Source of the DNA: Magnetovibrio sp.
GTDB taxonomy: Bacteria > Pseudomonadota > Alphaproteobacteria > Rhodospirillales > Casp-alpha2
Direction of reading: 5' to 3'
NCBI GenBank assembly: GCA_002722175.1
Contig: PBKU01000030.1
Location: 1-64,000, forward strand
Length of the DNA: 64,000 bases
Position numbers and translations under genes: made by a program. Each line of letters opens with the position of its first letter. Position 1 is the stretch's first letter. Below the pieces are notes generated by a model, which saw nothing but the letters and a program-made list of their open reading frames with translations, was not told the origin of the DNA and searched no databases. This document shows positions 1-64,000 of this stretch, one piece after another.

Positions 1-575
1 AAAATTCGTTTGCCTCCAAGTGGTTTTTTATCAATTATTCCAAAGTGTTTTAAAACCACTGAAACGATTGTATTAAGATCGGCCATTCGCCCCACACCAT
101 AATCTCCGCAAACCATATCCCCCTCTGCTGGCCCAATAATTCCAACTCCTCGGTCATCAAGTATTTTTACATTTTCTTGAGTTGCCGGGTGTTGCCACAT
201 ATTTTTGTTCATAGCTGGCGCAACAAAAACTGGTTTGTCTGAAGCGAGTAACACTGTTGTTGCTAGGTCATCTGCAAGACCCCTAGCCATTTTTGCCAAA
301 ATGTTAGCGCTTGCTGGAACCACCAGAAGAAGGTCTGCCGAGCGCGGCAACTTGATGTGACCCATTTCATGTTCATCAGTAAGAGAAAATAAATTCTGGA
401 AAACCCGGTCCCCTGAAATTGCCTCTAATGTCATAGGTGAAACGAAAGCTGCCCCTGAATCCGTTAAAATACATCTGACGTCAATGCTTTGGTCATTGAA
501 CAATCTAACCAATTCTGGAGCTTTATAAGCAGCAATACCGCCCGATATGATAAGAAGTATTCTTTTTTTTCGCAC
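1..575 (-). CDS. coaBC: Phosphopantothenoylcysteine decarboxylase/phosphopantothenate-cysteine ligase, N-terminal part (cut by window edge)
   Basis: Bifunctional coenzyme A biosynthesis enzyme; only the first 191 codons lie in the window. I translated it by hand on the minus strand from a GTG at 575 (protein begins MRKKRILLIISGGIAAYKAP). This part is the flavodoxin-like CoaC decarboxylase domain: an N-terminal SGGIAAYKA motif, then PASANILAKMARGLADDL and PAMNKNMW, which are CoaC active-site and FMN-binding signatures. The visible end, KKPLGGKRI, is the linker just before the CoaB ligase domain, so that half lies outside. A weak GGGAC ribosome site precedes the GTG. In many alphaproteobacteria ubiB sits between ubiE and coaBC; here that space holds no gene. 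Confidence 0.93.
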   Translation of the reverse strand, partial: MRKKRILLIISGGIAAYKAPELVRLFNDQSIDVRCILTDSGAAFVSPMTLEAISGDRVFQNLFSLTDEHEMGHIKLPRSADLLLVVPASANILAKMARGLADDLATTVLLASDKPVFVAPAMNKNMWQHPATQENVKILDDRGVGIIGPAEGDMVCGDYGVGRMADLNTIVSVVLKHFGIIDKKPLGGKRI

Positions 576-989
576 AAAAAAGTCCCAACAAAGTTTATTA
601 ATAAATCATGAAAAGCTATTCCGGTATCCAGCACATATTAAATAGTAAAGTAATTAAAGCAAAAGTAGAAATTTTTAGGCAACATTAAGAGTTTTTGTTT
701 CTTAAATTTAACTTATATCAAACCTATACAAGTTAAGACAATTCAGAGAGGTGGTAAAATATTTCTTTATGACCGAGAAAAGTAGCAGCTGAATATGCAA
801 AAAATTCTACTAGTAAGCGCTTGCAGAAGATTTTTTTGGTAATTTTACTATTAATAGCGCAACGCTATGAAAAATATTTATTATGTTACCATGCCCTCTC
901 GCTCTAAATAAGCGGGAATTAACCTAACTTAACTGGAGACCGAACCGAACGAATATAACCTGCACTGGGATTAGATTGATCTTGAGCAG
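576..989. other. Gene-free gap between ubiE and coaBC
   Basis: This 414-base AT-rich stretch separates the 3' end of ubiE from the 5' end of coaBC, both on the minus strand. I see no convincing reading frame and no tRNA. It contains a small perfect hairpin at 854-868 (6-base arms ATAGCG/CGCTAT, 3-base loop) without a T-run on either strand, and an imperfect one near 897-917. It presumably carries the coaBC promoter, but I could not define -35/-10 boxes with confidence. Confidence 0.6.
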
Positions 990-1736
990 CTAGCTGCGCC
1001 ATCCTGAGTGTATAGCCACAATCCCACCTGATAAATTCTTTGTGCGCACATACGAAAAATTAGCGGCTTCAATAATTTCCTGAAACGTCTCTTGATCAGG
1101 AAATTGACGTATACTTTTAACTAGATACTCGTAGGCTTCTCGGTCATTGGCAACGTAAGCACCTATTCTTGGGATTGCCTTAAAGGACCAAGCATCATAA
1201 AAAAACGAAAAAATTGGCAATTGAATTCTGCTAAATTCCAAACACATAAAACGGCCACCCGGTTTTAATACGCGAAAAGCTTCTGATAACGCAACGTCTA
1301 ACCGTGAAACATTTCGCAAACAAAAAGCTGTCACATAAATGTCAACTGACTTGTTAGGAAAAGGTAAAGATTCCGCATCGGCAACTACCCAGCTGATTTC
1401 TTCTAATACACCTCTATCTAAAGCGCGATTTTGTCCAACCTCTAACATATTAGGATTGATATCAGCGACTATTACTTCAGGTCCTGGATTTCCTGCTTGT
1501 TTTAGCACGCCAAGAGCAATATCACCTGTTCCGCCTCCAACATCCAATATCCGTGTTCCTGGCTGAGGTGACAACCATTTGATCATTGCTTTCTTCCAAC
1601 TGCGGTGCCGACCAATGCTCATTAAATCGTTCATTAAATCATAATGACTAGCTACCGAAGAGAATACATTCTCCACTAAAGAAGACTTTTCACGTTCTGC
1701 AATTGATTTATTGAGAGAAAGATTTTTCTTTTTCAT
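990..1736 (-). CDS. ubiE: Demethylmenaquinone/2-octaprenyl-6-methoxy-benzoquinol C-methyltransferase UbiE
   Basis: SAM-dependent C-methyltransferase of ubiquinone (and menaquinone) synthesis, acting on the membrane-bound quinone ring. Family signatures are plain: VFSSVASHYDLMNDLMS near the N-terminus, motif I LDVGGGTGDIALG, then VVADAESLPFPNKSVD, FCLRNV, RVLKPGG, and the C-terminal NLSGGIVAIHSGWRS ending. I chose the ATG at 1736 (MKKKNLSLN) because the conserved family start lies soon after it; the frame extends upstream to 1796, and none of the starts has a good ribosome site. From 1736 the protein is 248 residues, normal for the family. It is divergent from mutM, an arrangement common in alphaproteobacteria. 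Confidence 0.95.
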   Translation of the reverse strand: MKKKNLSLNKSIAEREKSSLVENVFSSVASHYDLMNDLMSIGRHRSWKKAMIKWLSPQPGTRILDVGGGTGDIALGVLKQAGNPGPEVIVADINPNMLEVGQNRALDRGVLEEISWVVADAESLPFPNKSVDIYVTAFCLRNVSRLDVALSEAFRVLKPGGRFMCLEFSRIQLPIFSFFYDAWSFKAIPRIGAYVANDREAYEYLVKSIRQFPDQETFQEIIEAANFSYVRTKNLSGGIVAIHSGWRS

Positions 1737-1841
1737 TGTATGTTTTATTATATTAAGTGATTTTAGTCTCATTAAGCTACTACTCGATAACGGCAACCAA
1801 ATACTATAATGTAATAGAAACTAAAGAAAAGAGGTCTTGAT

Positions 1842-2672
1842 ATGCCGGAATTACCGGAGGTTGAGACAATCCGACGAATTCTTGAGCCTGCGTTAACCGG
1901 GAAACGTATTACCGGTATCACAATGAACAAGCAAAAGCTTCGCTTCCCTTTCCCAGAAAACTTCAAGAAACGTTTGACCGGTCGAACCATACATTGCATT
2001 CAGAGGAGAGCAAAGTACCTTTTGTTTTATCTTGATACAAAAGACATTCTAGTCGCTCATCTTGGAATGTCGGGTTCTTTTCGTTTAATGAGCAAACAAG
2101 ACCTTAGAGTCAATGCACACGACCACGTTACTTTTATGACAAATACAGATACTATTGTTCATTATAATGACCCAAGGCGTTTTGGTTTTATGGATTTAGT
2201 GGATTCCAGAAAACTCAACTGTCATCCGATGCTCCGGTCCCTTGGGCCAGAGCCTTTATCGGAATATTTTAATGCAGAAATTTTGATAAACAACTTAGCA
2301 AAACGGAAAGGCGCAATAAAACCTGCTCTGTTAGATCAAAAGCTAATTGCCGGGATAGGCAATATTTATGCATGTGAGGCACTTTTTAGGGCAAGACTCT
2401 CGCCCCGGCGTTCGGCTTACAATATACGCGGGAAAAGAGCTGAGTATTTAGTTGAGGCAATAAAAAATGTTCTGATCGAAGCAATTGAGGCAGGAGGAGC
2501 TACACTCCGAAATCATCAAGACCCAGATGGGAAAATTGGGTACTTTCAAAATAAATTTTCGGTTTATGGTCGAGATGGCAAGTCATGTGAAAACTGCAAT
2601 TGTAACCATGGAATAAGGAAAATAATTCAAAGTGGGCGACCAACCTTTTTTTGCTCTACGCATCAAAAATGA
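1842..2672 (+). CDS. mutM: Formamidopyrimidine-DNA glycosylase (Fpg/MutM)
   Basis: Base-excision repair enzyme that removes 8-oxoguanine and ring-opened purines and nicks the abasic site. The mature N-terminus PELPEVETIRR supplies the catalytic Pro2 and Glu3; Lys in RRAKYLLF matches the conserved Lys57; LDQKLIAGIGNIYACEALF is the helix-two-turn-helix segment. The C-terminal zinc finger reads CENC ... FFCSTHQK, so its fourth ligand position is His instead of the usual Cys (see findings). Length 276 is typical. The stop overlaps the start of the next gene by four bases (ATGA), suggesting translational coupling with the secreted protein. Confidence 0.96.
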   Translation: MPELPEVETIRRILEPALTGKRITGITMNKQKLRFPFPENFKKRLTGRTIHCIQRRAKYLLFYLDTKDILVAHLGMSGSFRLMSKQDLRVNAHDHVTFMTNTDTIVHYNDPRRFGFMDLVDSRKLNCHPMLRSLGPEPLSEYFNAEILINNLAKRKGAIKPALLDQKLIAGIGNIYACEALFRARLSPRRSAYNIRGKRAEYLVEAIKNVLIEAIEAGGATLRNHQDPDGKIGYFQNKFSVYGRDGKSCENCNCNHGIRKIIQSGRPTFFCSTHQK

Positions 2673-3058
2673 CAAAAAAACGCCATATTTCCAGACTATT
2701 TATTTTAGCAATTAACTTGATTTTCCTTTGTTCAGTATCAAGTGCAGAACAAGTTCCGCTGTCAGGCAATTTTCTCTCAACAATCGAAGATATTCCTGTA
2801 GCACCTGGGATGACGGAGCTTCACTCTGAAAAGATTATTTTTGAGACAATTGGCGGTCGGATAGCTGAAGCACAAGTGGTAGGAAGAAAAACACCAAATG
2901 CAGTTAGAGTTTTCTATAGAGAAACACTACCCCAACTTGGATGGAAGAGAATTCGAAACGACATTTATGATCGTGAAGATGAGATTCTAAATATCAATGT
3001 AACCCGTTCTGGAAACGATACCTTGGTAACATTTATGCTCAGACCGAAAAATAATTAA
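2669..3058 (+). CDS. Small secreted/periplasmic protein of unknown function
   Basis: I do not recognise a characterised family. From the ATG at 2669 (overlapping the mutM stop as ATGA) the 129-residue product starts with a basic tip and a hydrophobic stretch, MTKKRHISRLFILAINLIF, followed by CSVSSAEQ, a plausible signal peptidase site after SSA. The mature part is about 105 residues with mixed alpha/beta character, including IPVAPGMTEL, GGRIAEAQVVG, and RVFYRETLPQLGWKRI. I recall similar small proteins between mutM and rpsT in other alphaproteobacteria, but cannot verify this here. The frame extends six codons upstream inside mutM; the signal peptide favours the chosen start. No transmembrane segment remains after cleavage. 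Confidence 0.75.
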   Translation: MTKKRHISRLFILAINLIFLCSVSSAEQVPLSGNFLSTIEDIPVAPGMTELHSEKIIFETIGGRIAEAQVVGRKTPNAVRVFYRETLPQLGWKRIRNDIYDREDEILNINVTRSGNDTLVTFMLRPKNN

Positions 3059-3101
3059 TTGTTTTTCCTGAGAATTTTTTTATAACTATGACCTTGATTG
3101 C

Positions 3102-3130
3102 TTGACGCTTTGTTTTGCCGGCTATATAAG
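3102..3130 (+). promoter_or_regulatory. Sigma-70-type promoter of rpsT
   Basis: A -35 box TTGACG (3102-3107) and a -10 box TATAAG (3125-3130) are separated by exactly 17 bases, each matching consensus in five of six positions. The predicted transcript would start near 3137, about 36 bases before the rpsT ATG. It gives rpsT its own promoter downstream of the mutM pair. Confidence 0.6.
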
Positions 3131-3172
3131 CCTGCCTTTGTTTTCAAATTCTCATAGATGGACCTTTTCTAT

Positions 3173-3439
3173 ATGGCCAATCACGCTTCTGCAAAAAAAA
3201 GAATTCGCCAAACAAATCGACGGACTCAAATAAATGGTTCGCGCCGCAGCTCGGTTAGGACATATGTTCGAAAAGTTGAAGAGGCCATTGAAAGCGCTAA
3301 CCACGAAGCTGCATCTACTGCCCTTCGAGTTGCCGAACCGCAGCTAGCAAGAGGGGCACAAAAGGGTGTGATTGATAGAAACATGATGCGCCGAAAACTC
3401 TCTCGTCTATCGGTTAGGGTCAAAAAACTGAAAAGTTAA
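3173..3439 (+). CDS. rpsT: 30S ribosomal protein S20
   Basis: Small basic protein of the 30S subunit that binds 16S rRNA. The start is set at the ATG giving MANHASAKKRIRQTNRR, the nearly invariant S20 N-terminus; an upstream in-frame ATG at 3158 would add five residues with no family support. The 88-residue product is rich in Lys/Arg and Ala and largely helical (RTYVRKVEEAIES, NMMRRKLSRLSVRVKKL), as expected. A good promoter lies about 36 bases upstream of the putative leader, and a hairpin region with a T-run follows about 85 bases downstream. rpsT just before dnaA is a typical alphaproteobacterial order. Confidence 0.97.
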   Translation: MANHASAKKRIRQTNRRTQINGSRRSSVRTYVRKVEEAIESANHEAASTALRVAEPQLARGAQKGVIDRNMMRRKLSRLSVRVKKLKS

Positions 3440-3882
3440 TACCTAGCGCTAAGAATTAGAGAGAAGCTAATTAGAGTAACTAGACACTATACGCTCCTAT
3501 CGTATATAAAACGCGAATCAAGAATCCTATGGATTCGAATTCTTCGAATTTGTCAATCGATTTTTTTTATTTTTTTACACTGTTCTTCATCGATCCCTAT
3601 TGACCAGCAAAGCTTAGTAAAAGTAATATCGCGCATGTAGATGCTTGCTTGAAAAATTGGCACTGTTTTTCAGTAGATAAATTCTGTTAGAAAAGTTTGT
3701 ATATAATATTAACTAAAAATTGATTTTCTTAGGTGGTGGGCTGGTGTTGATATCTGATTAATATTGTCAGCTAATTCAGACCTGCCTTGTGTTTTTAAAT
3801 TAATAGAGTGTAGCGTCGCCGACATAATTTTTTGCGATCCCGCAAACATTGGAGATGCAATCTTTTGGGGCTATCAAGTGAT
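3440..3882. other. Intergenic region between rpsT and dnaA
   Basis: This 443-base AT-rich region contains the rpsT downstream hairpins (annotated separately) and a TATAAT at 3702-3707 that may be a -10 box for dnaA, though no good -35 is placed before it. I looked for DnaA boxes (TTATCCACA and its complement) and found only sequences with two mismatches, for example AGTAGATAA near 3672 and TGTTGATAT near 3747. I therefore do not call an origin here. A frame open from a TTG at 3832 joins dnaA, but the sequence before 3883 does not resemble DnaA. Confidence 0.5.
3522..3568 (+). terminator. Two overlapping, mutually exclusive hairpins followed by a T-run after rpsT
   Basis: The first hairpin is GAATCC/GGATTC (3522-3527 and 3531-3536, loop TAT). 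The second is ATTCGAA/TTCGAAT (3533-3539 and 3543-3549, loop TTC). They share bases 3533-3536, so only one can form at a time. A run of eight T begins at 3561, twelve bases after the second stem. The low GC content and the gap before the T-run make this a modest terminator at best; an attenuator or an operator is equally possible. Confidence 0.4.
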
Positions 3883-5286
3883 ATGACAAATCGGCGAGTC
3901 AATATTCCAACTTCAACTGAGACCAAAAAATCTGTATCTGAACAGTGGAACGAGTTGGTCGAAAGACTCCGGCAAGATATTGGTGAGGCAGCATATCAAA
4001 GTTGGATTAAGCCAATTGTAGTTCGAAAAGTTGATGGTGGGACAGCATACTTAACAGTCCCAACCCGATTTATGCGTGATTGGATCCTAGCACATTATGC
4101 TGAAGACCTAAGGGAATTGTGGCGCACCCTGAACAGCGACATTCAGCAAGTAGAAATCAGGGTCAACGCAGACCGAGTCTCGCGCACCAATTTAGGCCCC
4201 CTGAATTCCGAAGTTACTGCTTCAGAAAGCGTCCCCAAAAGTAAGAACGTTGGCGCCGATGATATTCTTTCTGCTCCATTAGATCCACGCTTCACATTCG
4301 AAAATTTTGTGGTAGGAAAACCAAATGAATTTGCGTATGCGGCAGCGCGACGGGTGTCAGAAGCCTCGTCTTTGCCGTTCAATCCACTATTCTTGTATGG
4401 GGGGGTTGGACTTGGAAAAACTCATTTGATGCATGGGATCGCCTGGCATATCCGAAATACCGCCCCTAAAAGAGCTGTTATATATATGTCAGCTGAAAAA
4501 TTCATGTACCGATTTATTCGGGCGTTACGTGAAAAATCTACTGTTGACTTTAAAGACCAGTTCAGATCGGCTGATGTTCTGATGATAGATGATGTTCAAT
4601 TCATTGCTGGAAAGGAGTCTACCCAGGAGGAATTTTTCCACACGTTTAATGCTTTAGTTGACCAAGGGCGTCAAATAGTGATTTCTGCAGACAAATCTCC
4701 TTCCGACCTAGGAATGGAAGAACGATTGGTTTCCAGGTTAAATTGTGGCCTGGTAGCTGACATTCATGCAACTACATATGAATTGCGTCTCGGAATATTA
4801 GAATCCAAAGCAGAGCAACTAAGCGCGAAGGTCCCTCGGAAGGTCATAGAGTTTCTTGCACACAAAATCACGTCTAACGTGCGCGAATTAGAAGGAGGCT
4901 TAAATCGTGTTGTCGCCCACGCTCAACTAGTAGGTCGCGAAATATCGATGGAAGCCACACATGATGTATTACATGATCTGTTGCGAGCAAATGACCGGCG
5001 AGTCACGGTCGACGAAATTCAAAAACGTGTTGCGGAGCATTTTAATATCCGCATCTCTGACATGCACTCGGCTAGGCGAGCTAGATCAGTAGCACGCCCC
5101 CGTCAAGTTGCAATGTATCTTGCAAAACAGTTAACAGCACGTTCGCTTCCGGAAATTGGCCGGAAGTTCGGCGGGCGAGACCATACAACAGTCATGCATG
5201 CAATACGAAAAGTTGATGAATTGCGTGATATAGATCAGGGCTTTGGCGAAGACGTGGAGCTTTTAAAGCGAATGCTCGAAAATTAA
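3883..5286 (+). CDS. dnaA: Chromosomal replication initiator protein DnaA
   Basis: AAA+ ATPase that binds DnaA boxes and opens the origin. The 467-residue product from ATG 3883 has domain I at its N-terminus ([20 protein letters not shown]), a variable linker (about 90-130), the AAA+ core with Walker [10 protein letters not shown] (about 173-181), Walker B LMIDDVQF (about 233-240) and the arginine-finger region EERLVSRL, then domain IV with [13 protein letters not shown], the DnaA-box-binding helix. An alternative TTG at 3832 would add 17 unlike residues, so I prefer the ATG, although no strong ribosome site is seen. It is followed by dnaN, recF and gyrB on the same strand. Confidence 0.97.
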
Positions 5287-5420
5287 TGCCAATCTCATTG
5301 TAGTACTAAGAAGTTCTGACATCCACGTGATTCCGTTAGTTTTTCAGTATCTCTGCAAGTACCTTTGGAATACTGTGACGATAAAGTCAAACAAGTCTAT
5401 AAATAGAATGTTGCTCGAAA

Positions 5421-6536
5421 ATGAAAATTACAATTGATCGGACTAATTTGCTGAGATCTTTAAGCCACATCCAAAGCGTGGTGGAGCGTAGAAACACGAT
5501 TCCAATTTTAGCTAATGTAAAATTGAGTGTTGACCCGAATACGTTAACTCTAAATGCTACCGATTTAGATTTAGAGATTTCCGTAAATATAAAAACAAAT
5601 TCTTCATCTCCGGGGTCTACAACAGTTCCAGCCCACACGTTATATGAAATCATACGAAAATTACCGGAAGGCTCTGAGATAGCAATAGAAAGTATTAGTG
5701 AAAACCAATTAGTGTTACGTTCTGGTAGATATCAAACAACACTGTCTAGTCTCCCCACCACAGATTTTCCAGTAATGGATACTGATAACTACGATCACAG
5801 GTTCACCATACCTGCGGATAATCTGCGCCAACTTATTGATAGAACTAAGTTTGCCATTTCCAACGAAGAAACAAGATATTACTTAAACGGCATATATTTG
5901 CATGCCTCAGAAAATGCTAGCAGCCCAATGTTACGCGCTGTAGCCACTGATGGACATAGACTAGCAAGCAAAGATATACCTCTTCCGGATGGCGCTGAAA
6001 ATATACCTGGCATCATCCTCCCCCGCAAAATGGTTAACGAATTACGAAAACTCATTGAAGAAACCGATGACGAAATACAGATCTCCGCTTCAGAAAACAA
6101 AGTAAGGTTGGAATTTGGAAATGCCGTGCTTGTTTCAAAACTTATCGATGGAACTTTTCCTGACTATCAACGCGTTATACCTACTAACAATGACCAGTTT
6201 CTAGAGATAGACTGCAATAGTTTTGCCAATGCAGTAGACAGAGTATCGGCAATTTCAGCGGAAAAGTCACGTGCTGTAAAACTTAATATAGCAAGAAATA
6301 AGCTAACACTTGAAGCCTTTAGTCCTGACCATGGAAGTGCTAGTGAAGAACTTGATATTGAGTATGGCGGAAATTCTATGGAAATTGGATTTAATGCAGC
6401 CTACCTTTTAGATATTACACGCCAAATAAGTAGCGATAGCATCAATATTGCAATGGCTGATTCGGGTTCGCCCACGATGTTTTCCGAAAAGAATGACAAT
6501 AGCGCTCTTTTTGTCTTAATGCCAATGCGAGTCTAA
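5421..6536 (+). CDS. dnaN: DNA polymerase III beta subunit (sliding clamp)
   Basis: Ring-shaped processivity clamp of the replicative polymerase. The 371-residue protein starts MKITIDRTNLLRSLSHIQSV and contains RRNTIPILANV, FPVMD, RYYLNGIYLH, VATDGHRLA, GTFPDYQRVIP and the C-terminal ALFVLMPMRV, matching the three repeated clamp domains and the conserved MPMR tail. Length is normal. It lies 134 bases after dnaA, a space with no other gene, and only two bases before a possible TTG start of recF, which suggests a dnaN-recF transcription unit. Confidence 0.97.
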   Translation: MKITIDRTNLLRSLSHIQSVVERRNTIPILANVKLSVDPNTLTLNATDLDLEISVNIKTNSSSPGSTTVPAHTLYEIIRKLPEGSEIAIESISENQLVLRSGRYQTTLSSLPTTDFPVMDTDNYDHRFTIPADNLRQLIDRTKFAISNEETRYYLNGIYLHASENASSPMLRAVATDGHRLASKDIPLPDGAENIPGIILPRKMVNELRKLIEETDDEIQISASENKVRLEFGNAVLVSKLIDGTFPDYQRVIPTNNDQFLEIDCNSFANAVDRVSAISAEKSRAVKLNIARNKLTLEAFSPDHGSASEELDIEYGGNSMEIGFNAAYLLDITRQISSDSINIAMADSGSPTMFSEKNDNSALFVLMPMRV

Positions 6537-6571
6537 ACTTGGCTAGCGTTATATTCAAAGATAATATCTCG

Positions 6572-7768
6572 ATGGGCATGACTGACAAAACAGTATTTGA
6601 AATTCCTCCGAAGGTTGTTGCAATTTGCAAATTAACTCTTTCTAACTTCCGCTCTTATGAGGTGGCAAACATCGAAACCGGAGGCATGTCCGTAGTTATT
6701 ACCGGCCCAAATGGTGCAGGAAAAACTAATATTCTAGAAGCCCTATCATTTCTAGGTCCAGGACGTGGCTTAAAAAATGCTAAACTATGGGAAATATCGC
6801 GCCAGGTACGTCATCAAGAGCAAAATAAAAAAACCCTTCCTTGGGCTATAAATGCAAAACTTAAAACACCTGGCGGCATTCTCGAAATTGGAACCGGACT
6901 AAGTGCTAAAGATATTGCCGAAGGACGTGAGCGGAGAACCGTTAGAATTGGTGGGTCTGAGCAATCAAATCAAACTGCCCTCTCAAAACAGATAGCGATT
7001 GTCTGGCTAACCCCAAATATGAACGGATTGTTAGCAGCTGGGATGACACAACGTCGACAATTCATTGACCGACTAATCTCTGCCTCGGATCCAGCCCACA
7101 CTGGACGTGTTAGAGAATATGAAAAAGCAATGCGAGAGCGCCTTTACTTATTAACTAAGCAACACTCCTCTACTGATATTGACTGGCTATCAATATTAGA
7201 GCAAAGGATGGCTGAAAAAGGTTGCGCAATAGCCGTAGCAAGATTAGATCTTGTAGACTCATTATCTAGTAAATGCATGCAAGGTCATGATCCATTCCCT
7301 GGTATTTCAATAGAAATGATCGGGCAAATTGAGAATTGGGTCAGTCAAAGCTCCGCACTTCAAGTAGAGGATCGTATTAAAGAAGCATTAGAAAGTTCTC
7401 GTACAAATGACGCCTATACTAAAAAAACTAAAATTGGGCCACACAGGAGCAAATTACAAGTAACCTACGTAGAAAAAAACCAACTAGCCGAATTTTGCTC
7501 AACCGGAGAACAAAAAGCAATGCTTATATCCCTAGTCCTCTCACATTGCCAACTTCAACTTGCAGAATGTGGAAAACCGGTATTGCTGTTGTTAGATGAA
7601 ATTGCAGCTCATTTAGATAAAAAGAAACGCTCTGCTCTATTCAAGATTCTTGACCAATCTGGCTGCCAGGCCTGGCTAACTGGAACTGACCCTTTTCTGT
7701 TTAAGGAAATAAAGGGTCAAGCTCGCTTCTTTCAGGTGGGAGATGGAAAAATTATGGAAGCTAGTTAA
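6572..7768 (+). CDS. recF: DNA replication and repair protein RecF
   Basis: SMC-like ATPase that helps load RecA at single-strand gaps with RecO and RecR. It shows the RecF N-terminal pattern ICKLTLSNFRSYE, Walker A TGPNGAGKTNILEALSFLGPGRGL, the DFLG-equivalent segment IGPHRSKL, the signature EFCSTGEQKAMLISL and Walker B VLLLLDEIAAHLD. The start is uncertain: an ATG at 6572 is used here, ATG 6578 is close behind, and a TTG at 6539 would begin two bases after the dnaN stop; none has a clear ribosome site. From 6572 it is 398 residues, normal for the family. Confidence 0.93.
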   Translation: MGMTDKTVFEIPPKVVAICKLTLSNFRSYEVANIETGGMSVVITGPNGAGKTNILEALSFLGPGRGLKNAKLWEISRQVRHQEQNKKTLPWAINAKLKTPGGILEIGTGLSAKDIAEGRERRTVRIGGSEQSNQTALSKQIAIVWLTPNMNGLLAAGMTQRRQFIDRLISASDPAHTGRVREYEKAMRERLYLLTKQHSSTDIDWLSILEQRMAEKGCAIAVARLDLVDSLSSKCMQGHDPFPGISIEMIGQIENWVSQSSALQVEDRIKEALESSRTNDAYTKKTKIGPHRSKLQVTYVEKNQLAEFCSTGEQKAMLISLVLSHCQLQLAECGKPVLLLLDEIAAHLDKKKRSALFKILDQSGCQAWLTGTDPFLFKEIKGQARFFQVGDGKIMEAS

Positions 7769-7784
7769 TAAATTTTATCATTAA

Positions 7785-10268
<2,484 letters not shown>

Positions 10269-10439
10269 ACTTCTTTCTGCGCTAAACTCAAGATGCATTT
10301 TGTTTTAGAAATAAAGTTTCTATCACATTCCCTATTATTCATATTCCACTGTTACATATTTCTTCTGTGGAGAATAAAAAACTATGGTTATTTTAGTGTC
10401 TTAACTGATTCCTAAGAGAAAATATTACATAATTCAGCA

Positions 10440-12290
10440 ATGTCTAGAAATCGATCAAAGCGCACTCATAGAAAAAAAACTATGCGTGGATTAACGGAAG
10501 CACGATCATCATTTCTCCTGATATCAATCAATACTTTTGTATGGTTTTCTATAATTATTTTTTTTGCCTTAACCTGGCTTTACATTACGTTACCTGATGT
10601 TTCCGAGAAACTTTCACCTTCGCGCCACCCCAGTATAACATTAACAGCATCAGATGGGACAGTTCTTGCTAAAATCGGAAACGTATACGGCAAACCCATT
10701 AAATACAAAAATATCCCCCCTACCCTAATCCACGCTGTCTTAGCCACAGAAGATCGAAGATTTTATAGCCACATTGGGATCGATATTTTTGGAACACTCC
10801 GAGCTCTTTGGGCAAACATTAAAGCGGGTCGTATAACCCAAGGAGGAAGTACTATTACGCAGCAGTTGGCGAAGAATCTTTTTCTTAAGCCCGAACGTTC
10901 TTACAAAAGAAAAATACAAGAGCTAATGCTTGCTTTTTGGATTGAGTATCATTTTTCGAAAAATCAAATTATAACCCTTTACTTAAATCGTGTCTATTTT
11001 GGTGCAGGCACCTATGGCATAGATGCAGCTGCGAGAAAGTATTTTGGAAAACCGGTACGTAAAATTGATCTTTGGCAATCTGCTATGTTAGCCGGTTTAT
11101 TAAAAGCACCTTCGCGTTACAATCCGTTTGCAAACATTAACTTAGCAACAATTCGCGCGAATCTCGTTCTTAGAAACATGGTTTCAATAGGCTACGTCAC
11201 ACAAACCCAAGCTGACGGCGTTAACAGAAAAAACTCTAATATTCGCAAAAGAACAAAAACACGTATTGCACCATATTTTGTTGACTGGGTTCTAAATCAA
11301 ATTCAAGACTACGTAGGGCGCCCTGATAGTGATTTAATAATCCTAACAACCCTTCGACCTCATCTTCAAGAAAAAGCTGAGAATGTTTTAAAAACGTCCC
11401 TGACAAACACCAAAACCAAATACAGAAAGCCTCAAGTTTCATTGGTTTCAATGGATCCAAATGGAGCAGTTTTAGGCATGGTAGGTGGCCGTAACTATAA
11501 GAAAAGCCAATTTAATCGCGCGACACAAGCGCACCGCCAACCAGGTTCAGCATTCAAGCCAATAATTTATCTTTCTGCCCTGGAAGCAGGGATGACGCCA
11601 TCTACAACAATCGTGGACAGTCCTATAAATGAAGCTGGCTGGAAACCAAGAAATTTTGATAACAGCTACCGCGGCAAAGTGACCCTGCTAGAGGCTTTAA
11701 CAAAGTCCATAAATACTGTAGCAATTCGCGTTGCAAAAAAAGTTGGACTTAATCAAGTTGTCAAGAAAGCAAATAATCTTGGTATTCGTATTAATACAAA
11801 ATCAGACAGTAGCATTGCTCTCGGGACTGCAGAGGTCACACCGCTAGCGCTTACCGCAGCTTATGCTACTTTTGCCAATGGAGGTTTTGGGGTTTGGCCG
11901 TACGGCATAGTTGAAATTCGTGACTTCAGTGATAACCTGCTATATCGTCGCCATGGCTCTGGTCTAGGCAAAGCCATGGATAAAACACACGCAACTTCTA
12001 TAACAAAAATGCTACAAAATGTAATTGTCCGAGGAACTGGAAAGAACGCAGCTATCGATCGACCCGCTGCCGGAAAAACTGGCACAAGCCAGAATTTCCG
12101 CGACGCATGGTTTATTGGTTATACCCCAAATATGGTTACAAGTGTATGGCTTGGTAATGACGATAACTTACCAATGAATAATATCACTGGGGGTGGGATG
12201 CCAGCCAAAATTTGGCGGGAGTTCATGCTCACCGCTCATAAAGGGATCCCAAAGAAGACCTTTTCAATCCTCCCTCTTATAGGGTCATAA
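10440..12290 (+). CDS. Class A penicillin-binding protein (bifunctional glycosyltransferase/transpeptidase)
   Basis: Peptidoglycan synthase anchored in the inner membrane by one segment (about residues 24-48) after a very basic N-terminus. The family 51 glycosyltransferase domain shows ATEDRRFYSHIGID (catalytic Glu), GGSTITQQLAKNL, RKIQELMLAFWIE and KNQIITLYLNRVYFG. The transpeptidase domain has the serine motif PGSAFKP, the SxN motif in KSINTVAIRV and the KTG motif AGKTGTSQ. At 616 residues it is compact and lacks the extra OB-like insert of many PBP1A proteins, so it may be a PBP1C- or 2C-like paralogue; I give no symbol. It stands alone 171 bases after gyrB and is convergent with hldE. Confidence 0.93.
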   Translation: MSRNRSKRTHRKKTMRGLTEARSSFLLISINTFVWFSIIIFFALTWLYITLPDVSEKLSPSRHPSITLTASDGTVLAKIGNVYGKPIKYKNIPPTLIHAVLATEDRRFYSHIGIDIFGTLRALWANIKAGRITQGGSTITQQLAKNLFLKPERSYKRKIQELMLAFWIEYHFSKNQIITLYLNRVYFGAGTYGIDAAARKYFGKPVRKIDLWQSAMLAGLLKAPSRYNPFANINLATIRANLVLRNMVSIGYVTQTQADGVNRKNSNIRKRTKTRIAPYFVDWVLNQIQDYVGRPDSDLIILTTLRPHLQEKAENVLKTSLTNTKTKYRKPQVSLVSMDPNGAVLGMVGGRNYKKSQFNRATQAHRQPGSAFKPIIYLSALEAGMTPSTTIVDSPINEAGWKPRNFDNSYRGKVTLLEALTKSINTVAIRVAKKVGLNQVVKKANNLGIRINTKSDSSIALGTAEVTPLALTAAYATFANGGFGVWPYGIVEIRDFSDNLLYRRHGSGLGKAMDKTHATSITKMLQNVIVRGTGKNAAIDRPAAGKTGTSQNFRDAWFIGYTPNMVTSVWLGNDDNLPMNNITGGGMPAKIWREFMLTAHKGIPKKTFSILPLIGS

Positions 12291-12378
12291 CTCTATGATC
12301 ACTCACAATCGTTAATTTCTTGATTTTCAAATAGAGTTGTTGCAGCAGAAATTTTAAAACTTGTATACCGTTGCTGGT

Positions 12379-13845
12379 TTATCTGCCTGCCATCTTATTT
12401 AGAGTATTTGTTGTGCTATGCCCTTCAGCGAGAGGCACTAGCTTGACCGTTCCACCCCACCCGTTTACTAAATCCGCTCCAATTACATCCTCCATTCTGT
12501 AATCAGCTCCCTTAAATAAAATATCGGGTCTCAGCATATTGATTAGATCAATCGGTGTATCTTGACCAAATATTACGACAGCATCAACAGCTGCGAGAGA
12601 CGCAAGAACAGTTGCCCTGGCTGTCTCATTTTGAATTGGTCGACCCTCGCCTTTTAGACGATTAACTGATGAATCAGAGTTTAAACCTAATATGAGGCGG
12701 TCACACGCTTCCTTTGATTGAGTTAATAGTGATACATGCCCAGGATGAAGAAGGTCAAAACACCCGTTCGCAAATCCAATCTTAAAACCCTGTCGACGCC
12801 AGATCTCGGCTAACTCCCGTGCTTTATCCCAAGAAAACAGTTTGGCATTGGCATTACCTAAATCTTCATGGTGTAGCCCCGCAATAATCTCCTCAACTCG
12901 GACTACTCCTGTCCCTACCTTTCCAACAACAATACCTGCAGCAACATTAGCTATAGCAGCCGCACTATTAAGCTCAATACCAGCAGCCACCCCAGCGGAA
13001 ATCGCAGCCACTACTGTATCACCGGCACCTGAGACGTCAAAAACCTCACGCGCAATGGCTGGAAAGAAACTTGGAGATTCAGAATTGTCAACAAGCACCA
13101 TGCCTTTTGCACTTTTTGTTACTAACACTGTATCAATAGCATGTGCCTCTTGAAGATATTTTGCAGCCTCAATAATCTCGAGATCTGTCCCCAAGTGCAT
13201 ATTAGCAGATTCGGACAATTCTTTTCTATTAGGTGTAACAATGTCTGCTCGACGATAAATTGAATAATCCTTGTGCTTTGGGTCTACTATTACCCTTAGC
13301 CCACAATCGTGCGCAACATCAATTAGGGTTTCTGAACGGCCCGCTGATAACACCCCCTTGCCATAATCAGATAAAACCACTGCATCGCAATTGGCCATTG
13401 CAGCCTTTGCCTTCTTTAAAAGATCGGATTCTAATGAATCTAAAGAAGGACTACTGCTTTCCCAGTCTGCTCGCAATATCTGTTGGTTTCCCGAAAGGAA
13501 CCGTACCTTTATGGGTGTCGGAAAATGCGTACTGCTAATAAGTTCTGCCGTCACCCCATAGGTTTCTAACAATAGTTTCTTAATCTCGCTACCAGCTGGA
13601 TCTTCACCAATCAGCGAAATGCATGTCGTTTGAACCCCTAATGCAGCTAAATTACGAACCACATTTCCCGCACCACCTAACATTGTATCTTCATGCATAA
13701 CATGAAGAACAGGTATTGGTGCTTCCGGCGAGATACGCTCAACCTTCCCTGTTACGTAACGATCCAATAATATATCGCCGATCACGAGCACTCGAGCACC
13801 CTGGAATTTTTCAAGCAAATAAACTAACTCAAAGGGTTTTTTCAT
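12379..13845 (-). CDS. hldE: Bifunctional D-glycero-beta-D-manno-heptose-7-phosphate kinase / 1-phosphate adenylyltransferase
   Basis: Makes ADP-heptose for the LPS inner core, catalysing the C1 phosphorylation and the later adenylyl transfer. Residues 1 to about 320 form a ribokinase-like kinase (VLVIGDILLDRYV, VVLSDYGKGVLS, DVSGAGDTVVAAISAGVA). The rest is a nucleotidyltransferase with GFANGCFDLLHPGHVSLL (HxGH motif) and VVIFGQDTPIDLI. Length 488 matches fused HldE. An AGGAT ribosome site precedes ATG 13845. It lies downstream of gmhA in the same direction, separated by 89 bases that contain a perfect inverted repeat. gmhB and hldD, which complete the pathway, are not in the window. Confidence 0.96.
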   Translation of the reverse strand: MKKPFELVYLLEKFQGARVLVIGDILLDRYVTGKVERISPEAPIPVLHVMHEDTMLGGAGNVVRNLAALGVQTTCISLIGEDPAGSEIKKLLLETYGVTAELISSTHFPTPIKVRFLSGNQQILRADWESSSPSLDSLESDLLKKAKAAMANCDAVVLSDYGKGVLSAGRSETLIDVAHDCGLRVIVDPKHKDYSIYRRADIVTPNRKELSESANMHLGTDLEIIEAAKYLQEAHAIDTVLVTKSAKGMVLVDNSESPSFFPAIAREVFDVSGAGDTVVAAISAGVAAGIELNSAAAIANVAAGIVVGKVGTGVVRVEEIIAGLHHEDLGNANAKLFSWDKARELAEIWRRQGFKIGFANGCFDLLHPGHVSLLTQSKEACDRLILGLNSDSSVNRLKGEGRPIQNETARATVLASLAAVDAVVIFGQDTPIDLINMLRPDILFKGADYRMEDVIGADLVNGWGGTVKLVPLAEGHSTTNTLNKMAGR

Positions 13846-13891
13846 AACATCCTACCCCACGACTGTGGATATTTGAATCCAGTTTGACAAT

Positions 13892-13916
13892 GTTTAAAAA
13901 CATATTGTTTTTAAAC
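13892..13916. repeat. Perfect 11-base inverted repeat between gmhA and hldE
   Basis: Left arm GTTTAAAAACA (13892-13902), loop TAT, right arm TGTTTTTAAAC (13906-13916). It lies in the 89-base space between gmhA and hldE, both on the minus strand. No T-run follows on that strand, so it is not a standard terminator. It may be a dyad-symmetric operator or an mRNA-processing hairpin. Confidence 0.55.
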
Positions 13917-13934
13917 GTTCCTGGTTCTTGAGCA

Positions 13935-14513
13935 TCATACTAACCCTAATTTTTTTTCAAGGGCCCCACATAGCATGTGGCCAAGTAAAATATGCATTTC
14001 CTGGATCCTTGATGTAGTAGTTGACGGAACAATCAAAAAGGGGTTAGCAATTTCAATCATTTCCCCTCCTGATTTCCCTCCAAATCCGGCAGCGACAATA
14101 TTTAGCGCCTTTGCTCGCTCCAATGCTCGAATAACATTTTTGCTATTTCCTGAAGTAGAAATTCCTATAGCAACATCCCCTGACCGACCAATAGCTTCAA
14201 GCTGGCGGGCAAAAATTTCATCAATACCAAAGTCATTACTAGCGGCAGTAAGAGCAGATGTATCAGTAGTTAAAGCGATTGCCGCTATAGGGGACCGGTC
14301 AGCCTTATAACGAATACTTAATTCTGTAGCTAAATGCTGGCTGTCTGCCGCACTGCCACCATTGCCGAAAAACATTAGCTTTCCCCCATTCTTCAGGCTT
14401 TTGACGGATATTTCTAACAACTGTTCAAAAGCTTCTCGACAGGATGCTTGGGTTTCCGTTACAACGATTGCATGTTCACCAAATTCATCTTCAAAAAAAT
14501 TTTCACTTAACAT
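13935..14513 (-). CDS. gmhA: Phosphoheptose isomerase (sedoheptulose-7-phosphate isomerase)
   Basis: Converts sedoheptulose 7-phosphate to D-glycero-D-manno-heptose 7-phosphate, the first step towards ADP-heptose. The 192-residue SIS-domain protein has MFFGNGGSAADSQHLATELS, IALTTDTSALTAASNDFG, GISTSGNSKNVIRAL and STTTSRIQEMHILLGH, all characteristic of GmhA. Its start overlaps the end of the upstream two-domain oxidoreductase by seven bases, so the two are probably translationally coupled, and hldE follows. This links the oxidoreductase to sugar or LPS metabolism by position. Confidence 0.96.
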   Translation of the reverse strand: MLSENFFEDEFGEHAIVVTETQASCREAFEQLLEISVKSLKNGGKLMFFGNGGSAADSQHLATELSIRYKADRSPIAAIALTTDTSALTAASNDFGIDEIFARQLEAIGRSGDVAIGISTSGNSKNVIRALERAKALNIVAAGFGGKSGGEMIEIANPFLIVPSTTTSRIQEMHILLGHMLCGALEKKLGLV

Positions 14514-16681
14514 ATTAGTCTATTATCCATAAATACTTTTTTTCCAGTTCTAATAGCTTCTAATACTCCTATCGTTGCCTGGGATGTTTCAATTAGCTCT
14601 AACTCTTCAATTGGGGGAAGCTTTTCACTACAAACTGCCTCAACAAATGCTTTAATGCATTTGTCAAAGCCTTTATCCTGTGTACGCTTCGTTATTGTTT
14701 TTCTGTCTTTAGTCGAAACTGTTAGAGTTTTAAAATCTTCCAAAATGGCAATCGTTCCACTGACATAAACTTCAATTAACTCCTTGCCAACCAAATCATT
14801 TCCAAGGCTAGTATAAATAATAGTTCCTACGCTACCATCCAAAAATGTAAGTTGTAATGAGACATCATCAGCTAGTTTAGATGAAGAGTTTGTCGCCTCG
14901 GCTTGAATTGCAAGAATAGGGCTTTGGGCAATATAACGCGCTAGGTCAACAAAATGGCAGACCTCTCCTAAGATTCTGCCTCCACCTTCCCGTTCAAGCT
15001 GCACCCAATGTGTTGTATCAATAAAACCAGCATTAACTCGCATCAAAATTACTCGTGGACCTGGAAGGTTGCTGATAGCCTCCATCATTTTTGCAACCAA
15101 TGGGGAAAAGCGCCGATTAAAACCCACCTGAAAGAATGCCTGTGAATTATTACGAGCATTGATAACCTTATTAATCCCCTGAAGATCAAGCGCTAAAGGT
15201 TTTTCAACGAATACGGCTTTCCCCTGCGCTAATGCCTGAGCGGTAAGGTCTGCATGCGTATTGTGACGCGTCGCAATGATAACTGAATTAATTTCCGGAC
15301 AATTCAATACTTTTTCTTCATCAGCTTCTGAGAAGAGAAAACCAAAATTATTTTTTGCATTATCAGCTGTTGCTCCTCTTAGGCTTGAAATAGTGTGGCA
15401 TACCACCTTTGAATTCTTTTTTAGCCTTGGCAAGATAACAGAACACACAAAACTCCCTGCTCCAATAACACCTATCACACAATTTTTAGAAACTAGGTTC
15501 TTTGTTCTTGAAAAATTAGGCTCAACATTTTTTTTGCTAAAGATTTGTTTTGGATAGCTTATAACTACACCTAAATGCTGCTTTTGATTTCCCGTCACTA
15601 GCTCATATGCTCCATCAGCCTGGTCAATTGCAAAGCTATGAGAGGTTAAACGCTTTACATCAAGCCTTTGGGCTAAATCTGGGGACATTAACCTTAGAAT
15701 TTCTGTCAAATTCTCTGTCTCTGTCCATCGCACCCAGCCTTCCGGATACCGCACTCCTTGATTTTCGTAAATTGGGTCATACCGACCTGGGCCATAAGAA
15801 CGAGAAACAATTAAATTCAATTCTTTCGCCATAAAGTCTCTATATGGAAATTCTGTTCCCGTCATTCCAACCATGACGACACGAGCTCTATCCCGGGCAA
15901 TCCTAGCTGCAATTTCTAATGGTTCGCACGATTCGGTTGCCGCAGCGTTTAAAATAGCATCACAACCCAATCCCTGACTTAAAGAATAGATAGAACTTTC
16001 CAATTCTGACTCATTAGGTCGGAAGCAAGCCTCGGCGCCAAATTCCTGCGCAATTCTTAAACGGGCTTTGTTATAGTCAAGCGAAACGACACGACCGCCA
16101 GCTAAAACCAACAAGCGTACAGCTAGCAAACCAATAAGGCCTGCACCCACCACAGCAACAATATCGCCAAGACTTACTCGCATATTTCGAACTGCATGCA
16201 ACGCGATTGCACCAACCGTTGCATAGCACGCCTCTTCGCTTGATACCTTTGATAAAATTGGAGCTGCTAAATTTGCTGGAACTAAATTAATTTCTGCATG
16301 GTTTGCTGCCCCGGCGCCGGCAATAGCTACTCGTCCACCAACGTAGAACTTCCCTTCCAAGCCAGACCCAACTGCAATGACTTCACCAGCAGCTGAGTAG
16401 CCAAGTGGCAGCGGCTCATCTAATTTAGCGGAAATCTTTCTATATGCGCTAAGCAACCCTTCTTTTTTTGCAATGGTAGTTATTTTTCTAACCAAGTCAG
16501 GCCGCGTTTTTGCTTTTCCGACTAAACTCTTTTTAGCAAAGTCAATTACAAAACGCTCTGTCCCTGGAGAGATAAGTGATGCGTGTGTTCGAACTAGTAT
16601 ATGCCCAGGGCGGACCTTTGGCGGAGGAATTGCTTTTACTAATAATTTGCCAGTACGACGGGATTGTATTATTTGCTTCAT
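14507..16681 (-). CDS. Two-domain oxidoreductase: zinc-less MDR domain fused to a Gfo/Idh/MocA domain
   Basis: Predicted NAD(P)-dependent sugar oxidoreductase of 724 residues, a fusion also known in polysaccharide loci. Residues 1 to about 375 are medium-chain dehydrogenase-like: a GroES-type part (LVRTHASLISPGTERFV, PLGYSAAGEVIAVGSG) and a Rossmann part (VAVVGAGLIGLLAVRLL). The usual catalytic-zinc residues are replaced (no Cys in ASLISPGTE, no GHE), so this half is probably metal-free. Residues about 397-720 are Gfo/Idh/MocA-like: VIGVIGAGSFVCSVILPRL, IATRHNTHADL, VFVEKPLAL, GFNRRFSPLV. Being upstream of and overlapping gmhA, it may act on an LPS or capsule sugar; the substrate is unknown. 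Confidence 0.85.
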   Translation of the reverse strand: MKQIIQSRRTGKLLVKAIPPPKVRPGHILVRTHASLISPGTERFVIDFAKKSLVGKAKTRPDLVRKITTIAKKEGLLSAYRKISAKLDEPLPLGYSAAGEVIAVGSGLEGKFYVGGRVAIAGAGAANHAEINLVPANLAAPILSKVSSEEACYATVGAIALHAVRNMRVSLGDIVAVVGAGLIGLLAVRLLVLAGGRVVSLDYNKARLRIAQEFGAEACFRPNESELESSIYSLSQGLGCDAILNAAATESCEPLEIAARIARDRARVVMVGMTGTEFPYRDFMAKELNLIVSRSYGPGRYDPIYENQGVRYPEGWVRWTETENLTEILRLMSPDLAQRLDVKRLTSHSFAIDQADGAYELVTGNQKQHLGVVISYPKQIFSKKNVEPNFSRTKNLVSKNCVIGVIGAGSFVCSVILPRLKKNSKVVCHTISSLRGATADNAKNNFGFLFSEADEEKVLNCPEINSVIIATRHNTHADLTAQALAQGKAVFVEKPLALDLQGINKVINARNNSQAFFQVGFNRRFSPLVAKMMEAISNLPGPRVILMRVNAGFIDTTHWVQLEREGGGRILGEVCHFVDLARYIAQSPILAIQAEATNSSSKLADDVSLQLTFLDGSVGTIIYTSLGNDLVGKELIEVYVSGTIAILEDFKTLTVSTKDRKTITKRTQDKGFDKCIKAFVEAVCSEKLPPIEELELIETSQATIGVLEAIRTGKKVFMDNRLIC

Positions 16682-16981
16682 GAATATTTTTTCTCTACCT
16701 AAAAGAACGCCATAATCTACTGCTTAAAATAATATTTAGGACCTTGCACATTCAACCACCGATTAGGAGCATCAATTGAGTTTATCTAGGGACAAAATGG
16801 GTCTATTATTAATAGTGGGCTTATTATCTTAAGTATACAAAATTTCAGTAGAATTTCCGTGATGCAAGTATAATATTAGCCAACATTACTCATTACTCTT
16901 TCTAAAACAAATGTTCATTTTTATGAAGAAAACAAAAGATATCAATATCAAATAGATTGTAAAACCTACATCAGCAAGTAA
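16682..16981. other. Divergent intergenic region between the two-domain oxidoreductase and pmbA
   Basis: About 300 AT-rich bases separate two divergent genes and should hold both promoters. I see a short palindrome CTATTATTAATAG at 16803-16815 and several TATAAT-like words, for example near 16871, but no -35/-10 pair strong enough to call. No reading frame or RNA gene is apparent. Confidence 0.5.
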
Positions 16982-18355
16982 ATGAAACCTAGAAAAATGA
17001 CAAAAACCGACCTCTTGTTACCTGAAAAAAGTCTCGAAATGATTTCGGATCTGATTGAGAAATGCATTAAAGCCGGAGCTGACTCTGCTGATGCAATTGT
17101 TGGTGGCGGGACCGCTATTTCGGCCTCTTGCCGGCTAGGGAAATTAGAAAACTTCGAACGATCTGAGAGTTGGGAGCTAGGCCTTCGTATTCTAATCGGA
17201 AACCGTCAAGCTATTGTTTCATCGGCTGACCCGTCCCATGATACTTTTCACGATCTAATTTCAAAAGCTATAGACATGGCCCGCGCAGTCCCAGAAGACC
17301 CTTTCGTAGGCCTCGCTTCCCCTGGACAACTTGTTGCGACAATACCTGATCTTGATGAATGTGATCCTCTTGAACCTTCAGTAAAAAGCCTAATTAACCG
17401 AGCCCGGCAAGCAGAAGACGCTGCCCGCACGGTCCCAGGAATTACTAACTCCGAAGGTGCAGAAACATCCTGGAGCAATGCGTGGATTGCTCTTGCTGGA
17501 TCAAACGGGTTTGCTCAAATACGGGCTAGTTCACGTCACTCATTAAGCCTGTCAGTAATTGCCGGTGAAGGCACTTCAATGGAACGGGATTATGATTTTG
17601 TATCGACTGTGTGGGATGAGGACATGCCAGATCCTAGTATAATAGGTCAAAATACTGGAGCCCGGGCTGTTCGCCGATTGAACCCCAGAAAAGCTGAAAC
17701 CGCTCGCGTCCCCGTAATTTTCTCGCCGCGTGTGGCCAATACTCTACTTCATCATTTATCTGCTTCCATTAATGGATCAAATGTTGCCAGAGGCACCACA
17801 TTTTTAAAAAATGACCTACATTCAAAAGTCTTCTCTAAAGAGGTAAGTATATTTGATAACCCTCTCAGATTGCGAGGTCTCCGATCAAAACCTTTTGATG
17901 CCGAGGGGCTAAAAACAGAAAAACGGGCTATAATAAGCGAGGGGACCCTAACTACCTGGTTGTTGAGCTTAGCATCCGCTAGACAGCTAGGCCTGCAAAG
18001 TACCGGACATGCTTCACGAAGTCCCGCATCCTCACCGTCACCGAGTGCCACAAATTTTTTCATGGCTGCAGGGCCGTTATCTCGTGACTCGTTAATTAGC
18101 AACATAAAAAGTGGCATTTTTGTTACGGAGCTAATTGGTATGGGTGTAAATCTTGTTACAGGGGATTACAGTAGGGGTGCGTCTGGTTTTTGGATTGACA
18201 ATGGTGAAATTTCCCATCCTGTCAATGAAGTAACAATTGCAGGTAATTTAAAAGATATGTACGCAAATTTAGTGCCTGCAAGCGATTTGGAGTTTTTGTA
18301 TGGTTTTAATGCTCCAACTGTTTGTATTGATGGCATGACTGTTGCCGGAAGGTAG
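16982..18355 (+). CDS. pmbA: TldD/PmbA family metallopeptidase, PmbA type
   Basis: Partner of TldD; in known systems TldD-PmbA (TldE) matures microcins and degrades unfolded peptides such as CcdA. The 457-residue protein has PmbA-like features: ADSADAIVGGGTAISASCRLG, LENFERSESWELGLRILIG, KAIDMARAVPEDPFVGLA, a central VIFSPRVANTLLHHL, and the C-terminal ELIGMGVNLVTGDYSRGASG and NEVTIAGNLKDMYANLVPA. PmbA itself lacks the TldD metal site, so activity needs a TldD encoded elsewhere. The start at ATG 16982 is used; a second ATG lies five codons in. It stands alone, 164 bases before cobO. Confidence 0.93.
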   Translation: MKPRKMTKTDLLLPEKSLEMISDLIEKCIKAGADSADAIVGGGTAISASCRLGKLENFERSESWELGLRILIGNRQAIVSSADPSHDTFHDLISKAIDMARAVPEDPFVGLASPGQLVATIPDLDECDPLEPSVKSLINRARQAEDAARTVPGITNSEGAETSWSNAWIALAGSNGFAQIRASSRHSLSLSVIAGEGTSMERDYDFVSTVWDEDMPDPSIIGQNTGARAVRRLNPRKAETARVPVIFSPRVANTLLHHLSASINGSNVARGTTFLKNDLHSKVFSKEVSIFDNPLRLRGLRSKPFDAEGLKTEKRAIISEGTLTTWLLSLASARQLGLQSTGHASRSPASSPSPSATNFFMAAGPLSRDSLISNIKSGIFVTELIGMGVNLVTGDYSRGASGFWIDNGEISHPVNEVTIAGNLKDMYANLVPASDLEFLYGFNAPTVCIDGMTVAGR

Positions 18356-18519
18356 TGTTTTCTTAATCATACTATTTCGCTAAAAGAGAAAACAAGTTTA
18401 GTCTAGTTAAAAAAACATAGGCCGCTCTGACCTGTCTTCTGAACTGTAAAAGGAATCAAGCTTGTTTTGTTTTTTTATTTTTGAGTGCTACACTCTTATT
18501 AGAAAAGTGATGAGTTAAA

Positions 18520-19137
18520 ATGGACGACAAAAGTGAGCAAGACTTAAACCGCCGCCATGCAGCAAAAATGGCCAAGAAGAAAGCTGCACGGGAAAAAATT
18601 CTTGCAACAAAGACAATAGAAAAAGGGTTGCTTATTGTTCACACCGGTAAAGGTAAAGGTAAATCTACTGCCGCGATTGGACTTGCTATCCGGTGCATTG
18701 GAAATGGGATGAAAGTCGGTATTGTTCAATTTGTAAAAGGCGCGTGGAAAACTGGGGAAAGAAAAATTTTAGAAGAATATTCTGACCTTTGCGTTGTAAA
18801 GGCGATGGGGGAAGGTTTCAGCTGGGAAACACAAGATCGCCAACGTGACTTGGCTGCAGCACGAAGCGCTTGGGCTGTGGCAACAAAAATGATGACTGAC
18901 AAAAGTTTTGATATAATTATACTCGATGAACTCAACATTGTTCTGCGTTACAAAAATTTACCCCTCCAAGAAATTCTTGAAACGATAAAGAATAAAAGAG
19001 CAATGCTACACGTTGTGATAACCGGAAGAAATGCTGCTGATGAGTTGATTGAAATAGCAGATATTGTGACGGAAATGACCCAGATAAAACACCCTTTTCG
19101 CGATGGAGTTAAGGCCCAAAGGGGTATTGAGTTCTAG
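18520..19137 (+). CDS. cobO: Cob(I)alamin (corrinoid) adenosyltransferase, CobO/CobA type
   Basis: Transfers the 5'-deoxyadenosyl group of ATP to cob(I)yrinic acid a,c-diamide or cobalamin. The 205-residue protein has the CobA-type P-loop HTGKGKGKSTAAIGLA near residue 48, VGIVQFVKGAWKTGE, MGEGFSWETQD, IIILDELNIVLRY and HVVITGRNAADELIEIAD, ending in HPFRDGVKAQRGIEF as expected. The N-terminal 35 residues are charged and helical. It is followed by cobQ after 70 bases in the same direction, forming a two-gene cobalamin unit. No cobalamin riboswitch was recognised upstream. Confidence 0.96.
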   Translation: MDDKSEQDLNRRHAAKMAKKKAAREKILATKTIEKGLLIVHTGKGKGKSTAAIGLAIRCIGNGMKVGIVQFVKGAWKTGERKILEEYSDLCVVKAMGEGFSWETQDRQRDLAAARSAWAVATKMMTDKSFDIIILDELNIVLRYKNLPLQEILETIKNKRAMLHVVITGRNAADELIEIADIVTEMTQIKHPFRDGVKAQRGIEF

Positions 19138-19207
19138 AATGATCAAGCAAAATATAGCTTAAAAGTTACGCATCAAACTAGCCAAACGAAAGACCAGAGA
19201 AAAACGC

Positions 19208-20692
19208 TTGAAAAATAAAGCTCTGATGTTCCAAGGGACAGGATCTGATGTCGGTAAATCATTAGTTCTCGCCGGATTGTGCCGTATTTTTGCTAATCGT
19301 GGAATCATCACCTGTCCCTTCAAACCACAAAATATGTCAAATAATGCAGCTGTCACGAAAGATGGCGGAGAAATTGGCCGGGCACAAGCTTTGCAAGCCC
19401 AAGCAGCTCGTACTCCATTAAGCGTTCATATGAACCCCGTTTTATTAAAGCCTCAAGCTGAAATTGGGGCACAAATTGTTTTACAGGGCAAATTCTTAGG
19501 ATCAACTCTAGCAAAAGATTACCACAAATTAAAACCGACTTTAATGCCAAAAGTGATGGAAAGTTTCAAAAACATCGTAAAAAAAACAGAATTGACGCTT
19601 ATAGAGGGCGCTGGTAGTCCGGCAGAAATAAATTTGCGCGAATCTGACATTGCTAACATGGGGTTTGCAGAAACTGCTGACATCCCTGTTATCTTAGTTG
19701 CTGATATCGACCGTGGTGGGGTAATAGCCCAACTTGTCGGAACATACCTGTTACTCTCAGAGACAGAACGCAAACGGACAGTTGGCTATATCGTAAACAA
19801 ATTTAGAGGCGATTTATCGCTTTTTGATGATGGTTTGAGAATAATTAAAAAACAAACAACCCTTGCATGCCTAGGTATAATCCCCTGGTTTGATCAAGCC
19901 AAAACTTTACCAAAAGAAGACACTATGGCACTCAGAGGGACAGTATACCATCAAAGTTCTTCTGGAATCAAAATCGCTGTGCTTCGCTTTCCTCGTATTG
20001 CTAATTTTGATGACCTTGACCCCCTATCAGCCGAACCAGATGTAACTCTCAATATCATTGAACCTGGATACCCAATTCCAGGTGACGTCGACCTTGTCTT
20101 GCTTCCAGGTACAAAGACTACCCTTGCCGATCTTAATGTGCTGCGTTCTGAAGGTTGGGATACTGATATTCAAGCCCATATTAGGCGAGGTGGTATAGTG
20201 GTTGGTCTTTGTGGCGGTTATCAGATGCTAGGAACTAACATTATCGACGACGAAGGCATTGAGGGTCCGCCAGAAAAGGCCAAGGGTCTTGGGCTCTTGA
20301 ACATCCAGACAAAATTGACAAAAACTAAGAAACTGGTCAATACAAGCGGTTGGGAACAGACTAGCGGTAAGGCGGTCAAAGGTTATGAAATGCATATTGG
20401 AATCACTACTGGTCCCGACATTAAGCGTCCCTGGCTAGAATTAGAAGGAGGGCGGAAAGATGGGGCCATTTCCAAAAATGGACAAGTTATGGGTTGCTAT
20501 CTTCACGGGCTCTTTTCCCAAGATAGCTTTCGAGCTAGTTTCTTGAAACGATTTAAAAAGAACCGTGTATTGAAAACGGCTTACGAAAAGAAACTAGAAC
20601 AAACTCTTGAACTACTAGCACAGCATTTAGAAAAACATTTAGACATAAATGAAATTCTCAATTTGGCAGCATCTCCTAAAAGAATTTGCTAA
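19208..20692 (+). CDS. cobQ: Adenosylcobyric acid synthase (glutamine-hydrolysing)
   Basis: Amidates side chains b, d, e and g of adenosylcobyrinic acid diamide using glutamine and ATP. The N-terminal half is a DTBS-like ATPase (MFQGTGSDVGKSLVLAGLCR, PQNMSNNAAVTKDGGEIGRAQ, ANMGFAETADIPVILVADIDRGG); the C-terminal half is a class I amidotransferase (GGIVVGLCGGYQMLGTNI with the catalytic Cys, and GCYLHGLF with the His). I use the TTG at 19208: an AGAGAAAA ribosome-like stretch precedes it and the residues KNKALM fit the family start. ATG 19226 would cut into that start. Length 494 is typical. Other cob genes are absent from the window. Confidence 0.95.
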   Translation: MKNKALMFQGTGSDVGKSLVLAGLCRIFANRGIITCPFKPQNMSNNAAVTKDGGEIGRAQALQAQAARTPLSVHMNPVLLKPQAEIGAQIVLQGKFLGSTLAKDYHKLKPTLMPKVMESFKNIVKKTELTLIEGAGSPAEINLRESDIANMGFAETADIPVILVADIDRGGVIAQLVGTYLLLSETERKRTVGYIVNKFRGDLSLFDDGLRIIKKQTTLACLGIIPWFDQAKTLPKEDTMALRGTVYHQSSSGIKIAVLRFPRIANFDDLDPLSAEPDVTLNIIEPGYPIPGDVDLVLLPGTKTTLADLNVLRSEGWDTDIQAHIRRGGIVVGLCGGYQMLGTNIIDDEGIEGPPEKAKGLGLLNIQTKLTKTKKLVNTSGWEQTSGKAVKGYEMHIGITTGPDIKRPWLELEGGRKDGAISKNGQVMGCYLHGLFSQDSFRASFLKRFKKNRVLKTAYEKKLEQTLELLAQHLEKHLDINEILNLAASPKRIC

Positions 20693-21021
20693 CACGCCGG
20701 ATTTTACAAAACACCTATATTAATCTATCGCATTTGAGAAATCTGCTAGTCTTATATATTGAAAAATAAGCGATCCCTCGGCCTGGCAGCACCTACTCTA
20801 ATAGGGTTGCGCGTATCTTTACAGGTAACGAGTGCTCAGGGTGAAATGTTTGATATGAAGATTCCTATTGCAACAAAGGTTTCCAACCTTGAAAGCAAAA
20901 GAAGTTTTAGCAAATTACGTTCTAGAAAATTACTATCAATGATTTTTGCCGAAAAACTGCCCTATCCTTGATTTTTATCTTGTTAGACTTAAATGGAAAA
21001 CTCTCGTATTTAAAATATTTT
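20693..21021. other. Intergenic region between cobQ and ettA, with a doubtful small frame
   Basis: This 329-base stretch lies between the convergent cobQ and ettA genes. One open frame (20759-20971, TTG start, 70 codons) is present, but its product has no recognisable motif, the frame has no ribosome site and it opens just after a stop, so I do not call it a gene. No clear terminator hairpin is seen for either neighbour. Confidence 0.5.
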
Positions 21022-22704
21022 TTACTGACGCGTCAGGGGTTTATATTTAATTCGACTAGGTCGATCGGCGGATTCACCTAGGCGCTTGCGCCGGTCGGCC
21101 TCATAGGCTTCGTAGTTCCCTTCAAACCAGGCAACTTGGCTATTACCCTCAAATGCTAAAATATGTGTTGCTAACCGGTCTAAGAACCAACGGTCATGAC
21201 TTACAATTAAAGCACACCCCGAAAATGTTCCTAAGCTATCTTCTAAAGCGCGGAGCGTATCGATGTCTAAATCGTTCGTTGGTTCATCTAAAAGAAGAAC
21301 ATTTGCCCCTGTTTTCAGCATTTTAGCCAAATGTACTCGGTTACGCTCACCTCCCGAAAGTTGGCCTACAAGTTTTTGCTGGTCCGAGCTTTTGAAGTTG
21401 AATTGAGAAACAAAAGCACGACTTTGAATTTTGTGTTTTCCAAGCTCAATTTCATCTTCGCCGTCAGCAATTTCTTCCCAAACAGTATTCTTATTATCAA
21501 GGCTATCTCTTGATTGGTCAATATACCCTAGCTGAACTGTTTCTCCCAAATCAACCATACCGCTGTCCGGTTTTTCCTGGCCAGTTATAAGACGGAACAA
21601 GGTTGTTTTCCCTGCACCATTTGGTCCTATTACACCAACGATCCCACCAGGGGGGAGTTTAAATGATAAATCTTCAACCAATAGCTTAGAACCAAATGTT
21701 TTTCGCAAATTTTTCACATCAATGACTAAATTTCCCAACCGAGCAGCCGGGGGAATAACAATCTGAGCCTTTTCAGATCGAGGGTCATTCGATTTAGCCA
21801 CAAGCGTTTCGTACGCAGTGATACGTGCTTTTGCTTTTGCGTGTCGTGCTTTGGGGGAAGTTCGTATCCATTCCAATTCATTCCTTAGTGTGCGTTGCTG
21901 CGCTGAAAATTCTCTTGCCTCTTGAAGCAAACGTTTTTCCTTTTGTTCTAACCAAGATGAATAATTACCTTCATATGGAATTCCTAATCCACGATCAATC
22001 TCAAGAATCCAACCAGTGACATTATCAAGAAAATACCGGTCATGGGTAACCATCAAAACCATCCCCTTGTAGTCACAAAGAAAGCGCTCAAGCCATGCAA
22101 CGGACTCGGCATCCAGATGGTTAGTAGGCTCATCCAATAAAAGTATCTCAGGTTGTTGTAATAATAAGCGGCAAAGAGCGACCCTTCGACATTCACCTCC
22201 AGATAATTTTCTAATATCCGCACCACCCGGTGGACACCGCAGTGCATCCATAGCAATCTCAATAGTACGCTCAATTTCCCATCCATTCATGGAATCAATT
22301 TTCTCCTGCAACTCGCCCTGCTCCACTAACAGGGCATCCATTTCGGTTTGTTCCATAGGTTCTGAAAATTTTTCCGTAATCTTATTGAATCGATTTAATG
22401 CGTTTTTTACTGGTTCTAAACCAACCATTATATTTTCTTCAACTGATAACTCCGGTTGTAGCTTGGGTTCTTGTTCTAAATAACCAACCCTCACCCCTTC
22501 TGCCGCCCAGGCCTCTCCCGTGAAGTCTTCATCTTCTCCCGCCATGATTTTTAATAGAGTCGATTTTCCCGCACCATTTACACCAATTAGTCCAATCTTG
22601 GCGTCAGGCAAGAATGAAAGCGTGATGCCCTTCAACACACCTTTACCCCCAGGAAAGGTTTTCCGAACATCTCGCATTACGTAACAGTATTGATAGCTTG
22701 CCAT
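21022..22704 (-). CDS. ettA: Energy-dependent translational throttle protein EttA (ABC-F ATPase)
   Basis: Ribosome-associated ABC-F protein that gates the first elongation step according to ATP/ADP level. Two ATPase domains are visible: Walker A GVNGAGKSTLLK and signature LSGGECRRVALCRLL with LLLDEPTNHLDAESVAWLE in the first; GPNGAGKTTLFRL, QLSGGERNRVHLAKML and LLLDEPTNDLDIDTLRALE in the second. Between them lies the charged P-site tRNA interaction linker (EKRLLQEAREFSAQQRTL). Start at ATG 22704 (MASYQYCYVMRDVRKTFPGG) matches the EttA N-terminus; an eleven-residue upstream extension is unlikely. The resulting 560 residues are close to the E. coli 555. Confidence 0.96.
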   Translation of the reverse strand: MASYQYCYVMRDVRKTFPGGKGVLKGITLSFLPDAKIGLIGVNGAGKSTLLKIMAGEDEDFTGEAWAAEGVRVGYLEQEPKLQPELSVEENIMVGLEPVKNALNRFNKITEKFSEPMEQTEMDALLVEQGELQEKIDSMNGWEIERTIEIAMDALRCPPGGADIRKLSGGECRRVALCRLLLQQPEILLLDEPTNHLDAESVAWLERFLCDYKGMVLMVTHDRYFLDNVTGWILEIDRGLGIPYEGNYSSWLEQKEKRLLQEAREFSAQQRTLRNELEWIRTSPKARHAKAKARITAYETLVAKSNDPRSEKAQIVIPPAARLGNLVIDVKNLRKTFGSKLLVEDLSFKLPPGGIVGVIGPNGAGKTTLFRLITGQEKPDSGMVDLGETVQLGYIDQSRDSLDNKNTVWEEIADGEDEIELGKHKIQSRAFVSQFNFKSSDQQKLVGQLSGGERNRVHLAKMLKTGANVLLLDEPTNDLDIDTLRALEDSLGTFSGCALIVSHDRWFLDRLATHILAFEGNSQVAWFEGNYEAYEADRRKRLGESADRPSRIKYKPLTRQ

Positions 22705-22941
22705 TAATACGGCGATCCCAAAAGATTTAGAAAGCAATAAAGAACTTTGTAACGCAGTATGTTGGCCCTAGCAATCATTTGAGAAAAACTCAGGAAAAGT
22801 TAGTTGCATAATTGGATTCTGAAAAATAGTTTACCTAGCGAATCGATTCCCAGATTTAAGCAGAACCGATATAGTCTAGCGAAATAATAGCTCTTTTGTG
22901 GCATATTTTTTCAATTTGGACCTTTTCTCCGTTTAAGTTGA

Positions 22942-23613
22942 TCAGACGTCACTTTGCAAAGTGCTGACTGATCTAAGAACGGACTGGCAATCAAGTCTTT
23001 CCCTTAGCTCACGTTTCACTTCATGCCATCGGAATCGAACTGAATTACGTATGATTTCGCTATCAAGTTCCTTCAAATGGTCAGCTATTGGTGCCCAAAC
23101 TACAAGTGCCTCTGGGCTTTCAGAAAATGAGGTCCCACCATCTAAAACACTATCCCAATCTGTATCCGCAATACGCGCCTTATGCCTTAGAATGTTGGAG
23201 CAAAAATCATCGCCGGCATCAAGCGGTTTGCCGACCCGATCAAAAATGCTTTTCTCAATCTTGCTAATAACCGGAAAAACCCCTGATTTCCCGGTGTTTT
23301 CACCTTTTTTCAACAACCCCCCTGTATACACAATGAGGTCGGAAACACTTGCAATCCAGACTTCCCATTTAGATATATTTATTGATGTTACAAATTGCTC
23401 ATCAGCAAATAATTCCGGATAACGAGTTCCAGCACGTGTTCGTATGTATCCATAAAGCGATGTCTGAGCGACATGACTTGCCCGAGTTTCTACAAAGCAT
23501 ATTAGGGAATCAATAGTATCAATCTTTTCAAATCGCCGACTAAACGGAGCAATAAAATAGTCTGCAAAAATACGAGCATCCGAAAGAATTCTTTTAAAAT
23601 TTCGCAATGGCAA
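22942..23613 (-). CDS. Conserved-looking protein of unknown function (223 aa, TTG start)
   Basis: I do not assign a function. The product is soluble and mostly helical, with SRRFEKIDTIDSLICFVETR, ASHVAQTSLYGYIRTRAGTR, PELFADEQFVTSINISKWE, VSDLIVYTGG and a C-terminal RFRWHEVKRELRERLD. I recall similar proteins in other alphaproteobacteria, sometimes loosely labelled esterase, but no Ser-His-Asp motif is evident. An in-frame stop lies just upstream, so the start must be TTG 23613 or later; no ATG is usable near the N-terminus. It is divergent from the symporter operon, with 214 bases between, and might share its regulatory region. Confidence 0.7.
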   Translation of the reverse strand: MPLRNFKRILSDARIFADYFIAPFSRRFEKIDTIDSLICFVETRASHVAQTSLYGYIRTRAGTRYPELFADEQFVTSINISKWEVWIASVSDLIVYTGGLLKKGENTGKSGVFPVISKIEKSIFDRVGKPLDAGDDFCSNILRHKARIADTDWDSVLDGGTSFSESPEALVVWAPIADHLKELDSEIIRNSVRFRWHEVKRELRERLDCQSVLRSVSTLQSDV

Positions 23614-23736
23614 AACGTTTCATGTTAACCGACCACAATAAAAAGGAACGCTTACTTATGGTAAATAACTAATTTTTTTTCAAGAAAAACCTTTCAATTA
23701 AACAACATTATTGTGAAAATCACTCGACTTGCAATA

Positions 23737-23753
23737 TTGCGAATCATTATCAA
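23737..23753 (+). promoter_or_regulatory. Fur-like operator overlapping a putative promoter of the symporter operon
   Basis: The sequence TTGCGAATCATTATCAA is a 17-base imperfect dyad (TTG..AAT c ATT..CAA). Its core on the minus strand, TGATAATGATTCGCA, matches the classical Fur 7-1-7 pattern at 12 of 14 informative positions. A TATAAT at 23758-23763 follows immediately, and TTGCGA at 23737-23742 could be a -35 box with a short 15-base spacer, so a bound repressor would block the polymerase. The predicted target starts at 23828. Regulation by Fur or a relative is inferred from sequence only. Confidence 0.45.
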
Positions 23754-23827
23754 TCTCTATAATATTCTTAATGATGCGAAATATACATTTTACGAAAAAG
23801 GTCAAAGTAAAAGGAGATTATTGACTA

Positions 23828-24091
23828 ATGTCTGATACTAGCCAAAACAAGGAAGAACACTGGCAAAGGACCCGTTCACTTATGATCAAGCACTTGGTTG
23901 TGTGGTTCGTGTTTGCATATTTAATTCATTGGCACGCTCCCTCGATCAATCAAATGGTGTTTATGGATTTCCCATTAGGTTTTTACATGGCAGCCCAAGG
24001 ATCACTTGTCATATTTGTAGTTCAACTGTTTCTTTTCGCACGCCAGCAGGATCAAATTGACCGAGACTGCGGTTTAGCTGAATCAGATTGA
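23828..24091 (+). CDS. Small subunit of two-component sodium:solute symporter (DUF4212)
   Basis: An 87-residue membrane protein with two predicted transmembrane helices (about 23-40 and 55-73) and short charged ends. The pattern HWQRTRSLMIKHLVVWFVFA, FMDFPLGFYMAAQGSLVIFV and the C-terminal FARQQDQIDRD are those of the DUF4212/Na_symport_sm family that always accompanies a large symporter subunit. A strong AAGGAG ribosome site lies upstream of the ATG. Its stop is twelve bases before the start of the large subunit, so the pair is one operon. The natural substrate is not established for this family. Confidence 0.93.
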   Translation: MSDTSQNKEEHWQRTRSLMIKHLVVWFVFAYLIHWHAPSINQMVFMDFPLGFYMAAQGSLVIFVVQLFLFARQQDQIDRDCGLAESD

Positions 24092-24102
24092 GAGGAAAAA
24101 AA

Positions 24103-25932
24103 ATGAGTTTTTTCAAACCATCTGGGAGCTTTATAGACAACCTCCCTAGAATTTACGGATTATATACTGGAGGCTTTGTTGTCTTTATTTTGCTAATGGC
24201 AGTTTTTGAAAGACTGGGCGCTGAATCAGATACTATTGGTATTTTGTTCGTTGCGTTTACGGTTTTGATTTATGCAATAATCGGTTGGCTATCACGGACT
24301 ATGCAGGTTGATGCCTATTATGTTGCGGGAAGACAAGTGCCACAGGTTTTTAACGGCATGGCAACCGCTGCTGACTGGATGTCGGGTGCATCTTTTGTCG
24401 CCATGGCCGGAGGAATTTATTTTGGCGGTCACGGATATCTTGCATTTGTAGTAGGCTGGACAGGCGGGTATGTGCTTGTTGCTGTATTGATGGCTCCTTA
24501 CTTAAGGAAATTTGGGTGCTACACGGTGCCAGACTTCATAGGAACCCGTTATGGCGGAAATTTAGCACGGCTTTGCGCTGTGGTTGTGCTTGTGGTTGCA
24601 TCCTTCACCTATGTGACAGCACAGATCAATGCAACGGGCACAATTGCTTCACGTGCATTACAAATACCGTTTGAGGTTGGCGTGTGGTTTGGGCTCCTCG
24701 GAATACTACTTTGCTCCATGCTAGGAGGAATGCGTGCCGTCACGTGGACACAGGTAGCGCAATACATTGTGCTGATTATTGCCTATTTAGTTCCAGTGAT
24801 CTGGATGTCAAACAAACAGGGATTTGGTGTAATTCCTCAGTTGGTATATGGGGACGCTGTAGCGCGAATAGCAGAACTAGAAACCTTACATCAAGTTGGA
24901 CAGCTATTACCAGCAGAGAAGGTCGCTGGGCTTAAATCGCTTTCTGTACTTCATTCGACTCCGGGCGATTCTGCGATGGCTGCCTGGAAGTTTGTCACTT
25001 TAGTTGCCTGCATGATGCTAGGAACAGCTTCATTGCCCCATATTCTTATGCGGTATTTTACAACGCCATCAGTCCGCGCAGCTCGCGTATCTGTCGCATG
25101 GTCACTGTTTTTTATCTTCCTTCTATACTTTACAGCTCCTGCGCTAGCAACTTTTACGAAACTCCAAGTCCTTGATCCTAACCTGGCAACAAGCATTATT
25201 GGGAAGGCCATATCTGATGTATCTTCGTTAGAATGGATACAAAAATGGAGTAACGTAGGTTTTGTGAAGTTAGTCGACTCAAACGGGGACGGATTACTTC
25301 AAATTAACGAGTTTTTCATGCGGGGAGATATTGTTGTTCTCGCTACTCCCGAAATTGCTGGTTTACCTTATGTAATTTCTGGGCTCGTTGCTGCTGGTGG
25401 AATGGCTGCAGCTATGTCAACAGCAGATGGCCTCCTGTTAGCAATTGCAAACGCATTGTCACATGACCTTTACTACAAGATCATCGACCCTAAAGCAGAA
25501 ACGGCAAAGCGTTTAATTGTTGCCCGTGTATTATTAGTTATACTGGGTGCGGCTGGCGCTGCTGTAGCTAGTTTGAAGCTCACTAGTATTTTAGGTGCTG
25601 TTGCGTGGGCATTTGATTTTGCTATGTCCGGACTGTTTTTTCCATTAGTCCTTGGCGTCTGGTGGAAACGGGCTAATCGACCGGGGGCTATTGCCGGCAT
25701 GGTCGTTGGTTTCGTAACCGGAACCCTTTACCTCTATAATGTAAAGTGGGGTGGAATGGAACCGTGGATTGGAATTGATCACCTCAGATTTGGCATCATA
25801 GGTGCTTCTTGTAGTCTAATTGCTATGATCGTTGTGTCACTGATGACAAAGGAACCTGATGCTGAAACTCAGGCTATGGTTGATGAAATACGTATCCCGA
25901 AAGGTGATACGGTACTTTCTGCTACCCATTAA
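24103..25932 (+). CDS. Large subunit of sodium:solute symporter (SSS family) with an EF-hand-like loop
   Basis: A 609-residue polytopic protein of the solute:sodium symporter family, in the acetate-permease-like branch that pairs with DUF4212 proteins. About thirteen hydrophobic segments are visible; family motifs include DAYYVAGRQVPQVFNGMATA, DWMSGASFVAMAGGIYFGG, GCYTVPDFIGTRYGG and MAAAMSTADGLLLAIANALS. Residues about 392-403, DSNGDGLLQINE, form a perfect EF-hand calcium-loop pattern in a hydrophilic loop. Start ATG 24103 has an AGAGGAAA ribosome site; an upstream TTG overlapping the small subunit is rejected. A strong terminator follows the gene. Substrate may be a small organic acid but this is inference. 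Confidence 0.94.
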   Translation: MSFFKPSGSFIDNLPRIYGLYTGGFVVFILLMAVFERLGAESDTIGILFVAFTVLIYAIIGWLSRTMQVDAYYVAGRQVPQVFNGMATAADWMSGASFVAMAGGIYFGGHGYLAFVVGWTGGYVLVAVLMAPYLRKFGCYTVPDFIGTRYGGNLARLCAVVVLVVASFTYVTAQINATGTIASRALQIPFEVGVWFGLLGILLCSMLGGMRAVTWTQVAQYIVLIIAYLVPVIWMSNKQGFGVIPQLVYGDAVARIAELETLHQVGQLLPAEKVAGLKSLSVLHSTPGDSAMAAWKFVTLVACMMLGTASLPHILMRYFTTPSVRAARVSVAWSLFFIFLLYFTAPALATFTKLQVLDPNLATSIIGKAISDVSSLEWIQKWSNVGFVKLVDSNGDGLLQINEFFMRGDIVVLATPEIAGLPYVISGLVAAGGMAAAMSTADGLLLAIANALSHDLYYKIIDPKAETAKRLIVARVLLVILGAAGAAVASLKLTSILGAVAWAFDFAMSGLFFPLVLGVWWKRANRPGAIAGMVVGFVTGTLYLYNVKWGGMEPWIGIDHLRFGIIGASCSLIAMIVVSLMTKEPDAETQAMVDEIRIPKGDTVLSATH

Positions 25933-25947
25933 GATTGCTTTGCAATT

Positions 25948-25985
25948 ACCGGAGCGGTCAACGACCGCTCCGGTTTTCTTTTTTC
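25948..25985 (+). terminator. Strong intrinsic terminator of the symporter operon
   Basis: Perfect 12-base-pair stem ACCGGAGCGGTC (25948-25959) and GACCGCTCCGGT (25963-25974) with loop AAC, followed by TTTCTTTTTTC. This is the most convincing factor-independent terminator in the window and lies sixteen bases after the large-subunit stop. Confidence 0.92.
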
Positions 25986-25995
25986 AGATCTCAAT

Positions 25996-26352
25996 ATGAT
26001 CGAAGCTATACCGACTTGGGCCGTTATTTTTGACTATGTGCTCGGAATGGTCATGTGGACGCTCATTGGCCGATTCGGCATGAATATCTTTTTGCCGGAA
26101 ACTAGTAGCTTTTTCTTCATGCGTTTTTTTGTAACGGTAACAAATCCATTGATCCGCGCATTTATGCCAATTACGCCATCTTTTCTTATTCCTGCTCTGT
26201 TTCCCCTATATGTAGCATGGTTCTTTTTCGTAGTTCGCTTTTATGCAATGCCATACCTGCTCGGATATAGTGTAATGGGGATGCTTTCCTTTCCTTTAGA
26301 AAGTGAAATTGCTCTTGCCGTCCACAAAATAGTTGGTCTTTTCCTTAACTAA
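25996..26352 (+). CDS. Small integral membrane protein of unknown function
   Basis: A 118-residue, very hydrophobic protein with three or four predicted membrane segments (about 6-26, 36-50, 63-85, 88-103) and few charges. The central part VTNPLIRAFMPITPSFLIPALF gives a faint impression of a YggT-like layout, which I would not press. The ATG at 25996 lies only ten bases after the terminator T-run and has no ribosome site, so expression would depend on read-through or on a leaderless transcript starting in the terminator. Its position after the symporter suggests an accessory role, but this is inference. Confidence 0.65.
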   Translation: MIEAIPTWAVIFDYVLGMVMWTLIGRFGMNIFLPETSSFFFMRFFVTVTNPLIRAFMPITPSFLIPALFPLYVAWFFFVVRFYAMPYLLGYSVMGMLSFPLESEIALAVHKIVGLFLN

Positions 26353-26398
26353 GAAATGACCTTCGGAATAGCCTTTTAAATTGCAGGTCAATTATCCT

Positions 26399-27052
26399 TT
26401 ATAATATTGCTTGCCCTGTTTTTTCCCAGTCAGCAAGAAACAATTGTAGCCCCTTTTCAGTCAAGGGGTGGTCGAATAATTTCCATAGAACGCTGGGAGG
26501 AAGAGTAACAATGTCTGCTCCCATTAGTGCCGCTTCAACAACATGGTTAGGGTTTCTAACAGAAGCGACTAAAACTTGTGTAGAAAATTCATAGTTTGAG
26601 AAGACTTTAACAACATCATCAATCAGGTCCATGCCTTCAATCCCTATATCATCAAGTCGCCCAACGAATGGTGATACGAAAGCAGCCCCTGCTTTTGCTG
26701 CAAGCAGTGCCTGAGATACAGAAAAACAAAGAGTTAAATTTACCATATACCCCTCGCTTGCTAACGTTTTACACGCTCGAACTCCATTTTCTATTAGCGG
26801 CAACTTTATAGCAACGTTCTTAGCGATTTTCGCAAGCTTCCGACCTTCTAAAATCATATCTTCATAGTCGGTTGCTGCCACCTCAGCACTAACGGGGCCC
26901 GCAACAACAGCACAAATTTTTTCAATCGTCTCCAGAAAATTCTGGCCGCTTTTAGCGATCAGCGATGGATTGGTAGTGACCCCATCGACAAGCCCCAGTT
27001 CAGTGAGCTTTTTGATTTCAACAATATCCACACTATCTACAAAAAAACGCAT
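26399..27052 (-). CDS. tal: Transaldolase / fructose-6-phosphate aldolase-like protein
   Basis: Class I (Schiff-base) aldolase of the small TalB-F6PA subgroup, acting on sugar phosphates in the non-oxidative pentose phosphate pathway. The 217-residue protein shows [29 protein letters not shown], the catalytic lysine in [33 protein letters not shown] and ISPFVGR-like [10 protein letters not shown], with [30 protein letters not shown]-rich ribosome site precedes ATG 27052. Whether it acts as transaldolase or aldolase cannot be decided from sequence alone. It lies downstream of a tRNA gene on the same strand. Confidence 0.93.
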
Positions 27053-27159
27053 TTATCCCCCTAAACGAACCTAAAATATTGCGCTAAAACATTTGTCACA
27101 CCAAAAGCTCTCCAGGCAGTTAGTCATTGCTTGCCCAAAATTATTTGACTTTGGACCTT

Positions 27160-27236
27160 TGGTGGGCCCGGCAGGACTCGAACCTGCAACCAGACCGTTA
27201 TGAGCGGCCGGCTCTAACCAGTTGAGCTACGGGCCC
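27160..27236 (-). tRNA. tRNA with CAU anticodon, probably tRNA-Ile2 (or elongator Met)
   Basis: A complete 77-base cloverleaf can be folded by eye on the minus strand: acceptor GGGCCCG/CGGGCCC, D-arm GCTC/GAGC, anticodon stem GGCCG/CGGTC with loop CTCATAA, T-arm GCAGG/CCTGC with loop TTCGAGT, discriminator A and an encoded CCA. The acceptor pairs C4-G69 and C5-G68 are those recognised by the lysidine enzyme TilS in tRNA-Ile2, so I favour Ile2 (reading AUA) over elongator Met. It lies between the catabolic operon and the transaldolase gene. Confidence 0.93.
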
Positions 27237-27292
27237 CACCGAGAGTATTTGAAGATATGGCGTTTTTTTTTTCTCTTTGCAAGAGAACTTCT

Positions 27293-28255
27293 TTATCTGT
27301 GACTTCCTTTAGGGAAAACTTCATAGCCTTCAACTTCTTCATCTTTGTCAATTATTTCAGCTGGGAAACCATCTGCAACAAGGGTACAACCAATTTTTTC
27401 TTCTAATCTCCGGATTATGTTTGGAGACCATTCATCCGGCCCGAACCTACCTTGACCATCTTTAAAAATTTCGATCAAACTTGGCAAAATTTCGAGGCTT
27501 ATATTGTTTCGCTGGGCAATAGCTTCAAATAACTGAAGGTCTTTTAAAACTAGGCCTATAGTAAAATTAATGTTTCGACTGCCATTTAAGATAACTTTTG
27601 TTTCGGTTTCATGGACAAAACTATTGCCTGATGAAATTCGTATGGCTTCAAATGCAGTATTAAGATCTATACTAGAAGCCTTGGAAATAGTTAAGGCCTC
27701 ACAGAGTGCAACCAAGTTCGACGTAGCTAAATAATTTGATATTACTTTTAAAATTGAAGCAGAGCCTAGTGGCCCAGTGTGTAATATAAGTCGCCCCATT
27801 GCTCTTAGTGCGGGCAAAGCCTTATCAAAAGCTATTCTTTCTCCACCGACAAAGATTGAAATATTACCGGTTAAAGCGCGGTGACATCCGCCGGAAACTG
27901 GACAGTCTATAACCATTGTTTTCTTGCGCGACGCTAATGCTCCTAAACGTTTTACCTCTTTCTCATCCGTGGTTGACATTTCAGCCCAAATATTGCCCTC
28001 TGATAAACCGTCTAAGACACCGCCCTCCATTTCCATTACCTCTGCACTGGCCTCGGGAGAGGGCAAGCAAGTAATTAACAGATCAGAATTTTCAGCCAGT
28101 ATTTTAGGGCTTCTTTCCCAAAAGGCTCCTCCATTCAATAGCGCTTCACTAGCATTTTTGTTCAGGTCAGATACAGTTAATTTGAACCCATTTCGAAGAA
28201 GGCTTCCGGCAAGTTTGCTGCCAAGGTTCCCAAGCCCAATAAATCCGATTCTCAT
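27293..28255 (-). CDS. NAD(P)-dependent beta-hydroxyacid dehydrogenase (3-hydroxyisobutyrate dehydrogenase family)
   Basis: Oxidises a beta-hydroxy acid with NAD(P). The N-terminal Rossmann motif is IGFIGLGNLGSKLAGSLL; the family substrate motif is DCPVSGGCHRALTGNISIFVGG; the catalytic lysine segment is ILKVISNYLATSNLVALCEAL. C-terminal residues FGPDEWSPNIIRRLEE form the dimer helix region. The ATG at 28255 overlaps the stop of the upstream enolase-superfamily gene as ATGA, and GGAG is ten bases upstream; a longer start three codons earlier is less likely. It is the last gene of a three-gene operon and probably oxidises a product of the same catabolic route. Confidence 0.9.
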   Translation of the reverse strand: MRIGFIGLGNLGSKLAGSLLRNGFKLTVSDLNKNASEALLNGGAFWERSPKILAENSDLLITCLPSPEASAEVMEMEGGVLDGLSEGNIWAEMSTTDEKEVKRLGALASRKKTMVIDCPVSGGCHRALTGNISIFVGGERIAFDKALPALRAMGRLILHTGPLGSASILKVISNYLATSNLVALCEALTISKASSIDLNTAFEAIRISSGNSFVHETETKVILNGSRNINFTIGLVLKDLQLFEAIAQRNNISLEILPSLIEIFKDGQGRFGPDEWSPNIIRRLEEKIGCTLVADGFPAEIIDKDEEVEGYEVFPKGSHR

Positions 28256-29457
28256 GGCAACCACTCCTCCTCAGCCATTTCCAGGTGCAACAGGTCATCG
28301 TAATAAGGATGAGCCCGCGCGACCTCTTCATTCAGTTCCACACCAAGCCCCGGTTCCGTCGATAGAACAATATAACCGTCTTCCCAGAGAATAGGTTTTT
28401 TTAATATTTCTGCATGGAATCCACCCCACGTTTGAATACCTTCCAACATGATAAAATTAGGCGTGCAGGCTGCTAATTGAATATTTGCTGCGCCCTCAAT
28501 CGGACCGCAATATAAATGTGGTGCAATTTGAGCATACTTAGCTTCTGCCATCGAGGCTATTTTTTTTGCTTCCAGTATACCACCTACCCTCCCAAGAGCA
28601 GGCTGAAGAATTGCGGCGGCATTCAAGAACAAAACACGCGCAAACTCGTACTTAGTTGCTAGCCTTTCACCTGTTGCGATTGGTATTGATGTTGCCTGCG
28701 CAACACGCGCTAATTCTTCCGGCATTTCAGGAGGGGTTGGTTCTTCCAACCACAATGGGTTAACTGTTTCAAGCAGCTTTGCTAATCTAATCGCTCCAGA
28801 TGGTGTAAATTGACCATGTGTCCCAAAAAGTAAGTCTGCCTTGTCCCCAACTGCGCCTCTTATTTTGACTGCAAATTCCTCGCATCGTGTAAAGTCCTCT
28901 AAATGAGGCTGACGCCCATCAAATATTGTATAGGGGCCTGCGGGGTCAAACTTTATAGCAGTAAAACCCTGGGCTACATATTCAGCTGCACGCTCAGCCG
29001 CTATATCGGCATCCCAATAAACATCTTTTGTTGAACTCGAATCTAATTCATCTGTTTCAGGGTAAAGATAAGTATATGTTCGTAATTTTTCCCGAACTCG
29101 CCCACCAAGCAGATCGTATATAGGCCGATTAGAAGCCTTCCCAATAATATCCCAACACGCCATTTCTATGCCCGATAAAACACCGACTAGCGATAGATCC
29201 GGCCGCAAGGTATACCCTCTGCCATAAATGATGCGCCACAACAGTTCGATATTATATGGGTTCCATCCCTGGACGTGACGGTCAAAAATATCTTCAATCA
29301 TTTTTGCAACAACTTTGGGTGAAAAAGTTGAAGCATATATTTCGCCAATACCTTCTATTCCGTCGTTTGTAATCAACTTAACAAAAATAAAGTATCTGCC
29401 ACCAAACTTTGGTGTAGGATTGCCTACAATAAATATCTCCAACGAATTTATCTTCAC
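28252..29457 (-). CDS. Mandelate racemase/muconate lactonizing enzyme family protein (enolase superfamily)
   Basis: Probable sugar-acid dehydratase-like enzyme, 401 residues. The N-terminal capping domain runs to about 125; the barrel has GFTAIKFDPAGPY, then LLFGTHGQFTPSGA (about 209-221), PLWLEEPTPPE (Glu about 238), IATGERLATKYE (Glu about 264), LQPALGRVGGI and IAPHLYCGP (His about 314). The expected first acidic metal ligand before the His at about 214 appears to be Gly; see findings. Start is GTG 29457; a nearby ATG is out of frame. It lies between an alcohol dehydrogenase (eleven-base gap) and a hydroxyacid dehydrogenase (overlap), so a sugar- or hydroxy-acid catabolic route is likely. 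Confidence 0.88.
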   Translation of the reverse strand: MKINSLEIFIVGNPTPKFGGRYFIFVKLITNDGIEGIGEIYASTFSPKVVAKMIEDIFDRHVQGWNPYNIELLWRIIYGRGYTLRPDLSLVGVLSGIEMACWDIIGKASNRPIYDLLGGRVREKLRTYTYLYPETDELDSSSTKDVYWDADIAAERAAEYVAQGFTAIKFDPAGPYTIFDGRQPHLEDFTRCEEFAVKIRGAVGDKADLLFGTHGQFTPSGAIRLAKLLETVNPLWLEEPTPPEMPEELARVAQATSIPIATGERLATKYEFARVLFLNAAAILQPALGRVGGILEAKKIASMAEAKYAQIAPHLYCGPIEGAANIQLAACTPNFIMLEGIQTWGGFHAEILKKPILWEDGYIVLSTEPGLGVELNEEVARAHPYYDDLLHLEMAEEEWLP

Positions 29458-29468
29458 TCATTTCACCG

Positions 29469-30548
29469 CTAAAAGACAATTATATTTCTTATTGCTGTCC
29501 CATTCTTTACTGCTAAGATTGCATCATTAATTTCTTCTAGCCTATATCTGCCAGAGATTAACTCATCCAGTTTTAATCTCCCTTTCTTGTACAGTGCTAC
29601 TAAAAACGGTATATCTATCTGGATTCTAGATGACCCCATTTTACTTCCGAGAATACGTTTCCCATCGTTGGCAAATGAGACTGGTTGAAACTCTGCCATA
29701 ACGTCGTCTGGTGGCATTCCTACCAAGACAACAGACCCTAGTTTTCCTATCATTTCAAAGGCCTCTTCAAAGGCACTTTTCACCCCAACAGTAACAAAAA
29801 CAAAGTCAACGCCCCGCCCACCGGTACAATTTAACACTGAAGAAACAACATTTGTTGTCAATGCGTTAAAGCACTTGGTTGCTCCAAACCCTTCAGCTAC
29901 TTTTAATTTTTTTTCTTCAATATCTATAGCTATCACTTGCTCAGCTCCAACTATAACTGCACCCTGTATACTATTAAGGCCAACGCCGCCGGCCCCAATC
30001 ACACAAACTGTAGAACCTGGAAAAACCTTTGCTGTATTAGTTACAGCGCCGATCCCTGTAATTACACTACAAGCCAGAAGTGATGCTGTTTCAAGAGAGA
30101 TATCATCAGGAATAACAACAACTTGCGATGCATCAACTAACACGTACTCAGCAAAGGCTCCTGTGCGAAGACCGTGAAAAATAGGCTCCCCGCTTTTCGT
30201 TGAAAGAGGGCTCTGTTTGTCAAGTGGAAATGTCTTTTCACAAGCGGTAGGTGCGCCTTGAACACAATAGTAGCATTTTCCACATGAACGAATTAGCGTA
30301 ACAACGACATGCACTCCTTTAACTAAACCTTCAACGCCAGGCCCAACAATATCAACTATCCCTGCTGCCTCATGACCAAAAACGGCAGGAAGATCTCCTC
30401 CCCATGCCCCATCACAATATAAAATATCACTATGGCAAATTGCACAGGCAGAGAGACGAACTCTCACCTGGCCTGGCCCTGGATCCGCAATATCAATATT
30501 TTCAATAATCAACGGTTTGCCAAATTGATTACAAACTGCCGCTTTCAT
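29469..30548 (-). CDS. Zinc-dependent alcohol dehydrogenase (MDR superfamily)
   Basis: NAD-linked medium-chain dehydrogenase of 359 residues. Catalytic-zinc ligands are seen in ACAICHSDILYCDG (Cys about 37) and VFGHEAAGIV (His-Glu about 59-60); structural-zinc cysteines form SCGKCYYCVQGAPTACEK. The Rossmann motif is CVIGAGGVGLNSIQGA. The pattern resembles the alcohol dehydrogenase class III/AdhC-like branch, but residues typical of glutathione-dependent formaldehyde dehydrogenase are not clear. It is the first gene of the operon with the enolase-superfamily protein and hydroxyacid dehydrogenase, preceded by a 168-base region with no other feature. Confidence 0.9.
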   Translation of the reverse strand: MKAAVCNQFGKPLIIENIDIADPGPGQVRVRLSACAICHSDILYCDGAWGGDLPAVFGHEAAGIVDIVGPGVEGLVKGVHVVVTLIRSCGKCYYCVQGAPTACEKTFPLDKQSPLSTKSGEPIFHGLRTGAFAEYVLVDASQVVVIPDDISLETASLLACSVITGIGAVTNTAKVFPGSTVCVIGAGGVGLNSIQGAVIVGAEQVIAIDIEEKKLKVAEGFGATKCFNALTTNVVSSVLNCTGGRGVDFVFVTVGVKSAFEEAFEMIGKLGSVVLVGMPPDDVMAEFQPVSFANDGKRILGSKMGSSRIQIDIPFLVALYKKGRLKLDELISGRYRLEEINDAILAVKNGTAIRNIIVF

Positions 30549-30716
30549 TTCTGATGCCTTCTATCATGTAAACAAATCAAATATTACCGTGAATATACTC
30601 CTAGGCACCTACACATTGCCAAGTGATTAAAACCTTAAACTTTATGTGAGATGAATTTGACTATTCTTTTCATTAAATGCTAGCCAATTCATATTTTTAT
30701 ATGCGAATAATGCAAT

Positions 30717-32804
30717 TCAGTAATCTAAAAAACTACGAAGCTTTCTTGAACGGCTAGGGTGTTTAAGTTTGCGAAGTGCCTTAGCTTCAATTTGGCGGAT
30801 TCGCTCTCGTGTGACTGAAAATTGCTGCCCCACTTCTTCTAAGGTATGATCCGTATTCATACCAATTCCAAACCGCATCCGTAGAACACGTTCTTCCCTT
30901 GCAGTCAAGGATGCTAAAACCCGTGTCGTTGTTTCTCGAAGATTCCCTTGGATTGCAATCTCTAAAGGCTGTATTGCATTCTTATCTTCAATAAAATCCC
31001 CTAAATGACTATCCTCTTCATCCCCAATGGGGGTCTCAAGACTAATTGGTTCTTTGGCAATTTTAAGAACTTTACGTACCTTTTCCAAAGGCATGGAAAG
31101 CTTGCCTGATAACTCTTCAGGCGTCGGTTCACGACCTATTTCATGCAACATCTGGCGACTTGTACGAACTAATTTGTTAATCGTTTCTATCATATGTACT
31201 GGAATCCGGATAGTTCGAGCCTGATCGGCAATGGATCGGGTGATTGCCTGTCGAATCCACCAGGTGGCATAAGTTGAGAATTTATAACCTCTTCTATATT
31301 CAAACTTATCTACAGCTTTCATTAAACCAATATTACCCTCTTGTATTAGATCAAGAAACTGGAGTCCTCGATTAGTATATTTTTTTGCTATAGAGATTAC
31401 TAACCTCAGATTCGCTTCTATCATCTCCTTTTTAGCTTTTGAGGCCTCTCTTTCTCCTTTTTGTACGGTTTTAACAACTGCACGAAACTCTGAAACAGGG
31501 AGTCCTACTTCTTGTGAAGTTTCCATTATTGTTTTTCGTATTTCTGAAATTTCGTCACCAAACTTTTCAACAAATTTTTGCCAATTTTTTGTTGGTAATT
31601 TTGAAACGTTCTTAAGCCAATTAGGATCTAGCTCAAACCCTTGATACTTTTGCAAGAAATCATCACGCCGAATTCTCGATAGCGTAGCCATCCTCAAAAT
31701 TTTCCCGTTTAGACCAATTATCCTGCGATTAAGGCCATACAATTGGTCCACAAGCAGCTCTATACGTGAATTGTTTAAGTGGATGTCTTTCATCAAGTCA
31801 ACGAGCTCGACATGAAGTTTTTCATACCGTTTTTCCTGTGAATTTTTTATCTCAATCCCACCTTGTATAGATTCCATGCGAAGTATTTGAAGACGATAAA
31901 ATTTTTTGTAGGTCTTTGCTATTTTTTCAAACGTTAACAACACTTGAGGCATTAATTTTTCCTCTAGAGCCGATAGTGACAAACTATTTTCGGCGTCTTC
32001 ATCCTGCTCTTCGTCTTCTAATTCGCCCTCTTCGCCCTCTTTGCTCCCTTCGCCTTCGTCGCCTCGATTAACAAGCCTTTGATCTTGTGCATTTCCAGTT
32101 TTTGTATTATTTGATTCACTGATTATCTGAGATTGTTTTTCTTCCGGCTTAGTTGCCGCAGAAGGTGGACTTAGTCCCATTCCAATTTCAACACCAACTT
32201 GATCTGGTACATCGATCGGGTCATCCTCATTAAGGCCACCTCCATGGGTTGCTTCTAAATCTATAATTTCACGTAATAGACTTTCACCGCTCATAAGTTC
32301 ATTATGCCACCGAACTATTGCCCGCACAGTAAGTGGACTTTCACAAATTCCACCTATCATCATGTCACGCCCTGCTTCAATACGTTTAGCAATAGCTATT
32401 TCACCTTCACGACTTAAAAGCTCAACAGACCCCATTTCTCGTAAATACATGCGAACCGGATCATCCGTACGTCCTAAATCGCTTTCACTAACATTACCGC
32501 TAGTACTTTCCGTCGATTCTGATTTAGAATCATCAGATGTTTTTTGTGTATTTTCTTCTGTGTCTTCATTTTCAACCACACTTACGCCCATTTCAGACAG
32601 CATGGATGTTATATCTTCAAAATACTCGTGCGAAACCTCATCTGGCGGTAATGCAGCGTATAGTTCATCAAAGGTTATGTAACCTCTCTCTTTCCCGGCA
32701 GCAAAGATCTTTTTGACTTTTGCCCCAAGTGCATCTAGCAGTGGAGAATCTGAATTGTCGTCTTGTTTGCTTGTCTCTGTTGTCGCTATCGCCGCTTTAG
32801 CCAC
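30717..32804 (-). CDS. rpoD: RNA polymerase primary sigma factor RpoD (sigma-70)
   Basis: Housekeeping sigma factor, 695 residues from GTG 32804, which has a GAGG ribosome site. Visible regions: 1.1 at the N-terminus ([13 protein letters not shown]), region 1.2 ([21 protein letters not shown]), a long acidic non-conserved insert (about 200-270, [17 protein letters not shown]), region 2 ([50 protein letters not shown]), region 3 ([13 protein letters not shown]) and region 4 ([20 protein letters not shown]). The tail [14 protein letters not shown] is family-typical. It follows dnaG by 53 bases on the same strand, the usual macromolecular-synthesis pairing. Confidence 0.97.
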
Positions 32805-32857
32805 TTGCGTTACCTCATTTATGCAATTAACACTAAGTCCCTTTGCCTGAAAGCATA

Positions 32858-34654
32858 CTAGACTGGTTGTTGCTCCTTGAGCGCTCGAAGTCTATCCATA
32901 ACTTCTGAGCTTGGATTATCTAACAATGCCTGCTCAGTCAATTTTATTTGTAGTTGTAAATGCTCCTCGTTGTAGAGACGGTAGGTATCCAGCCACCCTT
33001 GTCGTGCTTCATCAAGAGTTTTTTCTGCACGCGCAAAGCCAGCGTGGATATAAACGTCATCACTTAACACTGCACTCAATAACTTGCCCTGTTGATGATC
33101 AATCAGGTCATTGACTAATGACAAGGAATCAATTTTGTCTTCTTGTGCTAAAGTCTTTAAAACCTGTTGCCGAAGAATGTCAAGGTCCCTGACAGAAAAC
33201 TCTAAACGCCCAATGATTTCTTCAAATTCGCCAAACAATTCTGGATGGTTAATTAATGTCGCGAGAAGAACTTGCTCTCGCCGAAAATTTGCTATTTGGG
33301 GCAATGTCCTTTTAAAATCTTTTCTTTCACCAAAATAGTTTGTTCTTTCTTTTGGATGTGATCCCCAAACAAAGTCTCTATATGTTCCTCGGCCTTTTAT
33401 TCTGTTTTCGAAGTGGTCAATAAAATATTTCTTAAAACTATGGTCCTTTATGCTCTTCGCATATTCATTGAATTTTTTTTGCAACATAGCTTTTGCCTCA
33501 GGTGTCACCGGATATTGACCTTTAGTTTCAATTTGCCACAAAACCTCAGACAAAGGTACACTTTCATTAAGCACCAAAGTAAATGCTTCTACCCCACTTC
33601 CTTGAATCAAGCTATCTGGATCTTGGTTTTTCGGAATTTTTGAAAAAAGTAACCCTTGCCCCGCTTTAATTATTGATAAAGCCCGGTTAGCAGCTCGAGC
33701 AGCTGCTCGCCCGCCTGCTGCATCACCGTCAAAGCAGAAAACAGGCTCTGGCGAAACACGCCATAATTCTATTAATTGCTGTTCTGTTAATGCAGTTCCT
33801 AAGGGTGCAACGGCACCCTTAAACCCTGCCTGATGCAACATAATCACATCCATATATCCCTCAACAACTATAACCTTGTCACGTTTTCGGTTAGCCCGAA
33901 GAACTTGATACAAACCATAAAGCGATCGCCCCTTTGAAAACAAAGGTGTTTCTGGTGAGTTTAAGTATTTTGGTTCCCCTTCCTGGAGCACCCTTCCGCC
34001 AAACGCAACAACTTGATCGCGACGGTTTGTAATTGGAAAAATAACCCTACCCCTAAACCGATCATATGAATTCTTGTTAGCCCATGACTTGTCTGGCTTG
34101 ATCAGCATCCCTGCTTCAATTAAGTCATCCTCACCAAAACCTTGGTGAATTGAAAATTTTTTGAAACCGTCACGGTCATTCGGAGCAAATCCAAGGCGAA
34201 AAATTTCGATTGTTTCGTTATTTACCCCTCTCTCAGTCAAATAGTTTAAAGCGTTTGTTCCTCTAGAGTCTCGTAACATCTTCTGAAAATATGTAGTAGC
34301 TAGCTCACAAATATCAGCTAACAAACGTAAACGTTTTTCTTTCTCTTGTTCAAACTGATTTAATTTAGGAATCTCCATGCCAGCTTGATGCGCTAACTTT
34401 TCTACTGCTTCGGGAAATGTAATCCCGTCAATCTCCATGACAAAGTCAAAAATAGAACCATGTGCACCACACCCAAAGCAATGATAAAATCCTTTGTTTT
34501 CGTTTACTGTAAAACTTGGGGTCTTCTCTTTGTGAAAGGGGCAAAGGCCTTGGTGTTCTTTCCCTTTACGACTTATTTTTAGGTATTTTGAGACGGTCGA
34601 TACAAGACCAACCCGAAATTTTAGTTCATCAAGAAATTCTGACGGAAAAGCCAT
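32858..34654 (-). CDS. dnaG: DNA primase
   Basis: Synthesises RNA primers for the replication fork. The N-terminal CHC2 zinc-binding domain has [14 protein letters not shown] and [15 protein letters not shown]; the core contains FGFAPNDR-like [33 protein letters not shown], and TOPRIM motifs [16 protein letters not shown] and [16 protein letters not shown]. The C-terminal helicase-binding part is poorly conserved, as usual. Length 598 is within range. It lies upstream of rpoD and downstream of yqeY (147-base gap), all on the minus strand; rpsU, which starts this operon in enterobacteria, is absent. Confidence 0.97.
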
Positions 34655-34801
34655 AGAAAACCCTGTTATACAAACTTTTTTGTATTACTTAATTTATCCT
34701 GCGCCAAAAACTGACCCGATCATTAAAAAAAAACAACTAGATCACCCTTTAATCAGCAAATAGTTCTTTGCATTACATTGCACAAAAATTTCCAAACAAT
34801 T

Positions 34802-35257
34802 TCAATGCAGCAGTTTTTTAACTATTTTGCTTGCCTTACTAAAATCCATACGTCCCTTAAAGCTTTCCTTCAATTTACCCATCACTTTACCCATATCTTT
34901 AATTGAGTGGGCTTCTACTTGCTGAATCGCCTCACGGGCCGCCGCTACTATTTGTTCCTCTTCCATTTGTTCAGGTAAAAACTCTTCGATTACTGCAATT
35001 TCAGCAGCCTCTCTTTGGGCTAAGTCAAAACGATTGCCTGCTTCGTATGCGTCTATACTATCGCGACGCTGCTTTACCATAGAAAGCAATAATTCAGAAA
35101 TATCCTCATCTCCAAGATCGCTCCGATTGCCAACCGAACGCGCTTGAATCTCTCTATCTTTTAATGCAGCATTGATCAGACGAATAGTTGAAACACGAAT
35201 TTCATCCTTAGCCTTCATCGCTTTTTTTAGCTGATCAACAATCCGGGCCCGCAACAT
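34802..35257 (-). CDS. yqeY: GatB/YqeY domain protein
   Basis: Small helical protein related to the C-terminal tRNA-binding domain of the GatB amidotransferase subunit; precise role unclear. From ATG 35257 (GGAG nine bases upstream) the 151 residues begin MLRARIVDQLKKAMKAKDEI and contain RVSTIRLINAALKDREIQAR, RRDSIDAYEAGNR, AEIAVIEEFLPEQM and the C-terminal MGKVMGKLKESFKGRMDFSK, all YqeY signatures. The frame extends 21 codons upstream but that part lacks family support. It precedes dnaG, a common alphaproteobacterial order, and is divergent from carA. Confidence 0.94.
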   Translation of the reverse strand: MLRARIVDQLKKAMKAKDEIRVSTIRLINAALKDREIQARSVGNRSDLGDEDISELLLSMVKQRRDSIDAYEAGNRFDLAQREAAEIAVIEEFLPEQMEEEQIVAAAREAIQQVEAHSIKDMGKVMGKLKESFKGRMDFSKASKIVKKLLH

Positions 35258-35522
35258 GGATCCGCTCCGTAATGCTTTGTAAAGGAACATGTTAAATGCA
35301 ATTTTGAAAAAAAGCAACATTCAAAATTCTTCTAACCTATTGAAAAAAAAAGGTTTATAATAAATAAAATCAGGCCTTGACCCTAGTTCAATCGTTGCTT
35401 ATAAGCCCAAAGCTCATTATTGCTATTGTGGTATGGTAATCGATGCGGAAATAATAATACAATAATTCTGTCAATTTTACGTGGGCATTAACTATTCCCG
35501 CGTACGACGAGTAAGTAACGAG

Positions 35523-36659
35523 ATGAATGCGGCTTTAGTTCTAGCTAATGGGACCGTCTTTTGGGGTAAAGGTGCAGGAGCCTTAGGCGAAGCCGTAGGA
35601 GAGGTGTGTTTTAACACCTCAATGAGCGGCTACCAAGAAATCCTCACTGACCCAAGTTATGCTGGTCAACTTATAACTTTTACTTTCCCACACATCGGAA
35701 ATGTTGGAACTAACCCCGAAGACATAGAATCCAATAAGCCTGCAGCTCGAGGGTGTATATTTAGAGAAGATATCACGAAACCTTCTAATTGGCGATCTAC
35801 TGGCCATCTAGATGGTTGGCTCAAAGATATGGGCGTACCAGCTATCACAGGAATAGACACACGCTCCCTAACCCGCCATGTTCGCGACCATGGGGCGCCG
35901 TCCGGAATTTTAATTCATGCCAAAGGGCAAAAGGATATTGCGATCCCAAGCCTGGTGGAAAAAGCCAAGACTTGGCCAGGACTTAAAGGAATGGATTTGG
36001 TTAAAGCAGTTACTTGTAAAAAACGATACTGCTGGAGCGAAACAACATGGAAACTAGGAAGAGGTTGTGGCAAAACACCCAACCCCAAGTTTCATGTTGT
36101 TGCAGTAGATTATGGTATAAAAAGAAATATTCTTCGCTGCTTGTCGAGCCTTGGCTGTAAAATCACCGTCGTACCAGCTGACACTAGCGCGGAAGAAATA
36201 ACTACACTCAAACCTGATGGTATTTTCTTATCTAACGGCCCTGGAGATCCAGCAGCCACAGGGACTTATGCTGTACCTATAATCAGGAAATTTATAGAAT
36301 CAAACATTCCAATTTTCGGTATTTGTCTCGGACATCAATTATTGGCAATAACCTTAGGGGCAAAAACTGCCAAGCTCCATATGGGGCACAGGGGCGCAAA
36401 TCAACCTGTAAAAAACTTGGAAACTAATCAGGTTGAAATCACTACCCAAAACCATGGGTTTGTTGTAGAAAGAAGCAGTCTGCCTTCTGATGTAATTGAA
36501 ACTCATCGATCTCTATTTGACGGGTCAGTAGAAGGAATTCGAGTTAAAAATAAGGCTATTTTTTCAGTGCAATACCATCCAGAAGCCTCGCCTGGCCCCC
36601 ACGACAGTCATTATTTATTTGAGGAATTTATCACATCAATGAAAAGGGCAAGCAATTAA
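35523..36659 (+). CDS. carA: Carbamoyl-phosphate synthase small subunit
   Basis: Glutamine amidotransferase subunit delivering ammonia to CarB for arginine and pyrimidine synthesis. From ATG 35523 ([19 protein letters not shown]) it is 378 residues: an N-terminal CarA domain ([35 protein letters not shown]) and a class I glutaminase domain with the nucleophile in [19 protein letters not shown], plus [10 protein letters not shown] and [18 protein letters not shown] at 35481 opens the frame fourteen codons earlier, but the family start fits the ATG. The stop overlaps the carB start by one base, so the two are coupled. Confidence 0.96.
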
Positions 36660-39600
36660 TGCCAAAGCGCACTGACATTGAGAAAATCATGATTATAGGC
36701 GCAGGACCAATCGTAATTGGTCAAGCTTGTGAATTTGATTATTCAGGCGCACAAGCATGCAAAGCCCTAAAAGAAGAAGGTTATCGGATTATACTGGTTA
36801 ACTCTAATCCGGCAACAATTATGACGGACCCGTCAATGGCCGATGCAACATATATCGAACCAATCATTAAACAAGTGTTAGAGCGGATTATCGAGAAAGA
36901 AAGACCGCATGCAATCTTGCCTACTATGGGCGGACAGACCGCTCTGAACGCAGCCATGGAACTTCATGAAGAAGGTATCTTAAAAAAATATAATGTACAT
37001 TTAATTGGGGCAAAAGCTGAAGTTATTTCAAAAGCAGAAGATCGGCAAAAATTTCGATCTGCAATGGAAAATATTGGTCTCGCTTGTCCAAGAAGTACCA
37101 TTGTATCTTCAAAATCCCAAGCTCTAAAAATACTCCCGGAACTGGAGTTGCCGGTTATTATACGTCCGTCTTTCACTCTGGGCGGCATTGGTGGTGGAAT
37201 CGCATACAATATTGCAGAATTTGAGAGAATTGTGTCTAGTGGTCTTTCTGCTTCACCGGTGACTACTGTTCTTATAGAAGAATCCGTCTTGGGGTGGAAG
37301 GAATATGAGCTTGAGGTCGTTCGCGACACTACCGATAATTGTATTGTAGTTTGTGCGATTGAGAATGTTGACCCAATGGGCATTCATACAGGCGATTCAA
37401 TCACCGTCGCTCCGGCAATGACACTCACTGATAAAGAGTATCAGATACTACGCGACGCCTCAATTAAAATACTCCGTGAAATTGGAGTTGATACTGGAGG
37501 GTCTAATGTCCAGTTTGCTATTAATCCAGAAAATGGTCAACTCGTTGTAATAGAAATGAATCCTCGCGTTTCGCGTTCGTCAGCACTAGCCTCCAAAGCT
37601 ACAGGGTTCCCTATTGCCAAGATAGCTGCTAAACTTGCTGTTGGCTATTTATTGGATGAATTAAAAAACGATATTACAAAAACCACACCGGCCGCTTTTG
37701 AACCAACTATAGACTATGTTGTAACAAAGCTTCCTAGATTTACATTTGAAAAATTTCCTGGAGCTGACCCCCTTTTAACTACAAGCATGAAGTCAGTAGG
37801 AGAGGTAATGGCAATAGGGAGATGTTTTGAGGAATCCCTGCAAAAAGGGTTACGGTCTTTAGAAACTGGGCTCACAGGCTTGAACGAAATTGTAATACCT
37901 GGTGCCGAGAATGGAAAACGCTCAAAAAATAAAGACGTCATTCAAGCCGCGCTTTCACAACCAACGTCAGATCGGCTCCGCCTAATTGCGCAAGCTTTCC
38001 GACAAGGGCTTACAACAAATGAAATTCAACTTGCCTGCAAATACGACAGATGGTTCCTTGAACGTATTAGGTTTATCATCTCATGTGAAGAACATATCCG
38101 TGCCCATGGCCTCCCAAAAGAAAAGCAAAAATTATTGGAAATAAAAAGGCTTGGCTTTTCAGATCAACGCTTAGGCGAATTAACACAAAAAACTGTACGT
38201 GAGATTACCGAATATCGTTATTCATTAGGTATTAACCCTGTTTATAAGCGGGTTGACAGCTGTGCCGGCGAGTTTCCATGCCAAGCTTCTTATATGTACT
38301 CAACTTACGAAAACCCCACAAATCAGGAACCGGAATGCGAATCAGCTCCTTCAACTTCAAATAAGATTGTGATTCTAGGTGGTGGGCCAAACCGCATAGG
38401 ACAAGGCATAGAGTTTGATTATTGTTGTGTTCACGGAGCCTATGCCTTGAAGGAAGCTGGATATGAAACAATAATGGTTAACTGCAACCCTGAGACTGTA
38501 TCCACTGACTACGATACTTCTGATCGCCTATATTTTGAGCCGTTGACGGCAGAAGATGTAGGTGAATTACTAATGGTGGAGAAAAAAGTTGGAACTTTAA
38601 AAGGAGTAATAGTCCAATTAGGCGGACAAACACCATTGAAGCTAGCAGAATATCTGCAAAACTCGGGAATTAACATACTAGGCACCTCCCCTGAATCTAT
38701 TAATCTGGCTGAAGATAGAGAACAGTTTAAAAAATTAATTGATAACTTAACTTTAAAACAACCGGATAATGATGTTGCCTGTTCTGGAGAGGAAGCACAA
38801 AAAATTGCAAACAAAATAGGCTTCCCTATAGTTATTCGTCCTAGCTATGTTCTTGGCGGGCGAGCCATGGAAATTGTGCATAACGTTAAAGAGCTAAATC
38901 ACTATATGAGTGAAGCTGTTTCTGTTTCTGGAAATGCCCCAGTGCTTTTAGACAAATATATTGACAGTGCTGTTGAAGTTGATGTCGATGCGTTAGCTGA
39001 CGGCGAGCAGGTATATATAGCTGGTATTATGCAACATATTGAGGAGGCGGGGATTCATTCTGGCGATTCTGCTTGTTCGTTACCGCCTTATTCACTACCA
39101 GAAAAAATTGTTGAAAAACTTAAGAGCCAAACAATTGCTCTTACCAAAGCTCTCAAAGTAATTGGGCTGGTTAACATCCAGTTTGCGATTAAGAAATCTG
39201 AAATTTATCTGCTTGAAGTGAACCCACGCGCGAGCCGAACCGTTCCCTTTGTTGCAAAGGCGACGGGAATTCCGATCGCAAGAATTGCCGCGCTCTTAAT
39301 GGCCGGGGAAAAATTATCATCGTTTGACCTCACACCGAAAGCCATAAAACCTTTGTTTGCAGTAAAAGAAGCTATTTTTCCCTTTTCACGGTTTTTGGGT
39401 GTCGATACTATCCTCGGCCCAGAAATGAAGTCTACTGGAGAAGTAATGGGAATTGACAGAGATTTTGAACATGCTTTTGCAAAATCTCAACTTAGTGCTG
39501 GCATGGAGTTACCTAAAGATGGCACTGTTTTTATTTCCGTTAATGATCGGGACAAGCCAGAAGCAGCTGATATTGCTAAAAGGCTTAATAATCTTGGGTT

Positions 39601-39934
39601 TAAACTAATCGCAACTGGAGGAACACGAGCGTTCCTCAAAAAACAAGGTCTGAAAATTGATTATATCAACAAAGTTTTGCAAGGACGTCCACACTGCGTC
39701 GACGCTATAATCAGTGGAAAAATCCAACTAATTATCAATACGACCGAAGGCGCGCAGTCACTGGCTGATAGTTATTCTATCCGACGCACAGCTCTCACTC
39801 AAAATATACCTCACTACACTACCATATCTGCCGCATCAGCGGCAGTAAGAGCTATTGAAGGCATAAGCGTAGGAATTGCGTCTGGTGGACTTGATGTATT
39901 CCCTTTACAAGCTTATTTTGAGACTTCTTTTTGA
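36659..39934 (+). CDS. carB: Carbamoyl-phosphate synthase large subunit
   Basis: Makes carbamoyl phosphate from bicarbonate, ammonia and two ATP. The 1091-residue protein has two homologous ATP-grasp halves: the first with [41 protein letters not shown] and [20 protein letters not shown]; the second with [37 protein letters not shown] and [20 protein letters not shown]. Between them is the oligomerisation domain, and the C-terminal about 140 residues form the MGS-like allosteric domain ([17 protein letters not shown]). Length is normal, no lesions. It follows carA with a one-base overlap; greA is 86 bases downstream. Confidence 0.97.
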
Positions 39935-40020
39935 CTTTACGCTGTTAACCGAATACTTGATAAACTGAACCCTCGCAGTATACATTGCTTTAACGACTGA
40001 AATAAAAATTGGTAAATATA

Positions 40021-40494
40021 ATGGATAGATATCCGATGACTCCAGAGGGGCTGGAAGCCCTCTCTGAGGAGCTTAAACGCCTAAAAGATACTGACCGCCA
40101 TGCTGTAATCAAGGCAATTGCTGCTGCACGAGAACACGGTGACCTGTCTGAAAACGCGGAGTATCATGCCGCACGTGAAAGGCAAGGTTTTGTCGAAGGT
40201 CGAATTGCTGAATTAGAAAATATTATAAGCCAAGCTGAACCTATTGATACTTCAAAAATGTCAGGAAATACTGTTCGGTTTGGTGCCACAGTAATTATTG
40301 CGGATGAAGATACTGGCAAGGAAAGCACCTACAGAATTGTTGGTGCCCACGAGGCCGACATTAGCCAAGGTCTAATCTCAATAACCTCACCGCTTGCAAA
40401 AGCGCTAATTGGAAAAACCATTGGAGATTCCGCAGATGTCCAGTCGCCGGGAGGACAAAAATCCTATGAAATTTGTAAAGTTCTTTGGAAATAA
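40021..40494 (+). CDS. greA: Transcription elongation factor GreA
   Basis: Stimulates RNA polymerase to cleave backtracked RNA. From ATG 40021 (MDRYPMTPEGLEALSEELKRL) it has 157 residues: an N-terminal coiled coil with the tip motif REHGDLSENAEYHAARERQG (acidic tip Asp/Glu that coordinate Mg) and a C-terminal FKBP-like domain with VRFGATVIIADEDTGKE and ISITSPLAKALIGKTIGDS. A TTG at 40009 would add four residues; the family start supports the ATG. carB-greA adjacency is a common alphaproteobacterial arrangement, so they may be co-transcribed. Confidence 0.96.
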   Translation: MDRYPMTPEGLEALSEELKRLKDTDRHAVIKAIAAAREHGDLSENAEYHAARERQGFVEGRIAELENIISQAEPIDTSKMSGNTVRFGATVIIADEDTGKESTYRIVGAHEADISQGLISITSPLAKALIGKTIGDSADVQSPGGQKSYEICKVLWK

Positions 40495-40657
40495 TGCTTA
40501 CTAATTGGACGAGTGTTAGCCAAAAACCTAACTGTAAAGAAATTTAGCAGCGCAAAATAACGCTTATCTTTTTTACAAATCTAAAGAAGCGACTCACTAT
40601 ATAGAAAGCTAATTAAACACTCCCACGAAGTTTTACGTGACTTTTAGAAAAATAGTA

Positions 40658-41599
40658 ATGGCAACAGAAATTTATAGTAAGGTACTGATAATTGGTTCAG
40701 GAACTGCTGGCTACACAGCCGCTATTTATGCAGCGCGTGCAAACCTTAAACCTCACTTAATCCGGGGACTGCAACCTGGTGGACAGCTGACCATAACTAC
40801 GGACGTCGAAAATTTTCCTGGATTTGCAGATGCAATACAAGGCCCTTGGTTAATGGAGCAGATGTTCGAGCAAGCAAAAAATGTCGGTACAGTAATGCAC
40901 GAAGATATAGTTACTACAGTTGACCTAAAGCACAGACCATTTCGTGCAATTGGCGACTCAAAAAATATCTACGTTGGTGAAACTGTTATAATAGCGACCG
41001 GAGCAAGCGCCCGATGGCTCGGCCTTGAGAGTGAAAAACGTTTTATGGGGTATGGGGTTTCCGCCTGCGCTACCTGTGACGGCTTTTTCTTTCGAGATAA
41101 GCCTGTAGCTGTTATCGGCGGCGGAAACACCGCTGTAGAAGAAGCGTTATTTCTAACAAACTTTGCATCAAAAGTTACGCTTATCCATAGAAGAGATACC
41201 TTAAGAGCAGAAAAAATTATGCAAGACCGCCTTTTTAATAATGAGAAGATAGAAGTTTGCTGGAATAGTGTTTTAGAAAAAATCGTAGGAGAACAAGACC
41301 CTCCAAAAGTAACTAGCATACAAATAAAGAATTTGCAGACCGATAAAACTGAAACACTTTCACTTGAAGGAGTGTTCATTGCAATTGGCCATAGCCCTAA
41401 TACTGAAATTTTTAAGGGTCAGTTAAAAATGCATGACGATAACCATATAATTACAAGTCCTGGATCAACTGCTACTAGTCTAATGGGTGTTTTTGCTGCA
41501 GGTGATGTCCAGGACCGTATATACCGCCAAGCTGTTACAGCGGCAGGAACTGGATGCATGGCCGCATTGGAAGCGGAACGCTTTTTAACCAACAACTAA
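40658..41599 (+). CDS. trxB: Thioredoxin-disulfide reductase
   Basis: FAD/NADPH flavoprotein that reduces thioredoxin. From ATG 40658 the 313 residues contain the FAD motif VLIIGSGTAGYTAAIYAARA, GGQLTITTDVENFPGF, ATGASARWLGL, the redox-active CATC in GVSACATCDGFFF, the NADPH motif VAVIGGGNTAVEEALFL, IHRRDTLRAEKIMQDR and the C-terminal GVFAAGDVQDRIYRQAVTAA. The GTG seven codons upstream is less likely. It is followed 48 bases later by a LysR-type gene in the same direction; this pair recurs in alphaproteobacteria. Confidence 0.96.
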   Translation: MATEIYSKVLIIGSGTAGYTAAIYAARANLKPHLIRGLQPGGQLTITTDVENFPGFADAIQGPWLMEQMFEQAKNVGTVMHEDIVTTVDLKHRPFRAIGDSKNIYVGETVIIATGASARWLGLESEKRFMGYGVSACATCDGFFFRDKPVAVIGGGNTAVEEALFLTNFASKVTLIHRRDTLRAEKIMQDRLFNNEKIEVCWNSVLEKIVGEQDPPKVTSIQIKNLQTDKTETLSLEGVFIAIGHSPNTEIFKGQLKMHDDNHIITSPGSTATSLMGVFAAGDVQDRIYRQAVTAAGTGCMAALEAERFLTNN

Positions 41600-41647
41600 A
41601 ATTTGAAAAGCTGATTCTAAAAATTTTTTCATTTTTCGAAGGTAACA

Positions 41648-42529
41648 ATGGACTGGGATAAATTACGTATTTTCCATACAGTTGCGGAAACCAGAAATTT
41701 AACCCGGGCAGGAGAGGTTTTGAACCTAAGCCAGTCTGCCGTTAGCCGTCAAATCAGCAACCTTGAAAGGAATTTAAAAACACCTCTTTTCCATCGGCAT
41801 GCCCGTGGACTAATGCTAACAGAGCAAGGAGAGATGCTGTTTGAAACCACTCATCAAGTGGCGGCAAAACTGGCAATGGCTGAGGCGCTGATTACTGAAA
41901 GCAAGGAAAAACCTAAAGGTCCTTTGAAAATTTCGACCACTGTTGCTTTTGGTTCTGTTTGGTTAGCTCCGCGAATACATGAATTCCTCGAGTGTTATCC
42001 AGATATTGATGTGTCAATTGTCCTGGCAGATACTGAACTAGATCTATCAATGCGGGAAGCCGATATTGGGATCCGATTGAATGCCCCTAAGGAACCCGAT
42101 CTGATACGTCGCCCATTAATGACGTTTCGATACCATGTTTGTGCGGCCCCTCAGTATATTGAAAGATTTGGCCTCCCTAATAGTCTTGAAGACCTCGACC
42201 ACCATCGAATTATTGTTTACGGAAGCGATGCCAAACCGCCTGTTCCCCGGCTTAACTGGCTATTGGAAATCGGTCGTGAAGATGGCACTCAACGCACTGC
42301 TGCATTAAGACTCAATTCAATCTACGGGATCTTCAGAGCAGTACAAAGCGGACTGGGGATCGGCGCTCTCCCAAACTATATGAGCCAAGAGGTGGCCAAC
42401 CTAATTGTCCTTCTACCAAATGTTCAAGGACCAGAGGTCACTGCCTATTTTTGTTACCCAGAAGAAATGCGAAATTCAGCACGAATTATAGCTTTTCGAG
42501 ATTTTTTATACGATAAAATAAATCTGTGA
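41648..42529 (+). CDS. LysR-family transcriptional regulator
   Basis: DNA-binding regulator of 293 residues. The winged helix-turn-helix is at the N-terminus (MDWDKLRIFHTVAETRNLTRAGEVLNLSQSAVSRQISNLE, residues 1-40, split here only for description); the substrate-binding domain (about 90-290) includes LKISTTVAFGSVWLAPRIHEF and VQSGLGIGALPNYM. Target and inducer cannot be read from the sequence. It lies directly after trxB on the same strand and is convergent with the S4-domain gene, so unlike classic LysR genes it is not divergent from an obvious target. Confidence 0.92.
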   Translation: MDWDKLRIFHTVAETRNLTRAGEVLNLSQSAVSRQISNLERNLKTPLFHRHARGLMLTEQGEMLFETTHQVAAKLAMAEALITESKEKPKGPLKISTTVAFGSVWLAPRIHEFLECYPDIDVSIVLADTELDLSMREADIGIRLNAPKEPDLIRRPLMTFRYHVCAAPQYIERFGLPNSLEDLDHHRIIVYGSDAKPPVPRLNWLLEIGREDGTQRTAALRLNSIYGIFRAVQSGLGIGALPNYMSQEVANLIVLLPNVQGPEVTAYFCYPEEMRNSARIIAFRDFLYDKINL

Positions 42530-42648
42530 TCTTTTATTTATAATTGATTTTTATTACAAAACTCTCTTCCTTCCTCTCTAAATAATTTGCAAAAATACAA
42601 ATTGGGCCGATATCTTGGGTCGGGGACAAGCAAATAATCAGAAAAGCA

Positions 42649-43044
42649 CTAATCTCTAGCACTATCTCGCAGCCTTTCGATTTGGCGTCTTTGACGTTTA
42701 GTTGGCCTACCCGTCCCTGTTTCACGAATCCCCTGTACAAGTATCCTTTCCTTGTTCCTATCTCTAGAATCTGAGCGCGGTGACATATCATTGTACAAGG
42801 CAAGTGCGTCTTTTACGGGGCCACGGCGATCGGTGATAGAAACAATCTTAATAATTCTAACTCGTGATCCGAGAGAAAAGGTTAGCACGTCATCTAATTT
42901 AATTAATGAGTTAGCCTTTTTTACGCGTTTGCTGTTGATTCGAAGATTCCTGCTATTTACATAACGTGTCGCTTTTGTGCGGGTTCTAAAAAATCTGGCA
43001 CACCACAACCACTTGTCAACCCTGCTCTGATTTAAGCTTTTCAC
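42649..43044 (-). CDS. hslR: S4-domain RNA-binding protein, Hsp15 (HslR) family
   Basis: Predicted ribosome-associated RNA-binding protein of 131 residues. The S4 motif is at the N-terminus, SRVDKWLWCARFFRTRTKAT and RINSKRVKKANSLIKLDDVL, followed by VRIIKIVSITDRRGPVKDA and a very basic tail TGRPTKRQRRQIERL. In E. coli Hsp15 rescues stalled 50S subunits carrying nascent chains. Start is GTG 43044, which lies inside the end of the helicase gene (29-base overlap), indicating translational coupling; this helicase-S4 pair is common in alphaproteobacteria. Confidence 0.9.
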   Translation of the reverse strand: MKSLNQSRVDKWLWCARFFRTRTKATRYVNSRNLRINSKRVKKANSLIKLDDVLTFSLGSRVRIIKIVSITDRRGPVKDALALYNDMSPRSDSRDRNKERILVQGIRETGTGRPTKRQRRQIERLRDSARD

Positions 43045-45625
43045 TCTCTTCGCCTAGATTGTAAATTCTCTGTAACTTAAAAAAAGGTGAATTAGGGTCG
43101 TACCGGTTGTTTTTTTCTAAGTTGCCTCGTGTTTTTTGCTTTGGCCAAAACTTTCCCCTATTCTTTGGCCCTTTTTTGTTTGAAATGCAGCTAGCGATCC
43201 ATTCTTTGTTGTAGTGAGCTTTATTTTTTGACAACAAATCTATACTGCAGCCTAGCGCACTAAGTGCGCCTGCCAAAGCATTTCCTTTCGCGCCCAAAAA
43301 TGAGAATAGCCGCGGATTTACCTTGGTTGCGTTGTTTTTTTCTAAAAGCTTTACTTTTTCAAGAAACCTATTTGCAATATCGGCACGGATTGCAAGAGGC
43401 CCAATTGGAAAAAAGCCTATAGAATGATAGAAATCACTGGGAGTTTTTTGATCAATTAGTATCGATACTCCCCTCACAGGTGGAAGCTGTGGTATTTTTC
43501 CTTGATCGAAAAATATAGACCACAAGAGACCCCTCAGCATAGTAGCTTTAGGCTTCAAAAGAACTGGAAAAAAAACATTATGTTGGCCAAACCGAACGCC
43601 GCATTTACCTAGTATTTCTCTATCCTGTATTGATAGGTTTTCAATTTGTGCTTCCGCTTTTTCTCTAAGAACAGATCCAAGGCCTTCCGTAATTTGGAAC
43701 ATTAGTCCACGGGCTGAGTGACGAAGGCCTCGAGATAAGGGATGTTTTAGTGCCGAAAAATTGCTATCAAGAAAATCTTTTAACCAACTTTCCAAGCGAC
43801 ATTGAATCCGGGCGCTTTCCCTTGAATTCAATAACTCAATAGGCAATATTCTTACTTTGGGGAGAAGTAACGTGCTACTTTTTTCTAACTTTGCTACAGG
43901 AAATTCCCGCCAAAAAATCATACGGGTTGGGTCTCCCGATGAAAAACCACCAATTGAAAATGCATCGTCCTTATCTGCTTCAAGTAGTTGAATTCGGCGA
44001 TGGAATTCGCGTCTTATAGCTTTTTTGGACGCGTTAAAAATGATACGAGCAGTATTTCCAGATAGAGCGATATCCTTTGGTTGGAAGGAAAAGCCTTCAA
44101 TAGCACCTATATTATGTCCTTCAGCCATCACACTCCCATCATTACAGACGGAAACAACCAAATCCTTGTTTTCCATTATTCTGCTTACCAAAAAAGCATG
44201 ATGGCGATTGACGAATCTTTGGGTTAAGCGTTCATGAAGCGCGTCCGAAAGTCGATTTTCAACGGCGCGAACACGTTCCTGCCAATGAGAGGCCTCTGAA
44301 AGCCATTTTGGACGGTGCGATATATAAGTCCATGTCCGTATATAAGAAATACGCTGCATCAACGTTTCTATATTTCCATCAACACGATCCAACCTACTGA
44401 CCTGCTCTGCAAACCAGCTGTTAGGTATGCGCCGGTGTACCCCTGTCAGCTTTGTAAATACAATCTTCAATAGGAATGCATGAGCTTCAATGGTCTGTTT
44501 ACGAAAATCTGGAATTTGGCAAACATCCCACAATAGCCTAATTGTATTGTGATTATTGGCTTTTTTTTGTATTGAATGATCTCGAATTAAATAAGTAAAA
44601 ACTAGCTCATCCTCCACATTGTAGGAACGAACAAGGCCCTCTTTGGAGGGCGGTATTTGAAGTGATTTTAGGAGGTTTCCTAAAGATGAAAAATCAAGGT
44701 ATGGGTTTCGCCAGTAAATGCGATTAACAGGACTGAAACGGTGCTCCTCTATAGATTTAACAACCTTAGAGTCGATCGGTTCGCACTTACCTGTAGTACC
44801 AAAACTCCCATGGCACATATATCTACCCGCACGGCCTGCTGCCTGAGCTAGTTCAATAGAAGAGAGGTTTCGATTGCACCAACCATCAAATTTACTTAGT
44901 TCGGCAAAAGCAATATGCCGGATGTCCATATTAAGCCCCATCCCTATAGCATCAGTAGCAACCAAATAATCAACCTCACCGGCTTGGTACATACCAACTT
45001 GCGCATTTCGGGTACGCGGACTCAATGCACCCATTACGATAGCAGCTCCACCGCGTTGTCGACGAACTAATTCGGCAAGTTCATAAACATTTGGAGCTGA
45101 AAAAGAAACTATAGCAGATCTGGGAGGTAACCCCGTTATTTTTCGTTTCCCAATATAAGAGAGTGTAGATAGTCGGGGTCGCTGAACAATCTTGATGCTT
45201 GGGATAAGTCGTTTCAACAAACATTGGATAATATCAGACCCCATAAACATGGTTACTTTGTTTCCACGCGCATAAAGTAATCGCTCAGTGAAAATATGCC
45301 CGCGCTCTTTATCAGCACACATCTGGATTTCGTCGACGGCTAAAAAATCAACCGTACGTTGAGTTGGCATAGCCTCTACTGTGCAGATAAACCACTGTGC
45401 TTGTTTTGGAACAATCTTTTCTTCGCCAGTTATTAGTGCAACCCGACTTTTTCCTTTTATCCTTACGGCATGCTCATAGTTTTCTCGAGCTAACAAACGC
45501 AGTGGAAAACCTATAGTACCAGATTCAAGCGAAAGCATTTTTTGCATAGCAAAATAGGTCTTCCCAGTATTGGTGGGGCCGAGTAGCGCTGTTATTTCTG
45601 ATTTAAGTCCGTTATATTTAGCCAT
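43016..45625 (-). CDS. SUV3-type superfamily 2 RNA helicase
   Basis: ATP-dependent helicase related to mitochondrial SUV3, 869 residues. Walker A ALLGPTNTGKTYFAMQKML is near residue 15, Walker B LAVDEIQMCAD near 97, the motif III-like MGSDIIQ and motif VI QAAGRAGRYMCHGSFG complete the helicase core (about 1-290). The middle and C-terminal regions contain the SUV3-C-like FLGAKGNALAGALSALGC near 775, and the final 60 residues are basic (KKGPKNRGKFWPKQKTRGN). Function in bacteria is largely unknown but is presumably RNA processing or ribosome-related. Its 3' end overlaps the S4-domain gene by 29 bases. Confidence 0.92.
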   Translation of the reverse strand: MAKYNGLKSEITALLGPTNTGKTYFAMQKMLSLESGTIGFPLRLLARENYEHAVRIKGKSRVALITGEEKIVPKQAQWFICTVEAMPTQRTVDFLAVDEIQMCADKERGHIFTERLLYARGNKVTMFMGSDIIQCLLKRLIPSIKIVQRPRLSTLSYIGKRKITGLPPRSAIVSFSAPNVYELAELVRRQRGGAAIVMGALSPRTRNAQVGMYQAGEVDYLVATDAIGMGLNMDIRHIAFAELSKFDGWCNRNLSSIELAQAAGRAGRYMCHGSFGTTGKCEPIDSKVVKSIEEHRFSPVNRIYWRNPYLDFSSLGNLLKSLQIPPSKEGLVRSYNVEDELVFTYLIRDHSIQKKANNHNTIRLLWDVCQIPDFRKQTIEAHAFLLKIVFTKLTGVHRRIPNSWFAEQVSRLDRVDGNIETLMQRISYIRTWTYISHRPKWLSEASHWQERVRAVENRLSDALHERLTQRFVNRHHAFLVSRIMENKDLVVSVCNDGSVMAEGHNIGAIEGFSFQPKDIALSGNTARIIFNASKKAIRREFHRRIQLLEADKDDAFSIGGFSSGDPTRMIFWREFPVAKLEKSSTLLLPKVRILPIELLNSRESARIQCRLESWLKDFLDSNFSALKHPLSRGLRHSARGLMFQITEGLGSVLREKAEAQIENLSIQDREILGKCGVRFGQHNVFFPVLLKPKATMLRGLLWSIFFDQGKIPQLPPVRGVSILIDQKTPSDFYHSIGFFPIGPLAIRADIANRFLEKVKLLEKNNATKVNPRLFSFLGAKGNALAGALSALGCSIDLLSKNKAHYNKEWIASCISNKKGPKNRGKFWPKQKTRGNLEKNNRYDPNSPFFKLQRIYNLGEESEKLKSEQG

Positions 45626-45884
45626 CGCATTTTATTTTTACAGTTTTCCTAGTTGCTTCTTTTATGGAAAACGCCTTTTCCAATTCCTCTCTAAGCTCTT
45701 AGTTTTCTATTAATTCCTTATGAAGGATGACATGACGAATAAAAAATATTGTTTTTTTGGCGATAGATTGGTAAAGCGCATAAAGTTCATGAGATCCCAC
45801 AGATTACCAAACAAACCTTAGCACTTCATGATTATTGCTTGTTTTTTCACAACCTAATACCGGGATATTTAAGATTTACGGATC

Positions 45885-46787
45885 TTATAAATTTCCCTGT
45901 GGACTGTCAGAAAGGCGCTCAATTCCAGAAATAGCTTCCGACATAGATACCAGTCTTTGAGCCGCCTCAACATGCAAATTCTCTATTAACTTCCCTTCTA
46001 ACAATACAATACCTTGCCCTTTTTCTTGAGCTGCAGCATGAGCGTTAATGACACGTTTTGCCCAAATAAGTTCATCTTCTGATGGAGAAAATATTTCATT
46101 TGAAGCGTCAATTGTCTTTGGGTGAATTAACGTTTTTCCATCCATCCCCAGTTGCCTTCCTTGCACGCAAGAGCGACGAAATCCTTCATCATCTGACAGA
46201 TCCAAATGAACTCCATCCAACACCGAAATTCCCGCAGCCCTACCTGCCAAAATGCATAGTTCCAAGGACATCAGGAAAGGGATCCGATCAGGCGTATGCT
46301 GGGCGTTAAGGTCCTTTGCTAAATCTGATGTCCCTAGAACAAGGCAGTTAACACGTGGGCTAGAAAATGCTATTTCTTCAGCATGGAGTATGCCCAGTGG
46401 GGTCTCCATCATGCACCATAACGACAATGATGAAGGGCTCCCAGCAGCATCCAGTGCTTTTTCAGCCTCCTTTATTATATCTTTATTTTCAACTTTTGGT
46501 AACAATATGGCATCAGCACCCAAATTTGCTACAGCCTCAAGATCCTCGCGCCCCCAAGGGCCATCCAAACTGTTGACACGGATGATGATTTCACGTGCCC
46601 CATATCCTCCATCCTTCAACGCTTGGGTAATCTGCTTACGTGCAAGCTCCTTTGAATCTGGAGCTACAGCATCTTCTAGATCTAGAATTAACCCATCTGC
46701 AGAAAGTATTCTTCCTTTCTGCAAAGCCCGCTCATTAGACCCGGGCATATAAAGCACAGAACGACGTGGTCGAGCAGTTCCAGCCAT
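45885..46787 (-). CDS. CoA-ester lyase (HpcH/HpaI, CitE-like)
   Basis: Aldolase-superfamily TIM-barrel protein of 300 residues that cleaves or hydrolyses a beta-hydroxyacyl-CoA such as malyl-CoA. Typical residues are RSVLYMPGSNERALQKGR, ILDLEDAVAPDSKELAR, IIIRVNSLDGPWGREDL, LLPKVENKDII, CMMETPLGILHAEEIA and DGKTLIHPKTIDASNEIFSP. This agrees with the malyl-CoA lyase/thioesterase group (Mcl-type) rather than true citrate-lyase beta subunit, since no citrate-lyase alpha or gamma gene is near. It is on the minus strand after asd, separated by 46 bases. Confidence 0.88.
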   Translation of the reverse strand: MAGTARPRRSVLYMPGSNERALQKGRILSADGLILDLEDAVAPDSKELARKQITQALKDGGYGAREIIIRVNSLDGPWGREDLEAVANLGADAILLPKVENKDIIKEAEKALDAAGSPSSLSLWCMMETPLGILHAEEIAFSSPRVNCLVLGTSDLAKDLNAQHTPDRIPFLMSLELCILAGRAAGISVLDGVHLDLSDDEGFRRSCVQGRQLGMDGKTLIHPKTIDASNEIFSPSEDELIWAKRVINAHAAAQEKGQGIVLLEGKLIENLHVEAAQRLVSMSEAISGIERLSDSPQGNL

Positions 46788-46833
46788 AAAATTTTCTCCC
46801 TATTATTATTTTCAACTCCATAACTTCGGTGTT

Positions 46834-47850
46834 TCAAAACTTTGCAATCAATGCCTCGGCAATTTGAACGGTGTTAAGTGCCGCCCCTTTTCTAAGATTA
46901 TCTGCCACGATCCACAAATTTAGGCCATTCTCAATCGTCGGGTCTTCTCTAATGCGGCTCACAAAGACCGCGTCCTCTCCTCCACATTCCTGAGGTGTCA
47001 CATAACCTTCATCCACACGGTGGTCAACGACTGAAAGCCCTGGTGCACTCTGCAAGGCTTTTCGAGCGTCAGCAGCAGAAATAGACTTTTCAAAGGATAA
47101 ATTAACAGCTTCAGCATGGCCAATAAACACGGGAACGCGCACACATGTAGCCGTTACCCCAATCTTGGAATCCAATATCTTTTTTGTCTCACCAGCCATT
47201 TTCCACTCTTCTTTTGTGGTCCCGTCATCGAGAAATTTATCAATATGAGGAATACAGTTAAATGCAATCTGTTTTGAAAATTCGCCCCGAAACTTCTCAA
47301 GTGGCTGGTTCGCATAAACAGCCTTAGTCTGGTTAAACAGTTCGTCCATAGCTTTCTTCCCAGCACCAGAAACAGATTGGTACGTTGAAACCACGCAGCG
47401 CTTGATCCTTGCAATATCATGTAGAGGTTTCATCGCTGTAACCAATTGAATAGTTGAACAGTTCGGGTTAGCTATAATTCCCTTTTTTTTATAACCTATG
47501 ATCTCATCACCATTTACCTCAGGAACTACTAACGGGACATCCGGGTCCATTCTCCATTGTGAGGTATTATCTATTACTACAGCACCTGACTTCGCAGCTT
47601 TGGGGCTAAACTCAGCAGACACAGCCGCTCCAGGAGACGACAAAACTATATCAATGCCGCTAAAATTACAGTTTGCAAGGTCTTGTATCCTTATGGTTTG
47701 TTTTTCACCATAGCTAACTTCACGACCAACAGAACGTTTTGATGCTAACGCCAGAATATCGCTTGCTGGGAACTCACGTTCCGACATAATCTGAAGTATT
47801 TCCCGACCAACATTCCCCGAGGCACCGACCACCGCGACCTTATAACTCAT
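46834..47850 (-). CDS. asd: Aspartate-semialdehyde dehydrogenase
   Basis: NADPH-dependent reduction of aspartyl phosphate for lysine, threonine and methionine synthesis and for meso-diaminopimelate. The 338-residue protein has VAVVGASGNVGREILQIM, the catalytic cysteine in IANPNCSTIQLVTAM, the conserved STYQSVSGAGKKAMDEL, and GHAEAVNLSFEKSI near the end with the active-site His. Length matches the family. It lies 53 bases downstream of leuB, both on the minus strand, as in many alphaproteobacteria. Confidence 0.97.
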   Translation of the reverse strand: MSYKVAVVGASGNVGREILQIMSEREFPASDILALASKRSVGREVSYGEKQTIRIQDLANCNFSGIDIVLSSPGAAVSAEFSPKAAKSGAVVIDNTSQWRMDPDVPLVVPEVNGDEIIGYKKKGIIANPNCSTIQLVTAMKPLHDIARIKRCVVSTYQSVSGAGKKAMDELFNQTKAVYANQPLEKFRGEFSKQIAFNCIPHIDKFLDDGTTKEEWKMAGETKKILDSKIGVTATCVRVPVFIGHAEAVNLSFEKSISAADARKALQSAPGLSVVDHRVDEGYVTPQECGGEDAVFVSRIREDPTIENGLNLWIVADNLRKGAALNTVQIAEALIAKF

Positions 47851-47903
47851 GAATTTGGACCCTTGTTGATGATCTCTTAAAAAAAAGCAAAGAAGTGCTC
47901 CGC

Positions 47904-49010
47904 TTACAAAAGCTTACCAAAGGCAAGGCATACCTCTTCACCTATCTCTTCCGTCGAGACAAGAGTTTTCCCTTCTTGCATTATGTCTGCAGTACGTAAC
48001 CCCGCATCTAGAACGTCAGCACATGCTTGCTCAAGTGCTTTCGCATCTTCGTCCAGGTCAAACGTGTAACGCAAACACATCGCAAATGATAAAATGGTAG
48101 CGATAGGATTAGCTTTACCCTGCCCTGCGATATCAGGGGCCGAACCGTGAACTGGTTCATAGAGCGCCTTACGTCGGCCAAATGAATCCTCCTCACCAAG
48201 TGATGCAGATGGAAGCATGCCAAGCGATCCCGTCAACATTGCTGCACAATCCGATAAGAGATCACCAAACAAGTTATCTGTAACGATTACATCAAATTGC
48301 TTGGGGTTTCGCACTAGCTGCATCGCACAGTTATCAGCATACATATGCTCAAGGGCAATATCCGAGTAACCTTCGCCGACAGATGTTGCTATTTGACGCC
48401 AAAGAACACCGGTTTCCATTACGTTCGCTTTCTCCACAGAGTGGACTTTTTTCTCGCGCTTTCTCGCCATTTCCATTGCTACGTGAAGGACGCGCCTGAT
48501 TTCATTTGAGGTATAGATCTGGGTATCAATTGCTCGTTTTTCGCCCCCACCAATGTCAGTGATACCACGTGGCTCTCCAAAATAGACGCCCCCAGTAAGC
48601 TCTCGAACTATTAAAAGGTCCAAACCGGAGACAAGTTCTGACTTCAGGCTAGATGAGCCTGCCAGTGCAGGTAGGCATGTTGCGGGTCGTAAATTAGCAA
48701 AAAGTCCCATCTCCTTACGCAATCGCAATAGGCCGGCTTCCGGTCTGTGTTGACGCTCAACATTATCCCATTTCACACCACCAACAGCACCTAATAATAC
48801 CGCATCAGCCTCCAAAGCATCATTAAGAGTTTCATCACTTAGCGGTGTACCAAGCTCGTCGTAGGACACTCCACCAACCAGACCATTTTTTGTATCGAAG
48901 CTTATAGCACGATATTCTTCATAGATTTTTATCACACGACAAACTTGATCAATCACTTCTGAACCGATGCCATCTCCAGGAAGCACAAGAAGTTTTCTAG
49001 CAATTGGCAT
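47904..49010 (-). CDS. leuB: 3-Isopropylmalate dehydrogenase
   Basis: Oxidative decarboxylation in leucine synthesis, NAD-dependent. The 368-residue protein has [88 protein letters not shown] and [19 protein letters not shown], all standard LeuB motifs. Gene order leuD-leuB-asd is normal; leuC, which usually precedes leuD, is not in this window. Confidence 0.97.
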
Positions 49011-49107
49011 TTACGTTATCCTTATCAATACGTGACTACCGAAAATTCATGCGATACGCCAATTTCCTTAACTATCCCAAAAATTAATTCTAAAAACTCT
49101 TTGCTCC

Positions 49108-49731
49108 TTACGTAACATTGTTTCGCGTTGATAGCCATGGAAAAGCTTTCCTTTTTATCTCAAAATCCGCGATTTTTTGCTCATTCTTCATCGTTAACCC
49201 TATATCATCCCAACCATTTAGCAGGCAGCCACGCTTAAACGGGTCAATTACAAAGTTTATTGTATCACCATTATACGTCGATATGGTTTGAAGTGTTAGA
49301 TCAACAGAAATGCGTGAATTGTCTCCAGCCTTTGCATCTTCAATAAGTCTTTTAACTTCACCTTTGGTCAATTTCACTGGGAGAATACCATTTTTAAAAC
49401 AGTTGTTATAGAAAATATCCGCAAATGAAGGAGCTATAATACACCGTATCCCAAAATCCAAGATAGCCCAGGGAGCATGTTCGCGCGATGACCCACACCC
49501 AAAATTTTCGCCACCAATTAAAATCTTTGCATTGCGATAAGCTGGTTGGTTTAAGATAAACTCTGTTCTTTCTGAGCCATCTTCAAAATACCTCATTTCA
49601 TGAAATAGGTTTTTCCCGAGTCCTGTTCTTTTGATCGTTTTCAAAAACTGTTTGGGTATGATCATATCTGTATCAACATTGATCAGATCTAAGGGAATAG
49701 CGACACTGGTAATTTTAGTAAATTCTTCCAT
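49108..49731 (-). CDS. leuD: 3-Isopropylmalate dehydratase small subunit
   Basis: Swivel-domain subunit of the isopropylmalate isomerase; works with LeuC, which carries the iron-sulfur cluster. The 207-residue protein has [60 protein letters not shown] and [13 protein letters not shown]. Length is typical. It lies 69 bases after the ureohydrolase gene and 97 bases before leuB. The absence of leuC next to it means the partner is encoded elsewhere. Confidence 0.96.
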
Positions 49732-49800
49732 TTAAATACGCCCCCAAAAACTTGAATGATAAGATGGTTTATTTTTTTAAAAAGCAGATCTCATGTTAAT

Positions 49801-50790
49801 TCAATCGTTCTTGCTTCCCATATCCCTTACTTTTTCGGCTAAAAGGCAGAGAATTTCAAACATCATTGTAACACCAGTTAAGGCAGTTAGCCCAGTGTTA
49901 TCGAACGGAGGGGACACCTCAACCACATCGCCTCCTACCAAATTCAATCCTGCCAATCCGCGTAACATTATTTGTGCATCAAAGGTTGTTAATCCTCCTA
50001 TTTCAGGGGTCCCAGTACCGGGTGCATAGACGGGATCAAGCGCGTCAACATCAAAGCTAATATAGGTAGGTCCAACACCAACCACGCGCCTTGCTTCTTC
50101 GATTACCTTTTCGGGACCGAGTTCGTTGTATTCTTCTATATGAATGACCCGAATGCCTTGTGCGTTACCCCATTTTTGGTCGTCTACGCTATAAAGCCCC
50201 CCCCTAATTCCTATCTGAATTGTACGTTTAGGGTCTAGGTAACCCTCTTCAATTGCGCGACGAAATGGAGTACCATGGGTATATTTAAAATCGCCAAAAT
50301 ACCGATCCCAGGTATCAGTGTGCGCATCAAAATGCACCATTCCAAGCTTGAAGGACCCAGAATTCGTCAGTCCTTTCATAATAGGAAGTGTAATGAGATG
50401 ATCTCCTCCTGCAGTCAATGGCATTATATTTGCCGCATAAATCGCGTGAAAAAATTTTTCAATTAGATTAAGCGAATCCATCAGATCAACAGGATTTACT
50501 GGCGTGTCACCTAAATCAGCACAATTTGCATATTCGTAAGGCTTAGTAAAACTAACGTGATGCGCATTTCGCATCATCGTAGATTGATCTCTCATCTGGC
50601 GGGGTCCATGTCTTGCGCCTGCCCGATTTGTTGTTCCCCCATCCCATGGTACACCAATAAGACCTATATCAACTTCTCTAGATGCTCTCGCAAGGTCAAC
50701 ATTCGGCAACCGCATGAATGTAGGAATTCCTGCAAAACGGGGCAATACGTTCCCAGATACTGGCCTATAAAACTTGTCATTAGATGCCAT
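49801..50790 (-). CDS. Agmatinase-like ureohydrolase
   Basis: Binuclear Mn metalloenzyme that removes urea from agmatine or another guanidino compound such as guanidinobutyrate. From ATG 50790 (GGAG ribosome site) it has 329 residues with the metal-binding motifs GGDHLITLPI, HFDAHTDTWDRY and SFDVDALDPVYAPGTGTPEIGG, and THGTPFRRAIEEGYLDPKR. The frame extends 25 codons upstream without family support. The sequence pattern is SpeB/GbuA-like; the substrate cannot be chosen by eye, so no symbol is given. It is divergent from the amidase pseudogene at 50892, a partner often seen with it in nitrogen-scavenging loci. Confidence 0.9.
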   Translation of the reverse strand: MASNDKFYRPVSGNVLPRFAGIPTFMRLPNVDLARASREVDIGLIGVPWDGGTTNRAGARHGPRQMRDQSTMMRNAHHVSFTKPYEYANCADLGDTPVNPVDLMDSLNLIEKFFHAIYAANIMPLTAGGDHLITLPIMKGLTNSGSFKLGMVHFDAHTDTWDRYFGDFKYTHGTPFRRAIEEGYLDPKRTIQIGIRGGLYSVDDQKWGNAQGIRVIHIEEYNELGPEKVIEEARRVVGVGPTYISFDVDALDPVYAPGTGTPEIGGLTTFDAQIMLRGLAGLNLVGGDVVEVSPPFDNTGLTALTGVTMMFEILCLLAEKVRDMGSKND

Positions 50791-50891
50791 GCAGATTGCT
50801 CCTTCAATAGCCTGAAAAAATACTATAATATATAGTATCTTTCCTAAACACTTATAAAGTAACAAGATTTAAGGAAAGGCTCTACTAATAA

Positions 50892-52128
50892 TTGACAAAC
50901 AATATTAATAGCAATGCTGATCGGTTATGGCGCAGCCTCATGGAAATAGCAAAGGTTGGTCCAACCGAGAATGGCGGGAACTTTAGACTTGCACTCTCCG
51001 ACCTCGATAAATAAGCTCGTGACTTGTTTGTTGAATGTTGTGAGGACGCGGGTTGTTTAATTTCTGTTGATGCGATAGGGAATATCTTTGTACGTCGACC
51101 GGGAAAAACCATACTCTGCCTAGCGTTATGGCTGGATCACATCTCGATACACAGCCAACTTGCGAGCGGTTTGATGACGTGTTAGGAGTTTTATCGGTTC
51201 TTGAGATAATCCGAACACTAAATGATAGAAACATTGAAACAAGTATTCCGATAGATGCTGTTTGCTGGATCAATGAGGAAGGTTCTCGCTTTGCCCCTTC
51301 TATGATGGGCTCTGATGTTCATACTGGAGTACTTGACCTTGATTCTATAAAGGCGTCCACTGATATTGATGGAAATTTACTTGCGCAAGAGCTTAGGCGG
51401 ATTGGGTGCGCCAGTAAACAAGTACCCGGAGAGCAGAAAGCCCGTGCTTATTTTGAACTTCATATTGCGCAAGGACCAATATTAGAACAAACCAACGCAA
51501 CCATTAGTTTGGTTGCCAGCGCGCAAGGGCAACAGTGGCTTGAAATACACGTCACAGGGACAGAAAGCCATGCAGGCCGCCTATGCCTCGACGCCGAGAT
51601 GCTCTGGTCGGGGCTTCAAAAATTCTCCAAGAAGTAGATAGAGTCGGCCCCCACTTTGCACCAAATGCGTGCACAACAGTAGGTATAATCAAGGCGTATC
51701 CCAACAGCCGGAATATGATTCCTGGATATGTTTTTCTTACAGTTGATTTACGTCACCCCAAGAATGGAATTCTCTCCAAAATGATCTCAACCTTAAAAAC
51801 TTTCTGCTCTAGGCTCGCCGCTAGTGATAAACTAAAGATAAAAATAACTGGTTTAGTTAATTTCCCAGCAGTTTCATTTAATAGTTCACGTATTGCGACC
51901 ATCCGAGAAGGTGCCAAGCTTCTTAGCCTGCCGTATAAGAGCATCGTATCTGGCGCGGACCATGACGCTGTCTATATGGCCCGAGTCAGACCTTCTGGAA
52001 TAATCTTTATCCCATGCAAAGACGGTATTAGCTATAATGAAGTTGAAAGTGCTTCCTATGACGATTGTGCATCTGGATGTAATGTTTTACTTCACGCCAT
52101 TCTTCAACTGGCACAGCCGTCTCATTAA
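50892..52128 (+). pseudogene. Broken hydantoinase/carbamoylase (allantoate amidohydrolase-type) M20 amidase
   Basis: Hand translation in three frames recovers an almost full-length zinc amidase. Frame one from about 50892 (possible TTG start) gives ADRLWRSLMEIAKVGPTENG and reaches TAA at 51012, where the family has a glutamine-like residue; translation continues ARDLFVECCEDAG. The second frame begins after a run of A at 51104-51108 and gives LPSVMAGSHLDTQPTCERFD and WINEEGSRFAPSMMG. The third begins around 51575-51581 and gives PPMPRRRDALVGASKILQE, NSRNMIPGYVFLTVDLRHP and IVSGADHDAVYMARV to the stop at 52128. Both frame changes fit a net loss of one base (or four). Metal and catalytic motifs remain, so decay looks recent; assembly error is the main alternative. 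Confidence 0.9.
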
Positions 52129-52238
52129 AATTCAAAATTTTCTAGCATCTCGATCTCCTACAGGACTCTTATAATACTCAAGGATCTCCTCATAGGATCG
52201 AGAAAGAAAGGCAAGTTTTTCAACACCTCCAAATAATC

Positions 52239-53111
52239 CTATTCTCTATCTCTATGAATCTGACTTGTCACGTCTGCAACCAATCCCAGTGCAAAAATCA
52301 AAGGAATTAATATAAGGCCCCCAACTCCCAAAAGAATAGCATTTTCTGACCCGACCAAAACACCATAGAAGATAGGAAACGACGACACACTCGTAAGGAA
52401 AAGACACAAAATGACAAATATTTTAATTGGGTTGTAGTAGTTTATTAATTGCACTATTTGCTGAAAAGTTCGTATCGAATCCCTGAACAAGCCAACTTTT
52501 GTCGACCCCAGACGGTCATAGTAGTCAATTGGACTAAAAACAACAAACTTACCACGAAACATGTATACTAGTGTAATTGAAGTAGTAAAACTGAAGCGGT
52601 CTGAAAACCGATGAAAAAATAACATTGAGGTTTTGCGAGAAAATATTCGTAATCCGGAATTTATATCTTCTATAGATCGGCCCGCAGCAAATTCAACAAG
52701 GACCCTTAGGGCCCTTCGCAATCGAAATTTTAAACCAGAGCCTCGGTAAACTGAGCCAGTACGTGCTCCTACAACCATATCGTAGCCTGCGTTATAAATT
52801 TCCAATAAACGAGGAATTTCGTTTATCGGATAAGTTCCATCCGCGTCAGAGATAGCAATTGCGTCAAATTTCGCCGCCTTGATGCCAGTTTTCAGGGCCT
52901 TGCCATACCCGATGTTATGAGGATGGTGTATAACTCTTATACCTTTAAGTTCTTCTAGTATATCACCTGTGCCATCTGATGACCCGTCGTTGACTACTAT
53001 TATTTCAAATTTATCAATTGTTTCTGCCCCGGTTAACGCACCCTTCAGTGTTTCCACAGTTGCTTTTATTGCTGCGCCTTCGTTATAAGCTGGAATTACT
53101 ACAGATAACAT
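52239..53111 (-). CDS. Family 2 glycosyltransferase, dolichol-phosphate mannosyltransferase-like, membrane-anchored
   Basis: Transfers a sugar from a nucleotide donor to a lipid or polyprenyl phosphate acceptor. From ATG 53111 (GGCAGG ribosome site) the 290 residues show the GT-A core LSVVIPAYNEGAAIKATVE, IIVVNDGSSDGTGDIL, IGYGKALKTGI, the DXD-like ISDADGTYPINE and VGARTGSVYRGSGLK, INSGLRIFSRK. The C-terminus has two predicted transmembrane helices (about 228-248 and 256-276). A TTG five codons upstream is less likely. It is divergent from a radical SAM gene and starts a stretch of accessory genes; the sugar and acceptor are unknown. Confidence 0.9.
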   Translation of the reverse strand: MLSVVIPAYNEGAAIKATVETLKGALTGAETIDKFEIIVVNDGSSDGTGDILEELKGIRVIHHPHNIGYGKALKTGIKAAKFDAIAISDADGTYPINEIPRLLEIYNAGYDMVVGARTGSVYRGSGLKFRLRRALRVLVEFAAGRSIEDINSGLRIFSRKTSMLFFHRFSDRFSFTTSITLVYMFRGKFVVFSPIDYYDRLGSTKVGLFRDSIRTFQQIVQLINYYNPIKIFVILCLFLTSVSSFPIFYGVLVGSENAILLGVGGLILIPLIFALGLVADVTSQIHRDRE

Positions 53112-53299
53112 TTTAATACCTGCCAACTACAATCTCTTGCACAACTTTGTTACAATAATTAGCCTCTCAGCAAGGCGTTATCTTGAAATACGTTAATATA
53201 ATTGTGGTAATATTGATAGTTTTTTATTATGTGTATAGTTCTTTCTATAGTAAGCATTCATAGCGTCGATTTAGATATTAATTTGAAAAAATAAACTTA

Positions 53300-54844
53300 A
53301 TGGCCAGTATCCTGTTGATCAATCCTTCATACGAACCAAGTTATGGTGGTTCGAGGGCTTCAATTGTTAACCCAATAATGCCGACACTTGGGTTAGCAAC
53401 CATCGCCGCCGTTGCTATCGAGAGAGGTCACAAAGTCGAAATTCTTGACTTGTCCTGGCGTCCATACAACCCGGCAATGGTTTTTGAGAGGCTTAAAAAA
53501 ACAAAGCCAGATATTGTAGGTTTGACGGGAACAACTCCTCTCATGAACCAAGTTAGGGATATTTCTGTTATAGTCAAAGATGTTTCAAAAGATATATTGT
53601 TAATTGCCGGCGGAGCACACCCGTCTGCCCTGCCGGAAGAAACTTTGCGAGAATCCCTAATTGACATAATTTGTGTTGGGGAAGCTGACTATTCGTTCTC
53701 TGACCTATGCGATGGAGCACATCCATCTGCAGTAAACGGTATTTACTATCGGGATGGAGAAAACGTTTTATCTACAGACTTAAGGCTCCCTATAAATAAT
53801 CTTGATGATTTACCTTTACCCGCCTGGGAATTATATAACCCTGAAGACTACCGGAAAATCTCCCGGCTTCTATGCAAAGCCCCGCCCTTGACTATGGCAG
53901 AATTTTCTAGAGGTTGTGTGTTCACATGTGATTTTTGTGCAAGCAAGATAACCCTTGCAAAGGGATATAGAAAAAAATCCCCTAAGCGTTGCGCAGAAGA
54001 AGTCACAAAAATGAAGACGCTCGGCTTTAACGAGTTTATGCTTGCTGACGATATTTTTACTTCAAATCAAAATTGGGCTGTTGAGGTATGTGAAGAAATC
54101 TTAAAAAAAGACCTAAAAATGGCATGGAGTTGCACTAATGGCATCAGAGTGGAGAGTGCTGATGACAACCTGTTCAATGCCATGCACAAAGCTGGCTGTT
54201 ATCGCGTATCGTTTGGATTTGAATCAGGTAACGACAAGGTATTGGAAATGTTTGGAAAAGGGGGACGGGCAAACATTGAGCAAGGGAAAAGTGCGGTTAT
54301 AAAGGCCCGAAAAGCTGGATTGGATACTAGCGGCTTTTTTCTGTTAGGCTTGTCCCCTGACACCGAGGACACCATGAAAGATACCATTAATTACGCTCGC
54401 GCCTTACCACTAGATATGATAAAGTTTGGTATTACCATAGCATTCCCTGGAACTAAAATGTTTAACGATTATGTGCGTAATCATTTAATACGGTCCTATA
54501 ATTGGGACGACTATTTTATTTATACTGACGAACCGTTATTTGCGCACAAGAATCTTACATATAAAACAATAAAAAAATATACTGAGCTAGCATACCGTCG
54601 CGCTATCTTAACAAACCCTGGCTTTATTCTTAGGCGAATTATTCGCGGTATAAGAACTAATGAATTTTTTTGGGATGTATTTTATGGCATAAAATTTTTT
54701 TTCATGCCATCTGTCACTGAAAAGGTGGATAGCAACTATCATTCTGCGGATCGCTGGCCTCAACATGACTTTGAAACCTTTCCGCCAAAACCAGCAAAGT
54801 ACCAGACAGTGAGAAAGCAAAAAACTACTGTAAAAGCAGCATGA
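53300..54844 (+). CDS. B12-binding-domain radical SAM protein
   Basis: Cobalamin-dependent radical SAM enzyme of 514 residues, class B-type layout. Residues about 1-150 form the cobalamin-binding Rossmann-like domain (MASILLINPSYEP, PTLGLATIAAVAIERGH, PDIVGLTGTTPL, LIAGGAHPSALPEE), and about 200-420 the radical SAM domain with the cluster motif CVFTCDFC (CxxxCxxC) in EFSRGCVFTCDFCASK, then FMLADDIFTSN, WSCTNGIRVES, VSFGFESGNDKVLEMFGKG. The tail is basic. Members methylate unreactive carbons or form C-C bonds in lipids and natural products. No substrate can be named; the neighbouring glycosyltransferase suggests a glycolipid. Confidence 0.92.
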   Translation: MASILLINPSYEPSYGGSRASIVNPIMPTLGLATIAAVAIERGHKVEILDLSWRPYNPAMVFERLKKTKPDIVGLTGTTPLMNQVRDISVIVKDVSKDILLIAGGAHPSALPEETLRESLIDIICVGEADYSFSDLCDGAHPSAVNGIYYRDGENVLSTDLRLPINNLDDLPLPAWELYNPEDYRKISRLLCKAPPLTMAEFSRGCVFTCDFCASKITLAKGYRKKSPKRCAEEVTKMKTLGFNEFMLADDIFTSNQNWAVEVCEEILKKDLKMAWSCTNGIRVESADDNLFNAMHKAGCYRVSFGFESGNDKVLEMFGKGGRANIEQGKSAVIKARKAGLDTSGFFLLGLSPDTEDTMKDTINYARALPLDMIKFGITIAFPGTKMFNDYVRNHLIRSYNWDDYFIYTDEPLFAHKNLTYKTIKKYTELAYRRAILTNPGFILRRIIRGIRTNEFFWDVFYGIKFFFMPSVTEKVDSNYHSADRWPQHDFETFPPKPAKYQTVRKQKTTVKAA

Positions 54845-54926
54845 TATGAATTGTATTCAGCAATCACCTGACCAAGATAGACTTATCATTTTTTAGCAGT
54901 CCGAACATTAATCTTTTGTTGAAATA

Positions 54927-56498
54927 CTAACCTGTCTGTCTTGCAATGTGTTCTGCTATACGGTTTGCATTCGCCATAATCGTGAATGTCAAATGTTTTG
55001 CGGGCAGAGTATTTAAGATCGACCCATCAACAACAAACAAATTGTGGTGACCATAAACTTCCCCTTTTGTCGATACCTCTTTTCCCATTGGCAAACTGCC
55101 CGCGTAGTGGGCATCCGCACCGGGGGACAACAACGATAATGAACCTGGGAGTAGATAACTTCCCAGTTTTCTCATATGCTTTGTAATTTTTTTAATTTGC
55201 CGATGGGCTAGCAATTCAAAGTCTTCCGCAAAATTACCTTCTATTTTTAAAATCGTTTTACCGTTTTTAGTTTTTTCCAGATGAAGTTCGTTTTTACTAA
55301 AACACCCCGGAAAATATATCAGACCTAACTGCAACGCCGACTGCAAAGCACCTAAAATCGCCAACCCACCGGGAACGCTGAAGGGCATATATGCAGCTAA
55401 GTCAGGCAAAGGAACATGAACGGCATCGGAAAGTATTCCGACAAACCCTTCATCAGATTCTTTCTTTTTCCCAACTATTTTTAACTGTGGCATCGAATAA
55501 TGATCTTCTGGAACCTGGTAACCTATTCGGCCGCGTAAAAAAAACGCGCATTGAAAAGTTGGATTTGTCAATATCGGTAATCGCTGAAAAAATCGACTTT
55601 GAAGCTTTAAAATTAACTTTGTTGATGTAACTGCACCAGCAGCCAAAATTAATATGGAGCTTTCAACCAATTTACATTCAGCTTTGGAATTTCTACAATG
55701 AATCTCCCATCCTGTGCCCTTTGGAACGAGCATTTCAACGCAATGATCTTCTACAAGCCTAAAATTACTAAAAGCTTTGAGGCACTCTAATTCATCACTA
55801 CTATTATATGCGGCTCCGTTTTTACACCCAAAAAAACAAGAGCCCCCCAAAGAGCAACCACTGCGTTTTCCCATTTTTTGGCTAAGAACAGCCTTATGGG
55901 TGCATCCTATTCTAATCTCTTCTTTCGATTCCTTTAGATGACGATCCAACAATATTTTCATGTTAGCAGAAAGAGGAAGATTAGTCTGAAGGTCAATAGT
56001 CGAATCAGGCAATAAAAAGTCACTGTCAAAAACGCCACTGAACCCAATTCGCTCTGCTACAGATTTGTACGAAGGACCTAGATCTGAAAGATTAATCTCC
56101 CAATCGACAAGATCATAATCATCAAATTGATCAACAACACAACCCCAGAAGTTAGACAAACCACCTCGACCGTGAACACCTATCAGGGAAAAATTACTAG
56201 AAGACACATTATTTCTCCGCTTATACGATTCCACTTGTTTGACATTACCTGTTGATCGAATCTTTGGTGATACCCCAAATGCTAAATCAAGACATGAAAG
56301 GTCATTGCCTAATATTTCTCTTCCTGAACGGTTTTTCTGCTGACGGTGTTGAAACAGTTTCAAACAAGGGTGATCGCGTAAAACTAGCGGCTCAGAACCT
56401 GCTTCGAGCATAAGAACATCATGTCCAGCCTCTACTAATGGCCACGCTGCACTTACTCCTGCAGGTCCACTCCCCACGATTACAATTTTTTTTACCAT
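54927..56498 (-). CDS. GMC-type FAD-dependent oxidoreductase
   Basis: Flavoprotein alcohol/sugar oxidoreductase of 523 residues. N-terminal FAD motif IVIVGSGPAGVSAAWPLVEAG; substrate region GVHGRGGLSNFWGCVVDQFD; C-terminal GMC signature ADAHYAGSLPMGKEV with the catalytic His, followed by GHHNLFVVDGSILNTLPAKH and TFTIMANANRIAEHI. A cysteine cluster GCSLGGSCFFGCKNGAAY in the middle resembles the Cys-rich segment of some GMC dehydrogenases. It has no signal peptide and no membrane anchor. It is the last gene of a tight operon; its ATG overlaps the stop of the epimerase gene by one base. Confidence 0.88.
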   Translation of the reverse strand: MVKKIVIVGSGPAGVSAAWPLVEAGHDVLMLEAGSEPLVLRDHPCLKLFQHRQQKNRSGREILGNDLSCLDLAFGVSPKIRSTGNVKQVESYKRRNNVSSSNFSLIGVHGRGGLSNFWGCVVDQFDDYDLVDWEINLSDLGPSYKSVAERIGFSGVFDSDFLLPDSTIDLQTNLPLSANMKILLDRHLKESKEEIRIGCTHKAVLSQKMGKRSGCSLGGSCFFGCKNGAAYNSSDELECLKAFSNFRLVEDHCVEMLVPKGTGWEIHCRNSKAECKLVESSILILAAGAVTSTKLILKLQSRFFQRLPILTNPTFQCAFFLRGRIGYQVPEDHYSMPQLKIVGKKKESDEGFVGILSDAVHVPLPDLAAYMPFSVPGGLAILGALQSALQLGLIYFPGCFSKNELHLEKTKNGKTILKIEGNFAEDFELLAHRQIKKITKHMRKLGSYLLPGSLSLLSPGADAHYAGSLPMGKEVSTKGEVYGHHNLFVVDGSILNTLPAKHLTFTIMANANRIAEHIARQTG

Positions 56499-57790
56499 TA
56501 TCGTCGCTGAGCTAAATAACGCATTATCATAACAACCCCCTCTATGAGGCTTACGAAAACAACCTTCAATAATAACATAGCAGATAAACGTTTCTCCAAT
56601 AATACATAAGATTTTTCTGGTGGGGCATAGGCATCATGAATTAATGCAGCAACCTGGATACGGCCAGCTAAACCACTAAATGACCGCTCGATCGACTTCC
56701 CCGATTCAATGAAACGAATCAAGCTTGGATACTTTAAAAAAATAAATGGAAGATATGCAGCTACGTTGTCAAAGTTTTTTTCAATTGCTTCTGCATATGC
56801 TCTTAGACTTGAAAGGTTTACGAATCCTTTTCCAACATAATACAGCAATGCAGCACCTTCTAATAAAATCGCCCTTTTGTGACTCTTGCTAGATAGCGCC
56901 AACCCTTTTTCAAACTTGTTTACTCTCAACCTAATTTCGTTTAGTCCCTCGCTAGTTTCAAAAACAGGTGCTCCTTTTAGCCCCATGATTCTTTCTTTAT
57001 CTATCTGGGGAAAAAAAGGAAGTTTGTTTGTAATTTTAACGCCAACCAATGCTAGTGAAAGGGGTACTGGAACTAGAATTATTGATCTACCATGATGTAT
57101 CCTTGCTAACTTAGTCAAAAAATCTCCAAACAAGACCGGGTTTTCGCTAGCTAAACCAAAAATTTTCTGACGTGAATTTTTTAGAATCGCTACTTTGATT
57201 AATCCAATCGCCACCTCATCTATCCTTATTGGTTGTACCTTTTTCTTTATTCCAATCATCGGAAGAATGAAATTTTTTGATACCAAATTATTTAGAGTAT
57301 TCCATTGACCTGACTCTTTTCCTCCGTAAACTAAGCCGATCCGAGCAACTACCTCGTTACGGCCTTTTAAAAGTTTTTCCGTTTGATACTTAACACGCCC
57401 GTACTGATTTAGAGCATCCTCTTGAGCTGAAATGCTTGAACAGAAAATAAAGCGCTTTACCCCATTTTTCCGTGCTGCTTCAACTAACAGTTTTGACCCG
57501 ATATAGTTCTCATCAAATCTATCAGAGCGATCTATATCCCACTGATGCGCTAAGTGAATCACCACGTCAACAGCGGAACAGTTTTCTGAGCCAAGAAACA
57601 CCTTATCCGGAATCTGTGATCCGAGCGACCAAGGAAAGAAACGAACCGAACTTTTTTCTAAGTTTTGTGGAATAGAACGCCCAATAACCGTTAACTTTGC
57701 TCCGCGCGAGACCAGCTTCTCTAGAAGAGCCGACCCAATATAACCTGACGCCCCAGTAATCAGAAAATGATAAGTTGTCAAATCTTTCAA
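56498..57790 (-). CDS. NAD-dependent epimerase/dehydratase with unrecognised C-terminal extension
   Basis: Extended short-chain dehydrogenase of 430 residues. The N-terminal Rossmann motif is LITGASGYIGSALLEKLVSRG; the catalytic Tyr-Lys pair is in NQYGRVKYQTEKLL (about 133-146) after FCSSISAQEDA; the domain ends near residue 300. The remaining about 120 residues (LLEGAALLYYVGKGFVNLSS, IQVAALIHDAYAPPEKSYVLL) are mostly helical with a hydrophobic stretch near the end (LLKVVFVSLIEGVVMIMRYL) and are not part of the usual epimerase fold. Start is TTG 57790 with a GAGG ribosome site. It lies fifteen bases after asnB and overlaps the GMC gene by one base. Confidence 0.85.
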   Translation of the reverse strand: MKDLTTYHFLITGASGYIGSALLEKLVSRGAKLTVIGRSIPQNLEKSSVRFFPWSLGSQIPDKVFLGSENCSAVDVVIHLAHQWDIDRSDRFDENYIGSKLLVEAARKNGVKRFIFCSSISAQEDALNQYGRVKYQTEKLLKGRNEVVARIGLVYGGKESGQWNTLNNLVSKNFILPMIGIKKKVQPIRIDEVAIGLIKVAILKNSRQKIFGLASENPVLFGDFLTKLARIHHGRSIILVPVPLSLALVGVKITNKLPFFPQIDKERIMGLKGAPVFETSEGLNEIRLRVNKFEKGLALSSKSHKRAILLEGAALLYYVGKGFVNLSSLRAYAEAIEKNFDNVAAYLPFIFLKYPSLIRFIESGKSIERSFSGLAGRIQVAALIHDAYAPPEKSYVLLEKRLSAMLLLKVVFVSLIEGVVMIMRYLAQRR

Positions 57791-57805
57791 AAGAAGCCTC
57801 AGCTC

Positions 57806-59713
57806 TTAGGTTTTTAACTCACGATGATATCTTTCTAACCAAAGCCCCAGGCTAATCAAACTAAATAATTTAAAGCTGTTATCACTAATTCTCGATTCGT
57901 GATTCTCCCAGATTTTCTGAATTTCCTTTATATTAAACCATTCACTCAGGTATTGGTTATGCAGTGTATCCCAAGCAAGCTCTTTAAACGGACCTCTAAG
58001 CCAATTACTCACCGGTGCGTTAAACCCTTTTTTCTTGCAGTTAAGAAACCCTGCTGGAAACCTGGCTTCCAGTGCTTTTTTTAATATATACTTGCTTCTC
58101 AATCCTTTTAGCTTCCACGCAACTGGAAGGCTTGCTGCAAATTCAACCAATCTATGATCTAAAAATGGAGTACGTACTTCTAGCGAATGCGCCATGGAAG
58201 AACGATCGACTTTCACTAAAATATCGTCTACTAGCCATGTATTTAAATCAACGTACATTGCCTGATCCAAATAATGGCACCCTGAAACCTGACTCGCAAA
58301 CCCTGAAAACTGATCGAACGCATTTACCTCTAAAACAGAGGGCGACACGTCATCTAGTAGAATATTTTCCATCTCATCCCTTGAAAAAATCTGCCGCCAA
58401 GAATAATGAGCGTTCATCGGATCCAGCCTAATACCTGAGGCAAACTTTTTAATCTTATATCCAAAAGATATTTTCCTATCGCTAACCGGTATACAAGAGG
58501 CTACAAGTTGAAAAAACGGATTAGTGATTGATGGAGAAAGGAAACTTAATACATGATGAATCTTATCGGCTTTATATGTTTCATATCCAGCAAATAACTC
58601 ATCACCTGCATCCCCCGACAAACATGTCTTAACATATCTACGCGCAAATTCTGCCAAAAAATATGCCGGGATAATTGAGTTGTCGGCAAATGGTTCATCA
58701 GCCGCCCAAACAATTCTTGGAAGCTCGTTAGTTAAGTTAACTTCAACTATTTTTGCTCTATGAAATACCCCCATATATTCGGCCGCGGTGCGCGCTTCGG
58801 GCAGCTCGCTGTATGACCGCTCTCTAAAGCCAATCGAAAATGTCTTGGTTTGTGATTGGCCAAGATATTGCGTCATACTTGATACAACTGCTGAAGAATC
58901 TACCCCCCCGCTCAAAAAAGCACCAAACGGTACATCGCATCGCGTACGCATCTGGACTGAGTTATCAAATAATTCTACAAACTCTTTTTTTGCCATTGAA
59001 AAACTCTGATCCTCGCGTTTTTGAACAAAATAGTTTCTTAAATTCCAGTATTTGTGAAAACGTATTGAACCATTAGGAGAAAGAACTATAAATTGAGCGG
59101 GCGCTAGCTTTGCAACTCCCTTTATTATGCACATATTCCCTAAAATATAGTTCAGTGACAAATACTGGGAAAATGCACCAGGATTGATTTCTCGCGGAAA
59201 TTCTGGGTGGACCATTAAAGCTTTTAATTCTGAAGCAAACACTATCCCACCTTTTTTTGGAAAAAAATAAAATAGTGGTTTTTCACCCATACGATCACGA
59301 GCCAAGATTAACTTTTGTTTTCTCTCATCCCATATAGCAATTACAAACATGCCATTTAATTTACTAAATATATCAGTTCCCCAAAAATCATAGCCCTTCA
59401 AAATTACTTCCGCATCACCACAGCTAGTAAATTGCATGCCCGAAGCTTCCAGTTCATTTCTAAGTTCGATAAAATTATAGATTTCTCCATTAAAACAAAC
59501 AATTGACTTAGTTTCCTTGGATTCTATCGGTTGATTGCTGGCATCATTTAAATCGACAATAGATAATCGTCGATGGCCAAGTGTAACCCTTTCACGGGAT
59601 ATAATCCCATATGCATCAGGACCACGGTGCACTAGCCTCTGTGTCATTAACTTAACTATTTCGGTACGCTCTTTTTTTGATGTACCTCTAAGAACTCCTG
59701 CAATTCCACACAT
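57806..59713 (-). CDS. asnB: Asparagine synthase (glutamine-hydrolysing) family amidotransferase
   Basis: Two-domain amidotransferase of 635 residues. The N-terminal Ntn glutaminase begins with the catalytic Cys in MCGIAGVLRG and contains RLVHRGPDAYG, GHRRLSIVDLNDASNQPIE and CFNGEIYNFIELRNELEASG; the ATP-pyrophosphatase synthetase half has FGAFLSGGVDSSAVVSSMTQ, TCLSGDAGDELFAGYETYK and HSLEVRTPFLDHRLVEFAAS. This form often makes asparagine but homologues in glycan and natural-product loci amidate other carboxylates. Being the first gene of the epimerase-GMC operon points to the latter. Divergent from a methyltransferase gene (124 bases). Confidence 0.92.
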   Translation of the reverse strand: MCGIAGVLRGTSKKERTEIVKLMTQRLVHRGPDAYGIISRERVTLGHRRLSIVDLNDASNQPIESKETKSIVCFNGEIYNFIELRNELEASGMQFTSCGDAEVILKGYDFWGTDIFSKLNGMFVIAIWDERKQKLILARDRMGEKPLFYFFPKKGGIVFASELKALMVHPEFPREINPGAFSQYLSLNYILGNMCIIKGVAKLAPAQFIVLSPNGSIRFHKYWNLRNYFVQKREDQSFSMAKKEFVELFDNSVQMRTRCDVPFGAFLSGGVDSSAVVSSMTQYLGQSQTKTFSIGFRERSYSELPEARTAAEYMGVFHRAKIVEVNLTNELPRIVWAADEPFADNSIIPAYFLAEFARRYVKTCLSGDAGDELFAGYETYKADKIHHVLSFLSPSITNPFFQLVASCIPVSDRKISFGYKIKKFASGIRLDPMNAHYSWRQIFSRDEMENILLDDVSPSVLEVNAFDQFSGFASQVSGCHYLDQAMYVDLNTWLVDDILVKVDRSSMAHSLEVRTPFLDHRLVEFAASLPVAWKLKGLRSKYILKKALEARFPAGFLNCKKKGFNAPVSNWLRGPFKELAWDTLHNQYLSEWFNIKEIQKIWENHESRISDNSFKLFSLISLGLWLERYHRELKT

Positions 59714-59837
59714 TTTTTATCCTATAATGATTTGACCAGGATTCTACACTGCGCTAATAATTTTGTCCCCTTTTAACATTCCTTCCGGCCGAAAATAATT
59801 TCATCTGAATTCTTCGTTTAAAAAACTGTTTTCATAT

Positions 59838-60659
59838 ATGCATAAGACCCAAAAAAACCAAAAAAAGGAAAGCGAGTGGTTCGAGCAATGGGAAATGTTC
59901 GAAGATAACGAACTCTTTTTATTTGAGGACTGGATTGCTCCATTAACACTTGACGATTTTTTAGGAAAACACGTGCTTGAATGTGGGTGTGGCGGAGGCC
60001 AACATACCAGATTTGTAGCACCATATTGCAAAAGCATTACTGCAATCGACCTAAATACGGCAGAAATTGCACGCGACTACACAAAGAGCTTACATAATGT
60101 TGAAATTCTCGAAGGTGATATAGCAACAATTGATTTAGGGCGACAATTTGATATTGTTTTTTGCATTGGCGTTATACACCATACAGACAATCCTGATACC
60201 ACGTTTTTGAACCTCTTCCGCCATGCTAAACCTGGAGGGAAGATAGTGGTTTGGACATATAGCGCAGAAGGGAATGAAATCATGCGCTTTATTGTAGAGC
60301 CTATCCGAAAGGCACTTCTAAGAAATGTTAACCGAAGGACAATTTACCAAATTTCAAAATTAATAACACTTGCTTTGTACCCTGTCGTCCACACCATATA
60401 TTCACTGTCGATATTTTCATTTTTGCCTTACTATGAATATTTTAAAAACTTCAGAAAATTATCTTTTAAAAGAAACCTGTTGAATATTTTCGATAAATTA
60501 AATGCCCCACAAACACATTTTACAACAAAAAATAAGTGCTATGAGTGGTTTAATCCACTGAGATTTAAAGCAGGTTCTATTTCTATTAAACGCTATAGAG
60601 GAGTTAGCTATTCTCTTCTTGGGGAAAAGCTAGGCCCGGAGCAAAAATATGTTAAATGA
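59838..60659 (+). CDS. Class I SAM-dependent methyltransferase
   Basis: A 273-residue methyltransferase. Motif I VLECGCGGGQHTRFVAP (about 47-63), acidic TAIDLNTAEIARDY, motif II IVFCIGVIHHTDNPDTTF and motif III AKPGGKIVVWTYS are clear; the C-terminal part (about 160-270) is less conserved and includes a hydrophobic stretch YPVVHTIYSLSIFSFLPY. The N-terminal 20 residues are Lys/Gln-rich. Similar proteins occur in LPS and glycan loci. The ATG is at the very start of a divergent region to asnB. Its stop overlaps the next gene by eleven bases, indicating an operon with the membrane protein. Confidence 0.88.
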   Translation: MHKTQKNQKKESEWFEQWEMFEDNELFLFEDWIAPLTLDDFLGKHVLECGCGGGQHTRFVAPYCKSITAIDLNTAEIARDYTKSLHNVEILEGDIATIDLGRQFDIVFCIGVIHHTDNPDTTFLNLFRHAKPGGKIVVWTYSAEGNEIMRFIVEPIRKALLRNVNRRTIYQISKLITLALYPVVHTIYSLSIFSFLPYYEYFKNFRKLSFKRNLLNIFDKLNAPQTHFTTKNKCYEWFNPLRFKAGSISIKRYRGVSYSLLGEKLGPEQKYVK

Positions 60660-62502
60660 GCAAACGAACAATCCGGTATTCATCTCAATCTGGAAAAAAT
60701 TACCATCTATTATTCTAATATTTACATTTTTTTTCATAGTATTAACAAGATTTCAGTCGTTTGGCCCCCCTTACAACATATACCTACCCATTATTTATTT
60801 TGTAAAAAACCCTGGTGTCTTCCCGGTCGATCCATTCTTTCCGAACTCAGTATACCTTCAAGCCTCGATTTATTACAAATTAATTACCTATTTTAACATT
60901 CCAATAGAAAATGATTTATTTGCATTATTAATACACACCTTCCTTTCCGGGACCCTCATATGGTTTATAGCAAAAACTATTCTACGTCACTTTAGTCTAT
61001 CGGAAATAGAAACTGCCGTATGCATTACTTTTATATGCTGTTTTCTGCACTCACAATTCGTTATTGGTTCCAGGCCATCAATTATAAGCATAGTTAGCTC
61101 GAGCCCCACTGGGTTTGCTCATATTCTTGGTTTATTTGCTTTTTTCTCGCTCTTACGCGAGCGCGTGTTGCCTGCAGCTTTGCTCGCCACACTGTGCATA
61201 GCCCTGTCTCCAAAGGGGCACGTAATACTCATACCAATATTAGCGCTCTTTATATTCATTAACTCAAATGTTTCACTACAAAAAACACTCTACCTTCTAA
61301 TACCTATCGGCTATATTACCTGGATTCTTCTAACTGGTGAAAAAAATACTTTGTCGCACTCTCAGCTTGTCGAGTTAACAAAACAGTTAATTTTGCGAGA
61401 AGAAGAGGATGCTTCATTTGCAAAACAACCGTTGCTTACCCATATCCTGTTATTTTCTTCTTTTATATTTTTTGTATTCTATATAAAAAGATTCCAAAGT
61501 TCTTCTCTAAAAGCTTTGGGTTGGGCTACCTTTTTGTGCACGTTAGCAACATATTTTGGAGGCCTTATTTATCCTATCATTGGATATAAATTTTTGCCTA
61601 TTCCCGAGCTAATCATACTGTCGCCCTGTCAAAATACCCGATATTTTGCCTTATTTGTTGTACTTATGGCTCTAACATTATTGTTGAAAAATTCTTATTT
61701 CGCTTGCCATGAAAAAGTTGCTATAGTTACTTCTATTATAATTCTCAAGCCATTTTATCCTCAAATTTTTATTGCGGCAGCAATTATTGTGTTATTTGTT
61801 CTCCTGCCACGGTATTTTTTTCATATCAGACCTTATTATATTGATCGTATATACCTAATCCGAAAATTTGAGCAGATCCCTATATCAATTATTTTTTGTG
61901 GATTACTAATATCTTACACGTTAGCTAGGATGCCTCAAAATTACGTAGCCCCTTCCTGGATAGATTTAGTTGCATACAAGTTTTCATCAACGTGGTCTGG
62001 ACAAGTCTGGGCTAGCGAAGCTACGTGGCTCGCGTGGTCAAAAGTGCGTCAAATCAAAAATGACTTTGTTTTCTTAGCTATTTATGAAAATCAACGCTTT
62101 AATCTAACTCCTATAGGAGGCGTGGACAATAAACTCTACGTTGAACACGGGTCTGCTAATATCCACGCAAACAAGTCACCATTTAGACAAATCCCTGTGC
62201 ACGGGTATTTGAATCCTGATCTCTGGAAATTGGGACACAAACAGGACATCATTAGTAATCTTATTTTAGAACGGGTAAACAATCTTGAGCCACTGAGGGA
62301 CAAAGAATGGATCGGGTCACTCCCCTCAGTAAAGGAAGGTATCCCAATCACGTTTAACCAGACGCTTGGAAATTATCTCAAAAAATTAAAGTGTGTCATA
62401 ATGGTGCCAAAATCTTTGGAACACCTATTTTTCACAAATACACCAAGAATTTCAATAGATGATTTTACACTTTTCTCTTACGGAGTTGACATTCCTCAAT
62501 AA
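60649..62502 (+). CDS. Polytopic membrane protein of unknown function
   Basis: I do not recognise a family. The 617-residue protein has about eleven to thirteen hydrophobic segments between residues 15 and 440, a first long loop with FPVDPFFPNSVYLQASIYY, and a soluble C-terminal region of about 170 residues (GSANIHANKSPFRQIPVHG, DPDLWKLG-like LNPDLWKLGHKQDII). This layout recalls GT-C glycosyltransferases or polymerases of glycan loci, but the acidic catalytic residues of such enzymes cannot be assigned. The gene is visibly very AT-rich. It overlaps the methyltransferase gene by eleven bases. A flippase, polymerase or GT-C function are all possible. Confidence 0.7.
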   Translation: MLNEQTNNPVFISIWKKLPSIILIFTFFFIVLTRFQSFGPPYNIYLPIIYFVKNPGVFPVDPFFPNSVYLQASIYYKLITYFNIPIENDLFALLIHTFLSGTLIWFIAKTILRHFSLSEIETAVCITFICCFLHSQFVIGSRPSIISIVSSSPTGFAHILGLFAFFSLLRERVLPAALLATLCIALSPKGHVILIPILALFIFINSNVSLQKTLYLLIPIGYITWILLTGEKNTLSHSQLVELTKQLILREEEDASFAKQPLLTHILLFSSFIFFVFYIKRFQSSSLKALGWATFLCTLATYFGGLIYPIIGYKFLPIPELIILSPCQNTRYFALFVVLMALTLLLKNSYFACHEKVAIVTSIIILKPFYPQIFIAAAIIVLFVLLPRYFFHIRPYYIDRIYLIRKFEQIPISIIFCGLLISYTLARMPQNYVAPSWIDLVAYKFSSTWSGQVWASEATWLAWSKVRQIKNDFVFLAIYENQRFNLTPIGGVDNKLYVEHGSANIHANKSPFRQIPVHGYLNPDLWKLGHKQDIISNLILERVNNLEPLRDKEWIGSLPSVKEGIPITFNQTLGNYLKKLKCVIMVPKSLEHLFFTNTPRISIDDFTLFSYGVDIPQ

Positions 62503-62657
62503 TAAAACAACAACCATTCTTTCAACCAATCAAAAATCAGAAGTATTATTTTAAGAGGGCTACTGACTGCTCTTCTATTAATAATTAAAAATAAACAAGA
62601 AAAAAAATTCTAATGCTAGGTTAAATTAACACGCTAACATCCAACAAGCTTCACAAA

Positions 62658-62676
62658 TAACCTTTCAAAAAGGTTA
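62658..62676 (+). promoter_or_regulatory. Perfect hairpin in the putative leader of the aminotransferase gene
   Basis: TAACCTTT (62658-62665), loop CAA, AAAGGTTA (62669-62676): an 8-base perfect stem ending twelve bases before the GGGAAG ribosome site of the following gene. It is not followed by a T-run, so it is not a terminator of the forward transcript. It could tune translation or stabilise the mRNA. Confidence 0.35.
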
Positions 62677-62701
62677 GACGCAATACTTGGGAAGACATCT
62701 A

Positions 62702-63904
62702 ATGGTAAAAAAAAGCGGCACTAAAATTCTCGCAATGCCTGGACCGACAAACGTGCCAGAAGAAGTCATTCAGGCAATGAACAGGCCCGCAATTGATATA
62801 TATAGTGGAGAGGCGGTCGATATTACAAAGAGTTGTCTGGCAGACCTTAAGCATATTTTTCGAACAAAATTTCACACCTTTGTATTTGCATCAAACGGTC
62901 ATGGTGTATGGGAAGCAGCGTTATCTAATTTGTTCTCATCAGGTGATACCGTTCTTATTCCAGTCTGCGGTCATTTTCCAGTCAGTTGGTCCTATTTCGC
63001 GAAACGCCTGGGCGTTAAAGTTGAATTTCTTGAGGCTGCTAACGAAAGGGCTGCTAATGACCCCAAAAAACTTAAGACCGCACTTGGCGCTGATAAGAAA
63101 CATAAAATCAAAGCTGTTCTGCAAGTTCATATTGATACAGCTTCAAGCGTGGTTAACGATTTGGCGTCGATAAGACAAGCAATTGATGACGCAAAGCATC
63201 CGGCCCTTCTGGTTGTTGATGCAATAGCTTCTCTAGGAATTGTTCCCTTGGAAATGGACGCCTGGGGAATTGACGTAGTAATAGCCGCTTCACAAAAGGG
63301 ACTCATGATGACACCGGGGCTTGGTTTTATCGCTGCTAATGAGAAAGCACTACATATAAGTAAAAAAACCAACTTAAAAAGTGGGTATTGGGATTGGCAC
63401 GATCGTCAAGATGAACCTCACTACAAGAAATACTGCGGAACCGCCCCAGTCCACTTAATGATGGGACTTCGTAAATCTCTTAACCTAATGCTTGAAGAAA
63501 CAATGGAAACGATCTGGATTCGACATGCCCGGCTGGCAGAGGCTGTGCGGCGTGCTATAGACGTTTGGGCTACTAAAGGAGAGCTTAGTTTTAACGTTCT
63601 AGAAAAAAATCAACGATCTAATGCTGTAACTACAGTGCTTCTGCGCGACGGAATCAATCCGGAAATTTTGACCAATTACTGCCGCCAGAATCTTTGTGTG
63701 ATACTAGGAATTGGTATTGGAACTTTTGAGGGTAGATCCTTTCGAATCGCACATATGGGCTACTTAAATGAGGCGATGATATTTGGAATTATTGGAGCCG
63801 TGGAAACTGCACTTAAATCTCTCTCGATACCGCACGGATCCGGGGGGGTTCAGGCAGCTATCGATTACCTAGCAACAGGCCCACATACTGGAAACTTTAA
63901 CTAA
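62702..63904 (+). CDS. Serine-glyoxylate (alanine-glyoxylate family) aminotransferase, class V
   Basis: PLP-dependent aminotransferase of 400 residues from ATG 62702 (GGGAAG ribosome site). It shows MPGPTNVPEEVIQAM, FVFASNGHGVWEAALSNLFS, VLQVHIDTASSVVNDL, LLVVDAIASLGIVPLEMDAWG and the PLP lysine in VIAASQKGLMMTPGLGF, then GTAPVHLMMGLRKSLNLML and RIAHMGYLNEAMIFG. This is the serine-glyoxylate/alanine-glyoxylate group used in glycine/serine metabolism and the serine cycle. A CoA-ester lyase of the malyl-CoA type lies at 45.9 kb, which would fit a serine-type cycle, but they are not neighbours. Confidence 0.9.
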   Translation: MVKKSGTKILAMPGPTNVPEEVIQAMNRPAIDIYSGEAVDITKSCLADLKHIFRTKFHTFVFASNGHGVWEAALSNLFSSGDTVLIPVCGHFPVSWSYFAKRLGVKVEFLEAANERAANDPKKLKTALGADKKHKIKAVLQVHIDTASSVVNDLASIRQAIDDAKHPALLVVDAIASLGIVPLEMDAWGIDVVIAASQKGLMMTPGLGFIAANEKALHISKKTNLKSGYWDWHDRQDEPHYKKYCGTAPVHLMMGLRKSLNLMLEETMETIWIRHARLAEAVRRAIDVWATKGELSFNVLEKNQRSNAVTTVLLRDGINPEILTNYCRQNLCVILGIGIGTFEGRSFRIAHMGYLNEAMIFGIIGAVETALKSLSIPHGSGGVQAAIDYLATGPHTGNFN

Positions 63905-63973
63905 ACGGGCAATCTTGTTATTGTCTGGTATTTGTTTTATTCGGTTTTTTACGTAATGCACAAACTTAAAAAA

Positions 63974-64000
63974 TGGTACGGGCGGTCGGACTTGAACCGA
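63974..64000 (-). tRNA. tRNA 3' end, probably tRNA-Leu, cut by the window edge
   Basis: The last 27 bases read on the minus strand as a T-arm with loop TTCAAGT and 3' stem CCGAC, then acceptor strand CGCCCGT, discriminator A and encoded CCA. The T-arm wording GTCCGAC is common in alphaproteobacterial tRNA-Leu genes, but the anticodon is outside the window, so the identity is tentative. Confidence 0.75.

Follow-up and report, generated by a model that had tools for sequence, protein, structure and literature searches.

A probable lipid-linked sugar remodelling and transfer module in a Magnetovibrio sp. genome

Seven genes at positions 52239–62502 of a Magnetovibrio sp. contig (assembly GCA_002722175.1, contig PBKU01000030.1) probably make up a module for the remodelling and transfer of a lipid-linked sugar. 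The window that was analysed comprises positions 1 to 64,000 of this contig (64,000 nucleotides). Most of the gene set recurs in unrelated bacteria, so it probably represents a real pathway; no description of the set or of its chemistry was found among the open-licence papers listed by the searches, as judged from titles and the openings of abstracts. A preliminary description had proposed a surface-glycan or glycolipid modification locus. This general reading gained from the co-occurrence of most of the genes and from the GT-C-like model of the membrane protein, whereas the accompanying ideas of a radical methylation, of co-regulated divergent pairs and of one fixed gene set are less well supported.

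Results

Gene content and organization

All seven genes named earlier were present as open reading frames, and since each of the seven proteins has homologues in other genomes, these are not chance reading frames. The locus encodes (i) GT2 (52239..53126, minus strand), an ArnC/DPM1/GtrB-type polyprenyl-phosphate glycosyltransferase (PF00535, 113 bits) with a DAD motif; (ii) rSAM (53300..54844, plus strand; 514 aa), a B12-binding radical SAM protein (PF02310, PF04055) with CX3CX2C at residues 206–213 (53915–53938); (iii) GMC (54927..56498, minus strand; 523 aa), an FAD-dependent GMC-family dehydrogenase (PF05199) with GxGxxG and His464; (iv) EPI (56498..57790, minus strand; 430 aa), an extended SDR of the NAD-dependent epimerase/dehydratase family (PF01370, 55 bits) with GxxGxxG, YxxxK and a C-terminal extension; (v) ASN (57806..59713, minus strand; 635 aa), an asnB product, i.e., an asparagine-synthase-type glutamine-dependent amidotransferase (PF00733, 299 bits; PF13537) with MCG and SGGVDS; (vi) MT (59838..60659, plus strand; 273 aa), a class I SAM methyltransferase (PF08241) with ECGCGGG; and (vii) MEM (60649..62502, plus strand; 617 aa), a membrane protein whose predicted model matches GT-C-type glycosyltransferases. 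Thus, activity motifs were found in all six enzymes checked, and MEM is the only one of the seven proteins to which Pfam assigns no family.

Tight overlap, claimed in the preliminary description for the asnB–epimerase–GMC operon, holds at two junctions of the locus, with 1 nt shared by EPI and GMC (TAATG) and 11 nt by MT and MEM, but asnB is only close to the SDR gene, at a distance of 15 nt. The two divergent pairs, which had been taken to suggest co-regulation, do exist, with intergenic stretches of 173 nt (GT2/rSAM) and 124 nt (ASN/MT), but a promoter scan of the region showed no enrichment of promoter-like sites (21 found, 28.8 expected). The flanking genes do not look part of the module: on the left are a broken amidohydrolase, an agmatinase-like ORF and, judged by eye, leuB/leuD-like ORFs, and on the right a class-V aminotransferase followed by ORFs that appear unrelated by eye. 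The cluster contains no sugar-nucleotide genes, EPI possibly excepted. No flippase was found at the locus and no GtrA in the genome, which encodes three LPG_synthase_TM proteins elsewhere.

The two membrane glycosyltransferases

The nearest PDB chains of GT2 are ArnC, with DPM1 and sll0501 among those further down, and two TM-like segments are located near its C-terminus, at 232 and 255. Both the family and the nearest structures support the assignment of GT2 as a polyprenyl-phosphate transferase, which would load a sugar onto polyprenyl phosphate. Its relatives in the module loci are 42–58% identical, and a 17-row GT2 group was recovered with moderate support (87/90) in an unrooted tree.

At E 1e-3, neither Pfam nor NCBIfam gave a match for MEM, and hence it matched no curated GT-C family (PMT, ArnT). 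The structure prediction that the preliminary description had called for gave a GT-C-like model (pLDDT 85.1, pTM 0.84). The first twelve rows of a Foldseek search were all GT-C enzymes, none with an E-value below 1e-3, and the fold matches shown were 6–16% identical. Superposition on ArnT (5f15) gave Z 11.7 over 433 residues with an rmsd of 6.9, and the top matches by Foldseek and VIA, again GT-C enzymes, reached Z 12.3 over about 415 residues, values to be read against the Z of 13–14 that helical models may attain without a clear relative. In GT-C enzymes, an Asp in the first extracytoplasmic loop is catalytic; Asp61 of MEM (60829–60831), which follows the first helix, is kept in 10 of 11 aligned sequences and is the candidate for this role. 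The predicted fold therefore supports MEM as a GT-C-type glycosyltransferase at the level of fold only. Relatives of MEM occur in 12 of 317 genomes including its own, and only three of the others (G048, G166, G167) have the module too. Profile comparisons found nothing to connect MEM with the polytopic proteins of loci L090, L096 and L099, and the polytopic proteins of L082 and L086 were aligned with one another.

In the Arn pathway, ArnC is the polyprenyl-phosphate transferase and ArnT the GT-C enzyme. GT2 and MEM resemble these two in type, and in both systems a sugar loaded onto polyprenyl phosphate would be transferred by a GT-C enzyme. Where the Arn pathway has its own set of enzymes for modifying the sugar, the module has GMC, an SDR, asnB, a B12 radical SAM protein and a methyltransferase, and MEM lacks a PMT/ArnT match in Pfam.

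The GMC–EPI pair

The nearest PDB entry of GMC is the FAD-glucose dehydrogenase 6a2u, a GMC enzyme with a [3Fe-4S] cluster. A CX5CX3C motif in GMC (55824..55856, minus strand; Cys215, Cys221 and Cys225) aligns with the equivalent cysteine-bearing segment of 6a2u, making these residues candidate cluster ligands. All three Cys residues are present in 17 of 18 aligned sequences, and His464 in all 18. The two systems also share the catalytic His and perhaps a small separable partner domain, but the glucose dehydrogenase works with a small TAT hitch-hiker subunit and a triheme cytochrome, whereas no cytochrome gene is found among the seven and no TAT signal was seen by eye.

The candidate partner domain is the extension of EPI (residues 305–430; 56501..56878, minus strand), which is helical and separable and ends in a hydrophobic helix. 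It has no Pfam match and, in a sequence search at E 1, no match among PDB chains either. The predicted structure of EPI, another check proposed earlier, had a pLDDT of 84.8, and its nearest folds were NDUFA9 and sugar 4-epimerases (Z 26–27 over about 260–308 residues), the SDR domain having filled the match list. In genomes G166 and G167, the counterpart of the extension is a free-standing ORF of 140/142 aa directly before GMC, and the SDRs of L096, L108 and L110 do not have it. The extension is thus a candidate docking or anchor domain for GMC.

DprE1 belongs to a different flavin family from GMC. The decaprenylphosphoryl-ribose 2-epimerase DprE1/DprE2 is described as an FAD oxidase followed by an NAD(P)H reductase (PMC9993113). 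Similarly, the module encodes a flavin enzyme together with an adjacent SDR, a putative reductase, beside a GT2 of the polyprenyl-phosphate-sugar type; it differs in that its oxidase is a GMC protein (PF05199) with a cysteine motif and no match to the DprE1-type FAD family, and in that its SDR carries an extra domain.

GMC and EPI are adjacent in the window, in G002, G048, G049, G134, G140, G149, G155, G168 and G310, and in L108. They also adjoin in two Rhizobium plasmid loci examined, beside heptose-activation-like genes. The gene order there is SIS–GT2–polytopic protein–LPG_synthase_TM–epimerase–HAD/NTase–GHMP kinase–EPI–GMC, so the pair (about 31–36% identity) again lies near a GT2 and a polytopic protein; however, heptose-activation-like genes (HddA and GmhB models, below cutoff) replace ASN, rSAM and MT, and the polytopic protein has no profile relation to MEM. 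No plasmid matches to rSAM, MEM, MT or GT2 were obtained at the limits used.

Recurrence of the gene set in other genomes

The preliminary description had made its proposal depend on the genes occurring together elsewhere, and most of them do so in distant genomes. Within the same order, G048 has six of the seven genes together, G149 has rSAM–GT2 and GMC–EPI–ASN on one contig, and in G166/G167 MT–MEM–GT2 lies near GMC and ASN. Five of the seven are found in Magnetospirillum moscoviense (L083/L095; GT2–rSAM–GMC–EPI–ASN) and four in Paramagnetospirillum kuznetsovii. ASN, GT2, GMC, rSAM, EPI and MT occur together in L096, L108 and L110, whose record titles read Nitrospirae, Gammaproteobacteria and "bacterium"; GMC and EPI are more diverged there (23–26% and 27–33% identical to the window), rSAM sits between EPI and GMC in L096, and about 4.5 kb separates EPI from GMC in L110. 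Relatives of MT are 52–60% identical in L061, L062, L096, L108 and L110, and in L171 MT is in two pieces. GMC occurs without EPI in L099 and L125.

Relatives of rSAM (61–67% identical) were found in eight other genomes of the 317 (9/317 with its own). Hypergeometric tests over 316 genomes of the order, which ignore kinship and transfer, gave five genomes common to rSAM (8) and GMC (16), with 0.41 expected (p 9e-6), and nine common to GMC and GT2 of at least 50% identity (14), with 0.71 expected (p 3e-10). A GMC search with 100 relatives matched 40 genomes, mostly through short Rossmann-fold stretches that were not counted as homologues.

A scan of contigs with the GMC protein alone yielded no relative; an rSAM alignment scan then found 39 loci with record titles spanning several phyla. 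The partner survey covered 40 loci, namely 37 of these 39 (without the fragments L129 and L130) plus L039, L084 and L088, with the bit limits chosen by us and with proteins of L096 and L108 added as GMC and EPI queries. L128, in which rSAM is split in two, fell under the threshold; L039/L088, L097/L112, L103/L105 and L104/L107 share a genome or assembly, and L083/L095 and L086/L098 were judged identical contigs on account of matching lengths and positions. Among rSAM loci of at least 58% identity, the stretch retrieved lacked a GT2 relative in 17 of 26; none of the 13 at 46–56% identity had any of the six partners. Outside the module, rSAM has a GT2, a PMT_2-type protein and a methyltransferase nearby in L084, and a methyltransferase and a PMT_2-type protein just under the Pfam cutoff in L104. 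The complete seven were seen only in the window. Since the parts behave like interchangeable cassettes, with GT2 and ASN as the core, one fixed gene set is less well supported than the co-occurrence of most of its members. ASN relatives are 36–48% identical beside GT2 vs. 30–36% in other copies, so the ranges touch; an unrooted tree gave a 12-row ASN group moderate support (89/93), with the proteins of L061, L062 and L096 placed outside.

Such modularity, together with the sporadic distribution of rSAM, is also what an ordinary O-antigen or capsule-type locus would show, one of many serotype-like sets rather than a separate pathway of lipid-linked remodelling. In such a locus, UDP/GDP-sugars or a growing repeat unit would be the substrates of GMC, SDR, ASN, rSAM and MT, and GT2 and MEM would be ordinary assembly enzymes. 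The relatives in L083 and L086 lie among UDP-GlcNAc 2-epimerase, DegT aminotransferase and Gfo/Idh genes, and of the four other asnB copies in the Magnetovibrio genome, one (L046) adjoins a GT2 relative. However, Pfam and NCBIfam identified no Wzx/Wzy-like or initiating transferase gene in the cluster, GT2 with its two C-terminal TM-like segments is closest to polyprenyl-phosphate transferases, and the recurrence of six families under the titles of different phyla would exceed what serotype shuffling should produce. We consider this explanation rather unlikely.

Affinities of rSAM and ASN

The closest NCBIfam models of rSAM are HpnJ (166.7 bits) and BchE (165.5 bits), whose B12-binding and radical SAM architecture it shares, though it scores far below both curated cutoffs and lies in another gene context. 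A preprint names HpnJ and BchE among the non-methylating cobalamin radical SAM enzymes (PMC13142503), which weakens the earlier suggestion of a radical methylation. The HpnJ score, and that of the SDR to HpnA as its best model (47.3 bits), might indicate a hopanoid head-group pathway in which bacteriohopanepolyol receives a modified sugar made by rSAM, SDR and GT2; the genome indeed has a squalene-hopene cyclase and an HpnH match above cutoff, and a strong cyclase match occurs in six of 14 other rSAM genomes. Yet the scores are far under the curated cutoffs (577.6 for HpnJ, 367.65 for HpnA), cyclase matches, one of them weak (L096), extend to seven of the 14 genomes, and the genomes of L108, L110 and L095, which have five or six module genes, gave none, some of the genomes being drafts. 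A GT-C partner would also fit poorly. With scores below cutoff and no cyclase match in several module genomes, a hopanoid route appears very unlikely. Highly improbable is a secreted small molecule (aminoglycoside-like or an amidated natural product), with GMC and an AprD4-like rSAM tailoring a sugar and ASN forming an amide: the best PDB match of the rSAM profile is AprD4 (75.5 bits) and GMC is weakly like pyranose oxidases, but by Pfam the seven include no gene for a carrier, NRPS/PKS, export or resistance, and GT2 and MEM resemble membrane glycosyltransferases.

As to ASN, an identity as the XrtA/PEP-CTERM amidotransferase is disfavoured by its TIGR03108 score (543.1 bits vs. a cutoff of 816.9), as is a PEP-CTERM/exosortase reading by the lack of PF09721 matches at E 1e-3 in the genome, which is 91% complete.

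Discussion

From the gene anatomy of the proposed lipid-linked sugar module, we infer the chemistry, the substrate and the acceptor as follows. At the cytoplasmic face, GT2 would charge polyprenyl phosphate with a sugar taken from a nucleotide donor, and this sugar may be remodelled either as the nucleotide sugar or once it is lipid-linked. GMC, with FAD and a probable [3Fe-4S] cluster, would oxidize a hydroxyl to a carbonyl that the SDR, whose gene overlaps that of GMC, could reduce. Together they would bring about a net epimerization or a keto/deoxy adjustment, much as DprE1/DprE2 do, and the SDR's separable C-terminal domain might dock or anchor GMC. ASN may amidate a carboxylate, e.g., that of a uronic acid, rSAM could methylate or rearrange the carbon skeleton, and MT would contribute a methylation. 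After flipping, presumably by a protein encoded outside the locus, MEM would take the completed sugar off polyprenyl phosphate and attach it to an acceptor in the envelope, be it LPS, another glycolipid or a polysaccharide.

A more specific proposal, which we offer tentatively and regard as doubtful, is that of an undescribed route in which an Fe-S GMC enzyme and an SDR, coupled by the docking domain, epimerize or deoxygenate a polyprenyl-phosphate sugar, rSAM alters its skeleton and ASN amidates it, the cassette having spread among phyla to yield a new class of envelope sugar.

The cultured magnetospirilla that possess much of the module, M. moscoviense and P. kuznetsovii, would provide a test system. 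MEM, a protein without a family match, gains a predicted fold and a putative working role, and a working role is likewise suggested for the EPI extension. The remodelling of lipid-linked sugars by a flavin enzyme and a reductase is already known from mycobacterial DprE1/DprE2; if the proposed function is true, an independent version drawn from other enzyme families and partnered by a B12 radical SAM protein would widen the chemistry of bacterial surface sugars.

Organization of the cluster

The window spans the opening 64 kb of a contig of 83.6 kb in a 2.79-Mb draft genome. All seven ORFs of the preliminary description were found at their positions within 52239–62502. Six of the seven were assigned to Pfam families, namely GT2, B12-binding radical SAM (rSAM), GMC oxidoreductase (GMC), extended SDR (EPI), asparagine-synthase-type amidotransferase (ASN) and class I methyltransferase (MT), and activity motifs were found in all six enzymes checked. 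The seventh encodes a membrane protein (MEM). The EPI and GMC ORFs have one base in common (TAATG), the MT ORF runs 11 nt into that of MEM, and 15 nt separate the end of ASN from EPI.

Beside the cluster, window 50866–52128 holds a broken amidohydrolase/allantoate-hydrolase-like gene whose recognizable pieces lie in three different frames, which suggests a pseudogene (or a sequencing error). Directly to the right (62687–63904) is a class-V aminotransferase whose best NCBIfam model, BhcA, scored 329.9 bits against a cutoff of 650, and an 869-aa ORF at 43016–45625 gave no NCBIfam match at E 1e-30.

GT2 and the membrane protein

MEM (617 aa) matched no Pfam or NCBIfam family at E 1e-3. An AlphaFold model built from 11 sequences (pLDDT 85.1, pTM 0.84) gave GT-C enzymes as its leading structural matches, and the case for a GT-C fold is that such enzymes (STT3, ALG12, ArnT, EmbB and AftA) occupied the top rows; the best Foldseek E was 1.7e-3 and VIA Z reached 12.3, with ArnT (5f15) at Z 11.7 over 433 residues and rmsd 6.9, values to be read alongside a sequence identity of 6–16% and the possibility that helical models reach similar Z by chance. 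Asp61, in the loop following the first helix, is conserved in 10 of the 11 sequences. The nearest solved structure to GT2 is ArnC, further matches including DPM1 and sll0501, and its C-terminus carries two TM-like segments. Since the MEM model matches GT-C enzymes and GT2 resembles ArnC with a TM-like pair, the predicted anatomy of the two is that of a polyprenyl-phosphate-sugar synthase plus its membrane transferase.

The GMC–EPI pair

GMC possesses the GMC C-terminal domain and a CX5CX3C motif (Cys215/221/225) that is present in 17 of 18 aligned sequences. In the profile alignment, the motif region matches the cysteine stretch of the Burkholderia FAD-glucose dehydrogenase 6a2u; PMC9727119 describes a 3Fe-4S cluster in the catalytic subunit of this enzyme, with cysteine ligands near Cys213.

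EPI is an extended SDR with a YxxxK motif, and the folds closest to its model are NDUFA9-type and sugar-4-epimerase SDRs. As judged from sequence, its last ~126 residues (window 56501..56878, minus strand) are a separable domain. This extension, which had no sequence match in Pfam or the PDB, occurs in nine aligned EPI proteins, one of them incomplete at the edge of the fetched stretch, and is missing from the shorter SDRs of loci L096, L108 and L110. It also stands alone, as 140- and 142-aa ORFs immediately before GMC (L061:4241-4663 and L062:14125-14553, from genomes G166 and G167 of the same order); these proteins match just the C-terminal extension of the epimerase, and no SDR part lies beside them in the fetched stretch of either genome. 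Plasmid searches returned GMC in 56 records and EPI in 55, every one from Rhizobium. In the two plasmid loci opened (L090, L091), adjacent EPI and GMC close a gene run of heptose-activation-like genes (models below cutoff), GT2, a polytopic protein (no Pfam match in L090) and an LPG_synthase_TM protein.

That the two genes are paired and overlap by 1 nt, together with the shared domain, suggests that GMC–EPI may carry out flavin oxidation followed by SDR reduction, by the logic of DprE1/DprE2 described in PMC9993113. The oxidase of the window falls outside the DprE1 family.

rSAM, ASN and MT

The top NCBIfam scores of rSAM were 166.7 bits for HpnJ (cutoff 577.6) and 165.5 for BchE (cutoff 481.35), both far under cutoff, and the best PDB match of its profile was AprD4. 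A preprint (PMC13142503) lists HpnJ and BchE among non-methylating cobalamin radical SAM enzymes; the radical methylation proposed for rSAM in the preliminary description is therefore not a safe assignment. ASN retains the glutaminase Cys and the SGGVDS loop. Copies adjoining GT2 are 36–48% identical to that of the window, others 30–36%, and their grouping in the ASN tree is of moderate support. MT has relatives at 52–60% identity in L061, L062, L096, L108 and L110.

Co-occurrence of the genes

The seven genes largely belong together as a modular set. Their expected co-occurrence elsewhere held for most of the set, in distant genomes, but the complete seven were seen in the window alone among the loci compared. 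Across 316 other genomes of the order, rSAM was found in 8, GT2 (at least 50% identity) in 14 and GMC in 16, the last including two fragments and two weak matches. Shared genomes numbered 5 for rSAM and GMC (0.41 expected, p 9e-6), 5 for rSAM and GT2 (0.35, p 4e-6) and 9 for GMC and GT2 (0.71, p 3e-10), the p-values carrying no correction for kinship or horizontal transfer.

In G048, from a different family of the order, MEM, GT2, rSAM, GMC, EPI and ASN lie inside ~10 kb, and the methyltransferase near them is merely 23% identical. ASN, GT2, GMC, EPI, MT and rSAM occur together in L096, L108 and L110 (titled Nitrospirae, Gammaproteobacteria and 'bacterium', respectively), with just 23–26% identity for GMC and 27–33% for EPI. 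Magnetospirillum moscoviense has GT2-rSAM-GMC-EPI-ASN and Paramagnetospirillum kuznetsovii GT2, rSAM, GMC and EPI; on a single contig of G149, rSAM-GT2 and GMC-EPI-ASN are ~11 kb apart. MT-MEM-GT2 lie close to GMC and ASN in G166 and G167, with no rSAM within the fetched stretch. In G134, ASN, GT2, MT (two pieces), EPI and GMC are accompanied by a radical SAM gene other than rSAM. ASN and GT2 are adjacent in G006, G037, G152 and G148. The 18-kb stretch of L096 holds three radical SAM genes alongside ASN, GT2, GMC, EPI and MT.

Where rSAM was at least 58% identical (26 loci), the partners within the fetched stretch were a GT2 relative in 9 (one just 36% identical), GMC in 9, EPI in 6, close ASN in 5, close MT in 3 and MEM in 1; the GT2 relative was absent from 17, some of these stretches being short. 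None of 13 loci with rSAM at 46–56% identity carried any of the six partners. Of 317 genomes, 12 have a MEM relative, the source genome counted, and outside that genome these relatives accompany the module only in G048, G166 and G167. EPI and GMC are not always neighbors: rSAM lies between them in L096, they are ~4.5 kb apart in L110, and no EPI accompanies GMC in L099 or L125. In two loci where rSAM stands outside the module, neighbors of this kind persist: GT2, a methyltransferase and a membrane protein of PMT_2 type in L084, and a methyltransferase and a PMT_2-type protein just under the Pfam cutoff in L104. The rSAM gene thus seems common to several glycan pathways. Two Pelagibacter-titled records (L101, L122; genomes ~0.8 Mb) carry rSAM at 61–62% identity; in L122 its neighborhood includes a GT2 as well as YdjC-like and DUF6311 proteins.

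Proposed pathway and alternatives

The analysis shows that the genes are present and where they co-occur, and gives their families and predicted folds; the reactions, their order, the sugar and the acceptor are inferred. In the proposed pathway, GT2 would load a sugar onto polyprenyl phosphate, GMC–EPI, ASN, rSAM and MT would then alter it, and MEM would pass the altered sugar to an envelope acceptor at the opposite membrane face. No flippase was found at the locus and GtrA had no match in the genome, which encodes three LPG_synthase_TM proteins elsewhere. The main rival is an ordinary O-antigen-type decoration, made at the nucleotide-sugar level. The source organism, whose genome has matches to squalene-hopene cyclase and HpnH, could have a hopanoid head-group pathway, but the cyclase was not found in three genomes having five or six module genes. 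A PEP-CTERM/exosortase polysaccharide system is disfavored, with ASN under the family cutoff and no exosortase match in the source genome.

Among the matches listed from the open-licence literature, we recognized no description of the gene set or its chemistry. The overall logic of the proposed polyprenyl-linked pathway, a lipid-linked sugar with a GT-C enzyme, is already known; as far as we have searched, the set of remodeling enzymes and the GMC–SDR coupling represent a new variant of it.
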